From positions 684,030 through 748,029 of the forward strand of contig LR732703.1 in the NCBI GenBank assembly GCA_902506565.1: a DNA stretch of 64,000 bases, given 5' to 3'. Below the pieces are notes generated by a model. It saw only the letters and a program-made list of their open reading frames with translations, made no database searches and had not been told where the DNA came from. Made by a program: the position numbers and the translations under genes. Below, piece by piece: positions 1-64,000 of the stretch. Origin of the DNA: Burkholderiales bacterium 8X. Lineage in GTDB: Bacteria > Pseudomonadota > Gammaproteobacteria > Burkholderiales > Burkholderiaceae_C. Within the stretch, counting starts at the first letter, position 1. The number at the start of each line of letters is the position of its first letter.

Positions 1-690
1 GACCGCCAGCGTGGCCGACACCACCAGCGGCGGCAGCGCGTTCGGCAGGATCACCTTCCAGATGATGCGGGCGTTGCCGGCGCCGATGGCGCGCTCGGCC
101 CGCACGAACTCCAGGCCCCGGTACTTGAGGAACTCGGCGCGGGTCAGGCGAGCGGTGCCGGTCCAGCTGACCACGCCGATCGCCAGCGTCACCGTGATCA
201 GCGAGGGCGAGAACAGCGTGACCACCACCATCGCGAACAACAGCGCCGGCAGCACCTGGAAGAACTCGGTGATGCGCATCAGCGCGTTGTCGATGCGGCC
301 GCCGTAGTAGCCGGCGAAGGCGCCGAGCGTGATGCCGATCGCCACCGACAGCAACGCCGCCACCGCACCCACCAGCAGCGTGGCGCGGCCGCCGTAGATC
401 AGGGTGGTGAGCACGTCGCGGCCGAGGTAGTCGCTGCCGAGCCACGCGTCTTCGCTGAAGGGCGGCGTGAGCGGCGCGGCGCGGATCTCGAACGGATCGG
501 CCGGATAGACGATCGGCCCGGCGATGCTGATGAGCAGCACCGCCAGCAGCATCGCCATGCCGACGATGGCGGACGGATTGCGCAGGAACATCCGCAGCGC
601 CTCGACGGTCGGATGCTCGACCTTCAAGGCGGTGCGCGGCGAGGCCGCCCCGGCGGGCGGCACGGCAGGAACGATGGCAGGCTGGGTCAT
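1..690 (-). CDS. Peptide/nickel-type ABC transporter permease, DppC-like (partial)
   Basis: Inner-membrane permease subunit of an oligopeptide-type ABC importer. The 230 codons inside the window start at ATG 690 and read open to base 1, so the C-terminus lies outside. The N-terminus has a cytoplasmic leader, one membrane segment near residues 45-65 and a periplasmic part with the DppC-type 'WLGSDYLGRDVLT' motif. Membrane helices follow, then the start of the EAA loop ('EFVRAERAIGAGNARIIWKVILPN'-like, residues about 195-218) that docks the ATPase. The ATG overlaps the TGA of the DppB-like gene (ATGA), so the two are translationally coupled. The transported substrate cannot be read from the sequence. 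Confidence 0.9.
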   Translation of the reverse strand, partial: MTQPAIVPAVPPAGAASPRTALKVEHPTVEALRMFLRNPSAIVGMAMLLAVLLISIAGPIVYPADPFEIRAAPLTPPFSEDAWLGSDYLGRDVLTTLIYGGRATLLVGAVAALLSVAIGITLGAFAGYYGGRIDNALMRITEFFQVLPALLFAMVVVTLFSPSLITVTLAIGVVSWTGTARLTRAEFLKYRGLEFVRAERAIGAGNARIIWKVILPNALPPLVVSATLAV

Positions 691-1655
691 GAGGCCTTGA
701 TCCGCGGATCGATGAGGCGGTAGCAGAGATCGGTGACCTGGTTCATCACGATCACCACGATCGACGAGAACAGCAGCACCCCGAGGATGGTCGGGTAGTC
801 GCGGCGCAGCACCGAGTCGAAGGCCAGGCGGCCGAGGCCCGGCCAGTTGAAGACCGTCTCGACCAGGATCGCGCCGGCCAGCACGTTGCCGAACTGAAGG
901 CCCAGCACCGTCACCACCGGCAGCAGCGCGTTGCGAAGCGCGTGCTTGTACAGCACCAGCCGCTCGGCCAGGCCCTTGGCGCGCGCCGTGCGGATGAAGT
1001 CGGAGCCGAGCACGTCCAGCATCGACGAGCGCGCGAGGCGGCTGTATTGCGCGAGGTACACCAGGCTCAAGGTGATGGTCGGCAGCACCAGGTGGTGCAG
1101 CACGTCGGCGATGTCCGCCAGGCCCTTGCCGGACGAGTCGATCGAGCGCATGCCCGACACCGGCAGGATCGGCAGCACCGAGGCGAACAGGATCACCAGC
1201 ATGATGCCGACCCAGAACACCGGCGCCGCGAAGCCGACCATCGACAGCACGGTGATGAACTGCGAGAGCAGGCCGTTCGGGTTGCGCGAGGACAGCACGC
1301 CGAGCGCCGTGCCCACGGTAAAGGCGAGCAGCACCGAGCTCAGCACCAGCAGCAGCGTGGCCGGCACCCGCTCCGCGATCATGCTGGTGACCGGCAGGTT
1401 GAAGAAATAGGAGTAGCCGAGGTCGCCCTGCAGCACCTTGCCGAGGTAGACGCCCAGCTGCACCGGCAGCGACTTGTCGAGCCCGTACTGGGCGCGCAGC
1501 TGCGCCATCAGCTCGGGCGACATGCCGCCGCTGGCGCCGGCGATGGTCTCGACCGGATCGCCGGGCGCCGCATGCACCAGCACGAAATTGAGCACCACCA
1601 CCGCCAGCACCAGGGCCAACCCCTGGAGCAGGCGCGAGATCAGGTATCGAAGCAT
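687..1655 (-). CDS. Peptide-type ABC transporter permease, DppB-like
   Basis: The 322-residue partner permease of the importer. It starts with the typical 'MLRYLISRLLQGLALVLAV' first helix, followed by 'HAAPGDPVETIAG', and has about six hydrophobic segments. The EAA loop reads 'FIRTARAKGLAERLVLYKHALRNALLP' in two halves near residues 219-246. Length and layout match DppB/GsiC. It lies 19 bp downstream of the binding-protein gene and overlaps dppC by 4 bp, so all three are probably one transcript. Family assignment is firm; peptide, glutathione or opine as substrate cannot be decided. Confidence 0.93.
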   Translation of the reverse strand: MLRYLISRLLQGLALVLAVVVLNFVLVHAAPGDPVETIAGASGGMSPELMAQLRAQYGLDKSLPVQLGVYLGKVLQGDLGYSYFFNLPVTSMIAERVPATLLLVLSSVLLAFTVGTALGVLSSRNPNGLLSQFITVLSMVGFAAPVFWVGIMLVILFASVLPILPVSGMRSIDSSGKGLADIADVLHHLVLPTITLSLVYLAQYSRLARSSMLDVLGSDFIRTARAKGLAERLVLYKHALRNALLPVVTVLGLQFGNVLAGAILVETVFNWPGLGRLAFDSVLRRDYPTILGVLLFSSIVVIVMNQVTDLCYRLIDPRIKAS

Positions 1656-1674
1656 CGGACGAACGAAAAAGGCG

Positions 1675-3270
1675 CTACTTGAAATAGACCTCGTCGAGCG
1701 GCGACATCGGGCCCCAGATGGTGGTCGGCGCGTTCACCAGCTTCTTGCTGTAGACCGTGTGGTACGGCGTGTTGTTGATGAAGGCGATCGGGAGTTCGTC
1801 GGTCACGATCTTCTGGAAGGTCGCGTAGTAGGCCTTGCGCTTGGTCGGGTCGATGATGCCGCCGGCGGTGTTGAGCAGCTCGTCGACCTTGGGGTTGGCA
1901 TACGACTGGGTGTTGGTCCAGACGATCGGCTTGATGTTGGTCGACAGGTAGGTGCGATGCACGCCGATGATCGGATCGCCCCAGTTGAAGACCACGTCCA
2001 TCGACATGTCGAAGTCGTGCGAAGCCAGGCGCTTGGCCCAGGACGGGAAATCGGCCGAGGCGCGCACCTCGACCGCGATGCCCACCTTCTTGAGCTGGCC
2101 CCGGATGTACTCGGCCACGTTCTTCTGCTGGTCGTCGGCGCCAGGCAGGTAGTCGATCGTGAGCTTGAAGCGCTCGCCGCCGTCTCCGGCCTTGTAGCCG
2201 GCGGCATCGAGCATGGCGGCTGCCTTCTTCAGGTCGACCGGGTAGCGCACCAGGTCGTCCACCGCGAACGGGCTGCTCGCGACGATCGGGCCGTCGGCCG
2301 CGGTGGCGAAGCCGCCCATCAGCGCCTTGGTGATGAAGTTCTTGTCGATCGCGGTGGCGATCGCCTTGCGCACCGCCAGGTCCGACAGCGGCTTCTTGGC
2401 CGTGTTGAAGGCCAGCCAGTTGATCGCGCCGATGCCTTCGTAGCCCTTGGGCGTGAGCGAAACCTGCGCGTTCGAGGTCAGGCGCTTGAGGTCGGTCGGC
2501 ACCGTGACGAAGGGCAGCATCTGCACGTCGCCGCGTTCCAGGCTCAGCATCAGGCTGGCCATGTCGGGCGTGACGTTGACGATCATCTTGTCGAGGTAGG
2601 GCTTGCCGGGCAGGAAGAACTTGTCGAAGCGCTCGAGCACGATGCGCTGCGCCGCCTTGAACTCGGTGACCTTGAACGGACCCGAGCCGACCACGTCGAC
2701 GCCGTTGCGCGGATGGGTCTTCAGGTCTTGCCCGTCGCCGTAGATGTGCTTGGGAAGGATGGGGCAGAGCGCCGGCGACATCGCCAGCACGATGGCCGGA
2801 TGCGGCGCGCTCATGCGGATGATCGCGGTGTACGGGTCGGGCGTGTCGACCTTCTCGACCGGACCCATCATGGTGGTGAACGGATGGTTCGCCTTGATCG
2901 CCATGATCGAGAAGGCCACGTCGGCCGAGGTAACCGGCTTGCCGTCGTGGAACACCGCGTTCTTGCGCAGGTTGAGCGTGAGCGACTTGCCGTCTTCGGC
3001 GAGCTTCCAGGATTCGGCCAGGTAGGGTTGTGGATTCCACTTGTCGTCGAAGCGCAGCGGGCTCGCGAAGATCTGGGTGGAGGGCAGGGCGGTGGCGATA
3101 CCGGATTGCACCGCGCCGTTCAGGTGTCGCGGCGTCTGCGTGCTGCCGATGACCAGCGTGCCGCCGCGCTTCGGTTCCTGCGCCGTGGCGGGCGCTGCGA
3201 GCAAGGCACCCGCGGCGAGCACGATGGCCGACAGCGTGGCGATGCGGCGATTGAATACGAGACGTGGCAT
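1675..3270 (-). CDS. Extracellular solute-binding protein, family 5 (peptide-type)
   Basis: Periplasmic binding protein feeding the DppBC-type permeases. The 531-residue product begins with a Sec signal peptide (basic 'RLVFNRR', hydrophobic core, cleavage near 'ATAQ-EP', residue 30). SBP_bac_5 features follow: 'KRGGTLVIG', 'LAESWKLAEDGKSLTLNLRK' and 'VVGSGPFKVTEF'. I chose ATG 3270 because AGGAGG lies a few bases upstream and the signal peptide begins there; a longer frame up to 3447 has no such support. The gene is first in the operon. The 255 bp before it (3271-3525) hold no recognisable gene. Confidence 0.92.
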   Translation of the reverse strand: MPRLVFNRRIATLSAIVLAAGALLAAPATAQEPKRGGTLVIGSTQTPRHLNGAVQSGIATALPSTQIFASPLRFDDKWNPQPYLAESWKLAEDGKSLTLNLRKNAVFHDGKPVTSADVAFSIMAIKANHPFTTMMGPVEKVDTPDPYTAIIRMSAPHPAIVLAMSPALCPILPKHIYGDGQDLKTHPRNGVDVVGSGPFKVTEFKAAQRIVLERFDKFFLPGKPYLDKMIVNVTPDMASLMLSLERGDVQMLPFVTVPTDLKRLTSNAQVSLTPKGYEGIGAINWLAFNTAKKPLSDLAVRKAIATAIDKNFITKALMGGFATAADGPIVASSPFAVDDLVRYPVDLKKAAAMLDAAGYKAGDGGERFKLTIDYLPGADDQQKNVAEYIRGQLKKVGIAVEVRASADFPSWAKRLASHDFDMSMDVVFNWGDPIIGVHRTYLSTNIKPIVWTNTQSYANPKVDELLNTAGGIIDPTKRKAYYATFQKIVTDELPIAFINNTPYHTVYSKKLVNAPTTIWGPMSPLDEVYFK

Positions 3271-3525
3271 GGGCAAGACCTCCTGGAGTTCGTCGAACGG
3301 TTGACGGCCGTCGATGCGGCCTCGACCTCGGAAGATAACCCCATGCGGGCGACGCGCGAAGAGCCACGTCCCGGCCAGCCGAAGTGCCAGAAGGCTCGGG
3401 TTTGTCCGGGATTGCACCAGCCTGGCGCAGGGGGCCTGAACGGGCACGCCGGCGGTGCGCGGCTTCGAGGCTCGAATCGAAGCTCGTCGCCGACTTCTGG
3501 CCTTGACGGCCTGGACCGAGCCGCC

Positions 3526-4977
3526 TTAGGGCTGCAACGGCTTGCCGTTGATCACCACGTTCCCGCGCTCGAACAGCAATTCGCTCGTGAGCTGGTCGCC
3601 GCTTCGCACCACGTAGTTCTTGGCAAGCGCCATGTCGAGCAGCATCTCGGCCTGCATCGCGCGGGTTTGCGCGTTGGGGCCTTCGCCCGCCAGCGTGCTG
3701 AGTTGTTCGATCCACGCGACCGGCAAGCTGGTGCGCGCCTTGACCGTCAACGCTTCGGTCAGCCGGGGCCGTGCTGCGGCCAAGGTCTCGCCGTCCTTGA
3801 GTGCGAAGTCCTTGATGCCCACCGAGTACGACAGTTCGCCGCGCCGGCCTTCATGGCTGAACGCGATGCGCTCGACGGCGACTTCGGGGTTGTGCGCGAG
3901 CAGCCCGGTCAGGCCCTGGATCGCTTGCTGCGCCCGTGCCTCCGCCGCGGCAGCTTTCGCCTCTTCGTTCTCTTCTTCTTTCTCGGCGTCGGCCTGGCCC
4001 GTCTTGCCCGCCGATCCGGGCTCGCACCCCGGATAGGTCTTCATCGATTCGGCGATGAAGCGCTGCAAGGTCGGGACGTGCAGGCGCTTGAAGGATTCCA
4101 CCACTTCGATCTGGTCGAGCTTGTAGGCCTTCGCATCGCGGCCGACTTGCAGCGACGCATCGGTCGCCAGGGTCAGCTTGCCGTCCAGCAGGTCTTCGGC
4201 GATGCGAACTTCGGTGCCGTAGCGCAGGCCCGTCAGCTGGCCCGCGATCTGCGAGTCGGCCGACCCGGCGCGGACTTCGAGACGTTCCACCTCGACCTTG
4301 CTGGTACCGGGTCGCAGCCACAAGCTCGTGCCCGCACCGCGGGAGTCGACCTGCATGCGTACGCCGGCCAGCTTGACCTGCGCACGGCGGTTGCCCGCGA
4401 GGTCGAGCGCGAACGTCGGCCAGGTGGCGTCGAAGCGCGAATCGTCGTTGTCGAAGCGGCCGCTGCCGTTCATCTCGAATGCGGCCCAGCCGGCCTTGCC
4501 CCAGTCGCCGGTCAGCTCGCCTGCGGGCAAGCGCACCGCGGTGCGGTAGTCGTTGCCGAAACCGACCACCGTGCGGATGGCGTCCGGCGGGAGTTGGTCC
4601 ATGTAGCGCTTGAAGTCGGCGGGCGCGTTGGCGGGAAGTTCGATGCGCGAATCGACGACCGCTGCAGCCACGCGCGAGAAGCCCGGGAGCGGGCCGAATC
4701 GGACCTGGTCGGTCAGCCCGACGACCAGCGGCGGCTGGGCGCCCTTGTCGTCAGCCGCACAGCCGACCCGGATGCTGGCGCTGTAGGTCGCCTTGAACAA
4801 CGATCGCTCCACCTTGCGGTCGACGATCTGCAGGAAGGGCATGCCCGCCTGGAGCTTAGCGACCTGGGCTTCGTAGCCTTGGTGGAATCGTTGTCCGACA
4901 TAGGCGGTGGCCCCCAGGTACCCACCCACCAGCACGACGACGGCGACTGCGCTGCCGCCGATGACCTTCTTGTTCAT
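3526..4977 (-). CDS. YdgA-like DUF945 family protein
   Basis: A 483-residue protein with one N-terminal membrane anchor (residues about 4-26), then 'GQRFHQGYEAQ' and a long beta-rich periplasmic part, ending 'ELLFERGNVVINGKPLQP' in the manner of DUF945 proteins such as E. coli YdgA. Its biochemical role is unknown; the family is envelope-associated. An unusual acidic and alanine-rich stretch around residues 320-345 ('AEKEEENEEAKAAAAEA') looks like a charged coiled segment. ATG 4977 is preferred because AAGGGAG lies upstream and the membrane anchor begins there. It appears to be a single-gene transcript. Confidence 0.8.
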   Translation of the reverse strand: MNKKVIGGSAVAVVVLVGGYLGATAYVGQRFHQGYEAQVAKLQAGMPFLQIVDRKVERSLFKATYSASIRVGCAADDKGAQPPLVVGLTDQVRFGPLPGFSRVAAAVVDSRIELPANAPADFKRYMDQLPPDAIRTVVGFGNDYRTAVRLPAGELTGDWGKAGWAAFEMNGSGRFDNDDSRFDATWPTFALDLAGNRRAQVKLAGVRMQVDSRGAGTSLWLRPGTSKVEVERLEVRAGSADSQIAGQLTGLRYGTEVRIAEDLLDGKLTLATDASLQVGRDAKAYKLDQIEVVESFKRLHVPTLQRFIAESMKTYPGCEPGSAGKTGQADAEKEEENEEAKAAAAEARAQQAIQGLTGLLAHNPEVAVERIAFSHEGRRGELSYSVGIKDFALKDGETLAAARPRLTEALTVKARTSLPVAWIEQLSTLAGEGPNAQTRAMQAEMLLDMALAKNYVVRSGDQLTSELLFERGNVVINGKPLQP

Positions 4978-5104
4978 TGCATGACTCCCTTCCAGCGTTT
5001 CGATCGACCGGAGCATTCCGGGCAAGCTCGGGATCATCGCCTGCCGGCGCCGGCGGTCCCTCGGCCCGGTGTTCGGCGCGCGTTAACTTGTTCACGAATC
5101 GAGT

Positions 5105-6139
5105 TCACGCGGCGAGGGTCAGCTTCTTCCAGGCTTCGAACATTTCGAGCTGCTTGCGCAGCCAGTCGATGGACACGTTGTTCGTGCCCCAGTGGTGGAG
5201 GCGTCCGGCCGCCTCACCGATGTTCCACAGGTGCCGCAGCTGGATGAAGAGCGGCAGGGCGGCCAGGTCGCGCGTGCTCGGCCCGGCGTCTTCGGCTCGC
5301 AAGCCGCCGAGGTAGCGGGCCCAGCGCTCGCGCAGCGCATCGTCCGGCTCCTTGAGGCCCTTGCGCAGCAGGTACGACCAAGGCATGACGCTCAGGTCGT
5401 ACGAGAGAAAGCCGGGGCCCGCATCGTCGAAGTCGAAGAACACGGTCGACCTCTTGCCATCCGGCCCGACCCGGACATGGTTGTTGTAGCCGTGCGTGTC
5501 GCCGTGGCAGACGACCCGCGTCAGGCCTTCTTCTGCCGCAGCCAGTTCTTCGAGCAGACCGCCGACCAGGAGCTCGTAGCTCGCCAGCAGCTCCGCATCC
5601 ATCTCCGGATAGGCGCGCAGGTAGGCGAGGGTCCTGCCGGCCAGGTGATCGCCATCGAGTTCATAGCGGCTGGGCGGCCCTGCATAGTCGCGGGCAGCCC
5701 GGTGGATGCGGCCCAGCTCGGCACCGGTCAGCTCGAAGTCCTCCAGGGTCTCGGGCGTGGTGCCGTCCGCATGCTCGAACAGCGCCAATGCACGCGCGCC
5801 TTCTGGAAAGTGCAGCGACACCCACGAAGCGCCTCCCGAGGTCTCGACCGCCGCCGCCACACCGGCGCCACGGGCCGCGAGATGGGCGAGCAGCGCCGTC
5901 TCGAAATCGATGTTGAGGCCACCGCGCGGCCGGATCGAATAGAGCCGTGCCACATGACGGACGCCATCGTTCGAACGCAATGCGTAGTTGTCGTTCAGGC
6001 CTCTCCTGATCAGGTGGCATTGCGCCAGCCGGAGGCCGTAGTGCTCGTTCACCCACTGCGCGACCGAGCTCGAAGCGGCGGTGGTGTGGGTGGGAACCAG
6101 TCCCTCGGAAGGCGTCGGGGCGTCGGGCATGGGCCGCAT
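5105..6139 (-). CDS. SrkA/YihE-type serine-threonine kinase (APH fold)
   Basis: Cytoplasmic aminoglycoside-phosphotransferase-fold kinase of 344 residues, related to stress-response kinase SrkA and homoserine kinase type II. The catalytic loop reads 'VVCHGDTHGYNNH' (the H-G-D-x4-N Brenner motif, near residue 208), and the metal-binding motif is 'VFFDFDDAGPG' some 20 residues later. The N-terminal lobe has 'RRGLNDNYAL', where a nucleotide loop is expected. Methionine 1 or 4 could be the start. It ends 127 bp from the DUF945 start and follows the LOV gene by 32 bp, so co-transcription with the LOV gene is possible but unproven. The substrate is unknown. Confidence 0.82.
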   Translation of the reverse strand: MRPMPDAPTPSEGLVPTHTTAASSSVAQWVNEHYGLRLAQCHLIRRGLNDNYALRSNDGVRHVARLYSIRPRGGLNIDFETALLAHLAARGAGVAAAVETSGGASWVSLHFPEGARALALFEHADGTTPETLEDFELTGAELGRIHRAARDYAGPPSRYELDGDHLAGRTLAYLRAYPEMDAELLASYELLVGGLLEELAAAEEGLTRVVCHGDTHGYNNHVRVGPDGKRSTVFFDFDDAGPGFLSYDLSVMPWSYLLRKGLKEPDDALRERWARYLGGLRAEDAGPSTRDLAALPLFIQLRHLWNIGEAAGRLHHWGTNNVSIDWLRKQLEMFEAWKKLTLAA

Positions 6140-6171
6140 TCTCCATGCGGCATTGCCGACGCCATGCGAAC

Positions 6172-6936
6172 TCAGGTTTCGGAGCCTTTGCCCGCAACCG
6201 GTCCCTGGAGCAAGCCGAACGCCACATCGCGAGCACGAACGGCAGCGGCCCGGAGCCGCGTTGCAAGGCTTCGGTCCGCGGTCAACGAGGGCTGGACAGC
6301 GCCGCTGTCACGCGCGATCTCGCGGCCGGCAAGGATCATCTCCGCATCGGTCGCGAGACGATCCATTTCGCGCCAATGACGAATCGCGGCAAGGGTTGAG
6401 CCGGCCGCTTGCACGGCGGGCGTCGATGAAGCCATGCCAATGCCTGGAGCGAGAAGCGTCGCGATGGACGGCGCCTCGACCTGCAAGGCTTCGCCGGCGT
6501 GAGCCTCCAATTGCGTGAGATCCAACTGGCAGGCGAAGAAGTTGACCACCTTGCCATCGGCATCGCGAATGGGCGAGATGAAGAGGGAATTCCAGAACGA
6601 AGAGCCGTCCTTGCGATAGTTCAGGATCGTGACCGTCACGTCCTTCTCCTGGGCGACGGCGGTGCGGATGAACTCGATCGTCGAGGGGTCGCTCTCAGGC
6701 CCTTGAAGGAAGCGACAGTTCCGGCCGATCACCTCGTTCTCCGCGAAGCCGTACAAGGCGACGAAAGCCGCGTTGCAGAACACGATCGGGTTGTCGTCCT
6801 GGCCAGGGTCGGTGAACAACATCGGCAGGCTCGACGAAGCGAGGGCCGAGAAGAACAGGTTGCCGACCGCCATGGGCGCCTGCCAGGTCGATGCGGCAAC
6901 CGGCGGGCTGGATGGGATTCGCTCGAGTGGATTCAT
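6172..6936 (-). CDS. LOV-domain (blue-light photoreceptor type PAS) protein
   Basis: A 254-residue protein with a complete LOV core at about residues 38-140. The flavin-adduct motif 'GRNCRFLQG' places the photoactive cysteine at residue 74. The chromophore-contacting N106 ('NYRKDG'), N116 ('FWN') and Q137 ('FFACQLD') are all present. LOV domains bind FMN and form a cysteinyl adduct in blue light. The remaining ~115 residues look helical, and I recognise no kinase, GGDEF, HTH or STAS output, so it may act by protein contact. ATG 6936 is preferred because the frame upstream of it would overlap the untranslated region after thiC. It sits 88 bp downstream of thiC and upstream of the SrkA-like kinase. 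Confidence 0.9.
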   Translation of the reverse strand: MNPLERIPSSPPVAASTWQAPMAVGNLFFSALASSSLPMLFTDPGQDDNPIVFCNAAFVALYGFAENEVIGRNCRFLQGPESDPSTIEFIRTAVAQEKDVTVTILNYRKDGSSFWNSLFISPIRDADGKVVNFFACQLDLTQLEAHAGEALQVEAPSIATLLAPGIGMASSTPAVQAAGSTLAAIRHWREMDRLATDAEMILAGREIARDSGAVQPSLTADRSLATRLRAAAVRARDVAFGLLQGPVAGKGSET

Positions 6937-7024
6937 GAAGTTGGCCTTGAAGGCAGGTCCCGACGCATGCGCCTCGGAAACGGAGCAGACAAGGCCGTAT
7001 GAGCAGTTGCGAGTCAGAAAGTTT

Positions 7025-9128
<2,104 letters not shown>

Positions 9129-9137
9129 ATCTTAGGC

Positions 9138-10283
9138 TCAATCCGCGAGCAGGTCGCGCGTGATGTCGTCGACCTGGCGCAGGCCCATCAATCCCATCTC
9201 GCGTTCGATCTCGGCCCTGAGCAGCAGCAAGGCATGCGAGGCCCCGCGCTGGCCGCCGATCGCGGTGCCGAACAGCGTCGGGCGGCCGACCAGCACCGCT
9301 TCGGCCCCGAGCGCGAGCGCCTTGATGACATCGCTGCCCCTGCGGATGCCGCCGTCCATCAGCACCGTGGCCTGGTGGCCGATGGCATCGACGATGCGGG
9401 GCAGGGCCGCGATCGGTGCCTGGGTGCTGTCGACCGTGCGGCCGCCATGGTTCGAGACGACCACGCCGTCGACCCCCAGCTCGACCGCGTGTCGTGCGTC
9501 TTCGGGGCGGAGGATGCCCTTGACGATCAGGGTGCGAGGCCAGAGCCGGCGCAGCGTCGCGACATCGTTCCAGTTCAGGTCTTCGCAGCGCCCGGCGCCT
9601 TTGAGCGTCGAGAAGCCGGTGACGTTCGTGCGCATCTCGGCCGGATAGTTCTCGTACTTCGGAAGGCCCGTGCCCAGCAGGTAGCGCAGCATGACGCCCG
9701 CCAGCCAGCGTGGATGCAGCGACATGTCGACCAGCGATCGCGGCGATGCCCGAAACGGCAGCGCGAACCCGTTGCGGGCGTTGTATTCGCGGTTGGGCGT
9801 GACCGAGCAGTCGGCGGTCAGCAGCAGGGCCTCGAAGCCCAGGCGCTCGGCGCGCGCGACCATCGCATGCGAGATCGATCGGTCGGCGAACATGTTCAGC
9901 TGGAACCACAGCCGGCCGCCGCGGACCTCCGATGCGATCGCTTCCATCGATGTCATCGCGGCGGTGGCCAAGGTGAACGGAATGCCCGCCGCGGCAGCAG
10001 CCCGCGCGAGTTCGAGTTCGCCCTGGTACCAGACGAGCCCGGCCGAACCGGTCGGCGCGACCGCCACCGGCATCGCGAGCGGCGCGCCGAAGAGGCTTGC
10101 CTCGCTGCTTCGCCCGGCCACATCGCGCAGCACGTAGGGGCTGAGCTTGACCCGGTCGAAGGCGTCGCGGTTCTCGCGCAGTGCGACCTCGTCCTCGACG
10201 CCGCGGTCGATGTATTCGAAGATGCCTTTCGGCAAACGGCGCCGTGCCAGCTCGCGGAGGTCGTGCAGGTTGTGGGCTTGCAT
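9138..10283 (-). CDS. FMN-dependent alpha-hydroxy-acid oxidase/dehydrogenase (LldD-like)
   Basis: Oxidises a 2-hydroxy acid to the 2-keto acid using FMN. The 381-residue barrel protein shows the family signatures: N-terminal 'LHDLRELARRRLPKGIFEYIDRG', FMN-site 'PVAVAPTGSAG', 'LLLTADCSV', the active-site histidine motif 'SNHGGR' (about residue 278) and 'MDGGIRRGSDVIKALALGA' for the phosphate. Related enzymes act on lactate, glycolate or mandelate; which acid is used here is not readable. It is the last gene of a three-gene operon (TctC, PanE-like, this gene), 11 bp after the PanE-like stop, and is presumably regulated by the GntR protein at 18439. Confidence 0.9.
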   Translation of the reverse strand: MQAHNLHDLRELARRRLPKGIFEYIDRGVEDEVALRENRDAFDRVKLSPYVLRDVAGRSSEASLFGAPLAMPVAVAPTGSAGLVWYQGELELARAAAAAGIPFTLATAAMTSMEAIASEVRGGRLWFQLNMFADRSISHAMVARAERLGFEALLLTADCSVTPNREYNARNGFALPFRASPRSLVDMSLHPRWLAGVMLRYLLGTGLPKYENYPAEMRTNVTGFSTLKGAGRCEDLNWNDVATLRRLWPRTLIVKGILRPEDARHAVELGVDGVVVSNHGGRTVDSTQAPIAALPRIVDAIGHQATVLMDGGIRRGSDVIKALALGAEAVLVGRPTLFGTAIGGQRGASHALLLLRAEIEREMGLMGLRQVDDITRDLLAD

Positions 10284-10294
10284 GCCGGCAGGGC

Positions 10295-11332
10295 TCAGGA
10301 TGCGGCCGGCACCGCCTCCAGCTCGGCGATGGCCTCCGCGCCGGGCCTGCGGCTTCGGGCTTCCATTTCCTTGACCATCGCAACGACCTTCTCGTTCAGC
10401 GGAACGGCGCGGCCGGCCTGCCGGGCCTTGCGGACGACATAGCCGTTGATGTGGTCGACCTCGGTGCGGCCGCGGGCCTCGAAGTCGGCGACCATCGACA
10501 GCCGGCGCGCGCCGAGGCCATCGCCGTGGGCTTGCAGCGCTCGGTGCAATTGCTCGGACGATTCGGCATCGGGCGCGGTCCAGACGGCGGTCGGCACATC
10601 GAGCACCGGCTCCGGTTCGATCCCCAGTGCCACGGCGGTGCCGAGCACCTCGCGAGCGAGCCGGATGATGACGCGGCGCGCATCCTCCCGCGCGTGCAGT
10701 TGCTGCGCCGTCAGGCCGCTGAGCAGCAGCAGCGTGTTGCCGGTGGCATTGAGCATCAGCTTCATCCAGCGATAGCCGACCAGGTTGTAGGTGGGCGTGG
10801 AGGTGCCGCAGGCGCCGAAGAGCGCCACGATCTCGTCGAGCCGTGCGCTCTTGCCGCCGACCAGCTCGCCGGTGCGCAGTACGTCCGCACCCGGCAGCTC
10901 CAGCACATGCGCCGGGCCGAGCAGCTTGGCGCCGAAGACCAGCGAGCAGCCGAGCGTGCGATGCGCGCCGACCGCCTCGGCGATCGCGTCCTCGTTGACG
11001 CCGTTCTGCACCGACACGACGCAGCCGTCGTCCTTCAGGAGCCGCTGCACCAGCGGCAGCACGCGGGCGGTGTCGTCGCTGCGAACCGCGAGCAGCACGA
11101 TGTCGAAGCGCGCAAGCTGCGCGGTGGTGTCGTAGTCGAAAGCCTCGACTGCGCAGGTGCTCCGCTCGCCGTTCGGGAGCTCGAGCACGAGCCCGTCGCG
11201 ACGGAGGGCTTCGACATGCGCATGCCAACCGTCGAACAGGGTCGTGGCGATGTCCTTCTGCGCGAACAAGGCCGCGATGCGGCAACCGATGGCGCCCGCG
11301 CCGACGATGGCGATGCTTTTCTCATTCTTCAT
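10295..11332 (-). CDS. Ketopantoate reductase-family (PanE/ApbA) NAD(P)-dependent reductase
   Basis: A 345-residue protein with an N-terminal Rossmann motif ('IAIVGAGAIGCRIAALFA'), 'VQNGVNED' and 'LVGYRWMKLMLNATGNT', the region that carries the PanE catalytic lysine, then a helical C-terminal domain with 'RTEVDHINGYV'. Family members reduce 2-keto acids with NAD(P)H. Here the gene sits between a TctC protein and a 2-hydroxy-acid oxidase, so a catabolic 2-keto/2-hydroxy acid interconversion is more likely than pantothenate synthesis (inference). The ATG overlaps the TctC stop by 4 bp. Confidence 0.87.
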   Translation of the reverse strand: MKNEKSIAIVGAGAIGCRIAALFAQKDIATTLFDGWHAHVEALRRDGLVLELPNGERSTCAVEAFDYDTTAQLARFDIVLLAVRSDDTARVLPLVQRLLKDDGCVVSVQNGVNEDAIAEAVGAHRTLGCSLVFGAKLLGPAHVLELPGADVLRTGELVGGKSARLDEIVALFGACGTSTPTYNLVGYRWMKLMLNATGNTLLLLSGLTAQQLHAREDARRVIIRLAREVLGTAVALGIEPEPVLDVPTAVWTAPDAESSEQLHRALQAHGDGLGARRLSMVADFEARGRTEVDHINGYVVRKARQAGRAVPLNEKVVAMVKEMEARSRRPGAEAIAELEAVPAAS

Positions 11333-12309
11333 TGGGGCTCCATTCCGGCGGCGGCCATGGCATCGCGGTAGGCCTGGATCTGCGCCTTCTGGAACGCGGC
11401 GAGCGGCGCCGGACCCATGAAGCTCGGATCGCTGCTGACCTCCGACGCATATTTCTTGAACGCCTCCGACTGGGTTGCTTTCTCCAGCAACGAGGCCAGC
11501 TTGTCCTTGACGCGTGCGGGCGTGTTGGCGGGTGCGAAGAGCCCGGCCCACGACAGGAGCGCGGTACCGCCATAGCCCTTCTCCTGCGTGGTCGGCACGC
11601 CGGGCAGCAGCGGCAGGCGCTCTTCGCTCAGCACCGCGAGCGGACGCAGCTTGCCGGCGGTAATCAGCGGCAGCACGGTGGACAGGTCGGCAATGGTGAA
11701 GCCGACCTGGCCGCCGACGGTGTCCTGCACCGCCGGCGGCGTGCCCTTGTAGGGAATCACGTTCACCCCGATGCCTGCGCCACGGGCGAAGAGTGCGGTC
11801 GCCATCTGGAAGCCGGTGCTGCCGGCCGCGGCGCTGAGCAACTTGGGATCGCGCTTGCCGGCCGCGACCAGCTGCTCGATCGTGGCGTGGGGCGAAGTCG
11901 CCGGCACCGCCAGCACCCATCGGGCGCGAATGGCGAGGCCGATCGGCGCGAAATCGCCGACCGGGTCGTAGCCGGGGCTCTTCAGGGTCGGGACGTTCGC
12001 CGCCATCGCCGCGTTCGATGCGAAGAAGAGCGTGTAGCCGTCGGCCGGCGCGGACAGCACCGCCTGCGCGCCGATCGCGTTGTTGCCGCCCGGCTTGTTG
12101 TCGATCACGAAGGGCTGCCCGGTGAGCTGGGTCATCTCCTTGGCGAGAACCCGCAGCGCCACGTCGGAGCCGTTGCCGGGCGGCACGGGCGCGACGATGC
12201 GAACGGCGCGGGTCGGAAAGTCGTCCTGCGCCAGCACGCCCGAGGAGAGGAGGGTGGCGGATGCGAGCACGCCGAGCGTTGCCAGGAGGCGCCTTCGATC
12301 GATGGGCAT
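11329..12309 (-). CDS. TctC/Bug-family periplasmic solute-binding protein
   Basis: A 326-residue periplasmic carboxylate-type binding protein. The N-terminus is a signal peptide (basic 'PIDRRRLL', hydrophobic core, cleavage near 'VLAQ-DD'). Bug-fold motifs are 'VRIVAPVPPGNGSDVALR', 'VIDNKPGGNNAIGAQAV' and 'GVPTTQEKGYGG'. No TctA/TctB membrane partners are encoded nearby, as is usual for orphan Bug genes in Burkholderiales, so it may be a sensor or may share a distant transporter. It leads the operon TctC-PanE-LldD, with a GntR-type dyad 75-96 bp upstream of its ATG. Confidence 0.9.
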   Translation of the reverse strand: MPIDRRRLLATLGVLASATLLSSGVLAQDDFPTRAVRIVAPVPPGNGSDVALRVLAKEMTQLTGQPFVIDNKPGGNNAIGAQAVLSAPADGYTLFFASNAAMAANVPTLKSPGYDPVGDFAPIGLAIRARWVLAVPATSPHATIEQLVAAGKRDPKLLSAAAGSTGFQMATALFARGAGIGVNVIPYKGTPPAVQDTVGGQVGFTIADLSTVLPLITAGKLRPLAVLSEERLPLLPGVPTTQEKGYGGTALLSWAGLFAPANTPARVKDKLASLLEKATQSEAFKKYASEVSSDPSFMGPAPLAAFQKAQIQAYRDAMAAAGMEPQ

Positions 12310-12383
12310 GGGTCTTCTTTCGCTTGTCTCTGAATCTCGGGGGGACTCGGCCAGGTCGGGTATTCCCGATCGTGGCGAGTGTA

Positions 12384-12405
12384 AACGTTCGGACGTCCGC
12401 ATGTT
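12384..12405. promoter_or_regulatory. Putative GntR operator 1 (22-bp dyad)
   Basis: The site has dyad symmetry of the form AAC-N3-CG-N-ACGT-N-CG-N3-GTT. The whole 25-bp core, including flanks, is repeated at 18313-18337 with only two T/C differences. It lies between the divergent TctC (start 12309) and GMC oxidoreductase (start 12499) genes. Symmetry and duplication are seen directly; binding by the GntR protein encoded at 18439 is inferred. Confidence 0.72.
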
Positions 12406-12498
12406 AATCTCCACCGGCTCGAATTCGCGGCCCTTGCACGGCATCGATGCGGGCAAGAACAGTCGGTCCTTCAAAGCAAAGCGGTTCTGCATTCATCC

Positions 12499-14118
12499 AT
12501 GGAAAACCATGTGGGCACGTTCGACTACATCGTGGTGGGCGCGGGCTCGGCGGGCTGCGTACTGGCGGCTCGGCTTTCCGAATCGGGTCGCCATCGGGTG
12601 CTGTTGCTCGAAGCGGGACGGCATGACGACTGGCACTGGCTGCGCTATCCGGCCGGCGTGGCGTTCGCATTGCTCGAAGAGCGGGCCGTCCGGCCGCACC
12701 AGACCGAACCGGTGCAGGCGCTAGCCGGGCGGCGGCTCTCCTGGCCGCGGGGCCGGGTGGTGGGCGGCACCGGCCGTATCAACGGCATGGTCTGGGTACA
12801 GGGCGATCCGCAGGAATACGACGCCTGGGCAGCCGAGGGCAACCCGGGCTGGGGTTGGCGCGACGTCGAGCCTTGCTTTCGAGCGCTCGAGAACTACGGC
12901 AGCGGATCCGATTCGGTCCGCGGGCGTGCGGGGCCGATGCACGTCACCCGCTACGGGCCCCGCGATCCGCTGTCGGACGCGTTCTGCGGTGCTTGCATCG
13001 AGGCCGGCATTCCTGCCAATCCGGACTACAACGGCGCGTGCTACGAAGGCGTCGGCTACTTGCAACTCAACACCCGCAAGGGTCGGCGCTGGAGCAGCTA
13101 CGAGGGTTACCTCGCGCCGGCTCGGCGTCGGCCCAACCTCGTCATCCACCAGCAGGCTGCCGCCAGCCGCATCGTGTTCGATGGCGATCGCGCCGTCGGC
13201 ATCGACTACCTGCACGAAGGCCGGCCGGTCAGCGCCCGCTGCGAAGCCGAGATCGTGCTGTGCGCCGGCGCCCTGCAGTCGCCGCAGCTCTTGGAGCTAT
13301 CGGGCATCGGTCAGCCGGAGCGGCTCGCGTCGCTCGGCATTCCGCTCAAGGCCGAGTCGCGCGGTGTCGGCGAGAACCTTCGGGATCACCTGCAGGTGCG
13401 CATCGCGGCCCGGGCTCGCGGCGTGACCACGCTCAACGACCTCATGTGGAGCACGCGCCGAAAGGTCGGCGAAGTCGCCCGGTATGCGCTGACCGGCGGC
13501 GGCCTGCTGTCTTCCGCCTCGTGTACCGCGCAGGCACTGGCTCGGACGGCGGGTGCCGAACGGCCGGACGTCAAGCTGCAGCTTTTTCATCTGAGCGGCA
13601 CCGAGGCGAGGGACGCGAGCCGCTTCATGCTGGACCAGGGCAGCGGATTCACCATCGGCATGCTGCAGCTCAGGCCGCAATCGACCGGCAGCGTGCACCT
13701 GGGCTCGACCGACCCGGCGCAGGCACCGACGATCGAGGCCGGCTACCTGGCGACGGAAACCGACCGCGCCTCGGCACTGGCCGCCTTCCGATTGACCCGC
13801 AAGGTGCTGGCGCAACCCGCGTTCGCGCCCTACATGGCCGGCGAGATCGGCGGCAGCGTCGATGCCCAAAGCGACGAAGAAATCCTGGACTACATCCGCC
13901 AGACCGCGGCCACCTCGTACCACCCGGTCGGCAGCTGCCGCATGGGCTCGGACCCGCTCGCGGTGGTCGACCCGCAGTTGCGGGTGCATGGCGTTCGGGG
14001 CCTGCGTGTCGCCGATGCATCGGTCATGCCGACGATGGCCTCGTCCAACCCCCACGCGCCCACGGTGATGATCGCCGAGCGCGCGGCCGGCTTCATTCTC
14101 GAAGCGGCCACCCCCTGA
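12499..14118 (+). CDS. GMC-family FAD-dependent oxidoreductase (choline/alcohol dehydrogenase type)
   Basis: A 539-residue flavoprotein oxidising an alcohol to an aldehyde or ketone. An N-terminal FAD-binding motif 'VVGAGSAGCVLAARL' (residues 12-26) is followed by 'LEAG', the GMC signature around 'WPRGRVVGGTGRINGMVW', and the C-terminal catalytic segment 'YHPVGSCRMG' (His about 475) with 'NPHAPTVMIAE' about 40 residues later. The substrate is not deducible; relatives include choline, polyethylene-glycol and aliphatic-alcohol dehydrogenases. No strong ribosome site is visible before ATG 12499. It is followed 25 bp later by a TctC gene and diverges from the TctC-PanE-LldD operon across operator 1. 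Confidence 0.9.
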   Translation: MENHVGTFDYIVVGAGSAGCVLAARLSESGRHRVLLLEAGRHDDWHWLRYPAGVAFALLEERAVRPHQTEPVQALAGRRLSWPRGRVVGGTGRINGMVWVQGDPQEYDAWAAEGNPGWGWRDVEPCFRALENYGSGSDSVRGRAGPMHVTRYGPRDPLSDAFCGACIEAGIPANPDYNGACYEGVGYLQLNTRKGRRWSSYEGYLAPARRRPNLVIHQQAAASRIVFDGDRAVGIDYLHEGRPVSARCEAEIVLCAGALQSPQLLELSGIGQPERLASLGIPLKAESRGVGENLRDHLQVRIAARARGVTTLNDLMWSTRRKVGEVARYALTGGGLLSSASCTAQALARTAGAERPDVKLQLFHLSGTEARDASRFMLDQGSGFTIGMLQLRPQSTGSVHLGSTDPAQAPTIEAGYLATETDRASALAAFRLTRKVLAQPAFAPYMAGEIGGSVDAQSDEEILDYIRQTAATSYHPVGSCRMGSDPLAVVDPQLRVHGVRGLRVADASVMPTMASSNPHAPTVMIAERAAGFILEAATP

Positions 14119-14143
14119 TTTTTTCAACCTGGAGACAAACAAG

Positions 14144-15166
14144 ATGACCACGAGCAGAAGAGACTTCATCCGCGCGAGCGCGGCGGCAACCGCGACGGCC
14201 GGCTTCGCCAACCTCGGCATGGTCGGCAGCGCCTTCGCGCAGGGCAGCGCGGCGCCGGCACCGCTCGCACAGCTGCGCATCCTGTGCGGCTTTCCGCCGG
14301 GGGACACCATGGACATGGTGACCCGCCACTATGCAGAAAAGCTGCGCGGCACCTACGCCAACGTGGTGCTGGTCGAGAACAAGCCCGGCGCCGGCGGCCG
14401 CATCGCGGTCGATGCGCTCAAGAGCGCGCCGAAGGACGGCTCGACGCTGCTCTTCACGCCGTCGGCCATGCTGATCGTCTATCCGCACGTGTTCCAGAAA
14501 CTGAGCTACGACCCGCTCAAGGACACGGTGCCGGTCTCGCGCATTTCCGACATCGTCTATTCCCTCTCGGTCGGTCCGATGGTGCCCGCGTCGGTGCAGA
14601 ACGTGACCCAGTTCCTCGAGTGGTGCCGGGCCAACCCGAAGCTCGCCAGCTACGGCATCAGCGCGCCCGGCGCACCGTTCCACCTGATCGCGGAGAGCCT
14701 TTCGAAGAGCACCAACACGCCGATGACCGCAGTGGCCTACAAGGGTGGCACGGCCGCCGCGCAGGACGTGATCGCGGGCCAGATCCCGGCCACCTTCTCG
14801 ACCCCTTCGACCGTGATCGAGCACTACAAGAAAGGCACGGTCCGCATCCTGGCCGTGAGCAGCCCGACCCGTTGGCCGCACCTCCCCAATGTGCCGACCT
14901 TCACGGAGCAGGGCTATCCGAACGCGGGCGATCTCGACTGGTTCGGCGTGTTCGCGCCGGAGGGCACGCCGCCCGCGATCCTCGCCCAGGCCAATGCGGC
15001 GATCCGCAAGGCCGGAGAGTCGCCCGAGGTGATCAACGGCGCCAAGGCGATCAGCCTAGTCGCCGCCACCTCGCCCTCGGTCGAGGAATTCACCCGGCAA
15101 TTCAAGGTCGACTACGACCGCTGGGGTGCGGTGGTGAAGTCGATCAACTTCCCGAAGATGGAGTGA
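14144..15166 (+). CDS. TctC/Bug-family solute-binding protein with Tat-type signal
   Basis: A 340-residue periplasmic binding protein. Its leader carries a twin-arginine motif ('TSRRDFIRA', residues 3-11) and a hydrophobic stretch ending near 'AFAQ-GS', so Tat export is likely rather than Sec. Bug motifs are 'LRILCGFPPGDTMDMVTRHYA', 'LVENKPGAGGRIAVDAL' and 'NVPTFTEQGYPN'. It is paired with the upstream GMC oxidoreductase, suggesting it binds that enzyme's substrate or product. It converges on the aldehyde dehydrogenase gene, with only 3 bp between the stops and no terminator hairpin visible there. Confidence 0.9.
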   Translation: MTTSRRDFIRASAAATATAGFANLGMVGSAFAQGSAAPAPLAQLRILCGFPPGDTMDMVTRHYAEKLRGTYANVVLVENKPGAGGRIAVDALKSAPKDGSTLLFTPSAMLIVYPHVFQKLSYDPLKDTVPVSRISDIVYSLSVGPMVPASVQNVTQFLEWCRANPKLASYGISAPGAPFHLIAESLSKSTNTPMTAVAYKGGTAAAQDVIAGQIPATFSTPSTVIEHYKKGTVRILAVSSPTRWPHLPNVPTFTEQGYPNAGDLDWFGVFAPEGTPPAILAQANAAIRKAGESPEVINGAKAISLVAATSPSVEEFTRQFKVDYDRWGAVVKSINFPKME

Positions 15167-15169
15167 CGA

Positions 15170-16594
15170 CTAGAGCGTCACGATCACGGTCTTGGTCTGC
15201 GTGTAGTGCGCAAGGGCTTCGCGGCCCTTCTCGCGACCGATGCCGCTCTGCTTGTAGCCGCCGAAGGTCGTCTCGACGCCGCCCGACGGGTACTCGTTGA
15301 CGTAGACCTGGCCGGCCTGGAGCCGTCCTGCCACCCGGTGCGCGCGCGAGAGGTTCTGGGTCCAAAGCCCCGCGGCGAGACCGTAATTGGTGTCGTTCGC
15401 CATGCGGATCGCATCGGCCTCGTCGTCGAACGCGATCACGGCGCAGACCGGCCCGAAGATCTCCTCGCGCATCGCTCGGGCGTCTTCGGTGAGCCCGGCG
15501 AAGATCGTCGGTTGCACGAAGAACCCGCGATCGCCGTGGACCTTGCCGCCGGTGACAAATTCCGCGCCCTCGGAGCGGGCGATCTCGAAGTACTCCTGAA
15601 TCTTCTTGAATTGCGCTGCCGTGATGATCGGGCCGACCTGGCAGTCCTCCCCGGCCCCGACCTTGAGCTTGGCGGCCTCGGCGCGCAGCATCGGCAGGAA
15701 GCGTTCGAGCGCCGAGCGCTCGACCAGGATGCGGGTGCCGGCAATGCAGGCCTGCCCCGCATTCACCGTGAAGCCGCGCACCGCACCGCGCGCCGCGGCT
15801 TCGAGGTCGGCATCGGCGAACACGATGTCGGGCGACTTGCCGCCGAGCTCCAGCGTCACGGGAATCACCCGGTCGGCCGCTCGCATCCCGATCTCCTTGC
15901 CGGCGCGCAGCGACCCGGTGAAGGCGATCTTGGCGATGATCGGATGCACCACCAGCGCGGCGCCGACTTCGGTGCCGGTGCCGGTGACCACGTTGAAGGC
16001 GCCCGCCGGAAAGCCTGCGGCCGCGATGATTTCGGCAAGCCGCAAGGTCGAGACCGAGGTGAATTCGGATGGCTTCGCAACCACCGTGTTGCCGGTCGCG
16101 AGCGCCGGCGCCGCGGCGCGCGCGGCCTGGTTGATCGGCGCGTTCCAGGGCGTGATGGCGCCAATCACGCCGAACGGTTCCTTGCGGGTGTAGCAGAGCT
16201 TGCCGGGGCCGAGGTCGATGGTCTCGCCTTCGACCGCGGGTGCGAGTCCGCCGTAGAACTCGAAGTACTGGGCGGCGATCTCGATGTCGATCTTCGCCTG
16301 GTTGAGCGGCTTGCCCATCTCGATCTGCTCGACGCGCGCGAGGTCGTCCGCCTGCGCCCTGATGGCATGCGCCACCGACACCAGCATGCGGCCGCGGTCG
16401 AGTGCCTTGATGTCGCGCCAGGTGGCCAGGGCCGTCTCCGCGGCGCGGCAGGCCGCATCCACGTCGGCTGCGTTGCCGCGCGCGATCCGGAACGAGGGCT
16501 CGCCGGTGCGGGGGTCGATTTCGTCGAGGTACTCGCCGCCGGAGGGTGGCGTGCTGACGCCGCCGATGTGATGGTCCCAACGCTTGTCGTTCAT
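15170..16594 (-). CDS. NAD(P)-dependent aldehyde dehydrogenase
   Basis: A 474-residue ALDH-superfamily enzyme oxidising an aldehyde to the acid. Landmarks are 'ITPWNAPINQAARAAAPALA', 'AKPSEFTSVSTLRLAEII', the general-base motif 'LELGGKSPDIVFADADL' (about residue 250) and the nucleophile motif 'NAGQACIAGTR', where the catalytic cysteine is flanked by Ala and Ile. It ends with 'FGGYKQSGIGREKG'. It lies 54 bp downstream of the second GMC gene and is probably co-transcribed with it, giving a two-step alcohol-to-acid oxidation. The substrate is not readable from the sequence. Confidence 0.93.
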   Translation of the reverse strand: MNDKRWDHHIGGVSTPPSGGEYLDEIDPRTGEPSFRIARGNAADVDAACRAAETALATWRDIKALDRGRMLVSVAHAIRAQADDLARVEQIEMGKPLNQAKIDIEIAAQYFEFYGGLAPAVEGETIDLGPGKLCYTRKEPFGVIGAITPWNAPINQAARAAAPALATGNTVVAKPSEFTSVSTLRLAEIIAAAGFPAGAFNVVTGTGTEVGAALVVHPIIAKIAFTGSLRAGKEIGMRAADRVIPVTLELGGKSPDIVFADADLEAAARGAVRGFTVNAGQACIAGTRILVERSALERFLPMLRAEAAKLKVGAGEDCQVGPIITAAQFKKIQEYFEIARSEGAEFVTGGKVHGDRGFFVQPTIFAGLTEDARAMREEIFGPVCAVIAFDDEADAIRMANDTNYGLAAGLWTQNLSRAHRVAGRLQAGQVYVNEYPSGGVETTFGGYKQSGIGREKGREALAHYTQTKTVIVTL

Positions 16595-16648
16595 GGCCTT
16601 GTTTGTTTCGCTGATGGTTGATCGGGTTGGCCGGAGCCGGCCGGCTTG

Positions 16649-18247
16649 TCAGGCGACCAGGGCCGCCGCTTTCTCGGCCACCACGCAGGTCACCGCGTTG
16701 GTGTTGGCCGAGACGATGTTCGGAAGGATCGAGGCGTCCGCGACGCGGACGTTGTCCAGCCCGTGGACCCGCAGCCGTGCATCGACCACCGCATCGGCAT
16801 CCAGCCCCATGCGGCAGCTGCCGGCCCAGTGGTGCATCGATTGCGCCGTGCGCCGCACGTAGTCGAGGATCTGCTCGTCGGTCTGCGCCGCATCGCCCGG
16901 GGCCAGTTCGGAGCGGATGCGGCCGGCCAGCGGCGCGTGTTCGAAGATGCGCCGCACCTGGCGCACCGAGCGCACCGCGACGGCCTGGTCGTTCGGCGTC
17001 GACAGGTAGTTGGCCTGGATCCGCGGCGGCGCGAGCGGGTCGGCGCCGCTCGGCAGGATCTGTCCGCGAGAGGTCGGCCGGAGGTTGCAGACCGATGCGG
17101 TCACTTCCGGCTTGCTGCCGATCGCCATCGTGCCGTTCGGGTTGAAGACCCAGCTCACCGGCCGGAAGCAGATCTGCAGATCGGGCCGTGCCCTGTCTTC
17201 GCTGCTCTTGACGAACGCACAGGCCTGCGAAGCGCCGGTGGTGAGCGGGCCCTGGCGCGTCGCCAGGTAGCGCGCACCGTGCCAGAAGGCGCGCGCACCG
17301 CGCAGCTCCGCGTTGAGCGATGCATCCGGATCGCTCTGGAAGGTATGGTGGATGTAGAGGTGATCCTGCAGGTTGCGGCCGACGCCGGGCAGGTCGTGCA
17401 GCACCGGGATGCCGGCGGCGCGCAAGGTGGCACCGGCTCCCACGCCCGAGTTCATCAAGAGGTGCGGAGAGCCGAAGGCGCCCGCCGACAGGAAGACCTC
17501 GGCGTTGCACGAAATCGTCCGGCGCCTGCCGTCCTCGACCACCTCGATGCCGGTGGCACGGCGCCCATCGAGCACCAGCCGCGAGACCTGCGCGCCGGTC
17601 AGCACCGTGAGGTTCGGCCGCGCTTCCACGGGGTAGAGAAAGGCGCGATCGGAGCTGTGACGCACGCCATTGCGGATGTTGAACTGGATCCAGCCGACGC
17701 CCTCGGCGCTGGTGCAATTGAAGTCGTCGTTGAACGGGATGCCGCTCGCTTCTGCGGCGCGAACGAATTCGCGCGAGGCCGGATGAATGAAGCGCGCATC
17801 GGTGACCGACAGCTCGCCCTCGATGCCGCGGCTCGGCGAGCTGGCACCTTCGCGGCGTTCGATCTTGCGATAGAGCGGCTGCAGGTCCTGCCAGCCCCAG
17901 CCTTCGAGTCCCATGGCCTCCCACTCGTCGTAGTCCTGCGGCTGGGCCCGGAAGAAGGCCATGCCGTTGATCAGGCTCGAGCCGCCCAGGCCGCGACCAC
18001 GGGGCGCGTAGATTCGCCTGCCATGGAGGTCGGCTTCGGGCTCGGTGGAGAAGCCCCAGTTGAGCTTGCCCGGGAAGATCAGCTTCGAGACGCCAGCCGG
18101 CATGCCGACCCAGAAGTTGCGAGGCCTGGGTCCGGCTTCGACCAGCAGCACCGAACGCGAGGCATCTTCCGATAGCCGGTTCGCGAGCAGGCATCCTGCC
18201 GTCCCGGCGCCGACCACGATGAAGTCGTAGCTGTCGTTTGGCCGCAT
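16649..18247 (-). CDS. GMC-family FAD-dependent oxidoreductase (second copy)
   Basis: A 532-residue GMC enzyme with an N-terminal 'VVGAGTAGCLLANRL' FAD loop, 'APRGRGLGGSSLINGM', 'VGRNLQDHLYIH' and the C-terminal 'HHWAGSCRMG' catalytic histidine segment followed by 'NTNAVTCVVAEKAA'. The second catalytic position is Asn here, where the paralogue at 12499 has 'NPHAP' (Asn and His), so the two may differ in substrate. Together with the ALDH downstream it forms an operon diverging from the GntR gene, with operator 2 lying 67-88 bp upstream of its ATG. Confidence 0.92.
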   Translation of the reverse strand: MRPNDSYDFIVVGAGTAGCLLANRLSEDASRSVLLVEAGPRPRNFWVGMPAGVSKLIFPGKLNWGFSTEPEADLHGRRIYAPRGRGLGGSSLINGMAFFRAQPQDYDEWEAMGLEGWGWQDLQPLYRKIERREGASSPSRGIEGELSVTDARFIHPASREFVRAAEASGIPFNDDFNCTSAEGVGWIQFNIRNGVRHSSDRAFLYPVEARPNLTVLTGAQVSRLVLDGRRATGIEVVEDGRRRTISCNAEVFLSAGAFGSPHLLMNSGVGAGATLRAAGIPVLHDLPGVGRNLQDHLYIHHTFQSDPDASLNAELRGARAFWHGARYLATRQGPLTTGASQACAFVKSSEDRARPDLQICFRPVSWVFNPNGTMAIGSKPEVTASVCNLRPTSRGQILPSGADPLAPPRIQANYLSTPNDQAVAVRSVRQVRRIFEHAPLAGRIRSELAPGDAAQTDEQILDYVRRTAQSMHHWAGSCRMGLDADAVVDARLRVHGLDNVRVADASILPNIVSANTNAVTCVVAEKAAALVA

Positions 18248-18313
18248 GTGAAACTCGGTCTCCGTCTTCTTATTTCGTGATGTCGCGTGGACTCGAAGAT
18301 GGAGAATTCTTCA

Positions 18314-18335
18314 AACGTCCGGACGTTCGCATGTT
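18314..18335. promoter_or_regulatory. Putative GntR operator 2 (22-bp dyad)
   Basis: This is the second copy of the dyad found at 12384. It includes the perfect 14-bp palindrome AACGTCCGGACGTT at its left side and the same AAC...GTT outer arms. It lies between the divergent GMC oxidoreductase (start 18247) and GntR (start 18439) genes, which suggests autoregulation together with control of the enzyme operons. That the GntR protein binds it is inference. Confidence 0.72.
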
Positions 18336-18438
18336 AAATTGCCCGCAGATCATCTGTCAATTCCAAAGCCGCTCGATGACAGCACCTGGCGACCCCGAAG
18401 CGCATGCCCTGCGTCACCTTGGCCGTACGCCCTGAGCC

Positions 18439-19227
18439 ATGGCCAGCTATCCCCAGGATCTGAGCTCGGCTGCCGGCACCGCGCCCCGCTACCAGCAGTT
18501 GAGCGCCGTGCTGGCCCGCGAAATCGGCGAAGGCCGCTATGCGATCGGCAGCCTGCTGCCGCCCGAGCCGCAGCTGTGCCAGCGTTTCTCGGTTTCGCGT
18601 CACACGGTGCGCGAGGCGGTGCGGCAGCTGTGCGACCTGGGCCTCGTCAGTCGCCACCAGGGCATCGGCACGGTGGTGCGCGCAAGCCGCGGAGAGAAGC
18701 AATACACCGCCGCGCTCGCATCGCTCGGCGACCTGATGGCTTATGCGAAGGGCACCACGCTCAAGCTCCTGGGGTCGCGCTGGCTCCAGGCCGATGCGCA
18801 GCTCGCGGCGCAGCTGCGCTGCGAAGAGGGCGAGCGATGGCTCGAGTACAACACCTGCCGTTATCTCGGCGGCGGCGGCGAGCCGATCGTCCACCTGCGG
18901 ATCTTCGTGCGCCCGGAAGCCGAAGGCATGCGCGCCGAACTCGAAGGGGGCCAGGCCTGGGTGTTCGGCCTGATCGAGAAGTACGGCGGCGAGCGCATCC
19001 TCGAGGCGCAGCAGGTGATCAGCGCGCTCGCCATTCCGGCGGAAAGCGCCCGGGTGCTCGGCGTCAAGCCGCGCACGCCCGGACTGCTGGTGCGGCGCTT
19101 CTATCTCGGGCGCAACGGGCGGCTGCTTTCCGTTTCGCTGAACGTCCATCCGCAAGGGCGGGTCGAGTTCACCACCACCTGGCGGCTGGAGGATGCCGCC
19201 GGCGGCTCGGTGAGCGGCGCTGCGTGA
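18439..19227 (+). CDS. GntR-family (HutC/UTRA) transcriptional regulator
   Basis: A 262-residue regulator. The N-terminal winged helix (residues about 15-85) carries 'LLPPEPQLCQRFSVSRHTVREAVRQLCDLGLV' in two halves and 'HQGIGTVV', the standard GntR recognition region. The rest (about 100-250) fits the UTRA effector domain. It most likely represses the flanking oxidation operons until an effector binds. Evidence for the target is that both divergent promoter regions of the neighbouring operons carry near-identical dyads, one directly upstream of this gene. The effector is unknown. Confidence 0.9.
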   Translation: MASYPQDLSSAAGTAPRYQQLSAVLAREIGEGRYAIGSLLPPEPQLCQRFSVSRHTVREAVRQLCDLGLVSRHQGIGTVVRASRGEKQYTAALASLGDLMAYAKGTTLKLLGSRWLQADAQLAAQLRCEEGERWLEYNTCRYLGGGGEPIVHLRIFVRPEAEGMRAELEGGQAWVFGLIEKYGGERILEAQQVISALAIPAESARVLGVKPRTPGLLVRRFYLGRNGRLLSVSLNVHPQGRVEFTTTWRLEDAAGGSVSGAA

Positions 19228-19297
19228 ATCGAGCCGAGCCGGCGATCGAGGGGCGGGTCGAGCGTTCGCGCTGTCGTACGGAATCGAAGGCCGGCGA

Positions 19298-20080
19298 CTA
19301 GACCGTCGGAACCGTGCCGCCGTCGATCACATGCTCCGAGCCGGTGATCGCCGCCGCCCGCGGCGACACCAGGAAGGCGATCAGGTCGGCCACTTCGGCA
19401 GGTTGCGCCGGTCGGCCCAGCGGGATGCCGCCGAGCGACTGCATGATGATCTTCTTGCCGCCTTCATAGTCGGTGCCGGCCTGGCGGGCCAGGCGCTCTG
19501 CCAGTGCGACGGAAGCTTCGGTCTCGATCCATCCGGGCGATACCCGTACCACCCGCACCCCAAGCGGGGACACTTCTTTCGAAAGCGCCTTGCTGTAGGT
19601 GGACAAGGCGGCCTTGGCGGCCGCATAGGCGGTCGTCGAGTCCGGCAGCGGCAGCCGGCTCTGGATGGAGCTCACGTGGACGATCACGCCCGAGCCTTGC
19701 GCGAGCATCGACGGCAGCAGCGCACGGTCGAGCCGCACCGCCGGCATCAGGTTCTGGTTCAACTCTTCGAGCCACCGGGCATCGTCCAGCATCGCGAAAC
19801 CGCCACCCGGTGCGCTGGAGCCGCCGACCACGTCGACGAGGATGTCGATGCCACGCCAGCGCTCCAGCACGATGCTCGCCACCTCGGCGGCTCCGGCGGC
19901 GGTCGACAAGTCGGCAGCGACGTAGGCCACACCCGAAATCGGCCGGTCGGGCGTGGCGCGCGCGGTGGCCAGCACCTCTGCCCCAGCCGCATGCAGGCTT
20001 CGAACCACGGCTTCGCCGACGCCTCGGGTGCCACCGGTGACGAGGGCGCGTCGGCCCTTCAACTGGAGATCGAAGCTCAT
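19298..20080 (-). CDS. Short-chain dehydrogenase/reductase (SDR)
   Basis: A 260-residue classical SDR. The cofactor motif '[14 protein letters not shown]' is at residues 13-26. The catalytic Ser lies in '[10 protein letters not shown]' and the Tyr-x3-Lys in '[10 protein letters not shown]'. The C-terminus '[14 protein letters not shown]' is typical. Substrate and cofactor preference are not clear. Its ATG overlaps the stop of the upstream NTF2-like gene (ATGA), so the pair is translationally coupled. A LysR gene diverges from the pair, a common arrangement for its likely regulator. Confidence 0.9.
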
Positions 20081-20403
20081 GCGGTGATCTCCAACGATGC
20101 GATCAGATCGCCCTCGAGTTCGAAACGATAGCGAAGGTCGACCGGGCTGCCGGGAAAGTCGCCACGGACGTGCGCCCGGACGACTTGCGAGCCGCGCTCT
20201 TGGTCCAGCGCGAAGGGCTCGGCCGTGTAGGCGTATCGGGCGGCCTCGGCTTTCCAGGCCCGGATGGCCTCATGCCCGATGTGTGCGATGCCTTCATCGT
20301 TGACGACGGCTCGCGGCGTGAAGCAGCGCGCGAGTGTCTTGGGGTCTTGTCGGTCTGCGGCGTAGTACGCGGCGATCGGCGCGGGAAGTGTCGGCTTGCT
20401 CAT
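20077..20403 (-). CDS. NTF2/SnoaL-like small protein
   Basis: A 108-residue cytoplasmic protein beginning '[18 protein letters not shown]', with '[27 protein letters not shown]' split across the usual SnoaL positions and ending in beta strands ('[17 protein letters not shown]'). It belongs to the cone-shaped NTF2 fold, which hosts many small-molecule isomerases and also proteins of no known activity. It is coupled to the downstream SDR by a 4-bp overlap. I chose ATG 20403 because a longer frame upstream would run into the divergent LysR gene. The exact function is unknown. Confidence 0.82.
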
Positions 20404-20502
20404 GGTCTGGGCTCCTGGTTGATCGAGAGCCGAGGATGCGCGCCTGGGATCGATTAGTGAATCTCCTAGAATCTTCAAGAGCCATGTAGCGAAAGATACA
20501 GA

Positions 20503-21405
20503 ATGCGCGGTTCCGAGTTCGCCGAGTTGAAGGCCTTCGCCGCAGTGGTCGAGCGAGCGAGCTTCGCGCGAGCGGCCGAACACCTGGGTCTTTCGCCGTC
20601 GGCGCTCAGCCAGACCATCCGCCTGCTCGAAGAACGGCTCGAAGCGCGCCTGCTCAATCGCACGACCCGCAGCGTGGCGCCCACATCGGCCGGCGCGCAG
20701 CTGTACGCACGCATCGCGCCGCTTCTGCGCGAGATGGCCGAGGCGGTCGAAGAAGCCAGGTCGGCCGGCGGCCAGACGCGCGGCGTGCTGCGCATCAACA
20801 CGCTCGCAATGGCCGTTCCGCAGCTGATCGTCCCGCGCCTCGGCCGCTTCCATGCCGCGCATCCCGGCGTGGTGCTCGACATCGTCGTGGACAACGGATT
20901 GAGCGACATCGTGGCGGGCGGTTTCGATGCCGGCATCCGCGTCGGTGGTCGGCTCGAGAAGGACGTGATCGCCGTGCGCCTCACGCCCGACCTCGAGATG
21001 ATCGCGGTGGCTTCGCCCGAGTACCTTCGGGCTCGCGGCACGCCGCGTTCGCCGGCCGATCTGCACCGTCATGCCTGCATCAACTGGCGGCTTCGAGCCG
21101 ATGGGAGCGCTTGGCGCTGGGTCTTCGAGAAGCGCGGCAAGCGCAGCGAAGTGGCGGTGGAGGGTCCGTTGATCACCAACGATCCGGAGGTCGGTCTCGC
21201 GGGCGCGCTGCAAGGTCTGGGCATCGCCTATGTGTTGGATCCGAGGCATGTCGACGAGTGCCTGGCCAGTGGTCGGCTGGTGCAGGTGCTGGCAGATTGG
21301 TCGATCGCGCGGCCCGGGATGTTTCTCTATCACCCGAGCCGCCATCGGACTCCGGCAGCGCTGCGGGCCTTCATCGACTGCCTGCTGGATCGCGATCGAT
21401 CCTGA
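20503..21405 (+). CDS. LysR-family transcriptional regulator
   Basis: A 300-residue regulator. The N-terminal helix-turn-helix is typical ('LKAFAAVVERASFARAAEHLGLSPSALSQTI' in two halves, residues 5-36). The effector domain has 'RGVLRINTLAMAVPQLIVPRL' and 'ASPEYLRARGTP'. It is divergent from the NTF2-like/SDR pair across 99 bp that contain an AT-richer stretch (about 20447-20480), so it probably controls that pair. The stop lies only 6 bp from the convergent MFS gene. Confidence 0.92.
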   Translation: MRGSEFAELKAFAAVVERASFARAAEHLGLSPSALSQTIRLLEERLEARLLNRTTRSVAPTSAGAQLYARIAPLLREMAEAVEEARSAGGQTRGVLRINTLAMAVPQLIVPRLGRFHAAHPGVVLDIVVDNGLSDIVAGGFDAGIRVGGRLEKDVIAVRLTPDLEMIAVASPEYLRARGTPRSPADLHRHACINWRLRADGSAWRWVFEKRGKRSEVAVEGPLITNDPEVGLAGALQGLGIAYVLDPRHVDECLASGRLVQVLADWSIARPGMFLYHPSRHRTPAALRAFIDCLLDRDRS

Positions 21406-21411
21406 TGATCC

Positions 21412-22719
21412 TCAGGGCCGCGCGACTCGCCAGCGCAGCCAGACCAGCACGGCCATCAACACGATCGCAGACCCCGCGAGCGAGGCATGGATGCCGAGCG
21501 CGCTCCCGCCGAGCCCGACGGTCAGGCCGGCGAACGACCGCAGCCCGAGCGCCGACATGTTGTAGAGACCGATGACCCGGCCGCGCGATGCGGCGGGCGC
21601 GTTGAGCTGCACCAATGACTGCGCCATCGAGCTGAACGCGAGCTCGCAGATGCCCGCGACGAACAGCAGCACGAGTGCCAGCGGGTAGCTGTGCGAGATC
21701 GCGAATCCGGCCAGCGCGCCGCACCAGGCGATCGCGAAGCCGATGGCAAGGCCGGGCGTCGCGGCGATGCCGCCGCGACTTTCCAGCAGCACGCCCGCGA
21801 GCAGCGCACCGGCTGCATCCGCTGCGAGCAGCATGCTGTACGTGGTGCCGGGATCGCCGTGACCGAGGTCGTTCGCAAAGGCCGGCATCAGGGCCTGGTA
21901 GCTGTTCGCCACGAAGAAGGAGGCGAGGCCGGCCAAGAGGATCATCGAGCTGACCAGCCGGTTCGAGCGCACCTCGCGGAGGGTCTGCCAGATGTCCTTG
22001 AAGCCGCGCACCGCCCGAGGTGGCGCGGTGGGCGCACTTCGGAAGCGCGGGCCGTACGGCGCACGCCAGAGCCAGAGCAGCCCCGGCAGGTAGAACAGCA
22101 TGTTCCAGACGAGACCCCAGCGCGGGCCGGCGGTCAGCATGATCGCGCCGCCGACCGCGGGACCGACCAGGAGGCCCAGGTAGCGCGACGTCGCGAGCAA
22201 GCGAACGCCGCTCGGCAATTGCTCGCGTGGCAGCACGTCGTGCAGCAGCACCTGGGTCGCGCCTTGCCAGAAGACACCGGCACATCCGTGCAGCACCAGC
22301 AGCACCATGGCATGCCAGATCTGCAGGGTGTCCGTGATGAAGAGCCAGGCCCATGCGCCCGAAGCCAGTGCGAAGAGAGCGAGGCCGAACTGGATCATGC
22401 GGCGCGGATCGATGCGGTCGGTGAGGGCGCCGACCGGCAACGAGAACAGCAGGAACGGCAGCCAGTGCGACACCACCGCGAAGCCGGCGAGCGCCGGCGA
22501 CTGGAACTTCTGGAACACCATCCAGTAGCTGATGACGTGCTCGACGTTGTCGGCCATCATCGCGAGGAAATAGGTGCCGACCAGCCAGCGGTAGCCGGGA
22601 TGGTGGAGGGCGGCGAAGGACCTGGGCGGCGGTGGTGTCGAGCCGCTCGGTGCGGCGGGGGTGTCGGCCCCGGTGCTTGGATGAGGAGAGGGATCGGGCA
22701 TGGAGACCGAGCATGCCAT
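21412..22719 (-). CDS. Major facilitator superfamily transporter
   Basis: A 435-residue inner-membrane carrier with about 12 hydrophobic segments after a proline-rich cytoplasmic N-terminus (residues 7-35, 'PDPSPHPSTG...APSGSTPPPPRS'). The inter-helix motif 'GALTDRIDPRRMI' between helices 2 and 3 matches the MFS loop. The layout resembles the EntS/enterobactin-exporter-like MFS group, but the substrate is unknown. The start could instead be Met-7 (22701). It converges on the LysR gene and shows no obvious operon partner; the next gene on the strand begins 94 bp upstream. Confidence 0.85.
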   Translation of the reverse strand: MACSVSMPDPSPHPSTGADTPAAPSGSTPPPPRSFAALHHPGYRWLVGTYFLAMMADNVEHVISYWMVFQKFQSPALAGFAVVSHWLPFLLFSLPVGALTDRIDPRRMIQFGLALFALASGAWAWLFITDTLQIWHAMVLLVLHGCAGVFWQGATQVLLHDVLPREQLPSGVRLLATSRYLGLLVGPAVGGAIMLTAGPRWGLVWNMLFYLPGLLWLWRAPYGPRFRSAPTAPPRAVRGFKDIWQTLREVRSNRLVSSMILLAGLASFFVANSYQALMPAFANDLGHGDPGTTYSMLLAADAAGALLAGVLLESRGGIAATPGLAIGFAIAWCGALAGFAISHSYPLALVLLFVAGICELAFSSMAQSLVQLNAPAASRGRVIGLYNMSALGLRSFAGLTVGLGGSALGIHASLAGSAIVLMAVLVWLRWRVARP

Positions 22720-22813
22720 GTCGCCTCGCCTGGCGTCGGTGGTCCACGCCTCGCGGCATTGCAGGCAGCGTCTTGAAGAGATCAGCTCATCGACGGCCGA
22801 CTCTGACGACGCT

Positions 22814-23155
22814 TCAAGTTCGCGGCCCGCTCGCCATCGAAGCTCGAAGCGATGCCCGCCGGCGTGCGGCGATCACCGTGACCATCGCGCAGCAGACCAG
22901 GTTGATGATCGAAATCGCGGTGAAGAAGGTGTCTCGCACGACCAGGGCGCCGTAGAGGGTCGCGCTGAGGTTGGCCACGACCCACGATCCCCAGGTCAGG
23001 AGCGAGACCGAACGGGCACCGTCGCGGCAGCGCCAGACCACGACGATCTGCGGAATGTAGGTGACGAGCCGCGCGGCATTGGTGATGACGTAGAGCCAGG
23101 CGATCGCGGAGCCGAGCATGCCGAACGGCAGGCCGTGCAGGTCGACGGGGCTCAT
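22814..23155 (-). CDS. PQ-loop/SemiSWEET-like small membrane protein
   Basis: A 113-residue protein with three hydrophobic segments (about residues 13-30, 47-67 and 73-95). The motif 'ARLVTYIPQIVVVWRC' contains the Pro-Gln pair of PQ-loop proteins, followed by 'ARSVSLLTWGSWVVANL', as in SemiSWEET half-transporters. One three-helix bundle would dimerise to make a small-solute channel or carrier. This is a fold-level call only and no substrate can be given. The 189 bp between it and the histidine-kinase stop hold no gene I can support. Confidence 0.62.
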   Translation of the reverse strand: MSPVDLHGLPFGMLGSAIAWLYVITNAARLVTYIPQIVVVWRCRDGARSVSLLTWGSWVVANLSATLYGALVVRDTFFTAISIINLVCCAMVTVIAARRRASLRASMASGPRT

Positions 23156-23344
23156 CTCAGGCGGCGACGTTCGGAGTGGACGGGGACTTGCAGGAAGGCA
23201 TGGTCTCGAGATTCGTTATGAAGTGTGGCCTGCATGCTAGGGGCGCGCTTCGGACAGCGGAATGCCGCATCCGCGAGTGGCCATACCGTGAAAGCGGTAC
23301 GCGCTGGGTCACGTGCAGCGCGCCCCTCGGGCGCCGCGGCCCGC

Positions 23345-25450
23345 TCAGCCGCTCCAGCCGGACGGCAGCGGCATGCGCAGCCGCACCTGCGTGCCGACTG
23401 GCCGATCGGCGACCTGCAGGCTGCCTTCGAGTTGCCGCGCGCGTGTTTGCATGTTCTGCAGGCCGCGTCCGCCCGTGGTCCGGGAGGGCGCCCAACCGCG
23501 CCCGTCGTCCTCGATCTCCAGGTGGAGCTCGTCGCCGCTTCGCGCAAGCGCGATGCGTACTTGGCTTGCACCGGCGTGCTTGAGCACGTTGGTCAGGGCT
23601 TCTTGCGCAATGCGCAGCAGCGCCAGCGCGGATTGCGGCGGCAGGGTCAGCGTCCAGTCGGGCAGGTCGACCCGCCAATGCGAGCGCAGGTGCGCCTCGT
23701 CCAGCTGCGCCTGCCAGCGATAGCGGAAGTTGCCGAACACGGTGCGAAAGTCATGGTCGTCCGGCGTGAGAGCGTCCAGCGCCAGCCGCATGTCGCCGAT
23801 GCAGGCACGCAGCGTGTCGGCGATCTGGATGTTGTCGAGCGCACCGCGTTCGACTCGCATCAGCGACGTGAAAAGCCGGGAACCGAGGCCGTCGTGGATC
23901 TCTCGCATGATGAGCTGACGCTCTTCCGCGACCGCGTTCTGCTGCTGCATGGCGGCCAGGCGCTCGAAGTTGGCGGCCAGGTGGCGCTCCCGATCGGCGA
24001 CGCGCTGCTCGAGTTCGGCATTGACCTGCTCGAGCCCGCCCAGCGCACGCACGAAGCGGGTCGCGAGCACCACGCCCATGGCGAGGAGCAGCAGGTTCGC
24101 GCCCTGGTGCAGCAGGAACAGTCGCTGGGTCCACCAATCCGCCGGCAGGAGTCGGGCGAGCGGCAGGTCCCAGGCGATGGCGTAGTCGTGTACGCCTGCA
24201 AGAACCGCCAACACCAGCGCAACCGGCACGATCGCGGCCTCGGGTGTGCGCCGACGCAGCACATGGACGATCGCCAGCACGAAGATCGCGGCGCCGACCG
24301 GCATCAAGCCGCCGGTCCACCACTGGTTGATGGCCGACTCGGCGTCTTCGCCGGCGACCAGCAAGGCGATCGGCCCGGACGCACCGTAGGCGAGCAGTGC
24401 CAGCTCGATGCGTGGCCGATATCGCTCCCAGCGGGCCCAGCCAAGCTTCGAATCGCTTGTGCTTGTGCTTGTGCTTGTGCTTGTGCTTGTGCTTGTGCTT
24501 GTGCTTGTGCTTGTGCCTGCCCGCGGCTCGCCCGCGACCAGCCGCATCGCGAAGATCGCCATCGCGATGATGAAGCCGCCGGTGGCGGCAAGATAGCCGG
24601 CCCGCCAGGCCACCCAGTTCGAAGCCGGCACCACCTCGACCACGAAGGTCAGCGTGCGCAGCCCCCACAGCACGGCCGCTGCGCCGAAGATGCCGTAGAG
24701 CACCTCGCTCCGGCGCCAGCGCCAGATCCCCAGCACGAAGGCCGCCACCAGCATGCAGACCACGACCGTGATCTGCGCGGTGGTGCGCACCCAGAAGCTG
24801 CGCCGCTCGAAGGCCGGGCGCAGTTGTGCATCGGGCCCGACCCGGATGCGCGGCATGTGGCGCTGGGCGCCATCGAAGGAAGGCGGGGACCGGATCGCCA
24901 GCGTGTTGGCGCCGGCCTGGAGCAAGGCCGGCGGCAGCGCGACCAGGTGCGGGCGCTCCCAGCGTACATGATGGGTCTCGTCGCTTTCGCGGATGCTGGC
25001 CACGTGCCGACCGTTGAGCCAGACCTGTCCGCCCGCGTACAGGTAAGGCAGGTAGACCGCCCAGGGCTGCGCATCGGCGGAAAGGGCAGGTGCCTCGAAG
25101 ACGGTGCGGTACCAGTACGCATGAATGGCCGCATGGCCGGCCAGCTCCGCCTTGTCGCTGGATGGCGGACGATCGGGCAGGGCAATGTTTGAGGTCCAGG
25201 CCGCATCGGCCGCCGGCGGAACGAGGCTGTCGCTGCGCAGGCGATCCATCTCGTGCACCCACTCAGCCGCAGGTGCCTGGCTCGTGAACGACTTCGGTGC
25301 GGAAGAGGTGGCAGCGGCGACAGACGCGCCCGACCAAAGCGCCGCCAACAGCAGCCAACAAACGGACAGCACGCGCCAGGCCGCTCTATCGAGGAGCCGT
25401 GCGGCGATGGGCGCGCCAGCCAGATCGGAAGGACCGCCCGCCGTGTTCAA
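23345..25450 (-). CDS. NarL-type sensor histidine kinase with extracytoplasmic sensing domain
   Basis: A 701-residue membrane sensor kinase. Order: signal or first membrane helix (about 25-47), a periplasmic galactose-binding-like domain (about 60-215, 'VWLNGRHVASI'), several membrane helices (about 225-465), a short coiled coil, a HisKA_3 dimer domain with phospho-histidine motif 'REIHDGLGSRL' (about residue 513), and an ATPase domain ('EALTNVLKHAG', 'DDGRGW', 'GGRGLQNM'). The start appears to be TTG 25450, overlapping the response-regulator stop as TTGA; no in-frame ATG serves. A (Thr-Ser)10 tract at residues about 312-332 comes from a hexanucleotide repeat. The signal sensed is unknown. 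Confidence 0.87.
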   Translation of the reverse strand: MNTAGGPSDLAGAPIAARLLDRAAWRVLSVCWLLLAALWSGASVAAATSSAPKSFTSQAPAAEWVHEMDRLRSDSLVPPAADAAWTSNIALPDRPPSSDKAELAGHAAIHAYWYRTVFEAPALSADAQPWAVYLPYLYAGGQVWLNGRHVASIRESDETHHVRWERPHLVALPPALLQAGANTLAIRSPPSFDGAQRHMPRIRVGPDAQLRPAFERRSFWVRTTAQITVVVCMLVAAFVLGIWRWRRSEVLYGIFGAAAVLWGLRTLTFVVEVVPASNWVAWRAGYLAATGGFIIAMAIFAMRLVAGEPRAGTSTSTSTSTSTSTSTSTSTSDSKLGWARWERYRPRIELALLAYGASGPIALLVAGEDAESAINQWWTGGLMPVGAAIFVLAIVHVLRRRTPEAAIVPVALVLAVLAGVHDYAIAWDLPLARLLPADWWTQRLFLLHQGANLLLLAMGVVLATRFVRALGGLEQVNAELEQRVADRERHLAANFERLAAMQQQNAVAEERQLIMREIHDGLGSRLFTSLMRVERGALDNIQIADTLRACIGDMRLALDALTPDDHDFRTVFGNFRYRWQAQLDEAHLRSHWRVDLPDWTLTLPPQSALALLRIAQEALTNVLKHAGASQVRIALARSGDELHLEIEDDGRGWAPSRTTGGRGLQNMQTRARQLEGSLQVADRPVGTQVRLRMPLPSGWSG
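24455..24516. repeat. Coding hexanucleotide tandem repeat (GCTTGT)10
   Basis: Ten uninterrupted copies of GCTTGT on the plus strand (ACAAGC on the coding strand), plus two bases of an eleventh. It encodes an alternating Thr-Ser run in a loop between membrane helices of the histidine kinase. The unit length is a multiple of three, so copy-number change would alter loop length without breaking the frame. Confidence 0.97.
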
Positions 25451-26115
25451 AGCAGGCCCAACTGGCCCGCCTCGTACACCGCCTCGCCACGCGAGTGCAC
25501 CGCGAGCTTGCGGTAGATCTTCTTGACGTGAGCGACCACCGTATGCGGCGAAATGTCCAGCAGCTCGCCGATGGTCTCGAAGCTCAGGCCCTTGGCGGCC
25601 AGGCGCAGCAGCTCGGTCTCGCGCTCGGTCAGCGGTGATTCGCGCTTGCGGGTGGTGGCTGGAGGCTCGTCCATGGTCGAGTCGGAAGGGCGCATCGCGA
25701 CCCGGAAGCGCGACAGCACTCGCCGCGCGATCGCCGGGCTGATCGGCGCTCCGCCTTCGCGCATCTCGTGGATGCCGGCCACGATGCGTTCGGCGGTCGC
25801 GTCCTTGAGCAGGTAGCCGGTGGCGCCCGCCTCGATCGAGCCGACCACGTGCTCGTCGTCGCCGAACATCGTGATCACCAGGGCATCGCAGCCCGGCGCC
25901 TCGGCACGCGCATGACGGATCACCTCGATGCCGCTCAGGTCGGGCAGCCCCAGGTCGACCAGCAACACGTCCGCGCCCTGCGCATCCAGCAAGGCGCAGC
26001 CGGCGCGGCCGGTGGCGACGGCGCCGACCAGCACGAGCGACGGGTCGCCCAGCACCGCGTTGGCAAAACGGCGCAGGAATTCCGGCTCGTCCTCGACGAT
26101 CAAGACTCGGGTCAT
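25447..26115 (-). CDS. NarL/FixJ-family response regulator
   Basis: A 222-residue DNA-binding response regulator. The receiver domain (residues 1-120) has the acidic pair in 'IVEDEPEF', the phospho-acceptor Asp in 'VLLVDLGLPDLSG' (about 54), Thr in 'VITMFG' and Lys in 'GYLLKDATAE'. The LuxR-type HTH (about 155-215) reads 'LTERETELLRLAAKGLSFETIGELLDIS' in two halves, then 'HTVVAHVKKIYRKL'. It is translated just before, and coupled to, the kinase gene (TTGA overlap). It diverges from the ModA-like lipoprotein gene across 138 bp and may regulate it, but no binding site was identified. Confidence 0.94.
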   Translation of the reverse strand: MTRVLIVEDEPEFLRRFANAVLGDPSLVLVGAVATGRAGCALLDAQGADVLLVDLGLPDLSGIEVIRHARAEAPGCDALVITMFGDDEHVVGSIEAGATGYLLKDATAERIVAGIHEMREGGAPISPAIARRVLSRFRVAMRPSDSTMDEPPATTRKRESPLTERETELLRLAAKGLSFETIGELLDISPHTVVAHVKKIYRKLAVHSRGEAVYEAGQLGLL

Positions 26116-26253
26116 CACGGTATCCGGAGAAAGCCCCGGGAACAGGGCGGGTGACAAGGCATGCCGCCGCATTGTGCGTGGAGCACTGGCCATTCGCCAT
26201 AGCGCCTTCGCGCTATCGCCGTGACGCGGCATGATCCGGATTTTGGAGGCGCC

Positions 26254-27060
26254 ATGGCAACTGCAACATTCTTCACTCGCCGCCTGGCGATTCTGGCCAG
26301 CGCCGTGGCGCTGGCGGGTTGCGCCGGCTTCGGCGCGCGACCCGCTGCGGTCGACATCCATGTCATGACCTCCGGCGGATTCACGGCCGCGTACAACGAT
26401 CTTCGTCCGGATTTCGAGAAACGCTCGGGCTACGCGGTGAAGACGGCTTATGGCGCTTCGATGGGCAATGCGTCCGACTCCATTCCCAGCCGACTCGGTC
26501 GCGGCGAGCCGGCGGACGTCGTCATCCTTGCGCGGTCGGCGCTCGACGCCCTGGTCAAGGATGGCAAGGTGGTCGCGGGTAGCCAGGTCGACCTGGTGCG
26601 TTCGTCGATCGGGCTGGCTGTCAAAAAGGGTGCGCCACGGCCCGACATCTCGACCGTCGACGCGCTGAAGCGCACCTTGCTGGCAGCGCCTTCCATCGCT
26701 TATTCGGCCAGCGCGAGCGGCACCTACTTCGAAGGCGAGATGCTGAAGAACCTTGGCATCGAAGCCGAGGTCAAGCCGAAGAGCCGCCGCATCCTGAGCG
26801 AGCGGGTCGGCACGGTGGTGGCGCGCGGCGACGCGGCATTGGGGCTGCAGCAGGTGAGCGAGCTGCTGCCGATCGAGGGGATCGACTACATCGGGCCCTT
26901 GCCCGGGAATGTGCAACGCGTCACTGTCTTTTCGGCAGGCATTGCGACGGCTTCGAAGCAACCCGCCGCGGCTGCCGAACTGATCCGGTTCCTGGCTTCG
27001 CCGAGCGCGGCACCGGCTATCGAAAAAACGGGGCTGGAGCCGGTGACCGGCGTGCGATGA
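26254..27060 (+). CDS. ModA-like periplasmic substrate-binding lipoprotein
   Basis: A 268-residue exported protein with a lipoprotein signal (lipobox 'LAGC', Cys about 23) followed by a molybdate-binding-protein-like fold: 'DIHVMTSGGFTAAYNDLRPDFEKRSG', 'PADVVILARSALDALVKDG' and 'SASGTYFEGEMLKNLGI'. ATG 26254 is preferred because GGAGG lies 5 bp upstream; an upstream GTG frame at 26221 adds 11 residues without support. No ABC permease or ATPase follows, so it may be an orphan binding or sensory protein. Its neighbour across the divergent promoter is the two-component system. The ligand is unknown. Confidence 0.85.
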   Translation: MATATFFTRRLAILASAVALAGCAGFGARPAAVDIHVMTSGGFTAAYNDLRPDFEKRSGYAVKTAYGASMGNASDSIPSRLGRGEPADVVILARSALDALVKDGKVVAGSQVDLVRSSIGLAVKKGAPRPDISTVDALKRTLLAAPSIAYSASASGTYFEGEMLKNLGIEAEVKPKSRRILSERVGTVVARGDAALGLQQVSELLPIEGIDYIGPLPGNVQRVTVFSAGIATASKQPAAAAELIRFLASPSAAPAIEKTGLEPVTGVR

Positions 27061-27386
27061 ACGGTGGTCTGGGAGCAAGGCTTGCGAGTACGCAAATCTT
27101 TGGATGCATCGACTAGGAAATCACTCTCAATTAATACGCTAACGCCTTGCCGTTGTCGAGTTGATTCGGTTGAACGTTTGCCAATCGAATGGGCCGTTCA
27201 ATCAAACGAATGCCGTTAGCGTATTACTAACAATCATCTTCGCTTGAGTCTTAGTAAAGACACTGTGGTCTCGCGGAGTGAGGCGGATCGCTCTGCCAGA
27301 GCAATGTTGGCTTGGCTTTGCGTGCGAGAACCGAGCACTGACGTAGACACCGGGGTCTTCCCGATTCGGCTCCAGGACGCAGCGCT
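27061..27386. other. Low-GC intergenic stretch beside the TIR-STING gene
   Basis: These 326 bp between two gene ends hold no coding frame I can support. Base composition is visibly more AT-rich than the surrounding genome, matching the adjacent TIR-STING gene rather than the flanking housekeeping-like genes. The only clear structure is the large inverted repeat at 27132-27226. Confidence 0.7.
27132..27226. repeat. Large imperfect hairpin with 13-bp perfect outer arms
   Basis: The outer arms TAATACGCTAACG (27132-27144) and CGTTAGCGTATTA (27214-27226) are exact reverse complements. Inside them, GGTTGAACG and CGTTCAATC nearly pair, as do GATTCG and CGAAT. The 95-bp element could be a strong mRNA hairpin 3' of the TIR-STING gene, a recombination site or a mobile-element remnant. 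It is not a simple terminator because no T-run follows. Confidence 0.8.
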
Positions 27387-28394
27387 TTACCTTGGAATGA
27401 ATTCGCTCAAGTACCTGTACTTGACGCTGCTTTCCCAAATCGGATTTTCGCTGAGCAGAAACCTGAGCGTTCTTTCAAAGTTGGCGATCTCTCGCTTCTC
27501 TGCCAGGAGATGCTTGTCATCCTTACCAATGTGCGTACTGGGAAATATCTTCTGGATGGCGCGTCGGGCGGATTTCATCGTGGTGGGCACGTCGAACAGT
27601 TCCAGATGATCGGAGTCGTTCGAGCCCAGCTTCGATTGGATGTAAAAGGGAAAGTCTCTCAGCGCACCCGACGAGCCAGGGTCGCTGGTGACCGTCACCT
27701 GCTTCAATCCCTTGATGAGGCTTTTCAAGGTCGTCAGTTCAACCAGCTTAAGGTCGTCGGGGATGATGATGTTCAAGGTGAATGTCTTGTACCTGACTTG
27801 CGTCGGGCTCTTGTCCTGATTCGCCAACTGAATCGTCAGCGGTTGGTAATTGTCGAGTTGGTCCAATACCCGTGAGAGGAAATTCTCGAAGTATCCGATT
27901 GCCAAAGCCGTAGAGGGCAGTTGACTGAACTCGACGGTATTCGCATGACGACGCAATATCTCGTTCACGATCGCGTTGCTCGTCCGAGCGAAGGATCGGT
28001 CCAACTTGCCTTCACTCGTCAGTTTGAACCTGTTGAAATGAATGCCAAGAAGATCCGAGGGAATGCGTAACGTATCCTGGACCAATGCGTAGGAACGCTT
28101 GGGCCCCAGGCGGCCGAGGAATAATCCGTACTCGAACAGAACGTTGTCGCGGACACTGGCATGAGTTTGATCCCGGCTTGTTGTCGTGTCGTCCGAAGTG
28201 AAGATCAGGATTGCAAACTCATAGAGGCTGGAGGCGGTCAAAAGCGATTCGAGATAGGCACTGCCCTGCCCGAAAACCTGCCCACCGTTCCAGATGTCGA
28301 CAACTGCCTTGCTGCCGAATTTCTTTTTGATGGTCTCGGCGATGGCGAGGCCCTCGGAAGAAGAACCAATGAAGACGGTTGGTCGGTTGTCCAT
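27387..28394 (-). CDS. Probable TIR-STING (Cap12-like) cyclic-dinucleotide-responsive immune effector
   Basis: A 335-residue protein. Residues about 5-125 match the Cap12/Pycsar-type TIR fold: 'TVFIGSSSEGLAIAETI', 'DIWNGGQVFGQG' and 'RDNVLFEYGLFLGRLG', with E88 as the expected NADase glutamate. Residues about 160-332 resemble the prokaryotic STING domain ('ALAIGYFENFLSRVL', 'NIIIPDDLKLVEL', 'FDVPTTMKSARRAI'). In CBASS defence such proteins bind a cyclic dinucleotide, oligomerise and destroy NAD. No CD-NTase gene lies in this window. Codon use and base composition are AT-richer than the neighbours, suggesting horizontal acquisition. Met-28394 is chosen; 28427 is possible. TIR is firm; STING is probable. 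Confidence 0.75.
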   Translation of the reverse strand: MDNRPTVFIGSSSEGLAIAETIKKKFGSKAVVDIWNGGQVFGQGSAYLESLLTASSLYEFAILIFTSDDTTTSRDQTHASVRDNVLFEYGLFLGRLGPKRSYALVQDTLRIPSDLLGIHFNRFKLTSEGKLDRSFARTSNAIVNEILRRHANTVEFSQLPSTALAIGYFENFLSRVLDQLDNYQPLTIQLANQDKSPTQVRYKTFTLNIIIPDDLKLVELTTLKSLIKGLKQVTVTSDPGSSGALRDFPFYIQSKLGSNDSDHLELFDVPTTMKSARRAIQKIFPSTHIGKDDKHLLAEKREIANFERTLRFLLSENPIWESSVKYRYLSEFIPR

Positions 28395-28495
28395 CGCATG
28401 AGCCCATTGCTGAGTAGGAGGGCCCATCCTGCATTGATCCGGCGCGGCATGCAATCGAAATGCACGTGCCTCAATTTAGAACCTCGACCAAACCC

Positions 28496-29272
28496 TTATC
28501 GATCGAGTCGCTCCCGGAACAATCCGATCGCCGCCTCCCAGCCCCGCTCGGCGGCCGCACGGTCGAAGGTCGGGAAATCCGGCACCATCCAGCCGTGCGC
28601 CGCCCCTCCATAGGTCTCGATGACGTGTTTCACGCCCGCATCGTCGAATGCGCGCTCGAGGCGCGAGATCATTTCGGGCGGACAGGTCTCGTCCGCTTCT
28701 GCGCATGCGACCAAGGCCTCGGCCTCGAGCCGATCCGCGAAGCGGTGAGGACTGGCCGGATCGTCGGTGGCGAGGTTGCCACCATGAAAACTGGCCACCG
28801 CTGCAAAACGATCCGGCGCCGAGGCTGCTGCTGCGATGGCCATGCCGCCACCCATGCAGAACCCGATCGCCCCCGCTCGACCGATTCGAACCAGGCCGGT
28901 GGCGTCTAGAAACTTCAGGTAGCCGTGGACATCGCGCGCCGCCTTGTCGTTCCCGGTGGTGGCCATCAGCGGACCGAGGATCGCCATCACATCCCCCTTG
29001 AAGACTTCCGCCGGAACCAAGGTCTCGTAGGGACCATGGCGATAGAACGGGTCTGGAACCAGGACCAGGTAACCCGCGTCCGCCAGCTGCCGCGCCATGG
29101 TGATCATTGCAGGCCGAATACCGCCCGCGTCACCATAGAAAACGATGGCAGGCCACGGCCCCGCGGATGGAGGGGCCAGCAAATAGGCAGGGCACGGCCC
29201 GTCTTCCATGGGTATCGACACCGCCTCGTGGAGAGCGGCCGGATGGGTCGGCGAATCGGCAGCGGTGATCAT
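28496..29272 (-). CDS. Dienelactone hydrolase-family protein
   Basis: A 258-residue cytoplasmic alpha/beta hydrolase of the dienelactone hydrolase family. The nucleophile elbow is 'GFCMGGGMA' with Cys in place of Ser, the acid is in 'ACAEADETCPP' and the histidine in 'GAAHGWMVPDF', the DLH triad order. 'IVFYGDAGGIRP' marks the oxyanion strand. Family members open dienelactones in chlorocatechol pathways, but many act on other esters, so the substrate is unassigned. ATG 29272 has a GGAG-like ribosome site upstream. It diverges from the glucan synthase gene. Confidence 0.9.
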   Translation of the reverse strand: MITAADSPTHPAALHEAVSIPMEDGPCPAYLLAPPSAGPWPAIVFYGDAGGIRPAMITMARQLADAGYLVLVPDPFYRHGPYETLVPAEVFKGDVMAILGPLMATTGNDKAARDVHGYLKFLDATGLVRIGRAGAIGFCMGGGMAIAAAASAPDRFAAVASFHGGNLATDDPASPHRFADRLEAEALVACAEADETCPPEMISRLERAFDDAGVKHVIETYGGAAHGWMVPDFPTFDRAAAERGWEAAIGLFRERLDR

Positions 29273-29453
29273 GCGACGTTGTTCTCCATTCGAGTGCCGG
29301 CAGCGACGGCTCGACTTCACTTTAAGGCAAGTCTTCATCGCGCAGGGCTCTCCGACAGGACAAGGCAAAGACAGCCGCCCGGCGGTACCTATACAGTCGG
29401 ACGATGAAGCTCACCCATCTCGCCCGTCGCGCTCGAGTCGAAAAGCGTTCCCC

Positions 29454-32400
29454 TTGAGGCGCGGCACCGCGTCGATCGCATGGGCTGGCAAGGCGCCGGT
29501 CCGTGAAGAACTGTTCGGCATCGAGCGCCTGGAACAGCATGCCCAGAGCCTGGCTGCAGCGCAGCCCGTCACCCGCAAGCCACCCACCGTTCCGTCGTTG
29601 CGCAAGCGGCTCGACGAGAACGCGAAGGAGTTGCTCGCAGCCTATCGGGCCAGTGCCGCCGAGGTCGAAGCGGGCGAGCGCGTGGTGCCTGCCGCCGAGT
29701 GGTTGCTCGACAACTACCACCTCGTCGAGAAGCAGATCCGCGAGGTGCGGAGCGACCTTCCGGCCAACTACTACCGGCAGTTGCCGAAGCTTGCCTCGGG
29801 GCCGTTCGCCGGCTATCCGCGTGTCTTCGGCATCGCCTGGGCGTTCGTCGCCCACAGCGACAGTCATGTCGAGATCGACGCGCTGCGCAGGTTCCTCGTG
29901 GCCTACCAGACGGTCCAGCCGCTGACCATCGGCGAACTCTGGGCGGTCGCGATCACCTTGCGCATCGTCCTGATCGAAAACCTGCGGCGGCTTTCAGACC
30001 AGATCGGTGCCGGTCGAAGCGAGCGCGCCGACGCCGACCTGCTGGCCAGCCGGCTGCTGGACTCCAGCCTTGCCGGCGACGCGTTGGCAGTCGATATCGC
30101 CAGCCGGTCGCCGTCGGCCGTTTCGGAGCTTTTCGCGGCCCAGTTGGCCAAGCGACTGAGGGGACACGACCCGCTCGAGATACCGGCAATGGGATGGCTC
30201 GAAGACCGGCTCGCCCGGCAGGGCACCACCGTGGACGAAGCAGTCGCGCATTCGCAGCAAAGACAGGGTGCGTCCAACGTGACGGTGCGCAACGTGATCA
30301 CGAGCCTGCGCCTGATGTCGGACATCGAGTGGGCCGACCTCTTCGAAAGCGTGAGCCTGGTGGATGCGCGGCTGGGCGCCGGCAGCGATTTCGCCGCCAT
30401 GGATTTCCCGACCCGCAATCTCTATCGCAGCGCCATCGAGGAACTCGCACGCGGCTCGGAATGGTCGGAGCTGGACATCGCCGACCAGGCGTTGGCAGCA
30501 GCGCGGGCCGCCGCCGAGGCGCAATCCGATGTTCGCGAACGCGCGCGCGTGGCAGATCCGGGCTTCCATCTGATCGGCGAAGGGCGCACCGCGCTCGCCA
30601 AGACCATCGGCTTCAGGGCGCGCAGGCGCCTCTGGCTGCCGCCGGGCCTTCCGGTCCGGTTCGGCACGAGGGTCGCGGCCTACATCGGCGTCGTGCTTGC
30701 AGGCGCGGTCGGCTTGCTGGCCCTGGCCGTGGCGTCGTTGCCCGCCGAGGCTGGCGAGGCCGGTGCAAGGGCATGCTGGGTGCTCGGCTTGTTGCTGCCG
30801 GCGATCGAAGTCTCGACCGGGCTCGTGCAGCGCATGGTCGCCCGGTTGTTTCCGGCCATGGCGCTGCCCGCCCTCGAATTGGCCGATGGTGTCCCCGAAG
30901 AGATGCGAACGCTGGTCGCGGTGCCGACCCTTCTGACCACCGAGGCCGACTTGCTGGAACAGATCGAACGCCTCGAAGTCCATCATCTCGCCGGCGGCCA
31001 CGGCGACATCGCGTTCGCGCTGCTGGTCGACGGTACCGACGCCGACACGGAAGTCGTCGCATCGGACGCGCCACTGATCGCCGTCGCGACGGAAGCCATG
31101 GCCGCGCTGAACCTCCGCCATGGTCCCGCCGCCGCCGGCTGCCGCTTCCTGTTCCTGCATCGGCGCCGTCGCTTCAACGAGGCTGAGGGCACCTGGATGG
31201 GCTGGGAGCGCAAGCGCGGCAAGCTGCATGAACTCGATCGGCTGCTTCGCGGTGCGACCGACACCAGCTTCGTCGACGACGGCACGCCGCTGTCGCAGGT
31301 GCCTCCGGGCGTGCGATACGTGCTCACGCTCGATGCCGATACGCGTCTTCCTCGCGACGCGACGCTGCGCCTGGTCGGCAAGATGGCCCACCCGCTCAAT
31401 CGCCCGCGCTTCGATCCGGCGACGCAGCGCATCGTGGCCGGCCACGCCATCCTGCAGCCCCGCATCACGCCGTCGCTGCCGGTCGGCCGGGAGGGTTCGC
31501 TCTACCAACGCATTTCGTCGAGCCCGGGCGGCATGGACCCGTATGCGATGGCGGTCTCCGACGTGTACCAGGATCTGTTCGGCGAAGGCTCCTTCACCGG
31601 CAAGGGCATCTACGACGTGGACGCCTTCGAGGCTTCCATGCGAGGCCGGGTGCCGGACAACCGCCTTCTGAGCCACGACCTGTTCGAAGGCGTGTTCGCC
31701 CGCTCCGGCCTTGCGACCGACGTCGAGTTGGTCGAGGAGGCGCCGGCTCGCTACGACGTGGCGGCGCGGCGGCAGCATCGCTGGATGCGGGGCGACTGGC
31801 AGCTGCTGCCCTGGATACTCGCCCGCGGGAACGCCGCGTCCGATGTCGGCAGCCTGGGGCGGCTCAAGATGCTCGACAACCTGCGGCGCTCGCTGTTGGC
31901 GCCGTCGATGCTGTTCGCGCTGAGTGCCGCCTGGATGCTGCCGACGCCGGCATCGTGGATAGCGGCCGCGTGCGTGGTGGGTGCGCTCGCGGTTCCGGCT
32001 CTGGTTCCGCTGATCTTCGCGATCCGGCCGACCCGCCCGGGCGTGCGCCTGCGCAGTCATTTCCTTGCGCTCGGCACCGAGATCGAGCTTGCCGTGCTTC
32101 GCATGGGCCTCGATGTCGCGCTGCTGACCGACCAGGCCTGGCGCGCCGTCGACGCGGTGCTTCGGACGCTGGTGCGACTGCTGGTCACGCGCCGGCACCT
32201 TCTCGAATGGACGACTGCGGCGCAAGCGGGCAGGGGGCCGAGGCTCGACCTGCCCGGCTTCTACCGCCGAATGGCGGGAGGTACCGCGCTCGGCGTCCTG
32301 TTGGTTGCGCCGGCGCTGCTCGGTGCATGGCCGGCACCGGCGGCATGGCCGTTCCTCGGGCTGTGGCTGGCGGCTCCGGCCTGGGCCTGGTGGGCCAGCA

Positions 32401-35400
32401 GGCAGGCCGAGGGCAAAAGAGAACAGGGGCCGAGCGCCGACGACGCCGATGCCCTGCGCCTGATTGCGAGACGCACCTGGCGCTTCTTCGAAACCTTCGT
32501 GACGCCGGCAGACAACATGCTGCCGCCGGACAACTTCCAGGAGGACCCCAAGCCCGTCGTCGCGCATCGGACCTCGCCGACCAACATCGGCCTCTACCTG
32601 CTGGCTGCGGTATCGGCTCGCGATTTCGGCTGGTCGGGCACGCTGGAAACCGTCGAACGCCTCGAAGCGACTCTCCTGACGCTGTCGAGATTGCGGTGCC
32701 ACAAAGGACATTTCTTCAACTGGTACGACACCGGGGACCTGCGCGCGCTCGATCCACCGTACGTCTCGTCCGTGGACAGCGGCAACCTCGCCGGTCACCT
32801 CATCGCGGCGGCCAACGCCTGCGAGGAATGGCGCGATGGCGCGCCCAGCCCCCACGCTCGAATGGGCATGGCAGACGCCTTGCGGCTCGCACGCGAGGCG
32901 CTCGGTCGCGCAGCGCCGCGCGGTCGGCAAGGCCAACGGGTCGCCAACCTGCTGGACGACATCGCGGCGCAACTGCAGCAGCCGCAGGCTGTCGACGCCC
33001 TGGCACCGGCGCTGGCGCGGCTGGTCAGGAAGGCGACCGCCTCGGCACATGCGCTCGACCTCGGCCGCGGGCAGGCACAGGAACAGAAGCAGGGCGATGC
33101 GACCGATCCCGCCATCGGCGATCACGACGAACTGGTTTACTGGATCGAAGCACTCGGCCGCGCCGGCATGGCCCATGCGCGCGATTGCCCGTCGATTGCC
33201 CAACCGCAGCCGCTCGCGATTCGGCTGCAGGCGCTTGCGGATGCCATGCGTGACATGGCGATGGCGATGGATTTCGCGTTCCTCCTCGACCCGAGGCGCA
33301 AGCTGCTGTCGATCGGCTATTCGTTGAACGACCAGCGGCTCGACCTCAACTGCTACGACCTGCTCGGGTCGGAAGCCCGGCTCGCCAGCCTCTTCGCCAT
33401 CGCCAAGGGGGACGTGCCGACGCGTCACTGGTTCCGGCTCGGCCGGGCGGCCACCCCGGTGGGCAACGGGTCGGCGCTCATTTCCTGGTCGGGTTCGATG
33501 TTCGAGTACCTCATGCCGTCTCTCGTCATGCGTGCCCCGTCCGGGAGCTTGCTCGAGCAAACCAATCGCCTGGTGGTGCAGCGGCAGATCGAGCATGGCA
33601 AGGCACGCGGCGTGCCGTGGGGCATCTCGGAGTCGGCCTACAACGCGCGCGATCTCGAATACACCTACCAGTATTCCAACTTCGGCGTGCCCGCACTCGG
33701 CCTCAAGCGCGGTCTCGCCGACAACCTCGTCGTGGCGCCCTATGCCACGGGCCTCGGCGCCATGGTCGATCCGGCTGCTGCCTGCCGCAACTTCGAACGT
33801 CTCGCCGAGTTGGGGGCGCTCGGTCGGCACGGCTACTACGAGGCCCTCGACTTCACGCCCGCCCGCGTTCCGGAAGGCCAGCAGATGGCCATCGTGCGCA
33901 GCTACATGGCGCACCACCAGGGCATGACGCTGGTGTCCATCGCCAACGTGCTGCAGGACGGTCGAATGCGCGCTCGCTTTCATCGCGAGCCGATGATCCA
34001 GTCGAGCGAGCTGCTGCTGCAGGAGCGCATGCCGCGCGACGTTTCCGTGGCGCATCGTCGCACCGAGGATGTCCGCGAATCGCGCGTGGACGGCGCGGCG
34101 CAGCCGGCCGCGGTGCGCCGGCTGTCTACCGCGACGCCGGGACCTGCGCCCGTGACGCACCTTCTTTCGAACGGCAGCTATACCGTCATGCTGACCGCAG
34201 CCGGCGCCGGCTACAGCCGTTGGCGCGGTCTCGCGATTACCCGATGGCGCGAAGACTTCACGCGCGAAGACGCCGGCGCCTTCATCTACCTGCGCGAGCT
34301 GCGGGTTGGGCCGGACATGGGCGCCGATCCGCTTTGGTCGGTCGCGGCCCGGCCGCTTCGCTCCGACACCCGCGGCTGCGAGGTGCAATTCGCGGAAGAT
34401 CGCGCCACCTTCACCAACCGCAACGGCGACCTCGCCGCTTCGCTCGAAGTGATCGTCTCGGGCGAGAACGACGGCGAGGTGCGCCGGATTTCGCTGGCCA
34501 ACCGCGGCCGGCGCGTTCGCGAACTCGACATCACCTCGTACGCCGAACTGGTGCTGGACACGCAGGCTGCGGACGTCGCGCATCCTGCCTTCTCGAAGCT
34601 GTTCCTGCTGACCGAGTACCTGCCCGAGTTCGGCGCGCTGATCGCAACCCGGCGGGCCCGATCGCCCGACGAGCCGAAGGTCTGGGCAGCGCACTTTGCC
34701 GTGGTCGAAGGCGAGGTCACGGCCGAGCCGCAATACGAGTCGGACCGTGCACGCTTTCTCGGCCGCAGGCACGACGCCTCCGACCCGGTTTCCGTCACGA
34801 GCGGAGTGCCGCTTTCGAACACCGTGGGCACCGTGCTCGACGCGGTCTTTTCTCTACGCCAGCGCGTGCGCATCCTGCCTGGCGGGTTGGCCCGGATCGC
34901 TTTCTGGACCGTGGTCGCACCTTCGCGCGAGGAGGTCCTCGACCTGGTCGACCGACACCATGACCGAAGCGCCTTCGAGCGTGCGGCCACGCTGGCCTGG
35001 ACGCAGGCACAGGTGCAGTTGCGTCACATCGGCGTGGATGCCGAGGAGGCCGCCGATTTCCAGCGGATGGCTGCGCCCTTGCTCTACGCCGATGCGGGCT
35101 TCCGGGCCTCGCCCGAGGCCATCGCGCGTGGTGCCGGACCGCAGTCCGGCTTGTGGCCGCATGCCGTCTCCGGCGACCTGCCGATCGTGCTCCTGCGCAT
35201 CGACGACCTCGACGACATCGCGCAGGTGCGGCAATTGCTGAGCGCGCACGAGTACTGGCGCATGAAGCAGCTCGGCGTCGACCTGGTCATCCTCAACGAG
35301 CGAGCCAGTTCGTACGTGCAGGACCTGCAGGTCGCGATCGAGACCGCCGTGCGCAGCAGCCAGGCACGCCCCCGGTTGGACGCCAAGCTGGCCCAGGGGA

Positions 35401-38105
35401 CGGTGCACGTCTTGCGTGCCGACCTGCTTGGCGATGCAGACCGTGCGCTGTTGCAATCGGCTGCACGGATCGACCTGGTGGCGCGGCACGGCACGATCGG
35501 AAGCCGCATGGACCGACGCGGCTCGAATCGGCAGCGGGAAGCCCTGCACGCTTCGCAGCCGCCGCGCGGGTCCGGATCGCCCGAGGGCAATCCGCCGCTG
35601 CCCATGCCGCCGATGCCCGCTCTTTCGTCGCAAGGCGCAGCCACGGACGATGCGTTCGCCGAAGCCGATCGAATCGAGCCTCTCGAGTTCTTTAACGGTC
35701 TCGGCGGCTTTGCGAGCAACGGCCGTGAATACGTGGTGCGCCTGCATGCCGGGCAGTCGACGCCTGCGCCCTGGATCAACGTGATTGCCAACCGTGGCTT
35801 CGGGTTCCAGGTCTCGGCCGAAGGCAGCGGCGCGACCTGGGCGGACAACAGCCGCGAGAACCAGCTCACTCCGTGGCCGAACGACCCGGTCGTCGATCCG
35901 TCCGGCGAGGCGATCTACGTGCGCGACGAAGCCAGCGGAGAGCTGTGGTCAGCCACCCAGAATCCGATCGCGGCAACCGGCGCCTACGAGACTCGCCATG
36001 GCCATGGCTACAGCCGATTCGCGCACGCGCAGCACGGCATTGCGCTCGACCTCCTGCAATTCGTCCCGATGGAGGACCCGGTGAAGCTGTCGCGCCTTCG
36101 CTTGCGCAACGGCTCGAACAAGACGCGCCGACTATCGGTGACCTTGTATGTCGAGTGGGTGCTGGGCACCTCGCGTTCGGCGTCGGCGCCTTTCGTGGTC
36201 ACCGGCGTTGATCCGGCCACGGGTGCACTGCTGGCCAGGCGACCTTGGGGAACGGCCTTTCCGGGTCGCGTGGCCTTCGCCGATCTCGGCGGCCGGCAGA
36301 CCGCCTGGACCGCCGACCGCACCGAGTTCCTCGGTCGGCATGGAAGCGCGAGGGCGCCTGCGGCATTGCTCAAGAGCGTGACGCTGAGCGGCGCGACCGG
36401 TGCGGGGCTCGATCCCTGCGCGGTCCTGCAGTGCAGCTTGACGCTCGCGCCGGGAGAGAGCGTGGACCTGCGCGCCATGCTGGGGCAGGGAAGTTCCGAC
36501 GATGAAGCGAGCCGGCTGGTCGAACGTTATCGCCAAGCCGATCTCGACGAGGTTCTCGCCGAGGTCACCCGACACTGGTCGGAAACGCTCGGCGCGGTTG
36601 AGGTCCGCACGCCCGATCGCGCGATGGACCTGATGCTGAACGGATGGTTGCTCTACCAGACCATCGCATGCCGGCTATGGGCGCGCGCTGCCTACTACCA
36701 GGCGAGCGGTGCCTACGGATTTCGAGACCAGTTGCAAGACGGCATGGCGTTGCTGCTGACGCGGCCGGAAGAAACCCGACACCACCTGCTGCGTGCCGCC
36801 TCGCGTCAATTCGTCGAGGGTGATGTGCAACATTGGTGGCTCCCGCATTCGGGCCAGGGCGTCAGGACCCGCATTTCGGATGACCGGGTCTGGCTGGCCT
36901 ATGCCACCGCCAGCTACGTCATCGGATCGGGCGACACGGCCGTTCTCGACGAGCCCGTCGCCTTCCTCGAAGGGCCGCCCCTTCGAAGCGGCGAGCACGA
37001 TGCCTTCTTCCAGCCGATGCCCGCCGACGAGGAGGCGTCGCTCTTCGAGCATTGCGCGCGAGGACTCGACCAATGCATTGAACTCACCGGCGAACTCGGC
37101 ATGCCGCTCATGGGTACCGGTGACTGGAACGACGGCATGAACCGCGTCGGCCAGGAAGGGAAGGGCGAAAGCGTATGGCTGGGGTGGCTGCTGCTGCGAA
37201 CGATCGACGTTTTCGCGCCGCTCGCGAAGGGCCGCGACGAGGCCCGAGCCGCGCGTTGGCGAGCGCATGCGGAGAGCGTGCGTGCCGCCATCGAGCGCGA
37301 AGCCTGGGACGGCGCCTGGTATCGACGCGCGACTTTCGACGACGGCAGCTGGCTCGGCTCGAAAGACAACGACGAGTGCCGCATCGATGCCATCGCCCAG
37401 GCCTGGTCGGTGCTCTCGGGGCGGGCCGACCCCGAGCGCGCTGCGATCGCGATGGCGTCCTTGGCCGAGCACCTCGTCCGGCCTTCGGAGGGCGTCGCGT
37501 TGCTGCTCGCGCCACCGTTCGACCGGGGCGCGCCCGATCCGGGCTACATCCAGGGCTACCCGCCGGGCCTGCGCGAAAACGGTGGGCAATACAGCCACGC
37601 GGCCATGTGGGCCATCCTCGCTTTCGTCCGGCTCGGCGACGGCGCGAGCGCCGCTTCGTTGTTCGAGCTGGTCAATCCGATCCACCATGCACGGACGCCC
37701 GAAGAAGCGGCACGCTACAAGGTCGAGCCTTACGTCGTCGCAGCCGACGTGTATGGCGTCCAACCGCATGCAGGACGCGGCGGATGGACCTGGTACACCG
37801 GTTCGGCCGGCTGGATGTACCGCGCGGGAATCGAAGGGCTGCTGGGTATTCGGCGAGAAGGCGACACCTTGCGGGTTTGGCCGTGCATCCCGCCGGCATG
37901 GGACGGCTTCGAGGCGACAGTCAGGATTGCCGGGGCCGTCTGCGAGATCGAGGTACGCCGTGCTGGTCAGCCAGCTCAAAGCGATAGGTCATCGGCGCAG
38001 CTCGATGGTGCCTTCGTCGAGCTCGAAGTTGCGGGGGTCCAGGGCATCGCTGTACCGCTCGACGGGATGCCCCATCGACTACTCCTCACGCTTGGCGCTG
38101 GTTGA
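29454..38105 (+). CDS. Cyclic beta-1,2-glucan synthase, NdvB/ChvB-like
   Basis: A giant membrane protein (about 2883 residues) that makes and cyclises periplasmic beta-1,2-glucan. N-terminus: 'REELFGIERLEQHAQSLA'. The glycosyltransferase part (about 570-850) has 'LTLDADTRLPRDATLRLVG' and 'QHRWMRGDWQLLPW', with membrane helices on both sides. A glycoamylase-like part follows (about 1000-1500), and GH94-type phosphorylase domains include 'GTGDWNDGMNRVG' with the catalytic Asp (about 2555). The start is uncertain: TTG 29454 is the nearest in-frame start before clear homology; the frame stays open to ATG 29271 or 29208, but that part has non-coding-like codon use. Length fits rhizobial NdvB. It is monocistronic. 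Confidence 0.9.
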   Translation: MRRGTASIAWAGKAPVREELFGIERLEQHAQSLAAAQPVTRKPPTVPSLRKRLDENAKELLAAYRASAAEVEAGERVVPAAEWLLDNYHLVEKQIREVRSDLPANYYRQLPKLASGPFAGYPRVFGIAWAFVAHSDSHVEIDALRRFLVAYQTVQPLTIGELWAVAITLRIVLIENLRRLSDQIGAGRSERADADLLASRLLDSSLAGDALAVDIASRSPSAVSELFAAQLAKRLRGHDPLEIPAMGWLEDRLARQGTTVDEAVAHSQQRQGASNVTVRNVITSLRLMSDIEWADLFESVSLVDARLGAGSDFAAMDFPTRNLYRSAIEELARGSEWSELDIADQALAAARAAAEAQSDVRERARVADPGFHLIGEGRTALAKTIGFRARRRLWLPPGLPVRFGTRVAAYIGVVLAGAVGLLALAVASLPAEAGEAGARACWVLGLLLPAIEVSTGLVQRMVARLFPAMALPALELADGVPEEMRTLVAVPTLLTTEADLLEQIERLEVHHLAGGHGDIAFALLVDGTDADTEVVASDAPLIAVATEAMAALNLRHGPAAAGCRFLFLHRRRRFNEAEGTWMGWERKRGKLHELDRLLRGATDTSFVDDGTPLSQVPPGVRYVLTLDADTRLPRDATLRLVGKMAHPLNRPRFDPATQRIVAGHAILQPRITPSLPVGREGSLYQRISSSPGGMDPYAMAVSDVYQDLFGEGSFTGKGIYDVDAFEASMRGRVPDNRLLSHDLFEGVFARSGLATDVELVEEAPARYDVAARRQHRWMRGDWQLLPWILARGNAASDVGSLGRLKMLDNLRRSLLAPSMLFALSAAWMLPTPASWIAAACVVGALAVPALVPLIFAIRPTRPGVRLRSHFLALGTEIELAVLRMGLDVALLTDQAWRAVDAVLRTLVRLLVTRRHLLEWTTAAQAGRGPRLDLPGFYRRMAGGTALGVLLVAPALLGAWPAPAAWPFLGLWLAAPAWAWWASRQAEGKREQGPSADDADALRLIARRTWRFFETFVTPADNMLPPDNFQEDPKPVVAHRTSPTNIGLYLLAAVSARDFGWSGTLETVERLEATLLTLSRLRCHKGHFFNWYDTGDLRALDPPYVSSVDSGNLAGHLIAAANACEEWRDGAPSPHARMGMADALRLAREALGRAAPRGRQGQRVANLLDDIAAQLQQPQAVDALAPALARLVRKATASAHALDLGRGQAQEQKQGDATDPAIGDHDELVYWIEALGRAGMAHARDCPSIAQPQPLAIRLQALADAMRDMAMAMDFAFLLDPRRKLLSIGYSLNDQRLDLNCYDLLGSEARLASLFAIAKGDVPTRHWFRLGRAATPVGNGSALISWSGSMFEYLMPSLVMRAPSGSLLEQTNRLVVQRQIEHGKARGVPWGISESAYNARDLEYTYQYSNFGVPALGLKRGLADNLVVAPYATGLGAMVDPAAACRNFERLAELGALGRHGYYEALDFTPARVPEGQQMAIVRSYMAHHQGMTLVSIANVLQDGRMRARFHREPMIQSSELLLQERMPRDVSVAHRRTEDVRESRVDGAAQPAAVRRLSTATPGPAPVTHLLSNGSYTVMLTAAGAGYSRWRGLAITRWREDFTREDAGAFIYLRELRVGPDMGADPLWSVAARPLRSDTRGCEVQFAEDRATFTNRNGDLAASLEVIVSGENDGEVRRISLANRGRRVRELDITSYAELVLDTQAADVAHPAFSKLFLLTEYLPEFGALIATRRARSPDEPKVWAAHFAVVEGEVTAEPQYESDRARFLGRRHDASDPVSVTSGVPLSNTVGTVLDAVFSLRQRVRILPGGLARIAFWTVVAPSREEVLDLVDRHHDRSAFERAATLAWTQAQVQLRHIGVDAEEAADFQRMAAPLLYADAGFRASPEAIARGAGPQSGLWPHAVSGDLPIVLLRIDDLDDIAQVRQLLSAHEYWRMKQLGVDLVILNERASSYVQDLQVAIETAVRSSQARPRLDAKLAQGTVHVLRADLLGDADRALLQSAARIDLVARHGTIGSRMDRRGSNRQREALHASQPPRGSGSPEGNPPLPMPPMPALSSQGAATDDAFAEADRIEPLEFFNGLGGFASNGREYVVRLHAGQSTPAPWINVIANRGFGFQVSAEGSGATWADNSRENQLTPWPNDPVVDPSGEAIYVRDEASGELWSATQNPIAATGAYETRHGHGYSRFAHAQHGIALDLLQFVPMEDPVKLSRLRLRNGSNKTRRLSVTLYVEWVLGTSRSASAPFVVTGVDPATGALLARRPWGTAFPGRVAFADLGGRQTAWTADRTEFLGRHGSARAPAALLKSVTLSGATGAGLDPCAVLQCSLTLAPGESVDLRAMLGQGSSDDEASRLVERYRQADLDEVLAEVTRHWSETLGAVEVRTPDRAMDLMLNGWLLYQTIACRLWARAAYYQASGAYGFRDQLQDGMALLLTRPEETRHHLLRAASRQFVEGDVQHWWLPHSGQGVRTRISDDRVWLAYATASYVIGSGDTAVLDEPVAFLEGPPLRSGEHDAFFQPMPADEEASLFEHCARGLDQCIELTGELGMPLMGTGDWNDGMNRVGQEGKGESVWLGWLLLRTIDVFAPLAKGRDEARAARWRAHAESVRAAIEREAWDGAWYRRATFDDGSWLGSKDNDECRIDAIAQAWSVLSGRADPERAAIAMASLAEHLVRPSEGVALLLAPPFDRGAPDPGYIQGYPPGLRENGGQYSHAAMWAILAFVRLGDGASAASLFELVNPIHHARTPEEAARYKVEPYVVAADVYGVQPHAGRGGWTWYTGSAGWMYRAGIEGLLGIRREGDTLRVWPCIPPAWDGFEATVRIAGAVCEIEVRRAGQPAQSDRSSAQLDGAFVELEVAGVQGIAVPLDGMPHRLLLTLGAG

Positions 38106-38334
38106 GCGCGTGGGGCATTGGGATCTTCGCTCCGGTGAAAGTGCGTCAAGGATTCGAGGTGGTTCACAGATGCAATGTGTCTTATGTTTAATGATCTGAT
38201 TGGGCGGGCTCCGTAAGTTTCACGGCGACCGCATGAGCCGAACGACCAGCCCGAGAACACCGACGGGTGGCTCAACGCGATACATGGCAAAAGACGCGGC
38301 GACTCGCCGCTACGTACCAATTTAAGTCTAAATT

Positions 38335-38347
38335 TGCCATAATGGCA
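38335..38347. promoter_or_regulatory. Palindrome overlapping the toxin-antitoxin promoter
   Basis: TGCCATAATGGCA is a 13-bp palindrome, perfect except for its centre base. It contains a CATAAT -10-like hexamer and lies 18 bp upstream of the antitoxin ATG. Phd-family antitoxins typically bind such sites to repress their own operon; binding here is inferred. Confidence 0.55.
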
Positions 38348-38365
38348 TCTTCCAAGGAGTCCGTC

Positions 38366-38713
38366 ATGATCGCTGTCCTCCCTCTGCCCGAGCACCTCCC
38401 TACCCGCTCCGCCTCGCAGGTCAAGAATCAGTGGGGCGAGGTCGTTCGCCAGGTGCGGGAGCGGGGAAGCGTGGCGGTGACCAACCATGCCAATGTGGAG
38501 ATGGTCCTGATCGACACGGCGACCTACCGTCGACTGGCGGAGGACATCCAGGCGATCCACGCCGAACAGCACTCGACTCTGAACGCACTGGACAGCGCAT
38601 TCCAGGATCGGCTCGCTGTGCTGCAGCAGTCGGGAGCGGCAGACCGGGTGGATGCGCTGATGGCCAGGCGCGGGAAATCCGCCAAGCCGTCCAAGGCCGG
38701 CTCCTCGTTCTGA
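38366..38713 (+). CDS. Phd/YefM-family antitoxin
   Basis: A 115-residue protein. The N-terminal part 'TRSASQVKNQWGEVVRQVRERGSVAVTNHANVEMVLIDTATYRRL' (quoted across the fold, residues about 11-55) shows the Phd/YefM dimerisation and DNA-binding pattern. The rest is helical and ends with a basic, probably flexible tail that would contact the toxin. ATG 38366 follows AAGGAG by 7 bases and is preferred to ATG 38342. The stop overlaps the toxin start (TGATG). It should neutralise the kinase-like toxin encoded next and repress the operon. Confidence 0.85.
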   Translation: MIAVLPLPEHLPTRSASQVKNQWGEVVRQVRERGSVAVTNHANVEMVLIDTATYRRLAEDIQAIHAEQHSTLNALDSAFQDRLAVLQQSGAADRVDALMARRGKSAKPSKAGSSF

Positions 38714-39351
38714 TGGGCGCGGCAAGGCGTCCATTCATCTTCGTACTCGCCGGTGTCAATGGTGCCGGAAAAAGCTCCGTCGGCGGCGGCCTGCTGCGAG
38801 AACATGGCCTGGACTGGTTCAACCCCGACAGCTACGCGCGCGAGCTGGCGGCGCGTCTGAAACTGGACATTCAGTCTGCCAACGCCGCCGCCTGGCAATA
38901 TGGTCGTGATCAGCTCGTAGACGCCCTCCGGCAGGCGCGCAACTTCGCCTTCGAGACCACGCTCGGGGCCAGCACGATGCCCAACCTCCTGATCGAGGCC
39001 GCCGCGACCCACGATGTCATCTTGATCTACTGCGGGCTGGCCTCACCCGAGCTCCATCTGGAACGGGTCCGTTTTCGCGTGACCCACGGCGGACACGACA
39101 TCCCCGAAGCCAAGATCCGCGAGCGCTGGACTACATCGCGGCTGAACCTGATCCGCCTTCTGCCCGCTCTCAAGCGGCTTCAAGTATTCGACAACAGCGC
39201 CCCTGCCGATGCCGAAGGGAACATCCCCGACCCGATGCTTGTGCTGGAGATGGCAGATGGCCGGACGCTCTTTCCGGACGAGTCGGATCTCGACGCGCTC
39301 GCAAGCACTCCTGCATGGGCCCGCCCGGTGGTGCAGGCCGCATTGCAGTAG
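38713..39351 (+). CDS. Zeta-toxin-like P-loop kinase
   Basis: A 212-residue protein. The Walker A motif 'GVNGAGKSS' (residues 14-22) and 'WFNPDSYARELAARL' match zeta/PezT-type kinases and related AAA-like toxins, as do 'FAFETTLGAS' and 'RERWTTSRLNLIRLLP'. Zeta toxins phosphorylate UDP-N-acetylglucosamine and block wall synthesis; homologues may phosphorylate other targets. It is coupled to the Phd-type antitoxin by a 1-base overlap. It is shorter than classical zeta (about 270-290 residues), so the target may differ. Confidence 0.83.
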   Translation: MGAARRPFIFVLAGVNGAGKSSVGGGLLREHGLDWFNPDSYARELAARLKLDIQSANAAAWQYGRDQLVDALRQARNFAFETTLGASTMPNLLIEAAATHDVILIYCGLASPELHLERVRFRVTHGGHDIPEAKIRERWTTSRLNLIRLLPALKRLQVFDNSAPADAEGNIPDPMLVLEMADGRTLFPDESDLDALASTPAWARPVVQAALQ

Positions 39352-39414
39352 GCAGAAGGCAGAAGGACTGAGAGCCGTCTCCAACGAGCAGTCCGCCTGT
39401 CAGCTGCCAGCCGC

Positions 39415-40557
39415 TCACGGCGGCGGCATCCGGTAAGTGGCCGGCGTCCTGCTCAGCTTGATCGGCGAAGCGATCCCCTTGTAGCCAGGCATCTCCACGA
39501 TCATTTCCCGATGCGCCGTATGCGGCAGCGCGAGTGCCTCGGGCACCGAAAGAACCGGCGCACACGGCACCCCTGCCTTGGAAAGCGGCTCCACGACGGA
39601 CGCGCCATCCACTGCCGCCAGCAAGCGCAACAGCTCGGACCGCAGCGCCGCCCTGTTGACCGACCGGTCGCGTGCCGTCGCAAATTCGACGCGCATGGCC
39701 AGCTCCGGCTCGCCGAGGAATCGGCACAGCTGCTGGAACTGCCGGTCGTTGCCCACCGCGAGGAACACGGGCGTGGTCCGCGTCTCGAACGAGTCGTACG
39801 GGTAGATGTTCGGATGCGCATTGCCTGTGCGGCGCGGCTCACCCGCCCCGCCGAACAGGTTGGCTGCATGCGGATGCAGCAGCGACAAGCCGGAATCGAA
39901 GAGGGCTGCCTCGACAAATTGGCCCTTGTCGCTGCGCGCCCGTTCCTGCAGGGCGAGCAGGATGCCGATGGCCGCGTTCAGCCCGGTGACCATGTCGACC
40001 ACCGGCAACCCGACCCGCAGCGGCTCGCCGCCCGCGTCCCCGTTGACGCTCATGATGCCGCTCAAAGCCTGGATCGCCGCGTCGTAGCCCGGGATGCCGC
40101 CCAGCGGTCCGTTCGCCCCGTAGCCGCTGACCCGGCAGTGGATCAGCCGCGGATGCCGGCGAGACAGGACCTCGTACCCGAGGCCCCACTTTTCGAGCGT
40201 CCCGGTCTTGAAGTTCTCGAGCAGCACGTCGGCACCTTCGAGCAGGGTCAGGAGCTGCTGGCGGCCGTCGTCCGTCGTCAGGTCGAGGCGCAGCCCGCGC
40301 TTGTTCCGGTTCAGCCCGACATAGTAGGAAGCGACGCCGTTCTCGAAGGGAGGGCCCCAGGTGCGAGTCTCGTCGCCCTGCGGCGGTTCGATCTTGAGGA
40401 CGTCGGCGCCGTGGTCGGCCAGGATCTGCCCGCAGTACGGTCCGCCCAGCACGCGGGATGCATCGATGACGCGGATGCCGTGCAGCGCGCCGCGCGGCGC
40501 GGCGGCCATCTCACGCTTTTCCGCCGCGGACGTGTCTTCGTGGTGATGGGTCGTCAT
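39415..40557 (-). CDS. CaiB/BaiF-family (class III) CoA transferase
   Basis: A 380-residue CoA transferase moving CoA between acids. The N-terminus reads 'LHGIRVIDASRVLGGPYCGQILADHGADVLKIEPP' (in two halves, residues about 25-60), with 'NRNKRGLRLDLTT' and 'LLENFKTGTLEKWGL'. The expected catalytic Asp lies in the family segment 'GYDAAIQALSGIMS...GLPVVDMVTGLNA'. It is the last gene of the minus-strand catabolic operon, coupled by a 4-bp overlap to the NTF2-like gene. It could activate the pathway substrate using succinyl- or acetyl-CoA; the actual acceptor is unknown. Confidence 0.9.
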   Translation of the reverse strand: MTTHHHEDTSAAEKREMAAAPRGALHGIRVIDASRVLGGPYCGQILADHGADVLKIEPPQGDETRTWGPPFENGVASYYVGLNRNKRGLRLDLTTDDGRQQLLTLLEGADVLLENFKTGTLEKWGLGYEVLSRRHPRLIHCRVSGYGANGPLGGIPGYDAAIQALSGIMSVNGDAGGEPLRVGLPVVDMVTGLNAAIGILLALQERARSDKGQFVEAALFDSGLSLLHPHAANLFGGAGEPRRTGNAHPNIYPYDSFETRTTPVFLAVGNDRQFQQLCRFLGEPELAMRVEFATARDRSVNRAALRSELLRLLAAVDGASVVEPLSKAGVPCAPVLSVPEALALPHTAHREMIVEMPGYKGIASPIKLSRTPATYRMPPP

Positions 40558-41075
40558 GTCGTGCTCCAGAACCGATACAGCGCATCCCCCGGCCACGCCG
40601 ACCCGACCGGCCGTCGCGCACCGAAGCGCATATCGCCCTCGGCGAGTTCCGGTCGCTCGCGCTCCTCGAGCCAGTCGTACACCACGGTGCGGGCTGCAAT
40701 CCGCCATTCGCCTTGCCGGCGCTCGAATCGATCCAGGTAGCGGCCCGCCAGGAACGTCTCTTGCGTCGGCGCCGCGGCGCTGGCCTGCAGTGCGATGAAG
40801 TAGCTCTCGACCGCGGCCGAATCACCGCGCAAGTCGATGCCCATGTTGCAGATGGCATGCACCCGCTGGCCGCCGGCGCGCAACTTCACGAGCGCCTGCT
40901 CGATGAAGCCGGCCGCGCTGCCGCGATAGGCACCATGTTCGTCCGTCGCGTCAGGCCAGTAGGCCGAGCGCAAAGCGTCCTCGTCGGCGCGGTCGATGCC
41001 ACGGCAGTAGCGGTGCATGCAGTCGCGGATCGCCTCGCGATCGAGCAGGTCCTGCAAGGTGGCAGCGGGCCTCAT
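40554..41075 (-). CDS. NTF2/SnoaL-like protein
   Basis: A 173-residue protein of the SnoaL_4 type: 'LLDREAIRDCMHRYCRGIDRADEDALRSAYWPDATDEHG' spans the first helices (quoted across residues 9-47). The HRYCRG and YW-D-A pattern is common in polyketide cyclases, dehydratases and ring-hydroxylase-associated proteins. Its C-terminal tail after residue 145 is longer than the core fold. It is coupled on both sides by ATGA overlaps to the VOC protein and the CoA transferase, so it acts in the same pathway. A dehydratase or isomerase role is plausible but unproven. Confidence 0.82.
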   Translation of the reverse strand: MRPAATLQDLLDREAIRDCMHRYCRGIDRADEDALRSAYWPDATDEHGAYRGSAAGFIEQALVKLRAGGQRVHAICNMGIDLRGDSAAVESYFIALQASAAAPTQETFLAGRYLDRFERRQGEWRIAARTVVYDWLEERERPELAEGDMRFGARRPVGSAWPGDALYRFWSTT

Positions 41076-41440
41076 GCCTTCGCCGATGCCGCACGCTTGA
41101 AGAGCTGCACCAGGTTGCCTTCCGGATCTCGGAGCGACAACACGCTGCCGTGCGCACCCATGTCGCGAAGTCCCAGCGCCTCGCCGCCCGCCGCATCGAT
41201 ACGCTCGCGCAGGCCGTCGAAGTCGTCGACCTCGAACACCATCACCAGGCCCGAGGTCGCCGGCGCGGCTTCCTCCAGCGAAGCCACGGCGACATTGCTG
41301 CCGCCGGCCGCATACTGGATCCAGCGCTCGCCGTCCCGGAACTTGGGCTCAAGTCCGAGGGCGGACTCGTAGAAGGTGCCCAGCCTGCCCGGATCGGCCG
41401 AGGCGACGAAGACGTTCTGAAGGCGTCGAATGGTCCCCAT
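41072..41440 (-). CDS. VOC/glyoxalase-fold protein
   Basis: A 122-residue vicinal-oxygen-chelate protein: 'VFVASADPGRLGTFYESALGLEP' at the start, 'LVMVFEVDDFDGLRERI' in the middle and 'SLRDPEGNLVQLFKRA' at the end, the classical paired beta-alpha-beta3 pattern. The second-half glutamate of metal-dependent VOC enzymes is not obvious in 'DPEGNLVQLF', where a Gln precedes Leu, so metal catalysis is uncertain. It overlaps the NTF2-like gene by 4 bp and follows the SDR gene by 3 bp. An epimerase-type role on an acyl-CoA is possible. Confidence 0.82.
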   Translation of the reverse strand: MGTIRRLQNVFVASADPGRLGTFYESALGLEPKFRDGERWIQYAAGGSNVAVASLEEAAPATSGLVMVFEVDDFDGLRERIDAAGGEALGLRDMGAHGSVLSLRDPEGNLVQLFKRAASAKA

Positions 41441-41443
41441 GCC

Positions 41444-42205
41444 TCACCCCAACGAAGTCTGCGACGCGCCACCATCGAGGTGAATGACGTCCGCGTTGAC
41501 GAATCGCGAGGCATCGCCGGCCAGGAAGCAGATGGCGTCCGCGATGTCCTCGACCGTGCCGAGTCGGCCGAGCGGCGTGCGCGCAATGCGCCTCGCATCG
41601 AGTTCGACGTTGCGATGCTTGGCCGTTCCTTCCGTCGGAACCGCCCCCGGTGCGACCGCATTCACGCGAATGCCGCGTGCGCCCAGGTCGGCAGCCGCGG
41701 CTCGCGTGATGCCGACCACGCCGGCCTTGATGCCGCTGTAGACCACGGAGCGCGCCGGCGAACGCACGGCCGCGATCGAAGCGACGTTGATGATCGAGCC
41801 GCCCCGCTCCGCATCCATCGCTTCGGCCGCTGCCTGGATGCCCCAGATCACCGACTTGAAGCCGATCTCCACCATGCGGTCCATCACCTCCGGCGTGATC
41901 TCGGCCAGCGGCTGGTAGCGCACCCAGGCTGCGTTGTTGACGTGGATGTCGAGGCGGCCCGCTTCGCTGGCAAGGCGCAGCACCGCCGCGCGCATGCCCT
42001 CCCGCGTGGAAACATCCTGCGCAAGCGGTATCGCGCGTCCGCCGGCAGCCTCGACCGCCGCGACGGTCTCCTGCACGAACTCCTCCTTCAGGTCGTTCAC
42101 GCCGATGGTCGCGCCGAGCCGGGCCATGGCGATGGCAGCCGCCTTGCCGATGCCGTGGCCTGCGCCGCTGATGAAGGCCACCCGGCCATCGAGGGAAGAA
42201 GTCAT
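41444..42205 (-). CDS. Short-chain dehydrogenase/reductase
   Basis: A 253-residue classical SDR. The cofactor loop is 'AFISGAGHGIGKAAA' (residues 9-23), 'HVNNAAW' and 'INVASIAAV' carry the conserved Asn and Ser, and 'VVYSGIKAGVV' has the Tyr-x3-Lys pair. The C-terminus 'VIHLDGGASQTSLG' is standard. In this operon it would fit the 3-hydroxyacyl-CoA (or hydroxy acid) dehydrogenation step that follows the enoyl-CoA hydratase; this role is inferred from position. Its start overlaps the upstream ligase stop by 4 bp. Confidence 0.9.
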   Translation of the reverse strand: MTSSLDGRVAFISGAGHGIGKAAAIAMARLGATIGVNDLKEEFVQETVAAVEAAGGRAIPLAQDVSTREGMRAAVLRLASEAGRLDIHVNNAAWVRYQPLAEITPEVMDRMVEIGFKSVIWGIQAAAEAMDAERGGSIINVASIAAVRSPARSVVYSGIKAGVVGITRAAAADLGARGIRVNAVAPGAVPTEGTAKHRNVELDARRIARTPLGRLGTVEDIADAICFLAGDASRFVNADVIHLDGGASQTSLG

Positions 42206-44325
42206 TCGGTTTCCTTGGACTTGGCGACGAGCAGCGCGTCGAGGACATGGGCGCCCTTGCCGGCGTCCTGCACGCGCAGTGGATTGATGTCGATCTCCGC
42301 CACGCGATCGGCATGTGCCGCAGCGAAGCGCGACAGCGCCGCAATCGCGCTGGCCGCAGCCTGAACGTCGGCCTTCGGCCGGCCGCGCGCGCCGTCGAGC
42401 AACGGGAACGATCTAAGCGACCGCAGCATGGCCAGGGCCCCTGCATCGTCGACCGGCGCGATCTCCAGCGCGACATCGTTCATCACCTCCGCGAAGATGC
42501 CGCCGAGGCCGACCATCACGACCGGACCGAAGACCGGGTCGTTCTTGGCGCCGAGGATCAGTTCGGTGCCGCCCTCGGCCATTTGCGCGACCAGCACGCC
42601 GTCGATGCGCGCCGCGGGCGCTTTGTCGGCAATCCGGGCCAGCAGTTCGCGGTAAGCCTTGGCGAGTTCGTCTTCATTGCGCACGCCCACGACCACCCCA
42701 CCGACTTCCGTCTTGTGCGGGATGTCGGGCGACACGATCTTGAGCACCAGCGGAAACCCGGTTTCTTTCGCTGCCGAGACGGCCTCGCCCAAGCTTCGCG
42801 CGACGCGTTCGCACAGCATCGGGAGGCCCGCCTCCGCCAGTGCGAGTTTGGCAGCGGCTTCGTTGGCGAAGGCCGCCGCGGGGAGCGGGTCGAGTTTGGT
42901 TGCAGGCACTGGCGTGACCCGCGGCCGCCTGGCCCCGGCTCCGACCAACCCTGCCAAGGTAGCGCAGGCCGCATCGATGCCTTCGATGGCCGGGTAGCCC
43001 ATCTGGTTGAGCTGTGCAATGACATCGCGCGGACCACGGGTCGACAGCAGCACCAGCTTGCCGGGGACTTCTTCGCGCACCCGTCGCAAGGCTTCGAAGT
43101 AGACGTCCTTCAGCCGCGGCATGAAGAAGGCGTTGGCCGACTGCAGGATGATGGCGTCGCAAGCCGGATCCTGCGCGACCGCGGACAGCACGCCATGCAG
43201 CAGCTCCGGCTTGCTCGAGACCTGCGCGGTCATGTCCACCGGGTTGGCCGGCGAAGCGAACGGAACCATCGACAGCACGCGATCCTGCGTGGCAGCGGAC
43301 AGGCGCGGAAGCTCGAGGCCGACCGCCGTCGCCGCGTCGGCCAGCAAAATGCCGAAGCCGCCGGATGCCGTGACCACCGCGACCCGATGGCCTTCGGGCA
43401 ACCGATCCGGCCCCACGACCGAAATCGCGTGACCCAGCTCCAGCAGTTGCTCGATGCTGGGTACCCGGATCGCGCCGCCGTGCCGCAGGACCGCATCGAA
43501 GACTTCGTCCGATCCGGCCAGTGCGCCGGTATGGGAGGCGGCGGCGGCACGCCCGGCGTCCGACACGCCCACCTTCAGTAGAACGACCGGCTTGCCGGCG
43601 TCGCGGGCGAGCGCCAAGGCCTGCATGAACTTCGGGCCGTCGCGGCAGGTCTCCATGCAGCACAGGATGACCGAGGTACCCGGATGCGCGGCCAACGCGG
43701 CGATGCCGTCCGCCACGTCCACGTCGCATTCGTTCCCGGTGGTCAGCAGCCGGCTGATGCCCATGCCGCGTTCGGCTGCCAGCCGCATGGTGTAGCTGCC
43801 CAGGTTGCCGCTTTGCGAAACGATGCCGACAGCGCCCGGCGTCGGCAAGGCTGATTCGAGGGTGACGGAGAAGGTCGCGATGCTTTTTTCCGGCACGCCG
43901 ATCGAGCCCAGGCAGTTCGGGCCGACCACGCGCATGCCGCTATCGCGCGCCAGCAGGCCCATCAGCGCCTGCAGCTTCGCGCCCTCCTCGCCCATCTCGG
44001 AGAAGCCGGACGACAGCACGACGGCTGCACGCACGCCGCGCACGGCGCAATCGCGCAGCGCCTCCAGCACGCCTTGGGGCGGCACCGCCAACAAGGCCAG
44101 CTCGGGGGTTTCCGGTAGCTCGTGCAGGGTTGCGAATGCCTGCAACGACTGCACCGTGCCCGCCTTGCGGTTGATCGGGTAGATCGCGCCCTGGTAACCG
44201 TACTTCAGGAGGAATTGCAGCGGCCTTCCGCCGATCTTGGTGACATCGTCCGACGCACCGAAGATCGCGATCGACCGCGGCGAAAAAACCGCGTCCAGCC
44301 CCTTGCCGACTTCCAGCGTGCTCAT
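42202..44325 (-). CDS. NDP-forming acyl-CoA synthetase (acetate-CoA ligase family)
   Basis: A 707-residue single-chain acyl-CoA synthetase of the ADP-forming superfamily. An N-terminal CoA-binding domain ('PRSIAIFGASDDVTKIGGR', residues 16-34) is followed by succinyl-CoA-ligase-like domains with 'VSQSGNLGSY' and the 'ASHTGALAGSDE' motif that holds the phospho-histidine. The C-terminal ATP-grasp has 'FPLVLKIVSPDIPHKTEVGGV'. It would activate a pathway acid to its CoA thioester. It overlaps the SDR downstream and lies 3 bp after the enoyl-CoA hydratase gene. Confidence 0.92.
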   Translation of the reverse strand: MSTLEVGKGLDAVFSPRSIAIFGASDDVTKIGGRPLQFLLKYGYQGAIYPINRKAGTVQSLQAFATLHELPETPELALLAVPPQGVLEALRDCAVRGVRAAVVLSSGFSEMGEEGAKLQALMGLLARDSGMRVVGPNCLGSIGVPEKSIATFSVTLESALPTPGAVGIVSQSGNLGSYTMRLAAERGMGISRLLTTGNECDVDVADGIAALAAHPGTSVILCCMETCRDGPKFMQALALARDAGKPVVLLKVGVSDAGRAAAASHTGALAGSDEVFDAVLRHGGAIRVPSIEQLLELGHAISVVGPDRLPEGHRVAVVTASGGFGILLADAATAVGLELPRLSAATQDRVLSMVPFASPANPVDMTAQVSSKPELLHGVLSAVAQDPACDAIILQSANAFFMPRLKDVYFEALRRVREEVPGKLVLLSTRGPRDVIAQLNQMGYPAIEGIDAACATLAGLVGAGARRPRVTPVPATKLDPLPAAAFANEAAAKLALAEAGLPMLCERVARSLGEAVSAAKETGFPLVLKIVSPDIPHKTEVGGVVVGVRNEDELAKAYRELLARIADKAPAARIDGVLVAQMAEGGTELILGAKNDPVFGPVVMVGLGGIFAEVMNDVALEIAPVDDAGALAMLRSLRSFPLLDGARGRPKADVQAAASAIAALSRFAAAHADRVAEIDINPLRVQDAGKGAHVLDALLVAKSKETE

Positions 44326-44328
44326 GCT

Positions 44329-45090
44329 TCAGCGGCCCTTGTAGACGGGCTTGCGCTTCTCGAGGAAGGCGCTGCGCGCCTCCTTCGCGTCCTCCGTCTT
44401 CGACAGGGCCATGGTGAAGTTCTGCTCGAAGCGGTAGCCGTCTCGCTGCGGCAGCAGGTCCATCATGTTCGCCGCGTTCTTGGCGTACGCCATCGCGATC
44501 GGACTCTTCGAAGCGATGTCCGCGGCGATCAGCATCGCGGTCGGCATCAGCTGGTCCGCCGGCACCACCTCGTCGAGCACGCCGCGGCGATAAAGCTCGG
44601 CGGCCGGCACCCGCATGCCGGTGAAGAACATGCGGCGGGTGAACGATCGCCCGACCAGCGTCCGCAGCATCGACACGCCGCCCGCGAGGCCGACGTTGAT
44701 CTCCGGCATCGCGAAGGTGGCCTGCTCGGACGCAACGAAGATGTCGCAGGCGCACATCAGACCGAGCCCGGCCCCCAGCGCAGCGCCGTTGACAGCCGCG
44801 ATCACGGGCTTGACGCATTCGCGGATCGCGTTGCCGGTTTCGCGCGTCAGCCGGTTGTGCAAGAGGAAGTCGCCGGCCTTGTCGGCGTCGGGGCGATCCT
44901 TGAGGTCGGCGCCGGAGCAGAAGACATTGCCTTCGGCGGTGAGGATCGCCACCCGGATGTCCTCGCGTTCGGAGATCTCGTCGAACACTTCGATCATCCG
45001 CTTGCGGGTGGCACGATCGAGGGCGTTGACCGGCGGACGGTCCAGCCGGACGATGGCGATGTAATCCTTGACTTCGAGACTGACGCTCAT
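44329..45090 (-). CDS. Enoyl-CoA hydratase/isomerase family protein
   Basis: A 253-residue crotonase-fold enzyme. The first oxyanion-hole strand is 'AEGNVFCSGADLKDRPDA' and the second is 'AAVNGAALGAGLGLMCACDI'. 'ATFAMPEINVGLAGGVSMLRTLVG' covers the usual catalytic region, where the first conserved glutamate appears in 'PEINVG' but the second is not clear. It may therefore be a hydratase, isomerase or hydrolase. ATG 45090 shares one base with the upstream acyl-CoA dehydrogenase stop (TGATG). Role: hydration after acyl-CoA dehydrogenation. Confidence 0.88.
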   Translation of the reverse strand: MSVSLEVKDYIAIVRLDRPPVNALDRATRKRMIEVFDEISEREDIRVAILTAEGNVFCSGADLKDRPDADKAGDFLLHNRLTRETGNAIRECVKPVIAAVNGAALGAGLGLMCACDIFVASEQATFAMPEINVGLAGGVSMLRTLVGRSFTRRMFFTGMRVPAAELYRRGVLDEVVPADQLMPTAMLIAADIASKSPIAMAYAKNAANMMDLLPQRDGYRFEQNFTMALSKTEDAKEARSAFLEKRKPVYKGR

Positions 45091-46205
45091 CAAGCGCTCC
45101 TGGTGATCGGGTTGGGTTTGAAGGCGGAGGCGTCTCGGTGGCCGCCCAGCAGGCGAGACGCATGCGTGAGGCGGTCGCCGTATCGGAAATCCGAGGCAAG
45201 CAGCCGTTGCGCCAGACAGGTGGCGAGGACTTCCTCGCTCACGCCCATGCCGCCATGCATCTGGATGGCGGCCTCGGCGCAGAAGCGCGCGTGCTCCGCC
45301 AGCGCCACCTTGGCGAGCCGCAAGGTGCGCGGCAGCTCCGGCGAGTTCGCCTCGTGAAGCTGGAACGCATGCAGGACCAGTCCCCGGGCCGCCAGGTAGC
45401 GCACGAACATGTCGGCGACCCGATGCCGGAGCACCTGGAACGAGGCCAGCGCCACGCCGAACTGCTTTCTCTCCTTCAGGTGCGCGATGGTGGCCTGCAC
45501 CAGCGCCCCGAGCGACGAGACCGTGTCGACGGCGGTCAGCAACAGGGCCGAGTCGTCGGCTCGGGCGAGTGCGCTCCTCGCAGCCGCGCCGCGCGCCACG
45601 CAGGCACCGGCCGGCACGCTGACGGCATCGAAAAGGTAGTCGGCGCCCAGCCGGCCTTCCATCGTGCGATAGCTGGCTGCAGGCTGGGGCACGCGATCGG
45701 CGGCCAGCACGAACAACCCGATCTCGTCGCTTCCTTGCAGGCGGGCGGCCATGACGGCATGCGTGAACGCGAGCGAGTCATCGGTGCCCCGGATCGCACC
45801 CGTGAGTTCCCAGCCGATGTCGAGCTGGCGGGCCTCCAAAGCGACGTCCTGCAGCGACCTCGAAAGCGGCGCGAGCACCGCGAACTTGGCCGTGCCCTCG
45901 GCGACGGGCGGCAGCCAGGTCGAAGTCGACTCCGCCGAAGCCTGCAGCAGCAGCGGTGCGATGGCGCACGACTCGATGACCGGCAGCTGTACGCCATGCG
46001 AGGCCAATCCTTCCACGATCGCGCCCAGGTCGGCCAGGGTGCCGCCGGCGCCATCGAGCGCTTCGGGAATCAGCGTGAGGGGCCAACCCATTTCATGGAT
46101 CGGGTCCTGCCCTTCGAACTCGCCCTTGCCGGCGTTGTCCTCGGCAAAGCGTTCTGCGGCGTCCAGCGGCATGCCAGGCAGCAGTGGCGGAAAAGAAAGG
46201 GTCAT
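45090..46205 (-). CDS. Acyl-CoA dehydrogenase-family protein (second subunit type)
   Basis: A 371-residue acyl-CoA dehydrogenase fold. The N-terminal domain is divergent ('AERFAEDNAGKGEFEGQDP', then 'WPLTLIPEALDGAGGTLADLG'), with 'AALAEH...CAEAAIQMHGGMGVSEE' as the C-terminal helical signature. Paired ACAD genes of unequal conservation often form alpha2beta2 enzymes acting on steroid or cyclic side-chain CoA esters, in which only one subunit carries the catalytic base. This copy sits 3 bp after the better-conserved ACAD gene, so a heteromer is plausible (inference). It uses FAD and passes electrons to ETF. Confidence 0.87.
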   Translation of the reverse strand: MTLSFPPLLPGMPLDAAERFAEDNAGKGEFEGQDPIHEMGWPLTLIPEALDGAGGTLADLGAIVEGLASHGVQLPVIESCAIAPLLLQASAESTSTWLPPVAEGTAKFAVLAPLSRSLQDVALEARQLDIGWELTGAIRGTDDSLAFTHAVMAARLQGSDEIGLFVLAADRVPQPAASYRTMEGRLGADYLFDAVSVPAGACVARGAAARSALARADDSALLLTAVDTVSSLGALVQATIAHLKERKQFGVALASFQVLRHRVADMFVRYLAARGLVLHAFQLHEANSPELPRTLRLAKVALAEHARFCAEAAIQMHGGMGVSEEVLATCLAQRLLASDFRYGDRLTHASRLLGGHRDASAFKPNPITRSA

Positions 46206-46208
46206 GGC

Positions 46209-47378
46209 TCAGGCTCCCAGCAATTCGTTGGCGATCACGTTGCGCTGCACTTCGGAAGTGCCGCCGGCGATCGTGCGGGCGCGGGTGAACATGTAGTTCT
46301 GGATCCAGGTCGCCCCATCCGTCCCCGGCTCCTCGGCATCCCGAAGCTGGAAGCGGTGGGCCGCATCGGGTCCGACCGCATCGAGCGCGATCGTGGTCAG
46401 GCGCTGGGCCACGTCGGCCACCAGCATCTTGATCGCCGAAGGTTGCACGCCGAGCGGACGCTGGTTGATCAGGTCGTCGGTGGCATTCGCCATCATCACG
46501 CGGGCGCCCTTGGTGTCGGCTTCGCACAAGAGCAGCCGGTAGCGAAGCGATCCGAGATCGCGCTGGCTGCCCGGCGCGCTCGCGGCTTCCTCGACCACCC
46601 GGGTGACCTGGCGGCGCACCAGCTCGAGCCGGGCGATGTTGGCCGCCGGCAGGCGCTCGCGTTCGAGCAGGAACTTGGCACAGGTCCAGCCCTTGCCCTC
46701 CTCGCCGACCAGGTTGTCGACCGGCACGCGGACCTCGTCGAAGAAGACTTCGTTCAGGTGGTGCCAGCCGTCGATGGTGCGGATCGGCCGCACGGTGATG
46801 CCGGGCGTTGCCATGGAGACCAGCAGCAGCGAGATGCCTTCCTGCTTGCGCGCTTCCTTCGAGGTGCGCACCAGCATGTAGATCATGTTGGCCTCGTGCG
46901 CATGCGAGGTCCAGATCTTCTGCCCGTTGACGACATAGTGGTCGCCATCGCGCCGGGCGCTGGTCTGCAGCGACGCGAGATCCGATCCCGAACCCGGCTC
47001 GGAGTAACCCTGGCACCACCAGTCCGAGCCATCCAGGATGCGCGGCAGCAGCCGGGCCTTCTGCTCAGGGGTGCCGAAGCGGATGATCACCGGCCCGATG
47101 TGGCCGAGACCGTGGTGGTAGAGCGGCGGACAGTCGTTCTCGGCCATCACTTCCTCGAAGACCTGGCGCTGGCGCACGGTCCAGCCGGTGCCGCCGAACT
47201 CCTCGGGCCAGGCCGGTGCGCCCCAGCCCTTCGAGTGGAGGATTTCCTGCCAGCGCTGGTACTCGCGCTTGGTCACCTTCTGGCCGGCCGCGACCACGGC
47301 ACGAATCTCGGGTGGGCACGCGTCGCGTGCGAAGGCCTCCAGTTCACGACGAAAGGCGTCGAGGTCAATGTCCTGCAT
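46209..47378 (-). CDS. Acyl-CoA dehydrogenase
   Basis: A 389-residue FAD-dependent acyl-CoA dehydrogenase. It has 'WPEEFGGTGWTVRQRQVFEEVMAE', the FAD-contact motif 'CQGYSEPGSGSDLASLQT' (about residue 130), 'NGQKIWTSHAHEANM' and the C-terminal 'ARTIAGGTSEVQRNVIANELLG', where the catalytic carboxylate region of this subfamily lies. It introduces the alpha-beta double bond in a CoA thioester. It precedes the second ACAD by 3 bp and the FCD-fused flavin reductase lies 46 bp upstream, all on one presumed transcript from 49480. Confidence 0.93.
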   Translation of the reverse strand: MQDIDLDAFRRELEAFARDACPPEIRAVVAAGQKVTKREYQRWQEILHSKGWGAPAWPEEFGGTGWTVRQRQVFEEVMAENDCPPLYHHGLGHIGPVIIRFGTPEQKARLLPRILDGSDWWCQGYSEPGSGSDLASLQTSARRDGDHYVVNGQKIWTSHAHEANMIYMLVRTSKEARKQEGISLLLVSMATPGITVRPIRTIDGWHHLNEVFFDEVRVPVDNLVGEEGKGWTCAKFLLERERLPAANIARLELVRRQVTRVVEEAASAPGSQRDLGSLRYRLLLCEADTKGARVMMANATDDLINQRPLGVQPSAIKMLVADVAQRLTTIALDAVGPDAAHRFQLRDAEEPGTDGATWIQNYMFTRARTIAGGTSEVQRNVIANELLGA

Positions 47379-47424
47379 GGTCTCTTTCTTGTCTTGGATC
47401 CTCGGCGCACTCGCGCCGACGGGG

Positions 47425-48357
47425 TCAGGCTTCGAGCGGCTGTGCGGCTTCCTGGCCGGCGCGCAGCGCGTCGATCATCCGGTCGAGCGCAGCGGCTGCG
47501 CCGTCGGCGTCGCGGCTGCGGAGCTTGCGCACCACCTCCGAGCGCAAGGGGAACAGGTCGGGCCGATGCCGTACCGTCAGCACATGCTGCATCCGCTCGC
47601 GAAGCACGCCGGACATGGTCTGCGCCATCAACAAGAGCGCCTCGTTGTGGCCCGCCTCTGCGATGGCATGGAAGAACCGGCTGGTGGACTGGATCCGCTC
47701 TGAAAGCGGCGCATCCTCCGACTGCCGCTCCATCGCGGCGGCCGCCTGCTCCACCTCGTCGATCTCGACATCGCTGGCGCGCACGCATCCGAGCCGCAAC
47801 ATCGTTCCGTACAAGGTGCGGTACGCCTCGTCGATGTCCCGCTGCCCCAGCCGGCCGTCGACCACGATCTTGCGAAGCGATTCGGCAAGCTCGCGATAGG
47901 CGCCCTTGTAGAAGACCAGCGCCTGCTCCTGGGCACCCGCGGTCATGTGCCGCACTTCGCCGATGAAGACCAGGTGGTCGCCGGCCTCGTGGCACGAAAA
48001 GGTCGTGCACTCGAAGCTGGCCAGGCAGTCCTGCAGCACCGGCAGACCGAGCCCGCCTTCGTGCCAGGCCACGCCATCGAACTTGTTCTCGATCTTGCTC
48101 GACGCGAAGCGTCCCGACAGGCCGTCCTGCTTCTGCGTGAGGATGTTGATCGCGAAGCCCTCGGCGGCGCGGAAGGTGTCGACCAGCCGACTCTCGGTGC
48201 GAAGGCTGAAGAGCACCAGCGGCGGCTCCAGCGAGACCGAGCTGAACGAATTGCAGGTCAGCCCCGCCGGACTGCCGTCGGGGCTGCGGGTCGTGATCAC
48301 CGCGACACCGGTCGGAAAGCAGCCGAGAAGCTGCCGGAATGCTGAGGGGTCGATCAT
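47425..48357 (-). CDS. Flavin reductase fused to a GntR-type FCD sensor domain
   Basis: A 310-residue two-domain protein. Residues about 1-160 are a flavin reductase (FMN_red/HpaC-like) with 'FPTGVAVITTR', 'LTCNSFSSVSLEPPLVLFSL' and 'AINILTQKQ'. Residues about 175-305 are all-helical and match the FCD effector domain of FadR/GntR regulators ('RIQSTSRFFHAIAEAGHNEALLLMAQTM', 'RHRPDLFPLRSEVV'), but no winged helix is present. It probably supplies reduced FMN to the luciferase-like monooxygenase 31 bp upstream, with the FCD part possibly sensing the substrate. C-terminal regulatory domains are known on some other flavin reductases; this pairing is unusual. ATG 48357 is chosen at the domain edge. 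Confidence 0.82.
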   Translation of the reverse strand: MIDPSAFRQLLGCFPTGVAVITTRSPDGSPAGLTCNSFSSVSLEPPLVLFSLRTESRLVDTFRAAEGFAINILTQKQDGLSGRFASSKIENKFDGVAWHEGGLGLPVLQDCLASFECTTFSCHEAGDHLVFIGEVRHMTAGAQEQALVFYKGAYRELAESLRKIVVDGRLGQRDIDEAYRTLYGTMLRLGCVRASDVEIDEVEQAAAAMERQSEDAPLSERIQSTSRFFHAIAEAGHNEALLLMAQTMSGVLRERMQHVLTVRHRPDLFPLRSEVVRKLRSRDADGAAAALDRMIDALRAGQEAAQPLEA

Positions 48358-48388
48358 GATCGGCTCGCTCGGAATCGGTCCGCGATGT

Positions 48389-49480
48389 TCAGGCAACGGC
48401 GAGTTCGGACACGTTGGCCGGTGCGTACGGCGGATCGTTGGCGATCTCCTGCTGCACCGTCGGGATGATGACCTTGGACCAGGTCTCCAGCTGGCGCAGC
48501 ATGGTCTTCTGGTCGAAGTCGCCCATCTGGGTCTGGAAGCAGTAGTGGACCGGGCGCAGGGTGCGGATCTCGGCGATCACGCGCTCGATGACGGTGTCGA
48601 CCGAGCCGACCGGCAGCAATGCGCGCGACTCGTCGAGCGTCGGCTCGCCCGCGACCGCGGTTTCGGCGACCTGGTAGTCGTCGGCGATCTGCGCGGTGCG
48701 GCGCTTCATGCTCAAGGCGACGCGGCGCTGGTAGCGCGAGCAGTCCAGGTACTTCTCGACTTCGGCCTTGTCGTCGCTCGCGTAGGCGGCACGCAGCAAT
48801 CCCACCTTGACCGAAGCCGGGTCCTTGCCCTCGGCACGCGCCGTCTTGTCGATCAGCGCCCGGGTGTTCTGCAGCTTCTCGAGACCGCCGTCGCCGCCGG
48901 AGACGAACAGGTGGTTCTCGTTGCGGACGGCACGCGAAACGAAGGTCGGGTCTACGCTGGTGATCCACAGCGGCGGCATCGGCGACTGCAACGCGCGCTG
49001 GCTGATGGCGCTCGGCGGCTGCCGATAGTATTCGCCCTCGTAGCTGAACTTGGGCTGCCCGAGGCCGAGCTCCAGCATGTCCAGCATTTCGAGGGTGCGC
49101 TGCTTCGACTGCTCGATCGAGACGCCGAAACGCTCGAACTCGAACTGCTGGTAGCCCGAGCCGACGCCCACGTTCAGGCGGCCGTCCGAGAGCTGGTCGA
49201 CCATCGCGATGTCGGCGATCAGGCGAGCCGGCGTATAAAGCGGCGCCACCACGATGCCGGTGCCCAGGCGGATCCTCTTGGTCACCGCGGCGCAATGGGC
49301 GATCATCGTGAGCGGCGAGGAGCACATGCCGTAGTTGGTGAAGTGATGTTCGGCGAACCACGCGCCGCCGAAGCCGAGTTCGTCCGCGACCCGGGTCTGC
49401 TCCACCGCGTCGCGCAGGATCTCGTACGAAGTCTTGTGCTTGTTGCGCTGCTGCATGAGCAGGAAGATGCCGAAATCCAT
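48389..49480 (-). CDS. Luciferase-like (LLM) flavin-dependent monooxygenase
   Basis: A 363-residue bacterial-luciferase-fold enzyme using reduced FMN and oxygen. It begins 'MDFGIFLLMQQRNKH' and has 'ADELGFGGAWFAEHHF', 'KRIRLGTGIVVAPLYTPARLIADIAMVDQLSDGRLNVGVGSGY' (split over residues 67-110) and 'PPLWITSVDP'. Family members perform Baeyer-Villiger oxidation, desulfonation or hydroxylation with a separate reductase, which is encoded next. It is first in the ten-gene operon and diverges from the LysR gene; CAGGAG precedes its ATG. The nearby SMP-30-type lactonase favours a Baeyer-Villiger role, but that is inference. Confidence 0.9.
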   Translation of the reverse strand: MDFGIFLLMQQRNKHKTSYEILRDAVEQTRVADELGFGGAWFAEHHFTNYGMCSSPLTMIAHCAAVTKRIRLGTGIVVAPLYTPARLIADIAMVDQLSDGRLNVGVGSGYQQFEFERFGVSIEQSKQRTLEMLDMLELGLGQPKFSYEGEYYRQPPSAISQRALQSPMPPLWITSVDPTFVSRAVRNENHLFVSGGDGGLEKLQNTRALIDKTARAEGKDPASVKVGLLRAAYASDDKAEVEKYLDCSRYQRRVALSMKRRTAQIADDYQVAETAVAGEPTLDESRALLPVGSVDTVIERVIAEIRTLRPVHYCFQTQMGDFDQKTMLRQLETWSKVIIPTVQQEIANDPPYAPANVSELAVA

Positions 49481-49554
49481 GAAAGAGCTCCTGATGATGG
49501 AAGTTGTATGGCGTGATCTTAGGAACAGGATTCGCAGTGAACGCGCCAATCGGC

Positions 49555-49569
49555 GCACACCTTCTTTGC
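49555..49569. promoter_or_regulatory. Weak copy of the GCAAAG-N3-CTTTGC operator
   Basis: The right half-site CTTTGC is intact and the left half matches 4 of 6 positions (GCACAC). It sits 11 bp upstream of the lysR ATG and about 82 bp upstream of the monooxygenase start, where an autoregulatory LysR site would be expected. Alone this match would not be convincing. Confidence 0.3.
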
Positions 49570-49579
49570 GGGTTCCGGA

Positions 49580-50497
49580 ATGAAGGCGCTCGACTCGTTG
49601 CGGGTGTTCGTCGCCACGCTGCGCAAGGGCAGCCTGTCGGCAGCCGGCCGCGCCCTGGGCCTCTCGCCCGCCACGATCTCGCGCCGCATCAGCTCGCTCG
49701 AGGAGGAGCTGGGCGTGCAACTGGTCGACCGCACCAGCCGCAATCTCAAGGTCACCGAGGCCGGCAAGGCCTTTCTCGAACATGCCGAGACGGTGCTGGA
49801 GGCCATGGCCGCCGCCGAGACCGCGGCGCGCAATACCAGGCAGCGTCCCGAAGGCCGGCTGCGCGTGCATTCGCGCACGCAGATCGGCCTGCGCGTGGTC
49901 GCACCGCTCTTGCCCCGCTTCTCGCAGAAGTTCCCGGACATCCACCTGGAGTTCGAGCTTTCGGAGCACCCGGTCAACCTGGTCGAGCAGGATTTCGACG
50001 TGGACATCCGGACCGGCTCGTCCAACGATTCGACCTTCATCATCAAGCGCTTGCTCAGCAGCGACGAGGTGCTGGTCGCGAGCCCCGCCTTCGTCAAGGC
50101 GCATCCGCGGCTGAAGCATCCGTCCGACCTGCCGCACGTGCCCTGCCTCGCCTATCGGCGGGACCAGGAAGTCACCACCTGGCAATACATCGACGAAGAC
50201 GGCGAGCAGCGCGAGCTGGCGATCCACGGCGTGCTGAGCGCCAACAGCGGCGAACTGCTGCGCATCGCGACCCTGGGCGGCATGGGCGTGGCGCTGCTTT
50301 CCGAAGCCGCCGTCTACGGACACATCCGCGACGGCACGCTGGTGCGCCTGATGCCGCAGCACCGGTTCGCCGTGCGGGCCTATTCGAACGGCATCTACGC
50401 CGTCTTTCGCCGCACGAGCACGCTGCCGACCAAGGTGCGCGCCTTCGTGGATTTCCTGGCGGACGAACTCAAGGGCGTGAAGCTGGAGACCGGCTAG
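49580..50497 (+). CDS. LysR-family transcriptional regulator of the catabolic region
   Basis: A 305-residue regulator. The HTH reads 'LRVFVATLRKGSLSAAGRALGLSPATISRRI' in two halves (residues 6-36), and the effector domain has 'GRLRVHSRTQIGLRVVAPLL' and 'FDVDIRTGSSNDSTFIIKRLL'. It is divergent from the ten-gene operon and flanked by the SMP-30 gene (4-bp convergent overlap). It is the only LysR gene between 39 and 64 kb, and so the leading candidate for binding the GCAAAG-N3-CTTTGC sites found upstream of the neighbouring operons. The effector is unknown. Confidence 0.92.
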   Translation: MKALDSLRVFVATLRKGSLSAAGRALGLSPATISRRISSLEEELGVQLVDRTSRNLKVTEAGKAFLEHAETVLEAMAAAETAARNTRQRPEGRLRVHSRTQIGLRVVAPLLPRFSQKFPDIHLEFELSEHPVNLVEQDFDVDIRTGSSNDSTFIIKRLLSSDEVLVASPAFVKAHPRLKHPSDLPHVPCLAYRRDQEVTTWQYIDEDGEQRELAIHGVLSANSGELLRIATLGGMGVALLSEAAVYGHIRDGTLVRLMPQHRFAVRAYSNGIYAVFRRTSTLPTKVRAFVDFLADELKGVKLETG

Positions 50498-51384
50498 CGG
50501 CCGAAGCGCGCCACGGCGACACCCGGCGCAGGCAAGCCACTCACCTCCCATAGTCCGCCGTCGGCCGGCAACCTGCCGGTCAGATTGGTGCTGCGCGAGA
50601 TCGAGGTCACGTAGAGGCGGTCCAGCTTCGCACCGCCGAAGCAAAGGCTCGTGGGATGCGTCGTCGGCATCGCGAGCAGGCGATCGAGCTTGCCCTTCGG
50701 CGTGAAGCGCGCCAGGTGGCCGATGCGCGGCAATGCCGACCACAGGCATCCTTCCTCGTCGACCGCGGCGCCGTCCGGACCCGCTCCCAGCGCCTCGGTT
50801 TCGGCAAACACCCTGCGTCTCGAAAGCGGCTGGTCGGGCGCGTAGTCGAAGGCCCAGATGGTGCGCACGCCGATGCTGCTGTCGGCGACGTACAGCGTGC
50901 GTCCGTCGGGGCTGAAGCACGGTCCGTTGGTGAGGCCGAAGTCTCGCGCCAGGACCTCGAGGCCGCCGTCTGCCGCGAGCCGATAGAGTCCGCCCCGCAC
51001 CGGCTCGCCGGCGTTGCGATGGCCGTGCAGCGTACCGGCGATGAAGTTGCCCCACGGGTCGCACTTGCCGTCGTTGAGCCGCACGTCGGGATGTTCGACG
51101 TCGATGCGCGCCAGGTCCTGGAGCGACGCGGTCGCCGGGTCGAAGTGCGCGAATCGGTCCTTCAAGGCAAGCAGGACGCCGCCACCTTCGCACAAGGTCA
51201 TCGAGCCACAGGGCGCCGGGACCTCGTCGGTTGTCGCATCTTCCGGCCCGCCGTCGACCGCAATGCTGCGCACCCGTCCGGCCAGCGAGTCGATCCACCA
51301 GATCCTCGAGCCCCGCGCATCCCAGCAAGGGCTTTCGCCCAGCAGGTCCTGGCTGTCCCCGACACGGCGCACCGATGTTTCCAT
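50494..51384 (-). CDS. SMP-30/gluconolactonase-family lactonase
   Basis: A 296-residue six-bladed propeller hydrolase. The metal-site motifs are 'LLGESPCWDARGSRIWWID' (Glu ligand, about residue 14), 'RLNDGKCDPWGNFIAGT' (Asn/Asp, about 103) and 'LTNGPCFSPDGRTLYVADS' (about 150). Family members hydrolyse lactones with a divalent metal. In this region it could open the lactone made by the LLM monooxygenase. It is divergent from the TctC gene; an imperfect GCAAAG-N3-CTTTGC operator lies about 54 bp upstream of its start. Confidence 0.9.
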   Translation of the reverse strand: METSVRRVGDSQDLLGESPCWDARGSRIWWIDSLAGRVRSIAVDGGPEDATTDEVPAPCGSMTLCEGGGVLLALKDRFAHFDPATASLQDLARIDVEHPDVRLNDGKCDPWGNFIAGTLHGHRNAGEPVRGGLYRLAADGGLEVLARDFGLTNGPCFSPDGRTLYVADSSIGVRTIWAFDYAPDQPLSRRRVFAETEALGAGPDGAAVDEEGCLWSALPRIGHLARFTPKGKLDRLLAMPTTHPTSLCFGGAKLDRLYVTSISRSTNLTGRLPADGGLWEVSGLPAPGVAVARFGR

Positions 51385-51430
51385 GCCGGCGAGTTTCGCC
51401 AGCCACCCGGCCCGCGCCGGCTCAAGGCAT

Positions 51431-51445
51431 GCAAAGCAACTTTTC
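51431..51445. promoter_or_regulatory. Operator-like dyad, site A (GCAAAG-N3-CTTTTC)
   Basis: It matches the shared GCAAAG-N3-CTTTGC dyad at 11 of 12 arm positions. It lies between the divergent SMP-30 (start 51384) and TctC (start 51521) genes, centred about 54 and 83 bp upstream of their starts. Conservation with sites B, C and D is seen directly; LysR binding is inferred. Confidence 0.6.
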
Positions 51446-51520
51446 AGGCTTCGAAAGCATCGCGCGCATTCGCAACCCTAGACTGCCCGTCGGCCTACGA
51501 CCGCATTCCAGGAGACACCG

Positions 51521-52483
51521 TTGATTCGTCGCACTTTCGCCAGCGCGCTGCTGGCCGCATTCGGCCTCGCCGCAGTTCCTGCCCTCGCGCAGCAGAACGT
51601 GACCAAGTTCGTGGTCCCCTTCCCGCCGGGCGGCGGCACCGACCAGTACGTCCGCCTGCTGGCCGCCGACCTGACGAAGAGGGGCATGCAGGTCGTGGTC
51701 GAGAACAAGCCGGGCGCGAGCGGCATCATCGCGGCCGACTATGTCGCACGCGCCAAGCCGGACGGCCAGACCATCCTGATGTCGTCGCTCGGCGTGCTCG
51801 CCAGCAACACCGTCATGTACGACAAGCTGCCGTACAACCCGCAGAAAGACTTCGCGCCGGTCTCGCAGATCGCCTACCAGCCGTCGATCATCGTGGGCCG
51901 CATGGACCTGCCCTACAAGAACATCAAGGAAATGGTCGAGTACGCCAAGGCCAACCCCGGCAAGATCAATCGGGGCTCACCCGGCGCCTCCATCCTCACC
52001 AACCTGGCGCCGATGGCCTTCGAGAAGATGGCCGGCATCAGCACCACGCATGTGCCCTTCGCCGGCGACGCGCCCGGGCTGCAGGCGCTCTTGGGAGACA
52101 ACATCGACATCCATGGCACCTCGATCACCGGGCCGCTGCAGCATGTCAAGGCCGGCAAGCTGCGTGTACTGGGCGTGATGGACAGCAAGCGCCTGCCGCA
52201 AGTGCCGGAAGCACCGACCTTCAAGGAACAGGGTTTCGACATCGAGGCGCTGCTCTGGTATGCACTTTCGGCGCCGGCAGCCACGCCGGCAGCCACGATC
52301 GATCGCCTGAACAAGGCGGTCAACGAGGTGATCGCCGACCCCGACTTCGTGGCGCGTGCCCGCGTCATCGGCATGGAGCCGCGCGGCGGCACGCCGGAAG
52401 AACTCGCGCGCTTCACCAAGGCCGAATTCGACCGCTGGGTGCCGCTCCTGCAGAGCCTGAACCTGCCGAAGCAGGCCAACTGA
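51521..52483 (+). CDS. TctC/Bug-family solute-binding protein
   Basis: A 320-residue periplasmic binding protein. It starts at TTG 51521 (GGAG 8 bases upstream), with a Sec signal ('IRRTFASALLAAFGLAAVPALA-QQ'). Bug motifs are 'KFVVPFPPGGGTDQYVRLLAADL', 'VVENKPGASGIIAADYVARA' and 'VPEAPTFKEQGF'. It is closely related to the TctC protein at 58897; much of the central region ('LPYKN-KEMVEYAKANPGKINRGSPG') is nearly identical. No TctAB is present. It is followed 4 bp later by the frameshifted SDR gene. Confidence 0.92.
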   Translation: MIRRTFASALLAAFGLAAVPALAQQNVTKFVVPFPPGGGTDQYVRLLAADLTKRGMQVVVENKPGASGIIAADYVARAKPDGQTILMSSLGVLASNTVMYDKLPYNPQKDFAPVSQIAYQPSIIVGRMDLPYKNIKEMVEYAKANPGKINRGSPGASILTNLAPMAFEKMAGISTTHVPFAGDAPGLQALLGDNIDIHGTSITGPLQHVKAGKLRVLGVMDSKRLPQVPEAPTFKEQGFDIEALLWYALSAPAATPAATIDRLNKAVNEVIADPDFVARARVIGMEPRGGTPEELARFTKAEFDRWVPLLQSLNLPKQAN

Positions 52484-52487
52484 CGCC

Positions 52488-53245
52488 GTGCTCGCGTTCG
52501 GCCTCGACAACCGGGTTGCCCTCGTGAGCGGTGCGAGCCGCGGCATCGGGCAAGCCATTGCGGCAAGGCTGCTGGACGCGGGCTGCCGCGTCGCGCTCAC
52601 CGACATCGATCCGGCGCAGGCGGCTCTGGCAGCCTCCGCGATCGACACATCCGGCAACCGCTGCCGACCCTATGCGCTGGACGTGCGCGATGCGGTGCAA
52701 TGCGCCGCGGTCGTGGCCGACCTGCGGCAGGCATGGGGGCCGGTCTCGGTGCTGGTGAACAACGCCGGCGTCCCTGGTGCCGCCACGCTGGACGACGACC
52801 ATCTCGCGGGCGACCTGGACCGGGTCTATGCGGTCAACGTCAAGGGGATCGTCAACCTGACCCAGGCCTGCGCCGCCGGCTTGAAAGCGACCCGCGGCTC
52901 GATCGTCAACGTGGCCTCGATCACCTCGCTGATCGCCACGCGCGCCAACCTGGCCTACGGCACTTCAAAGGGCGCGGTCGCCCAGCTCACCAGGTTTCTT
53001 GCGCGCGACCTCGGCCCGCACGGCGTGCGCGTCAATGCCGTTGCGCCCGGCCTGGTGATGACGCCGATGACGGAGAAGATCAAGGACGATGCCGACGCAT
53101 GGGGATGATGGTCGGGCGCACCTTCCTGGGCCGCGCTGCGGACCCGGACGACATCGCAGGGCCGGTGGTGTTCCTCGCATCCGCACTGGCCGGCTACATG
53201 ACCGGCGCGATCGTTCCGGTCGACGGCGGCTACACGGCGAACTGA
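52488..53245 (+). pseudogene. SDR-family dehydrogenase interrupted by a frameshift
   Basis: The reading frame from 52488 encodes a normal SDR ('[15 protein letters not shown]', '[10 protein letters not shown]', '[10 protein letters not shown]', 'AYGTSKGAV', '[13 protein letters not shown]') but stops at 53108 after 206 residues. The missing C-terminal part ('[22 protein letters not shown]', '[10 protein letters not shown]') continues in another frame from about 53099 to the stop at 53245. Inserting one base near 53093-53098 restores a full 252-residue protein. This could be a true mutation, a sequencing or assembly error, or programmed frameshifting; the first two are likelier. It is coupled to the upstream TctC gene. 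Confidence 0.85.
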
Positions 53246-53300
53246 ACCTCGGGAGCATCTCGCTCGACCGAGAGCAAGCCGGTCCCGACAGCGGCCAGCT

Positions 53301-54215
53301 TCAACCGCGCGCCGTCAGCTGCGCGATGCCGTCGATGATTGGCGGCCAATACGCCTTCGATACGGCATGGCCCATGCCCTTCAGGATCATGAGCTCGGCG
53401 CCCGGAATGCTGCGCGCCGTGTCGATGCCGCCAGCCACCGGCACCAGCGGATCGATGTCGCCATGGATGACGAGCGTCGGCGCCCGAACCGCGGACAGGG
53501 CCTGGCGACGGCTGCCGGAAGCAAGGATCGCCACCAGTTGCCGGGCCCCGCCGTCCGGGCAGAGGCCGCGCGCATGGTTGAGCGCGGCACGGGCCCGGTC
53601 GCGCTCGGTTTCCTCGGGCGAGGTGCTGCCGCGCAGGTGCTTCCAGGTCGTGATGTAGTGCTCGGTGTAGCCGGCGAGGTCTCGCGGTGCCGGCCTGAAG
53701 ATGGTCGACAGCACGGCATAGCCGGGTGAAGGCAGGGACGGATCGCCGGTGGTCGACATGATCGAGGTCAGCGTACGCACGCGTTCCGGCTGCTCGATCG
53801 CGAGCGTCTGCGCGATCGTGCCGCCCATCGATGCGCCGACCAGGTGGGCCTTCTCGATGCCGAGCACATCCATCAATCCGGAGACGTCTTGCGCCATGTC
53901 GGACAGCAGGTACGGCGCCTGCACGGGCTTGCGCAGCCAGGCGCGGGTCATCGCCAGCATGACGTCCGGCACTCCCGCACGACTGAAGCGCTTCGACCTG
54001 CCCGAATCCCGGTTGTCGAACCGGACGACGAAGTGCTTGCGCTCGGCGAGCGCTTCGCAGAACTCCTCGTCCCAGCCCACCATCTGCGCACCCATGCCCA
54101 TGATGAGGATCACCGGCGGATCAGTGCGAAGACCGAAGGTCTGGTAGCAAAGATCGATGCCGTTGGCCTTGGCGATGATCTCGTGCGAGCGCGCGGCGCG
54201 CCCTGCCTTGCTCAT
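53301..54215 (-). CDS. Alpha/beta-fold hydrolase
   Basis: A 304-residue cytoplasmic hydrolase. '[20 protein letters not shown]' provides the oxyanion region, '[12 protein letters not shown]' is typical of the ester/lactone hydrolase subfamily (aclacinomycin methylesterase RdmC-like), '[16 protein letters not shown]' holds the nucleophilic Ser (about 129), '[13 protein letters not shown]' the Asp and '[13 protein letters not shown]' the His. It overlaps the alcohol dehydrogenase gene by 4 bp (ATGA). It could hydrolyse an ester or lactone intermediate of the pathway; the substrate is not deducible. Confidence 0.9.
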
Positions 54216-55306
54216 GCGCCGACACCGTCGAACACGACGACGCTTCGGGCCACCTCGCTCCGGGCCATGGCCGCGAAGCCCTCGTTGATGTCCTCCAGCC
54301 GGATGCGGCGCGAGACCAGGTCGTCCAGGTTCAGGCGGCCCTGCAGGTAGAGCTCGACCAGGCGCGGGATATCGTCGCGGATGCGCGCGGAGCCCAAGGC
54401 CGAGCCGCGGATCTTCTTCTCGAGGAAGAAGTCGCTGCCTTCGATCGAGGCCTTCACGCCCGGCCCGAACAATCCGACGATGGTGGCCGTGCCGCCGGGC
54501 TGGAGCATCTTGAAGCACTGCTCGACCGTGGCCGCGATGCCGATGCATTCGAACGAATACTCGACGCCGCCTTGCGTGAGTTCGACCACCTTCGCGACCA
54601 CGTCGCCTTCGCTCGCGAGCAAGGTATCGGTGGCGCCGAACTTGCGCGCCAGTTCCAGCTTGGAGGGCACGTTGTCGATCGCAATGATGCGGGCTGCGCC
54701 GGCGATCTTCGCGCCGTTGATCGCCGCGAGCCCGACGCCGCCGCAGCCGACCACCGCCACCGACGAGCCGGGCGCGACCTGTGCATTCCGGAACACGGCA
54801 CCCGTGCCGGTGACCACGGCGCAGCCGAGGAGCGCGGCGCGGTCGAGCGGCATGTCCTTGCGGATCTTCACGAGTGCATTGCGGTGCACCAGCATCTGCT
54901 CGGCAAAGCCGGAAAGATTGAAGACCTGGCTGACCGGCTCCGCCCCGCGGAACAGGCGCTTGGCCTGGCCGGGCGGCTGCTTGACGTCGGTGTCCATGCA
55001 GAGTGCGAAGCGCTGCCCCAGGCATTGCTTGCAGGTGCCGCAGAAAACCGAAAGAGCGCCCACCACGTGGTCTCCAGGCTGCAGGTCCTTGACGCCGGCA
55101 CCGACCGCGGCGACGACGCCCGACACCTCGTGTCCCAGCACCCCCGGCAGCGGGAACTTGCGCATGCCCTCGATGTAGTGGAGGTCGCTGTGGCACAGGC
55201 CCACGGCGGCGGTCTGCAGGAGAACTTCGTTGGGGCCGGGTGCGGCGATTTCCACCTCTTGGATGACCAGTGGCTGGCCGAATTCTTCGAGGACTGCTGC
55301 TTTCAT
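54212..55306 (-). CDS. Zinc-dependent alcohol dehydrogenase (class III-like MDR)
   Basis: A 364-residue medium-chain dehydrogenase. The catalytic zinc ligands lie in '[13 protein letters not shown]' (Cys) and 'LGHEVSGVV' (His-Glu), and the structural zinc cluster is '[15 protein letters not shown]'. The NAD motif is '[22 protein letters not shown]'. It resembles benzyl/aryl or long-chain alcohol dehydrogenases of the Rv-type 'NDMA-dependent' group, but no cofactor call can be made. ATG 55306 begins the conserved '[15 protein letters not shown]'. It diverges from the acyl-CoA synthetase gene across site B and leads the ADH-hydrolase operon. Confidence 0.92.
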
Positions 55307-55398
55307 CGGGGAGGCTTCCTTGTCTCTTGTCAACGGGGAACGCATGACGTGTCGACCCAGTGTAGGTGGCGGTATCGGCACTGATCCCCCGGGTTTGT

Positions 55399-55413
55399 GC
55401 AACGGTGCTTTGC
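55399..55413. promoter_or_regulatory. Operator-like dyad, site B (GCAACG-N3-CTTTGC)
   Basis: It matches the shared dyad at 11 of 12 arm positions. It is centred about 73 bp upstream of the acyl-CoA synthetase start (55479) and about 100 bp upstream of the divergent alcohol dehydrogenase start (55306). The following bases (GGGCTTCG) resemble those after site A (AGGCTTCG). Confidence 0.6.
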
Positions 55414-55478
55414 GGGCTTCGCCGCGCCGGCGGAAGCCTCAGCCACTAGATTCCAGCGCTCCAACACCGGAGACAACC

Positions 55479-57401
55479 ATGGGCCTGCATCTGCTGGATC
55501 GCGTGATCGGAAACGAGTGGCCGAGCCTCGCCACCGATCACGACATCCGAGTCTTCGAATCGGTTCCGTACGAGGAGCGAATCGCGGCAGAGAGCACCTA
55601 CGAAGCATTGCGCCTCGGCGCAGCGCGCGATCCGGATTGCCCGGCCCTGCACTTCCTGGCCAATGCCAGCCCGGACGAAGAACCCCTCACCATCACCCAC
55701 GGCGAGTTCCACGCCCGCGTCACGCAGGTCGCGAACATGCTGCACGCGCTGGGCGTCGGTCCGACCGACGTGGTCAGCCTCCTGCTGCCGCTGGTGCCGC
55801 AGGCCTTCGTGGCGCTTTATGGCGCGCAGGCGGCGGGCATCGCCAACCCGGTCAACGCGTACCTCGAAGCCGGCCATATCGCCCACATCCTGCGTGCCGC
55901 GAAGACCAAGGTGCTGATCGCGCTGGCGCCGCGCGAGGGCTATGACATCTGGGACAAGGTCGCCCGCATCCGCCAGGAACTGCCGGAGCTGAAAGCCATC
56001 CTGGTGGTCGGGCGCTGCGGTCCGATGCGCGGCATCGAGCACGACTTCGACGCGCTCGCCGACCGCCAGCCGAGCGATCGTTTGATGAGCGGGCGCCAAA
56101 TCGCCGCAGGCGACATCGGCGCCCTCTTCCACACCGGCGGCACGACCGGCTTGCCGCAACTGGTGCCGCTCACGCACGGCAACCAGGTCTACCAGGCCTG
56201 GGGCATGGCGATGATGTTCCGCACCAGGCCCGGCAACACGCTGCTCATGGGGTTGCCGCTCTTCCATGTCGGTGGTGCGCTGACGCAAGGCCTGCAACAC
56301 CTCTGCGCAGGCGGAACGCTGGTGGTGCTTTCGGCGGCCGGCTGGCGCAACAAGGCCGCGATGCCCAACATCTGGAAGCTGGTCGAGCGCTACAAGCCGG
56401 AGCTGCTCGGCGGCGTTCCGACCATCCTGGGCGCGGTCCTGAACGTGCCGATGGAAGGACGCGACGTCTCCAGCGTGGCGAAGGCGACCGGCGGCGGCTC
56501 TGCCATCCCGGTCCCGATCGCCGATGCGTACCAGCATCGCTTCGGCATTCCGATCCTCGAAACCTACGGCATGACCGAGGCATCGAGCTGCCACACCATT
56601 TCCTATCCCGACAAGCCGGTGTACCTGGGTTCGGTCGGCCATCCGCTGCCGTACAGCCGTGTGCGCGTGGTCGAGGTCGACGGGCACGGCAAGCTCCTGC
56701 GCGAGTGCACGGCCGGCAAGATCGGCGTGGTGACCATGTCCGGACCCGGCGTCTTCAGCGGCTATGCGACCGGCGCGCCGGACGCGCCCTTCGTCGAACC
56801 CGGCTGGGTCAACAGCGGCGACCTCGGCCGGGTCGATGCCAACGGCTATCTCTGGATCACCGGCCGCGCCAAGGACCTCGTGATCCGCGGCGGCCACAAC
56901 ATCGACCCGACCAGCATCGAGGAGGTGCTCTACCAGCACCCGGCCGTGGCGGTCGCGGCAGTGGTGGGCGAGCCGGACGCCTACGCCGGCGAACTGCCGG
57001 TGGCCTTCGTGCAGCTCAAGCCCGAATTCGCGTCCACCGACCCCAAGGAAATCCTCCGGTACGCGGCCGCGCGCACGCCCGAGCGGGCAGCCGTTCCGGT
57101 CCAGCTGTACGCGGTCGACACCATCCCGCTGACCGCCGTCGGCAAGGTCTTCAAGCCCGAGCTGCGGCAGCAGGCCGCCGTGCGGGCGGTCCGACGCCTG
57201 CTGGCCTTCCTGGAAAAGGACGGCTGCACGCTCGACGTCACGGCCGCTTCGCACAAGGAACACGGAACGCTGATCAGCGTCACGATCGGCGGCGAGCCCG
57301 CGGGCGGCCGCGAAGCCGCCCTGGTGCTGGCGAAGACCAAGCTCGATCCGCTCACGATGAAGCACGAGCTTTCGTGGCTCGAAGAGGTGGCGGCCGCATG
57401 A
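55479..57401 (+). CDS. AMP-forming acyl-CoA synthetase
   Basis: A 640-residue ANL-superfamily ligase making an acyl-CoA through an acyl-AMP. Motifs are the P-loop-like 'FHTGGTTGLPQLVPLTH' (about residue 213), 'ILETYGMTEASS' (about 362) and 'NSGDLGRVDANGYLWITGRAKDLVIRGGHNIDP' in two parts, with the C-terminal lysine segment 'IPLTAVGKVFKPELR'. The C-terminus runs about 80 residues past the usual end. ATG 55479 is preceded by GGAGA. Its stop overlaps the PhaE-like gene (ATGA), so activated acyl groups may feed the PhaC-like enzyme two genes on. Confidence 0.92.
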   Translation: MGLHLLDRVIGNEWPSLATDHDIRVFESVPYEERIAAESTYEALRLGAARDPDCPALHFLANASPDEEPLTITHGEFHARVTQVANMLHALGVGPTDVVSLLLPLVPQAFVALYGAQAAGIANPVNAYLEAGHIAHILRAAKTKVLIALAPREGYDIWDKVARIRQELPELKAILVVGRCGPMRGIEHDFDALADRQPSDRLMSGRQIAAGDIGALFHTGGTTGLPQLVPLTHGNQVYQAWGMAMMFRTRPGNTLLMGLPLFHVGGALTQGLQHLCAGGTLVVLSAAGWRNKAAMPNIWKLVERYKPELLGGVPTILGAVLNVPMEGRDVSSVAKATGGGSAIPVPIADAYQHRFGIPILETYGMTEASSCHTISYPDKPVYLGSVGHPLPYSRVRVVEVDGHGKLLRECTAGKIGVVTMSGPGVFSGYATGAPDAPFVEPGWVNSGDLGRVDANGYLWITGRAKDLVIRGGHNIDPTSIEEVLYQHPAVAVAAVVGEPDAYAGELPVAFVQLKPEFASTDPKEILRYAAARTPERAAVPVQLYAVDTIPLTAVGKVFKPELRQQAAVRAVRRLLAFLEKDGCTLDVTAASHKEHGTLISVTIGGEPAGGREAALVLAKTKLDPLTMKHELSWLEEVAAA

Positions 57402-57760
57402 GCGATCCATCGAACACCGACCCGATGAAGGCCTGGCGCGACTGGTTCGTGCAATCGGAGCGCGACTGGAGCGAACAGCTCACCGGCTGGATGAAGGACG
57501 ACAACGTGGCGCGCCTGCTCGGTCAGGAAATCCACGCCGGGCTTTACAAGCAGCAAATGCTCGCGCAATCGATGGCCGGCCCGCTGGCGGCGATGAATCT
57601 GCCCAGCCGCGAAGACGTGGTCTCGCTCGGGGAGCGCGTCGGCCGCCTCGAGGATGCCGTGGCGCGGGTCGAGGCCCTGCTGACGCGCACCGCCTCGCCC
57701 ACCGCCGCGCCACCCGCCCGCACGCGCAAGGCGCCGGCACGGCCCAGGCGCTCGTCATGA
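57398..57760 (+). CDS. PhaE-like (class III PHA synthase subunit-type) small protein
   Basis: A 120-residue protein: tryptophan-rich N-terminus ('MKAWRDWFVQSERDWSEQLTGWM'-type, residues 9-32), a middle part 'YKQQMLAQSMAGPLAAMNLPSREDVVSLGERVGRLEDAV' that matches the PhaE/phasin-like coiled coil with its 'LPSRxDVxxLxxRVxxLE' pattern, and a basic Ala/Pro tail ('RTRKAPARPRR'). It is shorter than classical PhaE (about 350 residues), resembling only its C-terminal activating helix. ATGA overlaps on both sides tie it to the acyl-CoA synthetase and to the PhaC-like gene. Confidence 0.72.
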   Translation: MSDPSNTDPMKAWRDWFVQSERDWSEQLTGWMKDDNVARLLGQEIHAGLYKQQMLAQSMAGPLAAMNLPSREDVVSLGERVGRLEDAVARVEALLTRTASPTAAPPARTRKAPARPRRSS

Positions 57761-58794
57761 ATGCGGCGCAGGAGCTGATCGAGCGCCAGCGCTCGACGAT
57801 CGAGGCGCTCGATGCGGAGCTGGCCCGCGAGACCGCCTGCACGCCGCGCGAGCTGGTGCATGCGAGCGGAACGCTGCGGCTCTACCACTACCTGCCGCAG
57901 ACGCCCGACGTCTATCGAACGCCGCTCCTGATCGTCATGTCGCTGGTCAGCAAGCCCGACATCTTCGACCTGACGCCGGGCCAGAGCTTCATCGAGCACC
58001 TGGTGCAAGCCGGCTTCGACGTGTACCTCGTCGACTGGGGCCTGCCGCGCGCAGAGCACGGCAAGCTCGGCATCGACGCCTACGTGGCCGACCTGCTGCC
58101 GGCGTGCATCGCGGAGGTCCAGGCGCATTCGGGCGAAGAGCGCATCACCCTGGTCGGCTATTGCCTCGGCGGCATCTTCACGACCCTGTACGCCGCGCGA
58201 GAGAACCAGGGCCCCTTGCGCAACCTGCTGCTTCTCGCCACGCCGATCAACGGCCACGGCATGGTGCTACAGCGCCGGCTGCTGAGCTCGCAGGGGCTCG
58301 ATCCCGACCTGCTGGTGGATACGCTCGGCAATATTCCTTCCTCGATGATCGAAGGCGCCTTCCAGATGCTGCGTCCGCTGCAGAAGGCGAGCGGGCAGGC
58401 GACGCTCCTCAACAACCTGCACGACCGCGAGTTCGCCAAGGCACACCTGCGCATCGTGCGATGGGGCGCCCAGGCGTTGCCCTTTCCCGGCGAGGCCTTC
58501 CGCCAATTGGCGAAGGACTTCGTGCTGAACAACCGCATCGTCGAGGGCGGCCTCGACGTGCGCGGCGTCCGTTGCAGCCTGGACCGCATTCGCGTGCCCC
58601 TTTTGCACGTGGTGGCCGAGCATGACCACGTGGTGCCGCGGGACGCCTCGTCCGACCTGGTTCGGCTGGCCGGCAGCAAGGACAAGGACGAGCTGGTCAT
58701 CAAGGGTGGGCACGTGAGCCTGGTCGCCGGTGTCGGCGCTGCCACCCGGACCTGGCCGCGCATCGTGCAGTGGCTGGCGCCCCGCTCCACATGA
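57757..58794 (+). CDS. PhaC-like (class III PHA synthase-type) alpha/beta hydrolase
   Basis: A 345-residue protein of PhaC class III length. The lipase-like box is 'GYCLGGIFTTLYAA', with Cys as nucleophile (about residue 130) as in PHA synthases. It is preceded by 'VYLVDWGLPRAEHGKLG', the conserved D-W-G region. The Asp is in 'VVAEHDHVVP' and the His in 'IKGGHVSLVAG'. Class III synthases polymerise hydroxyacyl-CoA together with PhaE, and a PhaE-like gene immediately precedes. In this catabolic setting an acyl-CoA transferase or hydrolase function is an alternative. Confidence 0.8.
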   Translation: MNAAQELIERQRSTIEALDAELARETACTPRELVHASGTLRLYHYLPQTPDVYRTPLLIVMSLVSKPDIFDLTPGQSFIEHLVQAGFDVYLVDWGLPRAEHGKLGIDAYVADLLPACIAEVQAHSGEERITLVGYCLGGIFTTLYAARENQGPLRNLLLLATPINGHGMVLQRRLLSSQGLDPDLLVDTLGNIPSSMIEGAFQMLRPLQKASGQATLLNNLHDREFAKAHLRIVRWGAQALPFPGEAFRQLAKDFVLNNRIVEGGLDVRGVRCSLDRIRVPLLHVVAEHDHVVPRDASSDLVRLAGSKDKDELVIKGGHVSLVAGVGAATRTWPRIVQWLAPRST

Positions 58795-58815
58795 ACCGGC
58801 CGCAGGCGCGGCGTC

Positions 58816-58830
58816 GCAAAGCTGCTTTGC
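58816..58830. promoter_or_regulatory. Operator-like dyad, site C (GCAAAGCTGCTTTGC)
   Basis: A 15-bp palindrome, perfect apart from the central base, centred about 74 bp upstream of the TctC start at 58897. It shares both six-base arms with site D and eleven of twelve arm bases with sites A and B. Confidence 0.7.
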
Positions 58831-58896
58831 AAGACGCGGCAACCCACGGCGAAGCCGCGCAGGAACAATTCGATGGCACAAACCAAAGGAGACTTC

Positions 58897-59853
58897 ATGA
58901 ACCGTCGTAACGCCCTGCTCGGCGCCTTGCTGGCCGCCTCGTTGACGAGCGCCTTCGCGCAACAGCAGCCCCTCAAGATCGTCGTGCCGTTCGCGGCCGG
59001 CGGCGGCACCGACTCGTTCCTGCGCATGCTGGCCGACGAACTCACCAAGCGAGGCACCCGCACCATCGTCGAGAACAAGCCGGGCGGCAGCGCGGTGATC
59101 GCCGCCGACTACGTGGCCCGGGCGAAGCCGGACGGCAACACGATCGTCATGTCCTTCGTCGGCATGATGGGCACCAACACGATCCTGTTCGACAAGCTGC
59201 CCTACGACCCGCAGAAGGATTTCACCGCCGTGTCCCAGGTCGCTTACCAGCCGACCATCATCGTTGCCCGCACCGATCTGCCGTACAAGAACCTGAAGGA
59301 AATGGTGGAATACGCGAAGGCGAACCCGGGCAAGATCAACCGCGGCTCCCCCGGCCCTGCCATCCTGAGCAACCTGGCGCCGATCGCCTTCGAGCAATCG
59401 ATCGGCATCAGCACCAACCATGTTCCCTTCAACGGCGATGCGCCTGCCATCCAGGCCATGCTGAGCGACTCGATCGATATCTACGGCACCTCGATCACCA
59501 GCTCGCTGCCGCACATCAAGTCCGGCAAGTTCCGGGTGCTCGGCGTGATGGATTCGAAGCGGCTGCCGCAAGTGCCCGATGCGCCGACCTTCAAGGAAAT
59601 GGGCTACAACTTCGAAGCGCCGCTGCGCTACTACCTGTCGGCGCCGGGTGCGACGCCGAAGGACGTGGTCGCCAAGTTGAACAAGTCGATCAACGAAGTG
59701 CTGGTCGACCCGGCGTTCATCGAGCGTGCCCGGGGCATCGGCATGGAGCCGCAGGGCGGCACGCCGATCGAGATGGAGCGCCTGCTCAATTCGGAGATCG
59801 CGCGCTGGAACCCGATGATCAAGAGCCTGAACCTGCCGAAGGCCGGACAGTGA
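58897..59853 (+). CDS. TctC/Bug-family solute-binding protein (paralogue of 51521)
   Basis: A 318-residue periplasmic protein with a Sec signal ('NRRNALLGALLAASLTSAFA-QQ') and Bug motifs 'KIVVPFAAGGGTDSFLRMLADEL', 'IVENKPGGSAVIAADYVARA' and 'PDAPTFKEMGYN'. ATG 58897 follows AAAGGAG closely and is preferred to an upstream Met at 58873. It shares most residues with the TctC at 51521, so the two look like a duplication flanking the ADH/ligase block. It has its own operator (site C) and is followed by a bidirectional terminator. No TctAB is nearby. Confidence 0.92.
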   Translation: MNRRNALLGALLAASLTSAFAQQQPLKIVVPFAAGGGTDSFLRMLADELTKRGTRTIVENKPGGSAVIAADYVARAKPDGNTIVMSFVGMMGTNTILFDKLPYDPQKDFTAVSQVAYQPTIIVARTDLPYKNLKEMVEYAKANPGKINRGSPGPAILSNLAPIAFEQSIGISTNHVPFNGDAPAIQAMLSDSIDIYGTSITSSLPHIKSGKFRVLGVMDSKRLPQVPDAPTFKEMGYNFEAPLRYYLSAPGATPKDVVAKLNKSINEVLVDPAFIERARGIGMEPQGGTPIEMERLLNSEIARWNPMIKSLNLPKAGQ

Positions 59854-59880
59854 CCCGCCGGTAGAACGACAAAAAGCAAA

Positions 59881-59908
59881 AAGGGGCGCTGCGGCGCCCC
59901 TTCTGTTT
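59881..59908. terminator. Bidirectional Rho-independent terminator
   Basis: A 9-bp perfect stem AAGGGGCGC / GCGCCCCTT with a TGCG loop, followed on the plus strand by CTGTTTTT. On the minus strand it reads into TTTTTGCTTTTTG. It therefore ends both the TctC transcript (stop 59853) and the convergent alkylsulfatase transcript (stop 59935). Confidence 0.92.
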
Positions 59909-59934
59909 TTCGCGTCCGATGTCGCGCCAGCCCG

Positions 59935-61830
59935 TCAAGGCTCCAGGATGTTGAACATCGGATCGAACTCGTCGAGGCATTCGACGAACTCGCGAAACAG
60001 CGCCGCGTCCCCTTCGACATCGAGCTGCCCCGCTTCGATCGCCGCGAGCAACGCCTCGCGGCCGGACGACAACTTGCCCAACTGCTCGCGCGACATGCGC
60101 ACCCGCGCTCGTGCCCCCGTGCCGTGCGAGCCCGGCAGGTGGTTGAGAGCCCCGTTCGACAAGGTGATCCGATGGGTGTCGGTGCCCGACGCATCGGTCA
60201 GCTGCCAGTCGAACTTGGCGTCCATGTGCTGGGCTCGCGGGCCGTTGAGGCGGATGCCGAGGTACTCGAGGAAGCTGCCGAACGGAAGGATGGAGACCAC
60301 GTCAGGGCTGATCGACACCCCCTTGGGCGCCGAGCTTTGCGAGCTGCTGCGCAACTCCCGCGCGCCGAGCAGGTAGGAATTGCGCCAGGTCGCGGACTCG
60401 GCCTGGTAGCCCAGCTGCTCCATGGCGTCGGCAGAAAGCTCCCGCGCCGCCTTGTTCGCCGGGTCCGCGAAGACCACGTGATTCATCGCTTCGACCACCC
60501 ATCGGAACTGGCCGGCGTCGAAGTCCTTGTGGGCACGCGCGACCACCGCATCGGCGCCGCCCATGTATTCCACGTACTTCTTCGCGCCCTGCTCCGGCGG
60601 CAACGCATGGAGGTGGGCCGGGTTGCCTTCGTAGGGACCGAGATAGTGCGCATACACCGCGTTGACGTTGTGCGCGACCGCGCCGTAGTAGCCGCGTGCG
60701 AACCACTGCTTCGACAGCTTGCTCGGCAGCATCAGCTCTTCGCCGATCTCCCGCGGCGTGCGGCCGTGGCTCATCAGCCGCAGGGTCTGGTCGTGCAGAT
60801 AGCGGTACATGTCGCGCTGGCCGGCGACGTATTCGGCGATGCGCCCGCTGCCCCACACCGGCCAGTGGTGCTGCATCAGGAGCGCGTCCACATGCGGCAC
60901 GAACCGGTCGATGGCCTGGTTGAGGTAGTGCGCCCAGGCCAGCGAGTCGCGCGTCTTCGCTCCTCGCAAGGGGCAGAGGTTGTGCATGGTGTGGCAGGCG
61001 TTCTCTGCCAGGTTCAGTACCCGAAGGCCCGGGTAGTGCATGTTCATGTCCGCCGGCGCTTCGGTGCCGGGCGTCAGGTGGAACACGATCTCGACACCAT
61101 CCACCACATGAGTTTCGACCGGCTCGCGGATCAGCTGCGTCGGCGCGATGAAGCCGTCGCCACCCCGGCCGACCGCCTTGCCGAGGCCGCTGTCGACATG
61201 CGCCATCGCGCCCGCTTCGAGCGACCAGCCGAACTGGAAGAGCGCTCGCCGGCGCATCGGCACGCCGGCAAGGATGGACTCCGAGAACGATTCTTCGGTG
61301 AAACCCCAAGGGGCGATGACCTTGACTCCGCGGCGCACGTCGTCCGGGCCGATGACGCCGCGCACGCCGCCGTAGTGGTCCCGGTGGCTATGGGTGTAGA
61401 TCACGGCCGTGACCGGTCGATCGCCACGATGAGCGCGGTACAACGCGATCGCCGCGCGCGCATGCTCCGTGAACTGCAAGGGGTCGACCACGATGACGCC
61501 GGTATCCCCTTCGATGAAGGTGACGTTGGCGAGAGAAAAGCCCCTGACCTGGTAGACGCGCTCGGTCACCTCGAAGAGGCCGTGGATCGCATTGAGTTGC
61601 GCCATCCGCCACAGGCTCGGGTTGACCGTATCGGGTGCCTCGCCCTTCAGGAAGCCGTAGGGCTTCATGCTCCATGACGGCGCGCCGCCGCTGTCTGCCG
61701 CGATGTGGGCGTCGGGCAGGGTCGCGATGAACCCGCGCTTCGCGTCGTCGTAGTCGAGCCGGTCGGAAAAATCAAGTTCGGCGCGCACGCGTGCGTGGGA
61801 TTCCAGGGTGCTGGGATGGGCGGGTTTCAT
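59935..61830 (-). CDS. Alkylsulfatase-type metallo-beta-lactamase-fold protein (SdsA/BDS1-like)
   Basis: A 631-residue linear alkylsulfatase-family protein. The binuclear zinc motif is 'YTHSHRDHYGG' (H-x-H-x-D-H, about residue 147), with further ligands expected around 'LNLAENACHTMHNLCPLRG'. A dimerisation domain ('GYYGAVAHNVNAVYAHYLGPYEGNP') and a C-terminal SCP2-like domain follow. Such enzymes release alcohols from alkyl sulfates such as dodecyl sulfate. No export signal is visible, unlike secreted SdsA1. It diverges from the ROK gene, with site D about 53 bp upstream of its start. The alcohol released could enter the ADH pathway encoded nearby. Confidence 0.9.
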   Translation of the reverse strand: MKPAHPSTLESHARVRAELDFSDRLDYDDAKRGFIATLPDAHIAADSGGAPSWSMKPYGFLKGEAPDTVNPSLWRMAQLNAIHGLFEVTERVYQVRGFSLANVTFIEGDTGVIVVDPLQFTEHARAAIALYRAHRGDRPVTAVIYTHSHRDHYGGVRGVIGPDDVRRGVKVIAPWGFTEESFSESILAGVPMRRRALFQFGWSLEAGAMAHVDSGLGKAVGRGGDGFIAPTQLIREPVETHVVDGVEIVFHLTPGTEAPADMNMHYPGLRVLNLAENACHTMHNLCPLRGAKTRDSLAWAHYLNQAIDRFVPHVDALLMQHHWPVWGSGRIAEYVAGQRDMYRYLHDQTLRLMSHGRTPREIGEELMLPSKLSKQWFARGYYGAVAHNVNAVYAHYLGPYEGNPAHLHALPPEQGAKKYVEYMGGADAVVARAHKDFDAGQFRWVVEAMNHVVFADPANKAARELSADAMEQLGYQAESATWRNSYLLGARELRSSSQSSAPKGVSISPDVVSILPFGSFLEYLGIRLNGPRAQHMDAKFDWQLTDASGTDTHRITLSNGALNHLPGSHGTGARARVRMSREQLGKLSSGREALLAAIEAGQLDVEGDAALFREFVECLDEFDPMFNILEP

Positions 61831-61875
61831 GCGCCGATCCTAGGATTCCCGATGTGCATCGATGAACGATTTGAT

Positions 61876-61890
61876 GCAAAGCAACTTTGC
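61876..61890. promoter_or_regulatory. Operator-like dyad, site D (GCAAAGCAACTTTGC)
   Basis: Both six-base arms are perfect. It is centred about 53 bp upstream of the alkylsulfatase start, the same spacing as site A from the SMP-30 gene. It is also upstream of the ROK gene. It is the right-most of the four matching dyads. Confidence 0.7.
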
Positions 61891-61994
61891 GGGGCGTCGC
61901 GCATGCAACTGCCAATTCGCCGGTGATGAGGCGAAGGAGCTCGCGAAGCCGTCCGAATGCGGGCAAACCCTGTGGCGAAAGAGGCCAAGGTCAA

Positions 61995-62019
61995 TTAATT
62001 TCTCACCTTTAGCAATTAA
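61995..62019. promoter_or_regulatory. AT-rich dyad upstream of the ROK regulator
   Basis: An AT-rich island with outer arms TTAATT (61995-62000) and AATTAA (62014-62019), 13 bp between the arms, lies just before the ROK start in otherwise GC-rich DNA. ROK/XylR-type repressors often bind such sites for autoregulation. It may equally include the promoter itself. Confidence 0.45.
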
Positions 62020-62032
62020 CTCCCCCGCCTGC

Positions 62033-63172
62033 GTGAACAACCCATCGATCCGTGGAAGCGTCCTTTCCATGATCAAGGAACACGGTCCGATGTCACGGGC
62101 GGAGCTGGCGCGGCGGCTCGACATTTCCGGCACCACCATCACGCGGGTGGTCGGCGAGCTCGAATCCAGTCGCGTGCTCGTGCAAGGCAAGACGCTCTCG
62201 TCGCAAGGTGCCGGCCGCCCGGCTACCGCCTTGCACATCGAGGCTGCCAATTGCCTGGTCGCGGGCATCCAGATCGGCATCGGCAACGTCCAGCTCGGCC
62301 TCTTCGATGCCATGGGCGAGCGCCTGGCATCCGACCAGTTCGACTACCCGCTCGACTCGAGCCCCGCAACCGTCGTCAAGCGAATCGGGCGGGCGCTCGA
62401 AGCGCTCTGCAAGCGCAGCGGCATCGCACGCGACAGCCTTCTGGGCGTCGGCGTGGCCGTGCCGGGGCCGGTCGACGTCGGTGGACGGCGGATGTTGATC
62501 TCGATCAACCTGCACTGGCGCGATGTCGCAGTCGCGGACATGCTCGAAAAGCTCACCGGCCTTTCGGTCAGGGTCGAGCACAACGTGCGATCGATGGCGC
62601 TCGCCGAGGTGCGTTTCGGACTGGGCAAGGGCATCTCGAGCGTCGCCTTCGTCTACCTGCGTACGGGGCTCGGCGCCGGGCTGGTGGTGCAAGGCCAACC
62701 GTTTTCGGGTGGCGTGCATGGTGCGGTCGAGCTGGGCCACCTGCCGGTGATCCGGGATGGCGAGGCGTGCGTGTGCGGTGGCCGGGGTTGCATCGAAACC
62801 GTGCTTTCGCATGCCGCGTTGCAAAAGACGATGGCTCGGCTCGGCATCGATCCGGAGCCCAATGCGCTGACGGCCCTGCACGCCGCCGCCCGCAAGCGAT
62901 CCGACGCGGCGGAGGCGCTCGACGCCATCGTCGGGCCCCTGGCGATGGGGCTCAGCGCCCTGACCACCCTGCTCAACCCGGAGCGCGTGTTGCTCGGCGG
63001 CGCGTTGGCCGACATCCCCGACGCACTCTTCGAGCAGATCGTCGAAGCCTCCTGGCGCGGCGCCTTCCCCGCCATCCAGCAATCGATCCGCATGGAACGT
63101 TCGCGGCTCGGCCCGGATGCCGGCCTCTGCGGCGCAGCGGCCGTCGCGCTGGACCGATTCTTCTACGCGTGA
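62033..63172 (+). CDS. ROK-family transcriptional regulator
   Basis: A 379-residue ROK repressor-like protein. The N-terminal winged helix has '[26 protein letters not shown]', and the sugar-kinase-like domain has '[10 protein letters not shown]' and '[10 protein letters not shown]'. The zinc motif '[10 protein letters not shown]' is intact. GTG 62033 is preferred because it precedes the conserved HTH leader ('[17 protein letters not shown]') and follows the AT-rich dyad. An upstream ATG at 61862 would add 57 unconserved residues and cover site D. It probably regulates the ABC permease gene 44 bp downstream; the effector could be a sugar or another small molecule. Confidence 0.87.
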
Positions 63173-63216
63173 CCGCGCCTCTCCAACCCTGTGCCCCACG
63201 ACGAAGATCCGAGACA

Positions 63217-64000
63217 TGAGCTCCACCATTCCTGACCCGGTACTCGCGACGGCCGATGCCCTCGCCCTCGATCCGGTCACTGCCGAGTCGAGCACCGAAG
63301 CGGCTCGGCAGATTCCCATGTCGTGGCTCTACCTGGCGACGCTGGTCCTGGGCCTCGGCGCCTGGTGGCTCGCCGCGGCCCGCTCGGCCAATTCGCTCGT
63401 GCCGACGCCGCCGCAGGTCGCTGTCGGCGCGTGGGAGCTGATCCGTGACGGCACGCTGCTGTCGAACTCGATGGCGAGCCTCGGGCGAGTGCTGTCCGGC
63501 TTCGTGCTCGGGGTGGTGCTCGCGATACCGGCCGGGTTCCTGATGGGCTGGTACCGGCTCGCGCGCGGCTTGGTGGAGCCGTGGGTGCAGTTCATGCGCA
63601 CCGTGCCGCCGCTGGCGCTCATTCCACTCGTCATCGTGATCCTCGGAATCGGAGAAGACGCCAAGGTGTTCGTCATCTTCCTCGCGTCCTTCCTGTCCTG
63701 CGTGCTGGCCACCTACCAGGGCGTACGCAATGTCGACAGCACGCTGGTCAACGCCGCGCGTGTGCTGGGCGCGAAGGACATGACGATCTTCTGGCGCGTG
63801 GTCGTGCCGGCTTCGCTGCCCTTCCTCTTCGTCGGCATGCGGGTCGCGCTGGGCTCGGCATGGGCCACGCTGGTCGCGTCCGAACTCATCGCCGCGCCGA
63901 CCGGTCTCGGCCGCATGATGCAGGTCGCCACGCAGTTCCTGCAGACGGACCGGATCGTGGTCGGGATCATCACCATCGGCCTGCTCGGCTTCGTGATGGA
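63217..64000 (+). CDS. ABC transporter permease, SsuC/TauC-like (partial)
   Basis: The first 261 codons of a nitrate/sulfonate/taurine-type ABC permease, cut by the window end. The N-terminus has an acidic cytoplasmic tail of about 35 residues, then a membrane helix ('[18 protein letters not shown]'), '[10 protein letters not shown]', '[25 protein letters not shown]' and the EAA loop '[27 protein letters not shown]' (in pieces). Its neighbour the alkylsulfatase hints at organosulfur transport, but thiamine-precursor or other substrates are equally possible. It lies 44 bp after the ROK gene. Confidence 0.9.

Follow-up and report, generated by a model that had tools for sequence, protein, structure and literature searches.

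A predicted LysR-type regulon in a Burkholderiales genome, with a conserved dyad set 33 nt before a -10-like box

LysR-type activators of catabolic operons tend to share a layout, i.e., a target that is divergent from the regulator gene, a site associated with the regulator's own gene, and a dyad lying upstream of the -10 box. The form T-N11-A is a common, though not obligatory, feature of the LysR box. SdsB and SdsB1 are LysR regulators of alkylsulfatases in Pseudomonas, and PDB entry 3HHG is CrgA of Neisseria meningitidis.

AphB of Vibrio cholerae corresponds to PDB entry 3SZP (PMC5171790), and its box at tcpP is TGCAA-N7-TTGCA (PMC8911003). SdsB1 is an LTTR with a known role (PMC8407307). 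Within the open-access literature, which is the literature that was searched, nothing was found that describes the regulon or the motif considered here.

The DNA in question is a 64-kb stretch from a Burkholderiales bacterium (the 'window', that is, the whole of the sequence analyzed), the relevant features of which are collected in Table 1. A sequence-only reading of the window had proposed that the inverted repeat GCAAAG-N3-CTTTGC marks the promoters of a single catabolic regulon, with the one nearby LysR gene, at 49580, as candidate regulator. All five of the dyads so proposed are present, exact at 58816 and 61876, with one mismatch at 51431 and 55399, and with two at 49555. Their distances from dyad centre to start codon (53-54 or about 74-83 bp) fit the sequence as well, and their placement between genes holds in practice. 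The dyads at 61876 and 55399, that is, touch the longest ROK and ADH open reading frames (ORFs), lying within them or at their margins, yet are intergenic in practice: alignments of ROK homologs begin no earlier than residue 34 or 62, and the start codon taken for ADH, at 55306, is found downstream. At up to three mismatches the window holds 22 dyads, not more than in shuffled sequence (mean 24.4), and the dyad signal thus is confined to the near-perfect class.

Table 1. Coordinates of the dyads, -10-like boxes, and genes of the proposed regulon (positions are those of the window)
Feature	Position	Strand	Remark
Dyad 1, lysR/LLM intergenic	49555..49569	-	at most 2 mismatches, same place in 33/40 LysR ortholog loci
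Dyad 2, SMP-30/TctC1 intergenic	51431..51445	+	CTTTTC variant
Dyad 3, between ADH and acyl-CoA synthetase	55399..55413	+	
Dyad 4, upstream of TctC2	58816..58830	+	exact
Dyad 5, upstream of alkylsulfatase	61876..61890	-	exact
-10-like TAAGAT, LLM operon	49516..49521	-	33 nt after dyad 1
-10-like TAGACT, TctC1	51479..51484	+	33 nt after dyad 2
-10-like TAGATT, ligase operon	55447..55452	+	+33 from dyad 3
-10-like TACACT, ADH	55364-55359	other strand	+34 from dyad 3
Weaker -10 candidate AACAAT, TctC2	58864-58869	+	+33 from dyad 4
-10-like TAGGAT, alkylsulfatase	61842-61837	-	six nt before ATG; 33 nt after dyad 5
Rest of presumed leftward operon	41444..47378	-	two acyl-CoA dehydrogenases, enoyl-CoA hydratase, acyl-CoA ligase (CoA-binding/ATP-grasp), SDR
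Flavin reductase fused to FCD domain	47425..48396	-	
LLM, luciferase-like flavin monooxygenase	48389..49480	-	first gene of leftward operon
lysR, proposed regulator	49580..50497	+	HTH_1 + LysR_substrate, CrgA/AphB-like
SMP-30/gluconolactonase-like protein	50494..51384	-	
TctC1 solute-binding protein	51521..52483	+	TTG start; most constant target
SDR	52488..53245	+	frame broken near 53.1 kb vs intact relatives
Alpha/beta hydrolase	53301..54215	-	downstream of ADH
Zn alcohol dehydrogenase (ADH)	54212..55306	-	
AMP-binding acyl-CoA synthetase (ligase)	55480..57401	+	
Small ORF without Pfam match, then PhaC-like protein	57398..58794	+	PhaC-like protein at 57757-58794
TctC2 solute-binding protein	58897..59853	+	
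SdsA-type alkylsulfatase	59935..61830	-	

The reading preferred here, as drawn from comparison of sequences, is that the five dyads very probably are recognition sites of the LysR-type regulator encoded at 49580-50497. That protein has an N-terminal HTH_1 domain (E 7.8e-21) along with a LysR_substrate domain (E 6.1e-36), and a candidate site sits between its gene and the divergent target, ahead of lysR itself, with dyad 1 occupying -25 to -11 relative to the lysR start codon.

The dyads of the sequence-only reading are real. A second signal had been overlooked, which is a -10-like TANNNT at exactly 33 nt. TANNNT begins at offset 33 after the dyad in 51 of 110 directions, no other offset in the range 0-39 having more than 3, and 51 of 55 dyad sites possess a TANNNT at +33 in at least one direction. 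In the window TctC2 is without a TANNNT, and the SMP-30 promoter direction shows GAAACT at +33. Given this 33-nt gap and the usual position of a -10 box, the dyad would be located at about -60 to -46. Columns 22-24 hold a further TGC that resembles a half-site, the third of its kind (T in 20/27 and G in 25/27 rows), and this may be an activation contact.

Scanning of the organism's own genome (4,787,691 bases) finds 3 exact dyads, 2 of them in the window, versus 0 for a reversed-pattern control, and 14 dyads at up to one mismatch (the 3 exact plus 11 with one mismatch) versus 5 for that control. Four of these 14 are clustered within 10.5 kb (binomial p about 2e-8). Copies within genes across the genome, should they have been many, were seen in the sequence-only reading as speaking against a regulon, but the remaining 10 copies are without promoter context: 8 are within called coding frames, including the third exact copy, and all 10 score below 5 for dyad plus -10 (the 'composite'), versus 22 to 38 for the five window sites over the same 27 columns. 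Further regulon members that are convincing were, by that same score, not found among these 10 in the own genome. At up to two mismatches, the composite has 6 matches in the own genome, all in this region. A separate composite match, with three mismatches, is found at 3.2 Mb, a little way past a TctC gene on its downstream side, and has no clear target.

LysR orthologs are found in 40 of 101 genomes of the genus, which is called Variovorax here on the strength of named records with DNA identical to that of genus genomes. Among 100 genus genomes scanned, the exact dyad occurs in 28, of which 18 possess a LysR ortholog (Fisher p 0.003) and 10 do not, so that the bare dyad must occur by chance as well. 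With the dyad form GCAAAGCWGCTTTGC, 17 of 18 genomes have a LysR ortholog (p 1e-7). Of relatives' loci around exact dyads, 12 of 27 have a LysR ortholog no more than 1.5 kb away, at 69-77% identity. Dyad 1 in orthologs mostly reads GCACA[GC]CTTCTTTGC, exactly 25 bp before the lysR start. Over 40 loci, a dyad precedes lysR at up to two mismatches in 33, at three in 1, and at four or more in 6, and those six (L156, L157, L162, L170, L173, and L187) are all without the LLM operon. The dyad at 49555, which the sequence-only reading had described as a weak fifth copy, is not weak in function, its fixed place before lysR being kept in those 33 of 40 loci. The CTTTTC variant of dyad 2 recurs, too, at the same spot in relatives.

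Conservation in orthologous promoters, proposed earlier as a check, is seen especially with two targets: the composite is upstream of TctC1 in 39/39 and of LLM in 29/29 of the loci that hold the gene. For SMP-30 this is 13/28 loci, some of these weak, for TctC2 it is 2/2, and for alkylsulfatase 1/1, while the automatic counts of 0/2 for ADH and 0/1 for the ligase are due to query ORFs that began upstream of the dyad. LLM is missing from the fetched stretch in 11 of the 40 loci, all 11 of which retain LysR, TctC1, and the composite before TctC1, and the constant core is therefore LysR plus TctC1; a single locus (L177) is without TctC1 in its stretch. Among named ortholog loci, i.e., from Variovorax, Pseudacidovorax, Pseudorhodoferax, Ramlibacter, and two unplaced MAGs, the composite is present in 20/20, with 11 of those 20 sharing DNA with loci already used. 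Around distant LysR genes (60 loci), just 1 position in 2.25 million is above the composite score.

These patterns were also captured as sequence models. The first, R1, consists of 27 rows, with 4 from the window and 23 from the same relatives as were tested. Counts across relatives are in general not independent, as these share ancestry. A matrix scan of the whole genome had been suggested in the sequence-only reading, and at E up to 0.1 R1 returns 5 matches from the own genome, which are the five sites alone. Among the 40 LysR-bearing genus genomes, 39 have a best E of 0.0011 or lower, with the fortieth (G021) at 0.05, and 19 of the 20 LysR-bearing genomes that supplied no row, as based on the author's assignment of rows to genomes, were matched at that same level of 0.0011 or lower. 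Of genus genomes lacking LysR (40 of 61 tested), 13/40 have R1 matches, all with E from 0.022 to 0.1. Off-cluster dyads in relatives lie upstream of TctC1-like genes (G045 and G098) and of an SDR (G069), and a fourth such match, in G095 (E 0.0039), is without a clear target.

The circularity of R1 was meant to be met with a matrix built without the window's rows, by which the six promoter directions of the five sites rank first in the window, at 15.1 or above, versus -1.6 for the next. With R2, a model likewise without window rows, the five best own-genome matches are all in this region (E 4.7e-4 to 0.46), with E-values that are modest for four sites, i.e., 4.7e-4, 0.0096, 0.42, and 0.46. The alkylsulfatase site is not among the R2 matches for the own genome, and in an unfiltered run on the window 61876 is found only as a dyad.

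What is observed is that the dyads exist, that they are conserved and set at a fixed spacing, and that they go with LysR-bearing genomes; from this I infer that LysR binds the dyad. It is proposed that LysR would make a second contact at the half-site-like TGC, 7-9 nt downstream of the dyad, and that LysR with co-inducer would bring in RNA polymerase. Dyad 1 could in this manner be the activator site of the leftward LLM operon. As the same dyad covers the lysR leader, expression of lysR should be lowered, i.e., autorepression via dyad 1 is probable.

It is unlikely that LysR is a mere neighbor, with the dyad being used instead by a regulator encoded elsewhere or by a global one. Composite matches drop to noise in the 40 genomes lacking LysR, the composite in the own genome is restricted to this cluster, the dyad precedes lysR itself, even where LLM is missing (5 of those 11 loci), and an alkylsulfatase that is 81% identical, in a genome lacking LysR, is without the dyad upstream. 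All of this is to be set against clusters often being under extra control and against the co-occurrence of TctC1 alone with the dyad, which is nearly as close as that of LysR.

A second candidate binder is the ROK-family repressor encoded at about 62.05-63.17 kb, the gene for which is divergent from that for alkylsulfatase, with an exact dyad between them. This too was considered and then rejected as very improbable: a ROK ortholog (E up to 1e-60) is found in just 3 of 101 genus genomes (G000, G056, and G003), such that 38 of the 40 LysR-bearing genomes are without ROK, and yet all 40 have an R1 match. No good dyad is retained at the two orthologous loci, best dyad-column scores around ROK being 11.0 in G056 and 7.0 in G003, and a different AT-rich inverted repeat, of TTAATTTCTC type, can be made out by eye ahead of all three ROK genes.

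That the dyads are chance resemblances in a GC-rich genome, or else a promoter feature without a regulator, is scarcely conceivable and is contradicted by the comparative data, since 788 kb around LysR genes contain 17 exact dyads versus a mean of 0.03 (maximum 2) for 59 permuted palindromes and 54 dyads at up to one mismatch versus a mean of 1.6 (maximum 12), the +33 spacing is fixed, and the dyad is conserved across genera, all of this notwithstanding that at up to three mismatches window dyads merely equal shuffles and composites are as frequent as in the control (7 and 8 versus 6 and 9). The sequence-only choice of the 49580 product as candidate regulator is supported by co-occurrence, by the dyad 25 bp before lysR, and by the evidence against ROK.

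As a single cluster, the proposed regulon would consist of the LLM operon, SMP-30, TctC1-SDR, the ligase-PhaC operon, TctC2, alkylsulfatase, and probably ADH-hydrolase, with operon borders and transcription starts being predictions; relatives show a similar gene order for the leftward operon. The earlier claim of one regulon stands best for LLM, TctC1, the ligase, and alkylsulfatase, is weaker for TctC2 and SMP-30, and for ADH the spacing is off by one nt. The 'PhaE/C' of that claim retains its PhaC-like protein, but the ORF called PhaE is without a Pfam match. Taken together, a luciferase-like monooxygenase with flavin reductase, a protein resembling lactonases, ligases and dehydrogenases for acyl-CoA, ADH, and alkylsulfatase point to a route in which an alcohol or ketone is oxidized, a lactone or ester is opened, and beta-oxidation takes place. 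The pathway, as read from gene content, likely serves to take up a substrate and to oxidize it to acyl-CoA by way of an alcohol, a ketone, and either a lactone or an ester.

Some genomes have the LLM operon and others lack it, and ADH-TctC2, the ligase-PhaC operon, and alkylsulfatase are dyad-associated in no more than two of the loci covered, or in a single one. In G052, which has no LysR, the alkylsulfatase adjoins a TctC2-like gene and its want of an upstream dyad fits with recruitment of alkylsulfatase into the regulon in the window's genome. One may tentatively imagine, though with somewhat less than even confidence, that LysR, dyad, and TctC1 form a portable sensing-and-uptake core which gains various degradation modules by way of a dyad exactly 33 nt before a -10 box, the window then representing a recent enlargement of the regulon to serve a sulfated or alicyclic substrate that has yet to be tied to a known pathway. 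What results is a predicted regulon, close to complete across the genome, for a LysR that seems not to have been studied, with a precise rule (dyad, 33 nt, -10), and target genes and inducer are thereby made directly testable. One signal would tie the LLM operon to a lactonase-like protein, to both TctC binding proteins, and to an alkylsulfatase, and a case is offered of new genes joining a regulon through gain of a correctly spaced site.

The regulator family is a known one; for the regulon, promoter rule, and targets, no description was found in the open-access literature searched. The PDB chains closest to LysR are 3HHG, the best solved match (E 2.5e-46), and then 3T1B/3SZP (E 2e-38 for 3SZP). 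CrgA differs in its recognition helix, SAVSRIVKRLE, which is unlike that of the window's LysR. With AphB, ATITRRI in the recognition-helix stretch corresponds to ATISRRI here, and the tcpP box matches in geometry the form in which the dyad is most often met among relatives, TGCAA-AGCWGCT-TTGCA. Of the 5 window sites, 3 (55399, 58816, and 61876) have an intact inner GCAA-N7-TTGC core; the full TGCAA-N7-TTGCA box, with both outer bases, is seen in 0/5 of them and is complete in several relatives (e.g., L019 and L022). The dyads here conserve the inner AG..CT bases as well, and the proposed targets are catabolic and transport genes rather than the virulence genes of AphB. The window's LysR is not an AphB ortholog, since near identity along the entire chain is absent, 3SZP being a related chain (E 2e-38) and the CrgA-type 3HHG scoring better. 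A Vibrio LysR relative (L067) was not accepted as AphB, there being no PDB match at E 1e-60, and those Vibrio loci were left out.

SdsB and SdsB1 are likened to this system by role rather than by sequence, i.e., as LysR-type regulators that go with an SdsA-type alkylsulfatase, which here is a proposed target. The difference is that, here, the window's genome is alone in showing an alkylsulfatase with a dyad, and that TctC1 is the target that stays constant. A T-N11-A centred on the dyad is absent, positions 2 and 14 of the consensus 15-mer being C and G. With catabolic LysR activators generally, the proposed regulon has in common the divergent target, the own-gene site, and the dyad before the -10, and would differ from them in that five dyads fall to a single regulator, all under a strict 33-nt rule of spacing, and in having a box that may be of the AphB type rather than a centred T-N11-A.

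The proposed LysR composite, i.e., a GCAAAG-N3-CTTTGC dyad with a -10-like hexamer 33 nt after, is seen also with three mismatches far from the cluster, immediately 3' of a TctC gene at locus L204 of the same genome, possibly as a chance match. Within the cluster, start codons of the alkylsulfatase and SMP-30 genes lie 6-7 nt past the end of the predicted -10, and since this is so these transcripts may be leaderless. In the eight relatives inspected the SMP-30 gap is likewise about 6-8 nt.

Features discussed (window positions unless prefixed)
Feature	Position	Remark
CoA-transferase, family III	39415-40707	past SDR end of LLM operon
Flavin reductase-FCD fusion	47425-48396	DNA-binding part absent
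SMP-30, predicted -10 to start	51397-51384
SDR behind TctC1	52488-53245	frameshift near 53.1 kb
Alkylsulfatase, predicted -10 to start	61842-61830
Inverted repeat upstream of ROK	61991-62020	AT-rich, TTAATTTCTC...
Three-mismatch composite	G000:C1:3203528-3203581

The split SDR gene is either a pseudogene or a sequencing error, its counterparts in relatives (loci L191, L242) being unbroken, at 252-254 aa. A family III transferase is found close to TctC1 at locus L190, and the window's own family III gene therefore may be part of the same pathway. The fusion, in which a GntR-type ligand domain (FCD) is joined to flavin reductase, may be a reductase under ligand control. Similar AT-rich inverted repeats precede ROK orthologs at loci L279 and L280, and the repeat here is probably the operator of this repressor gene itself.
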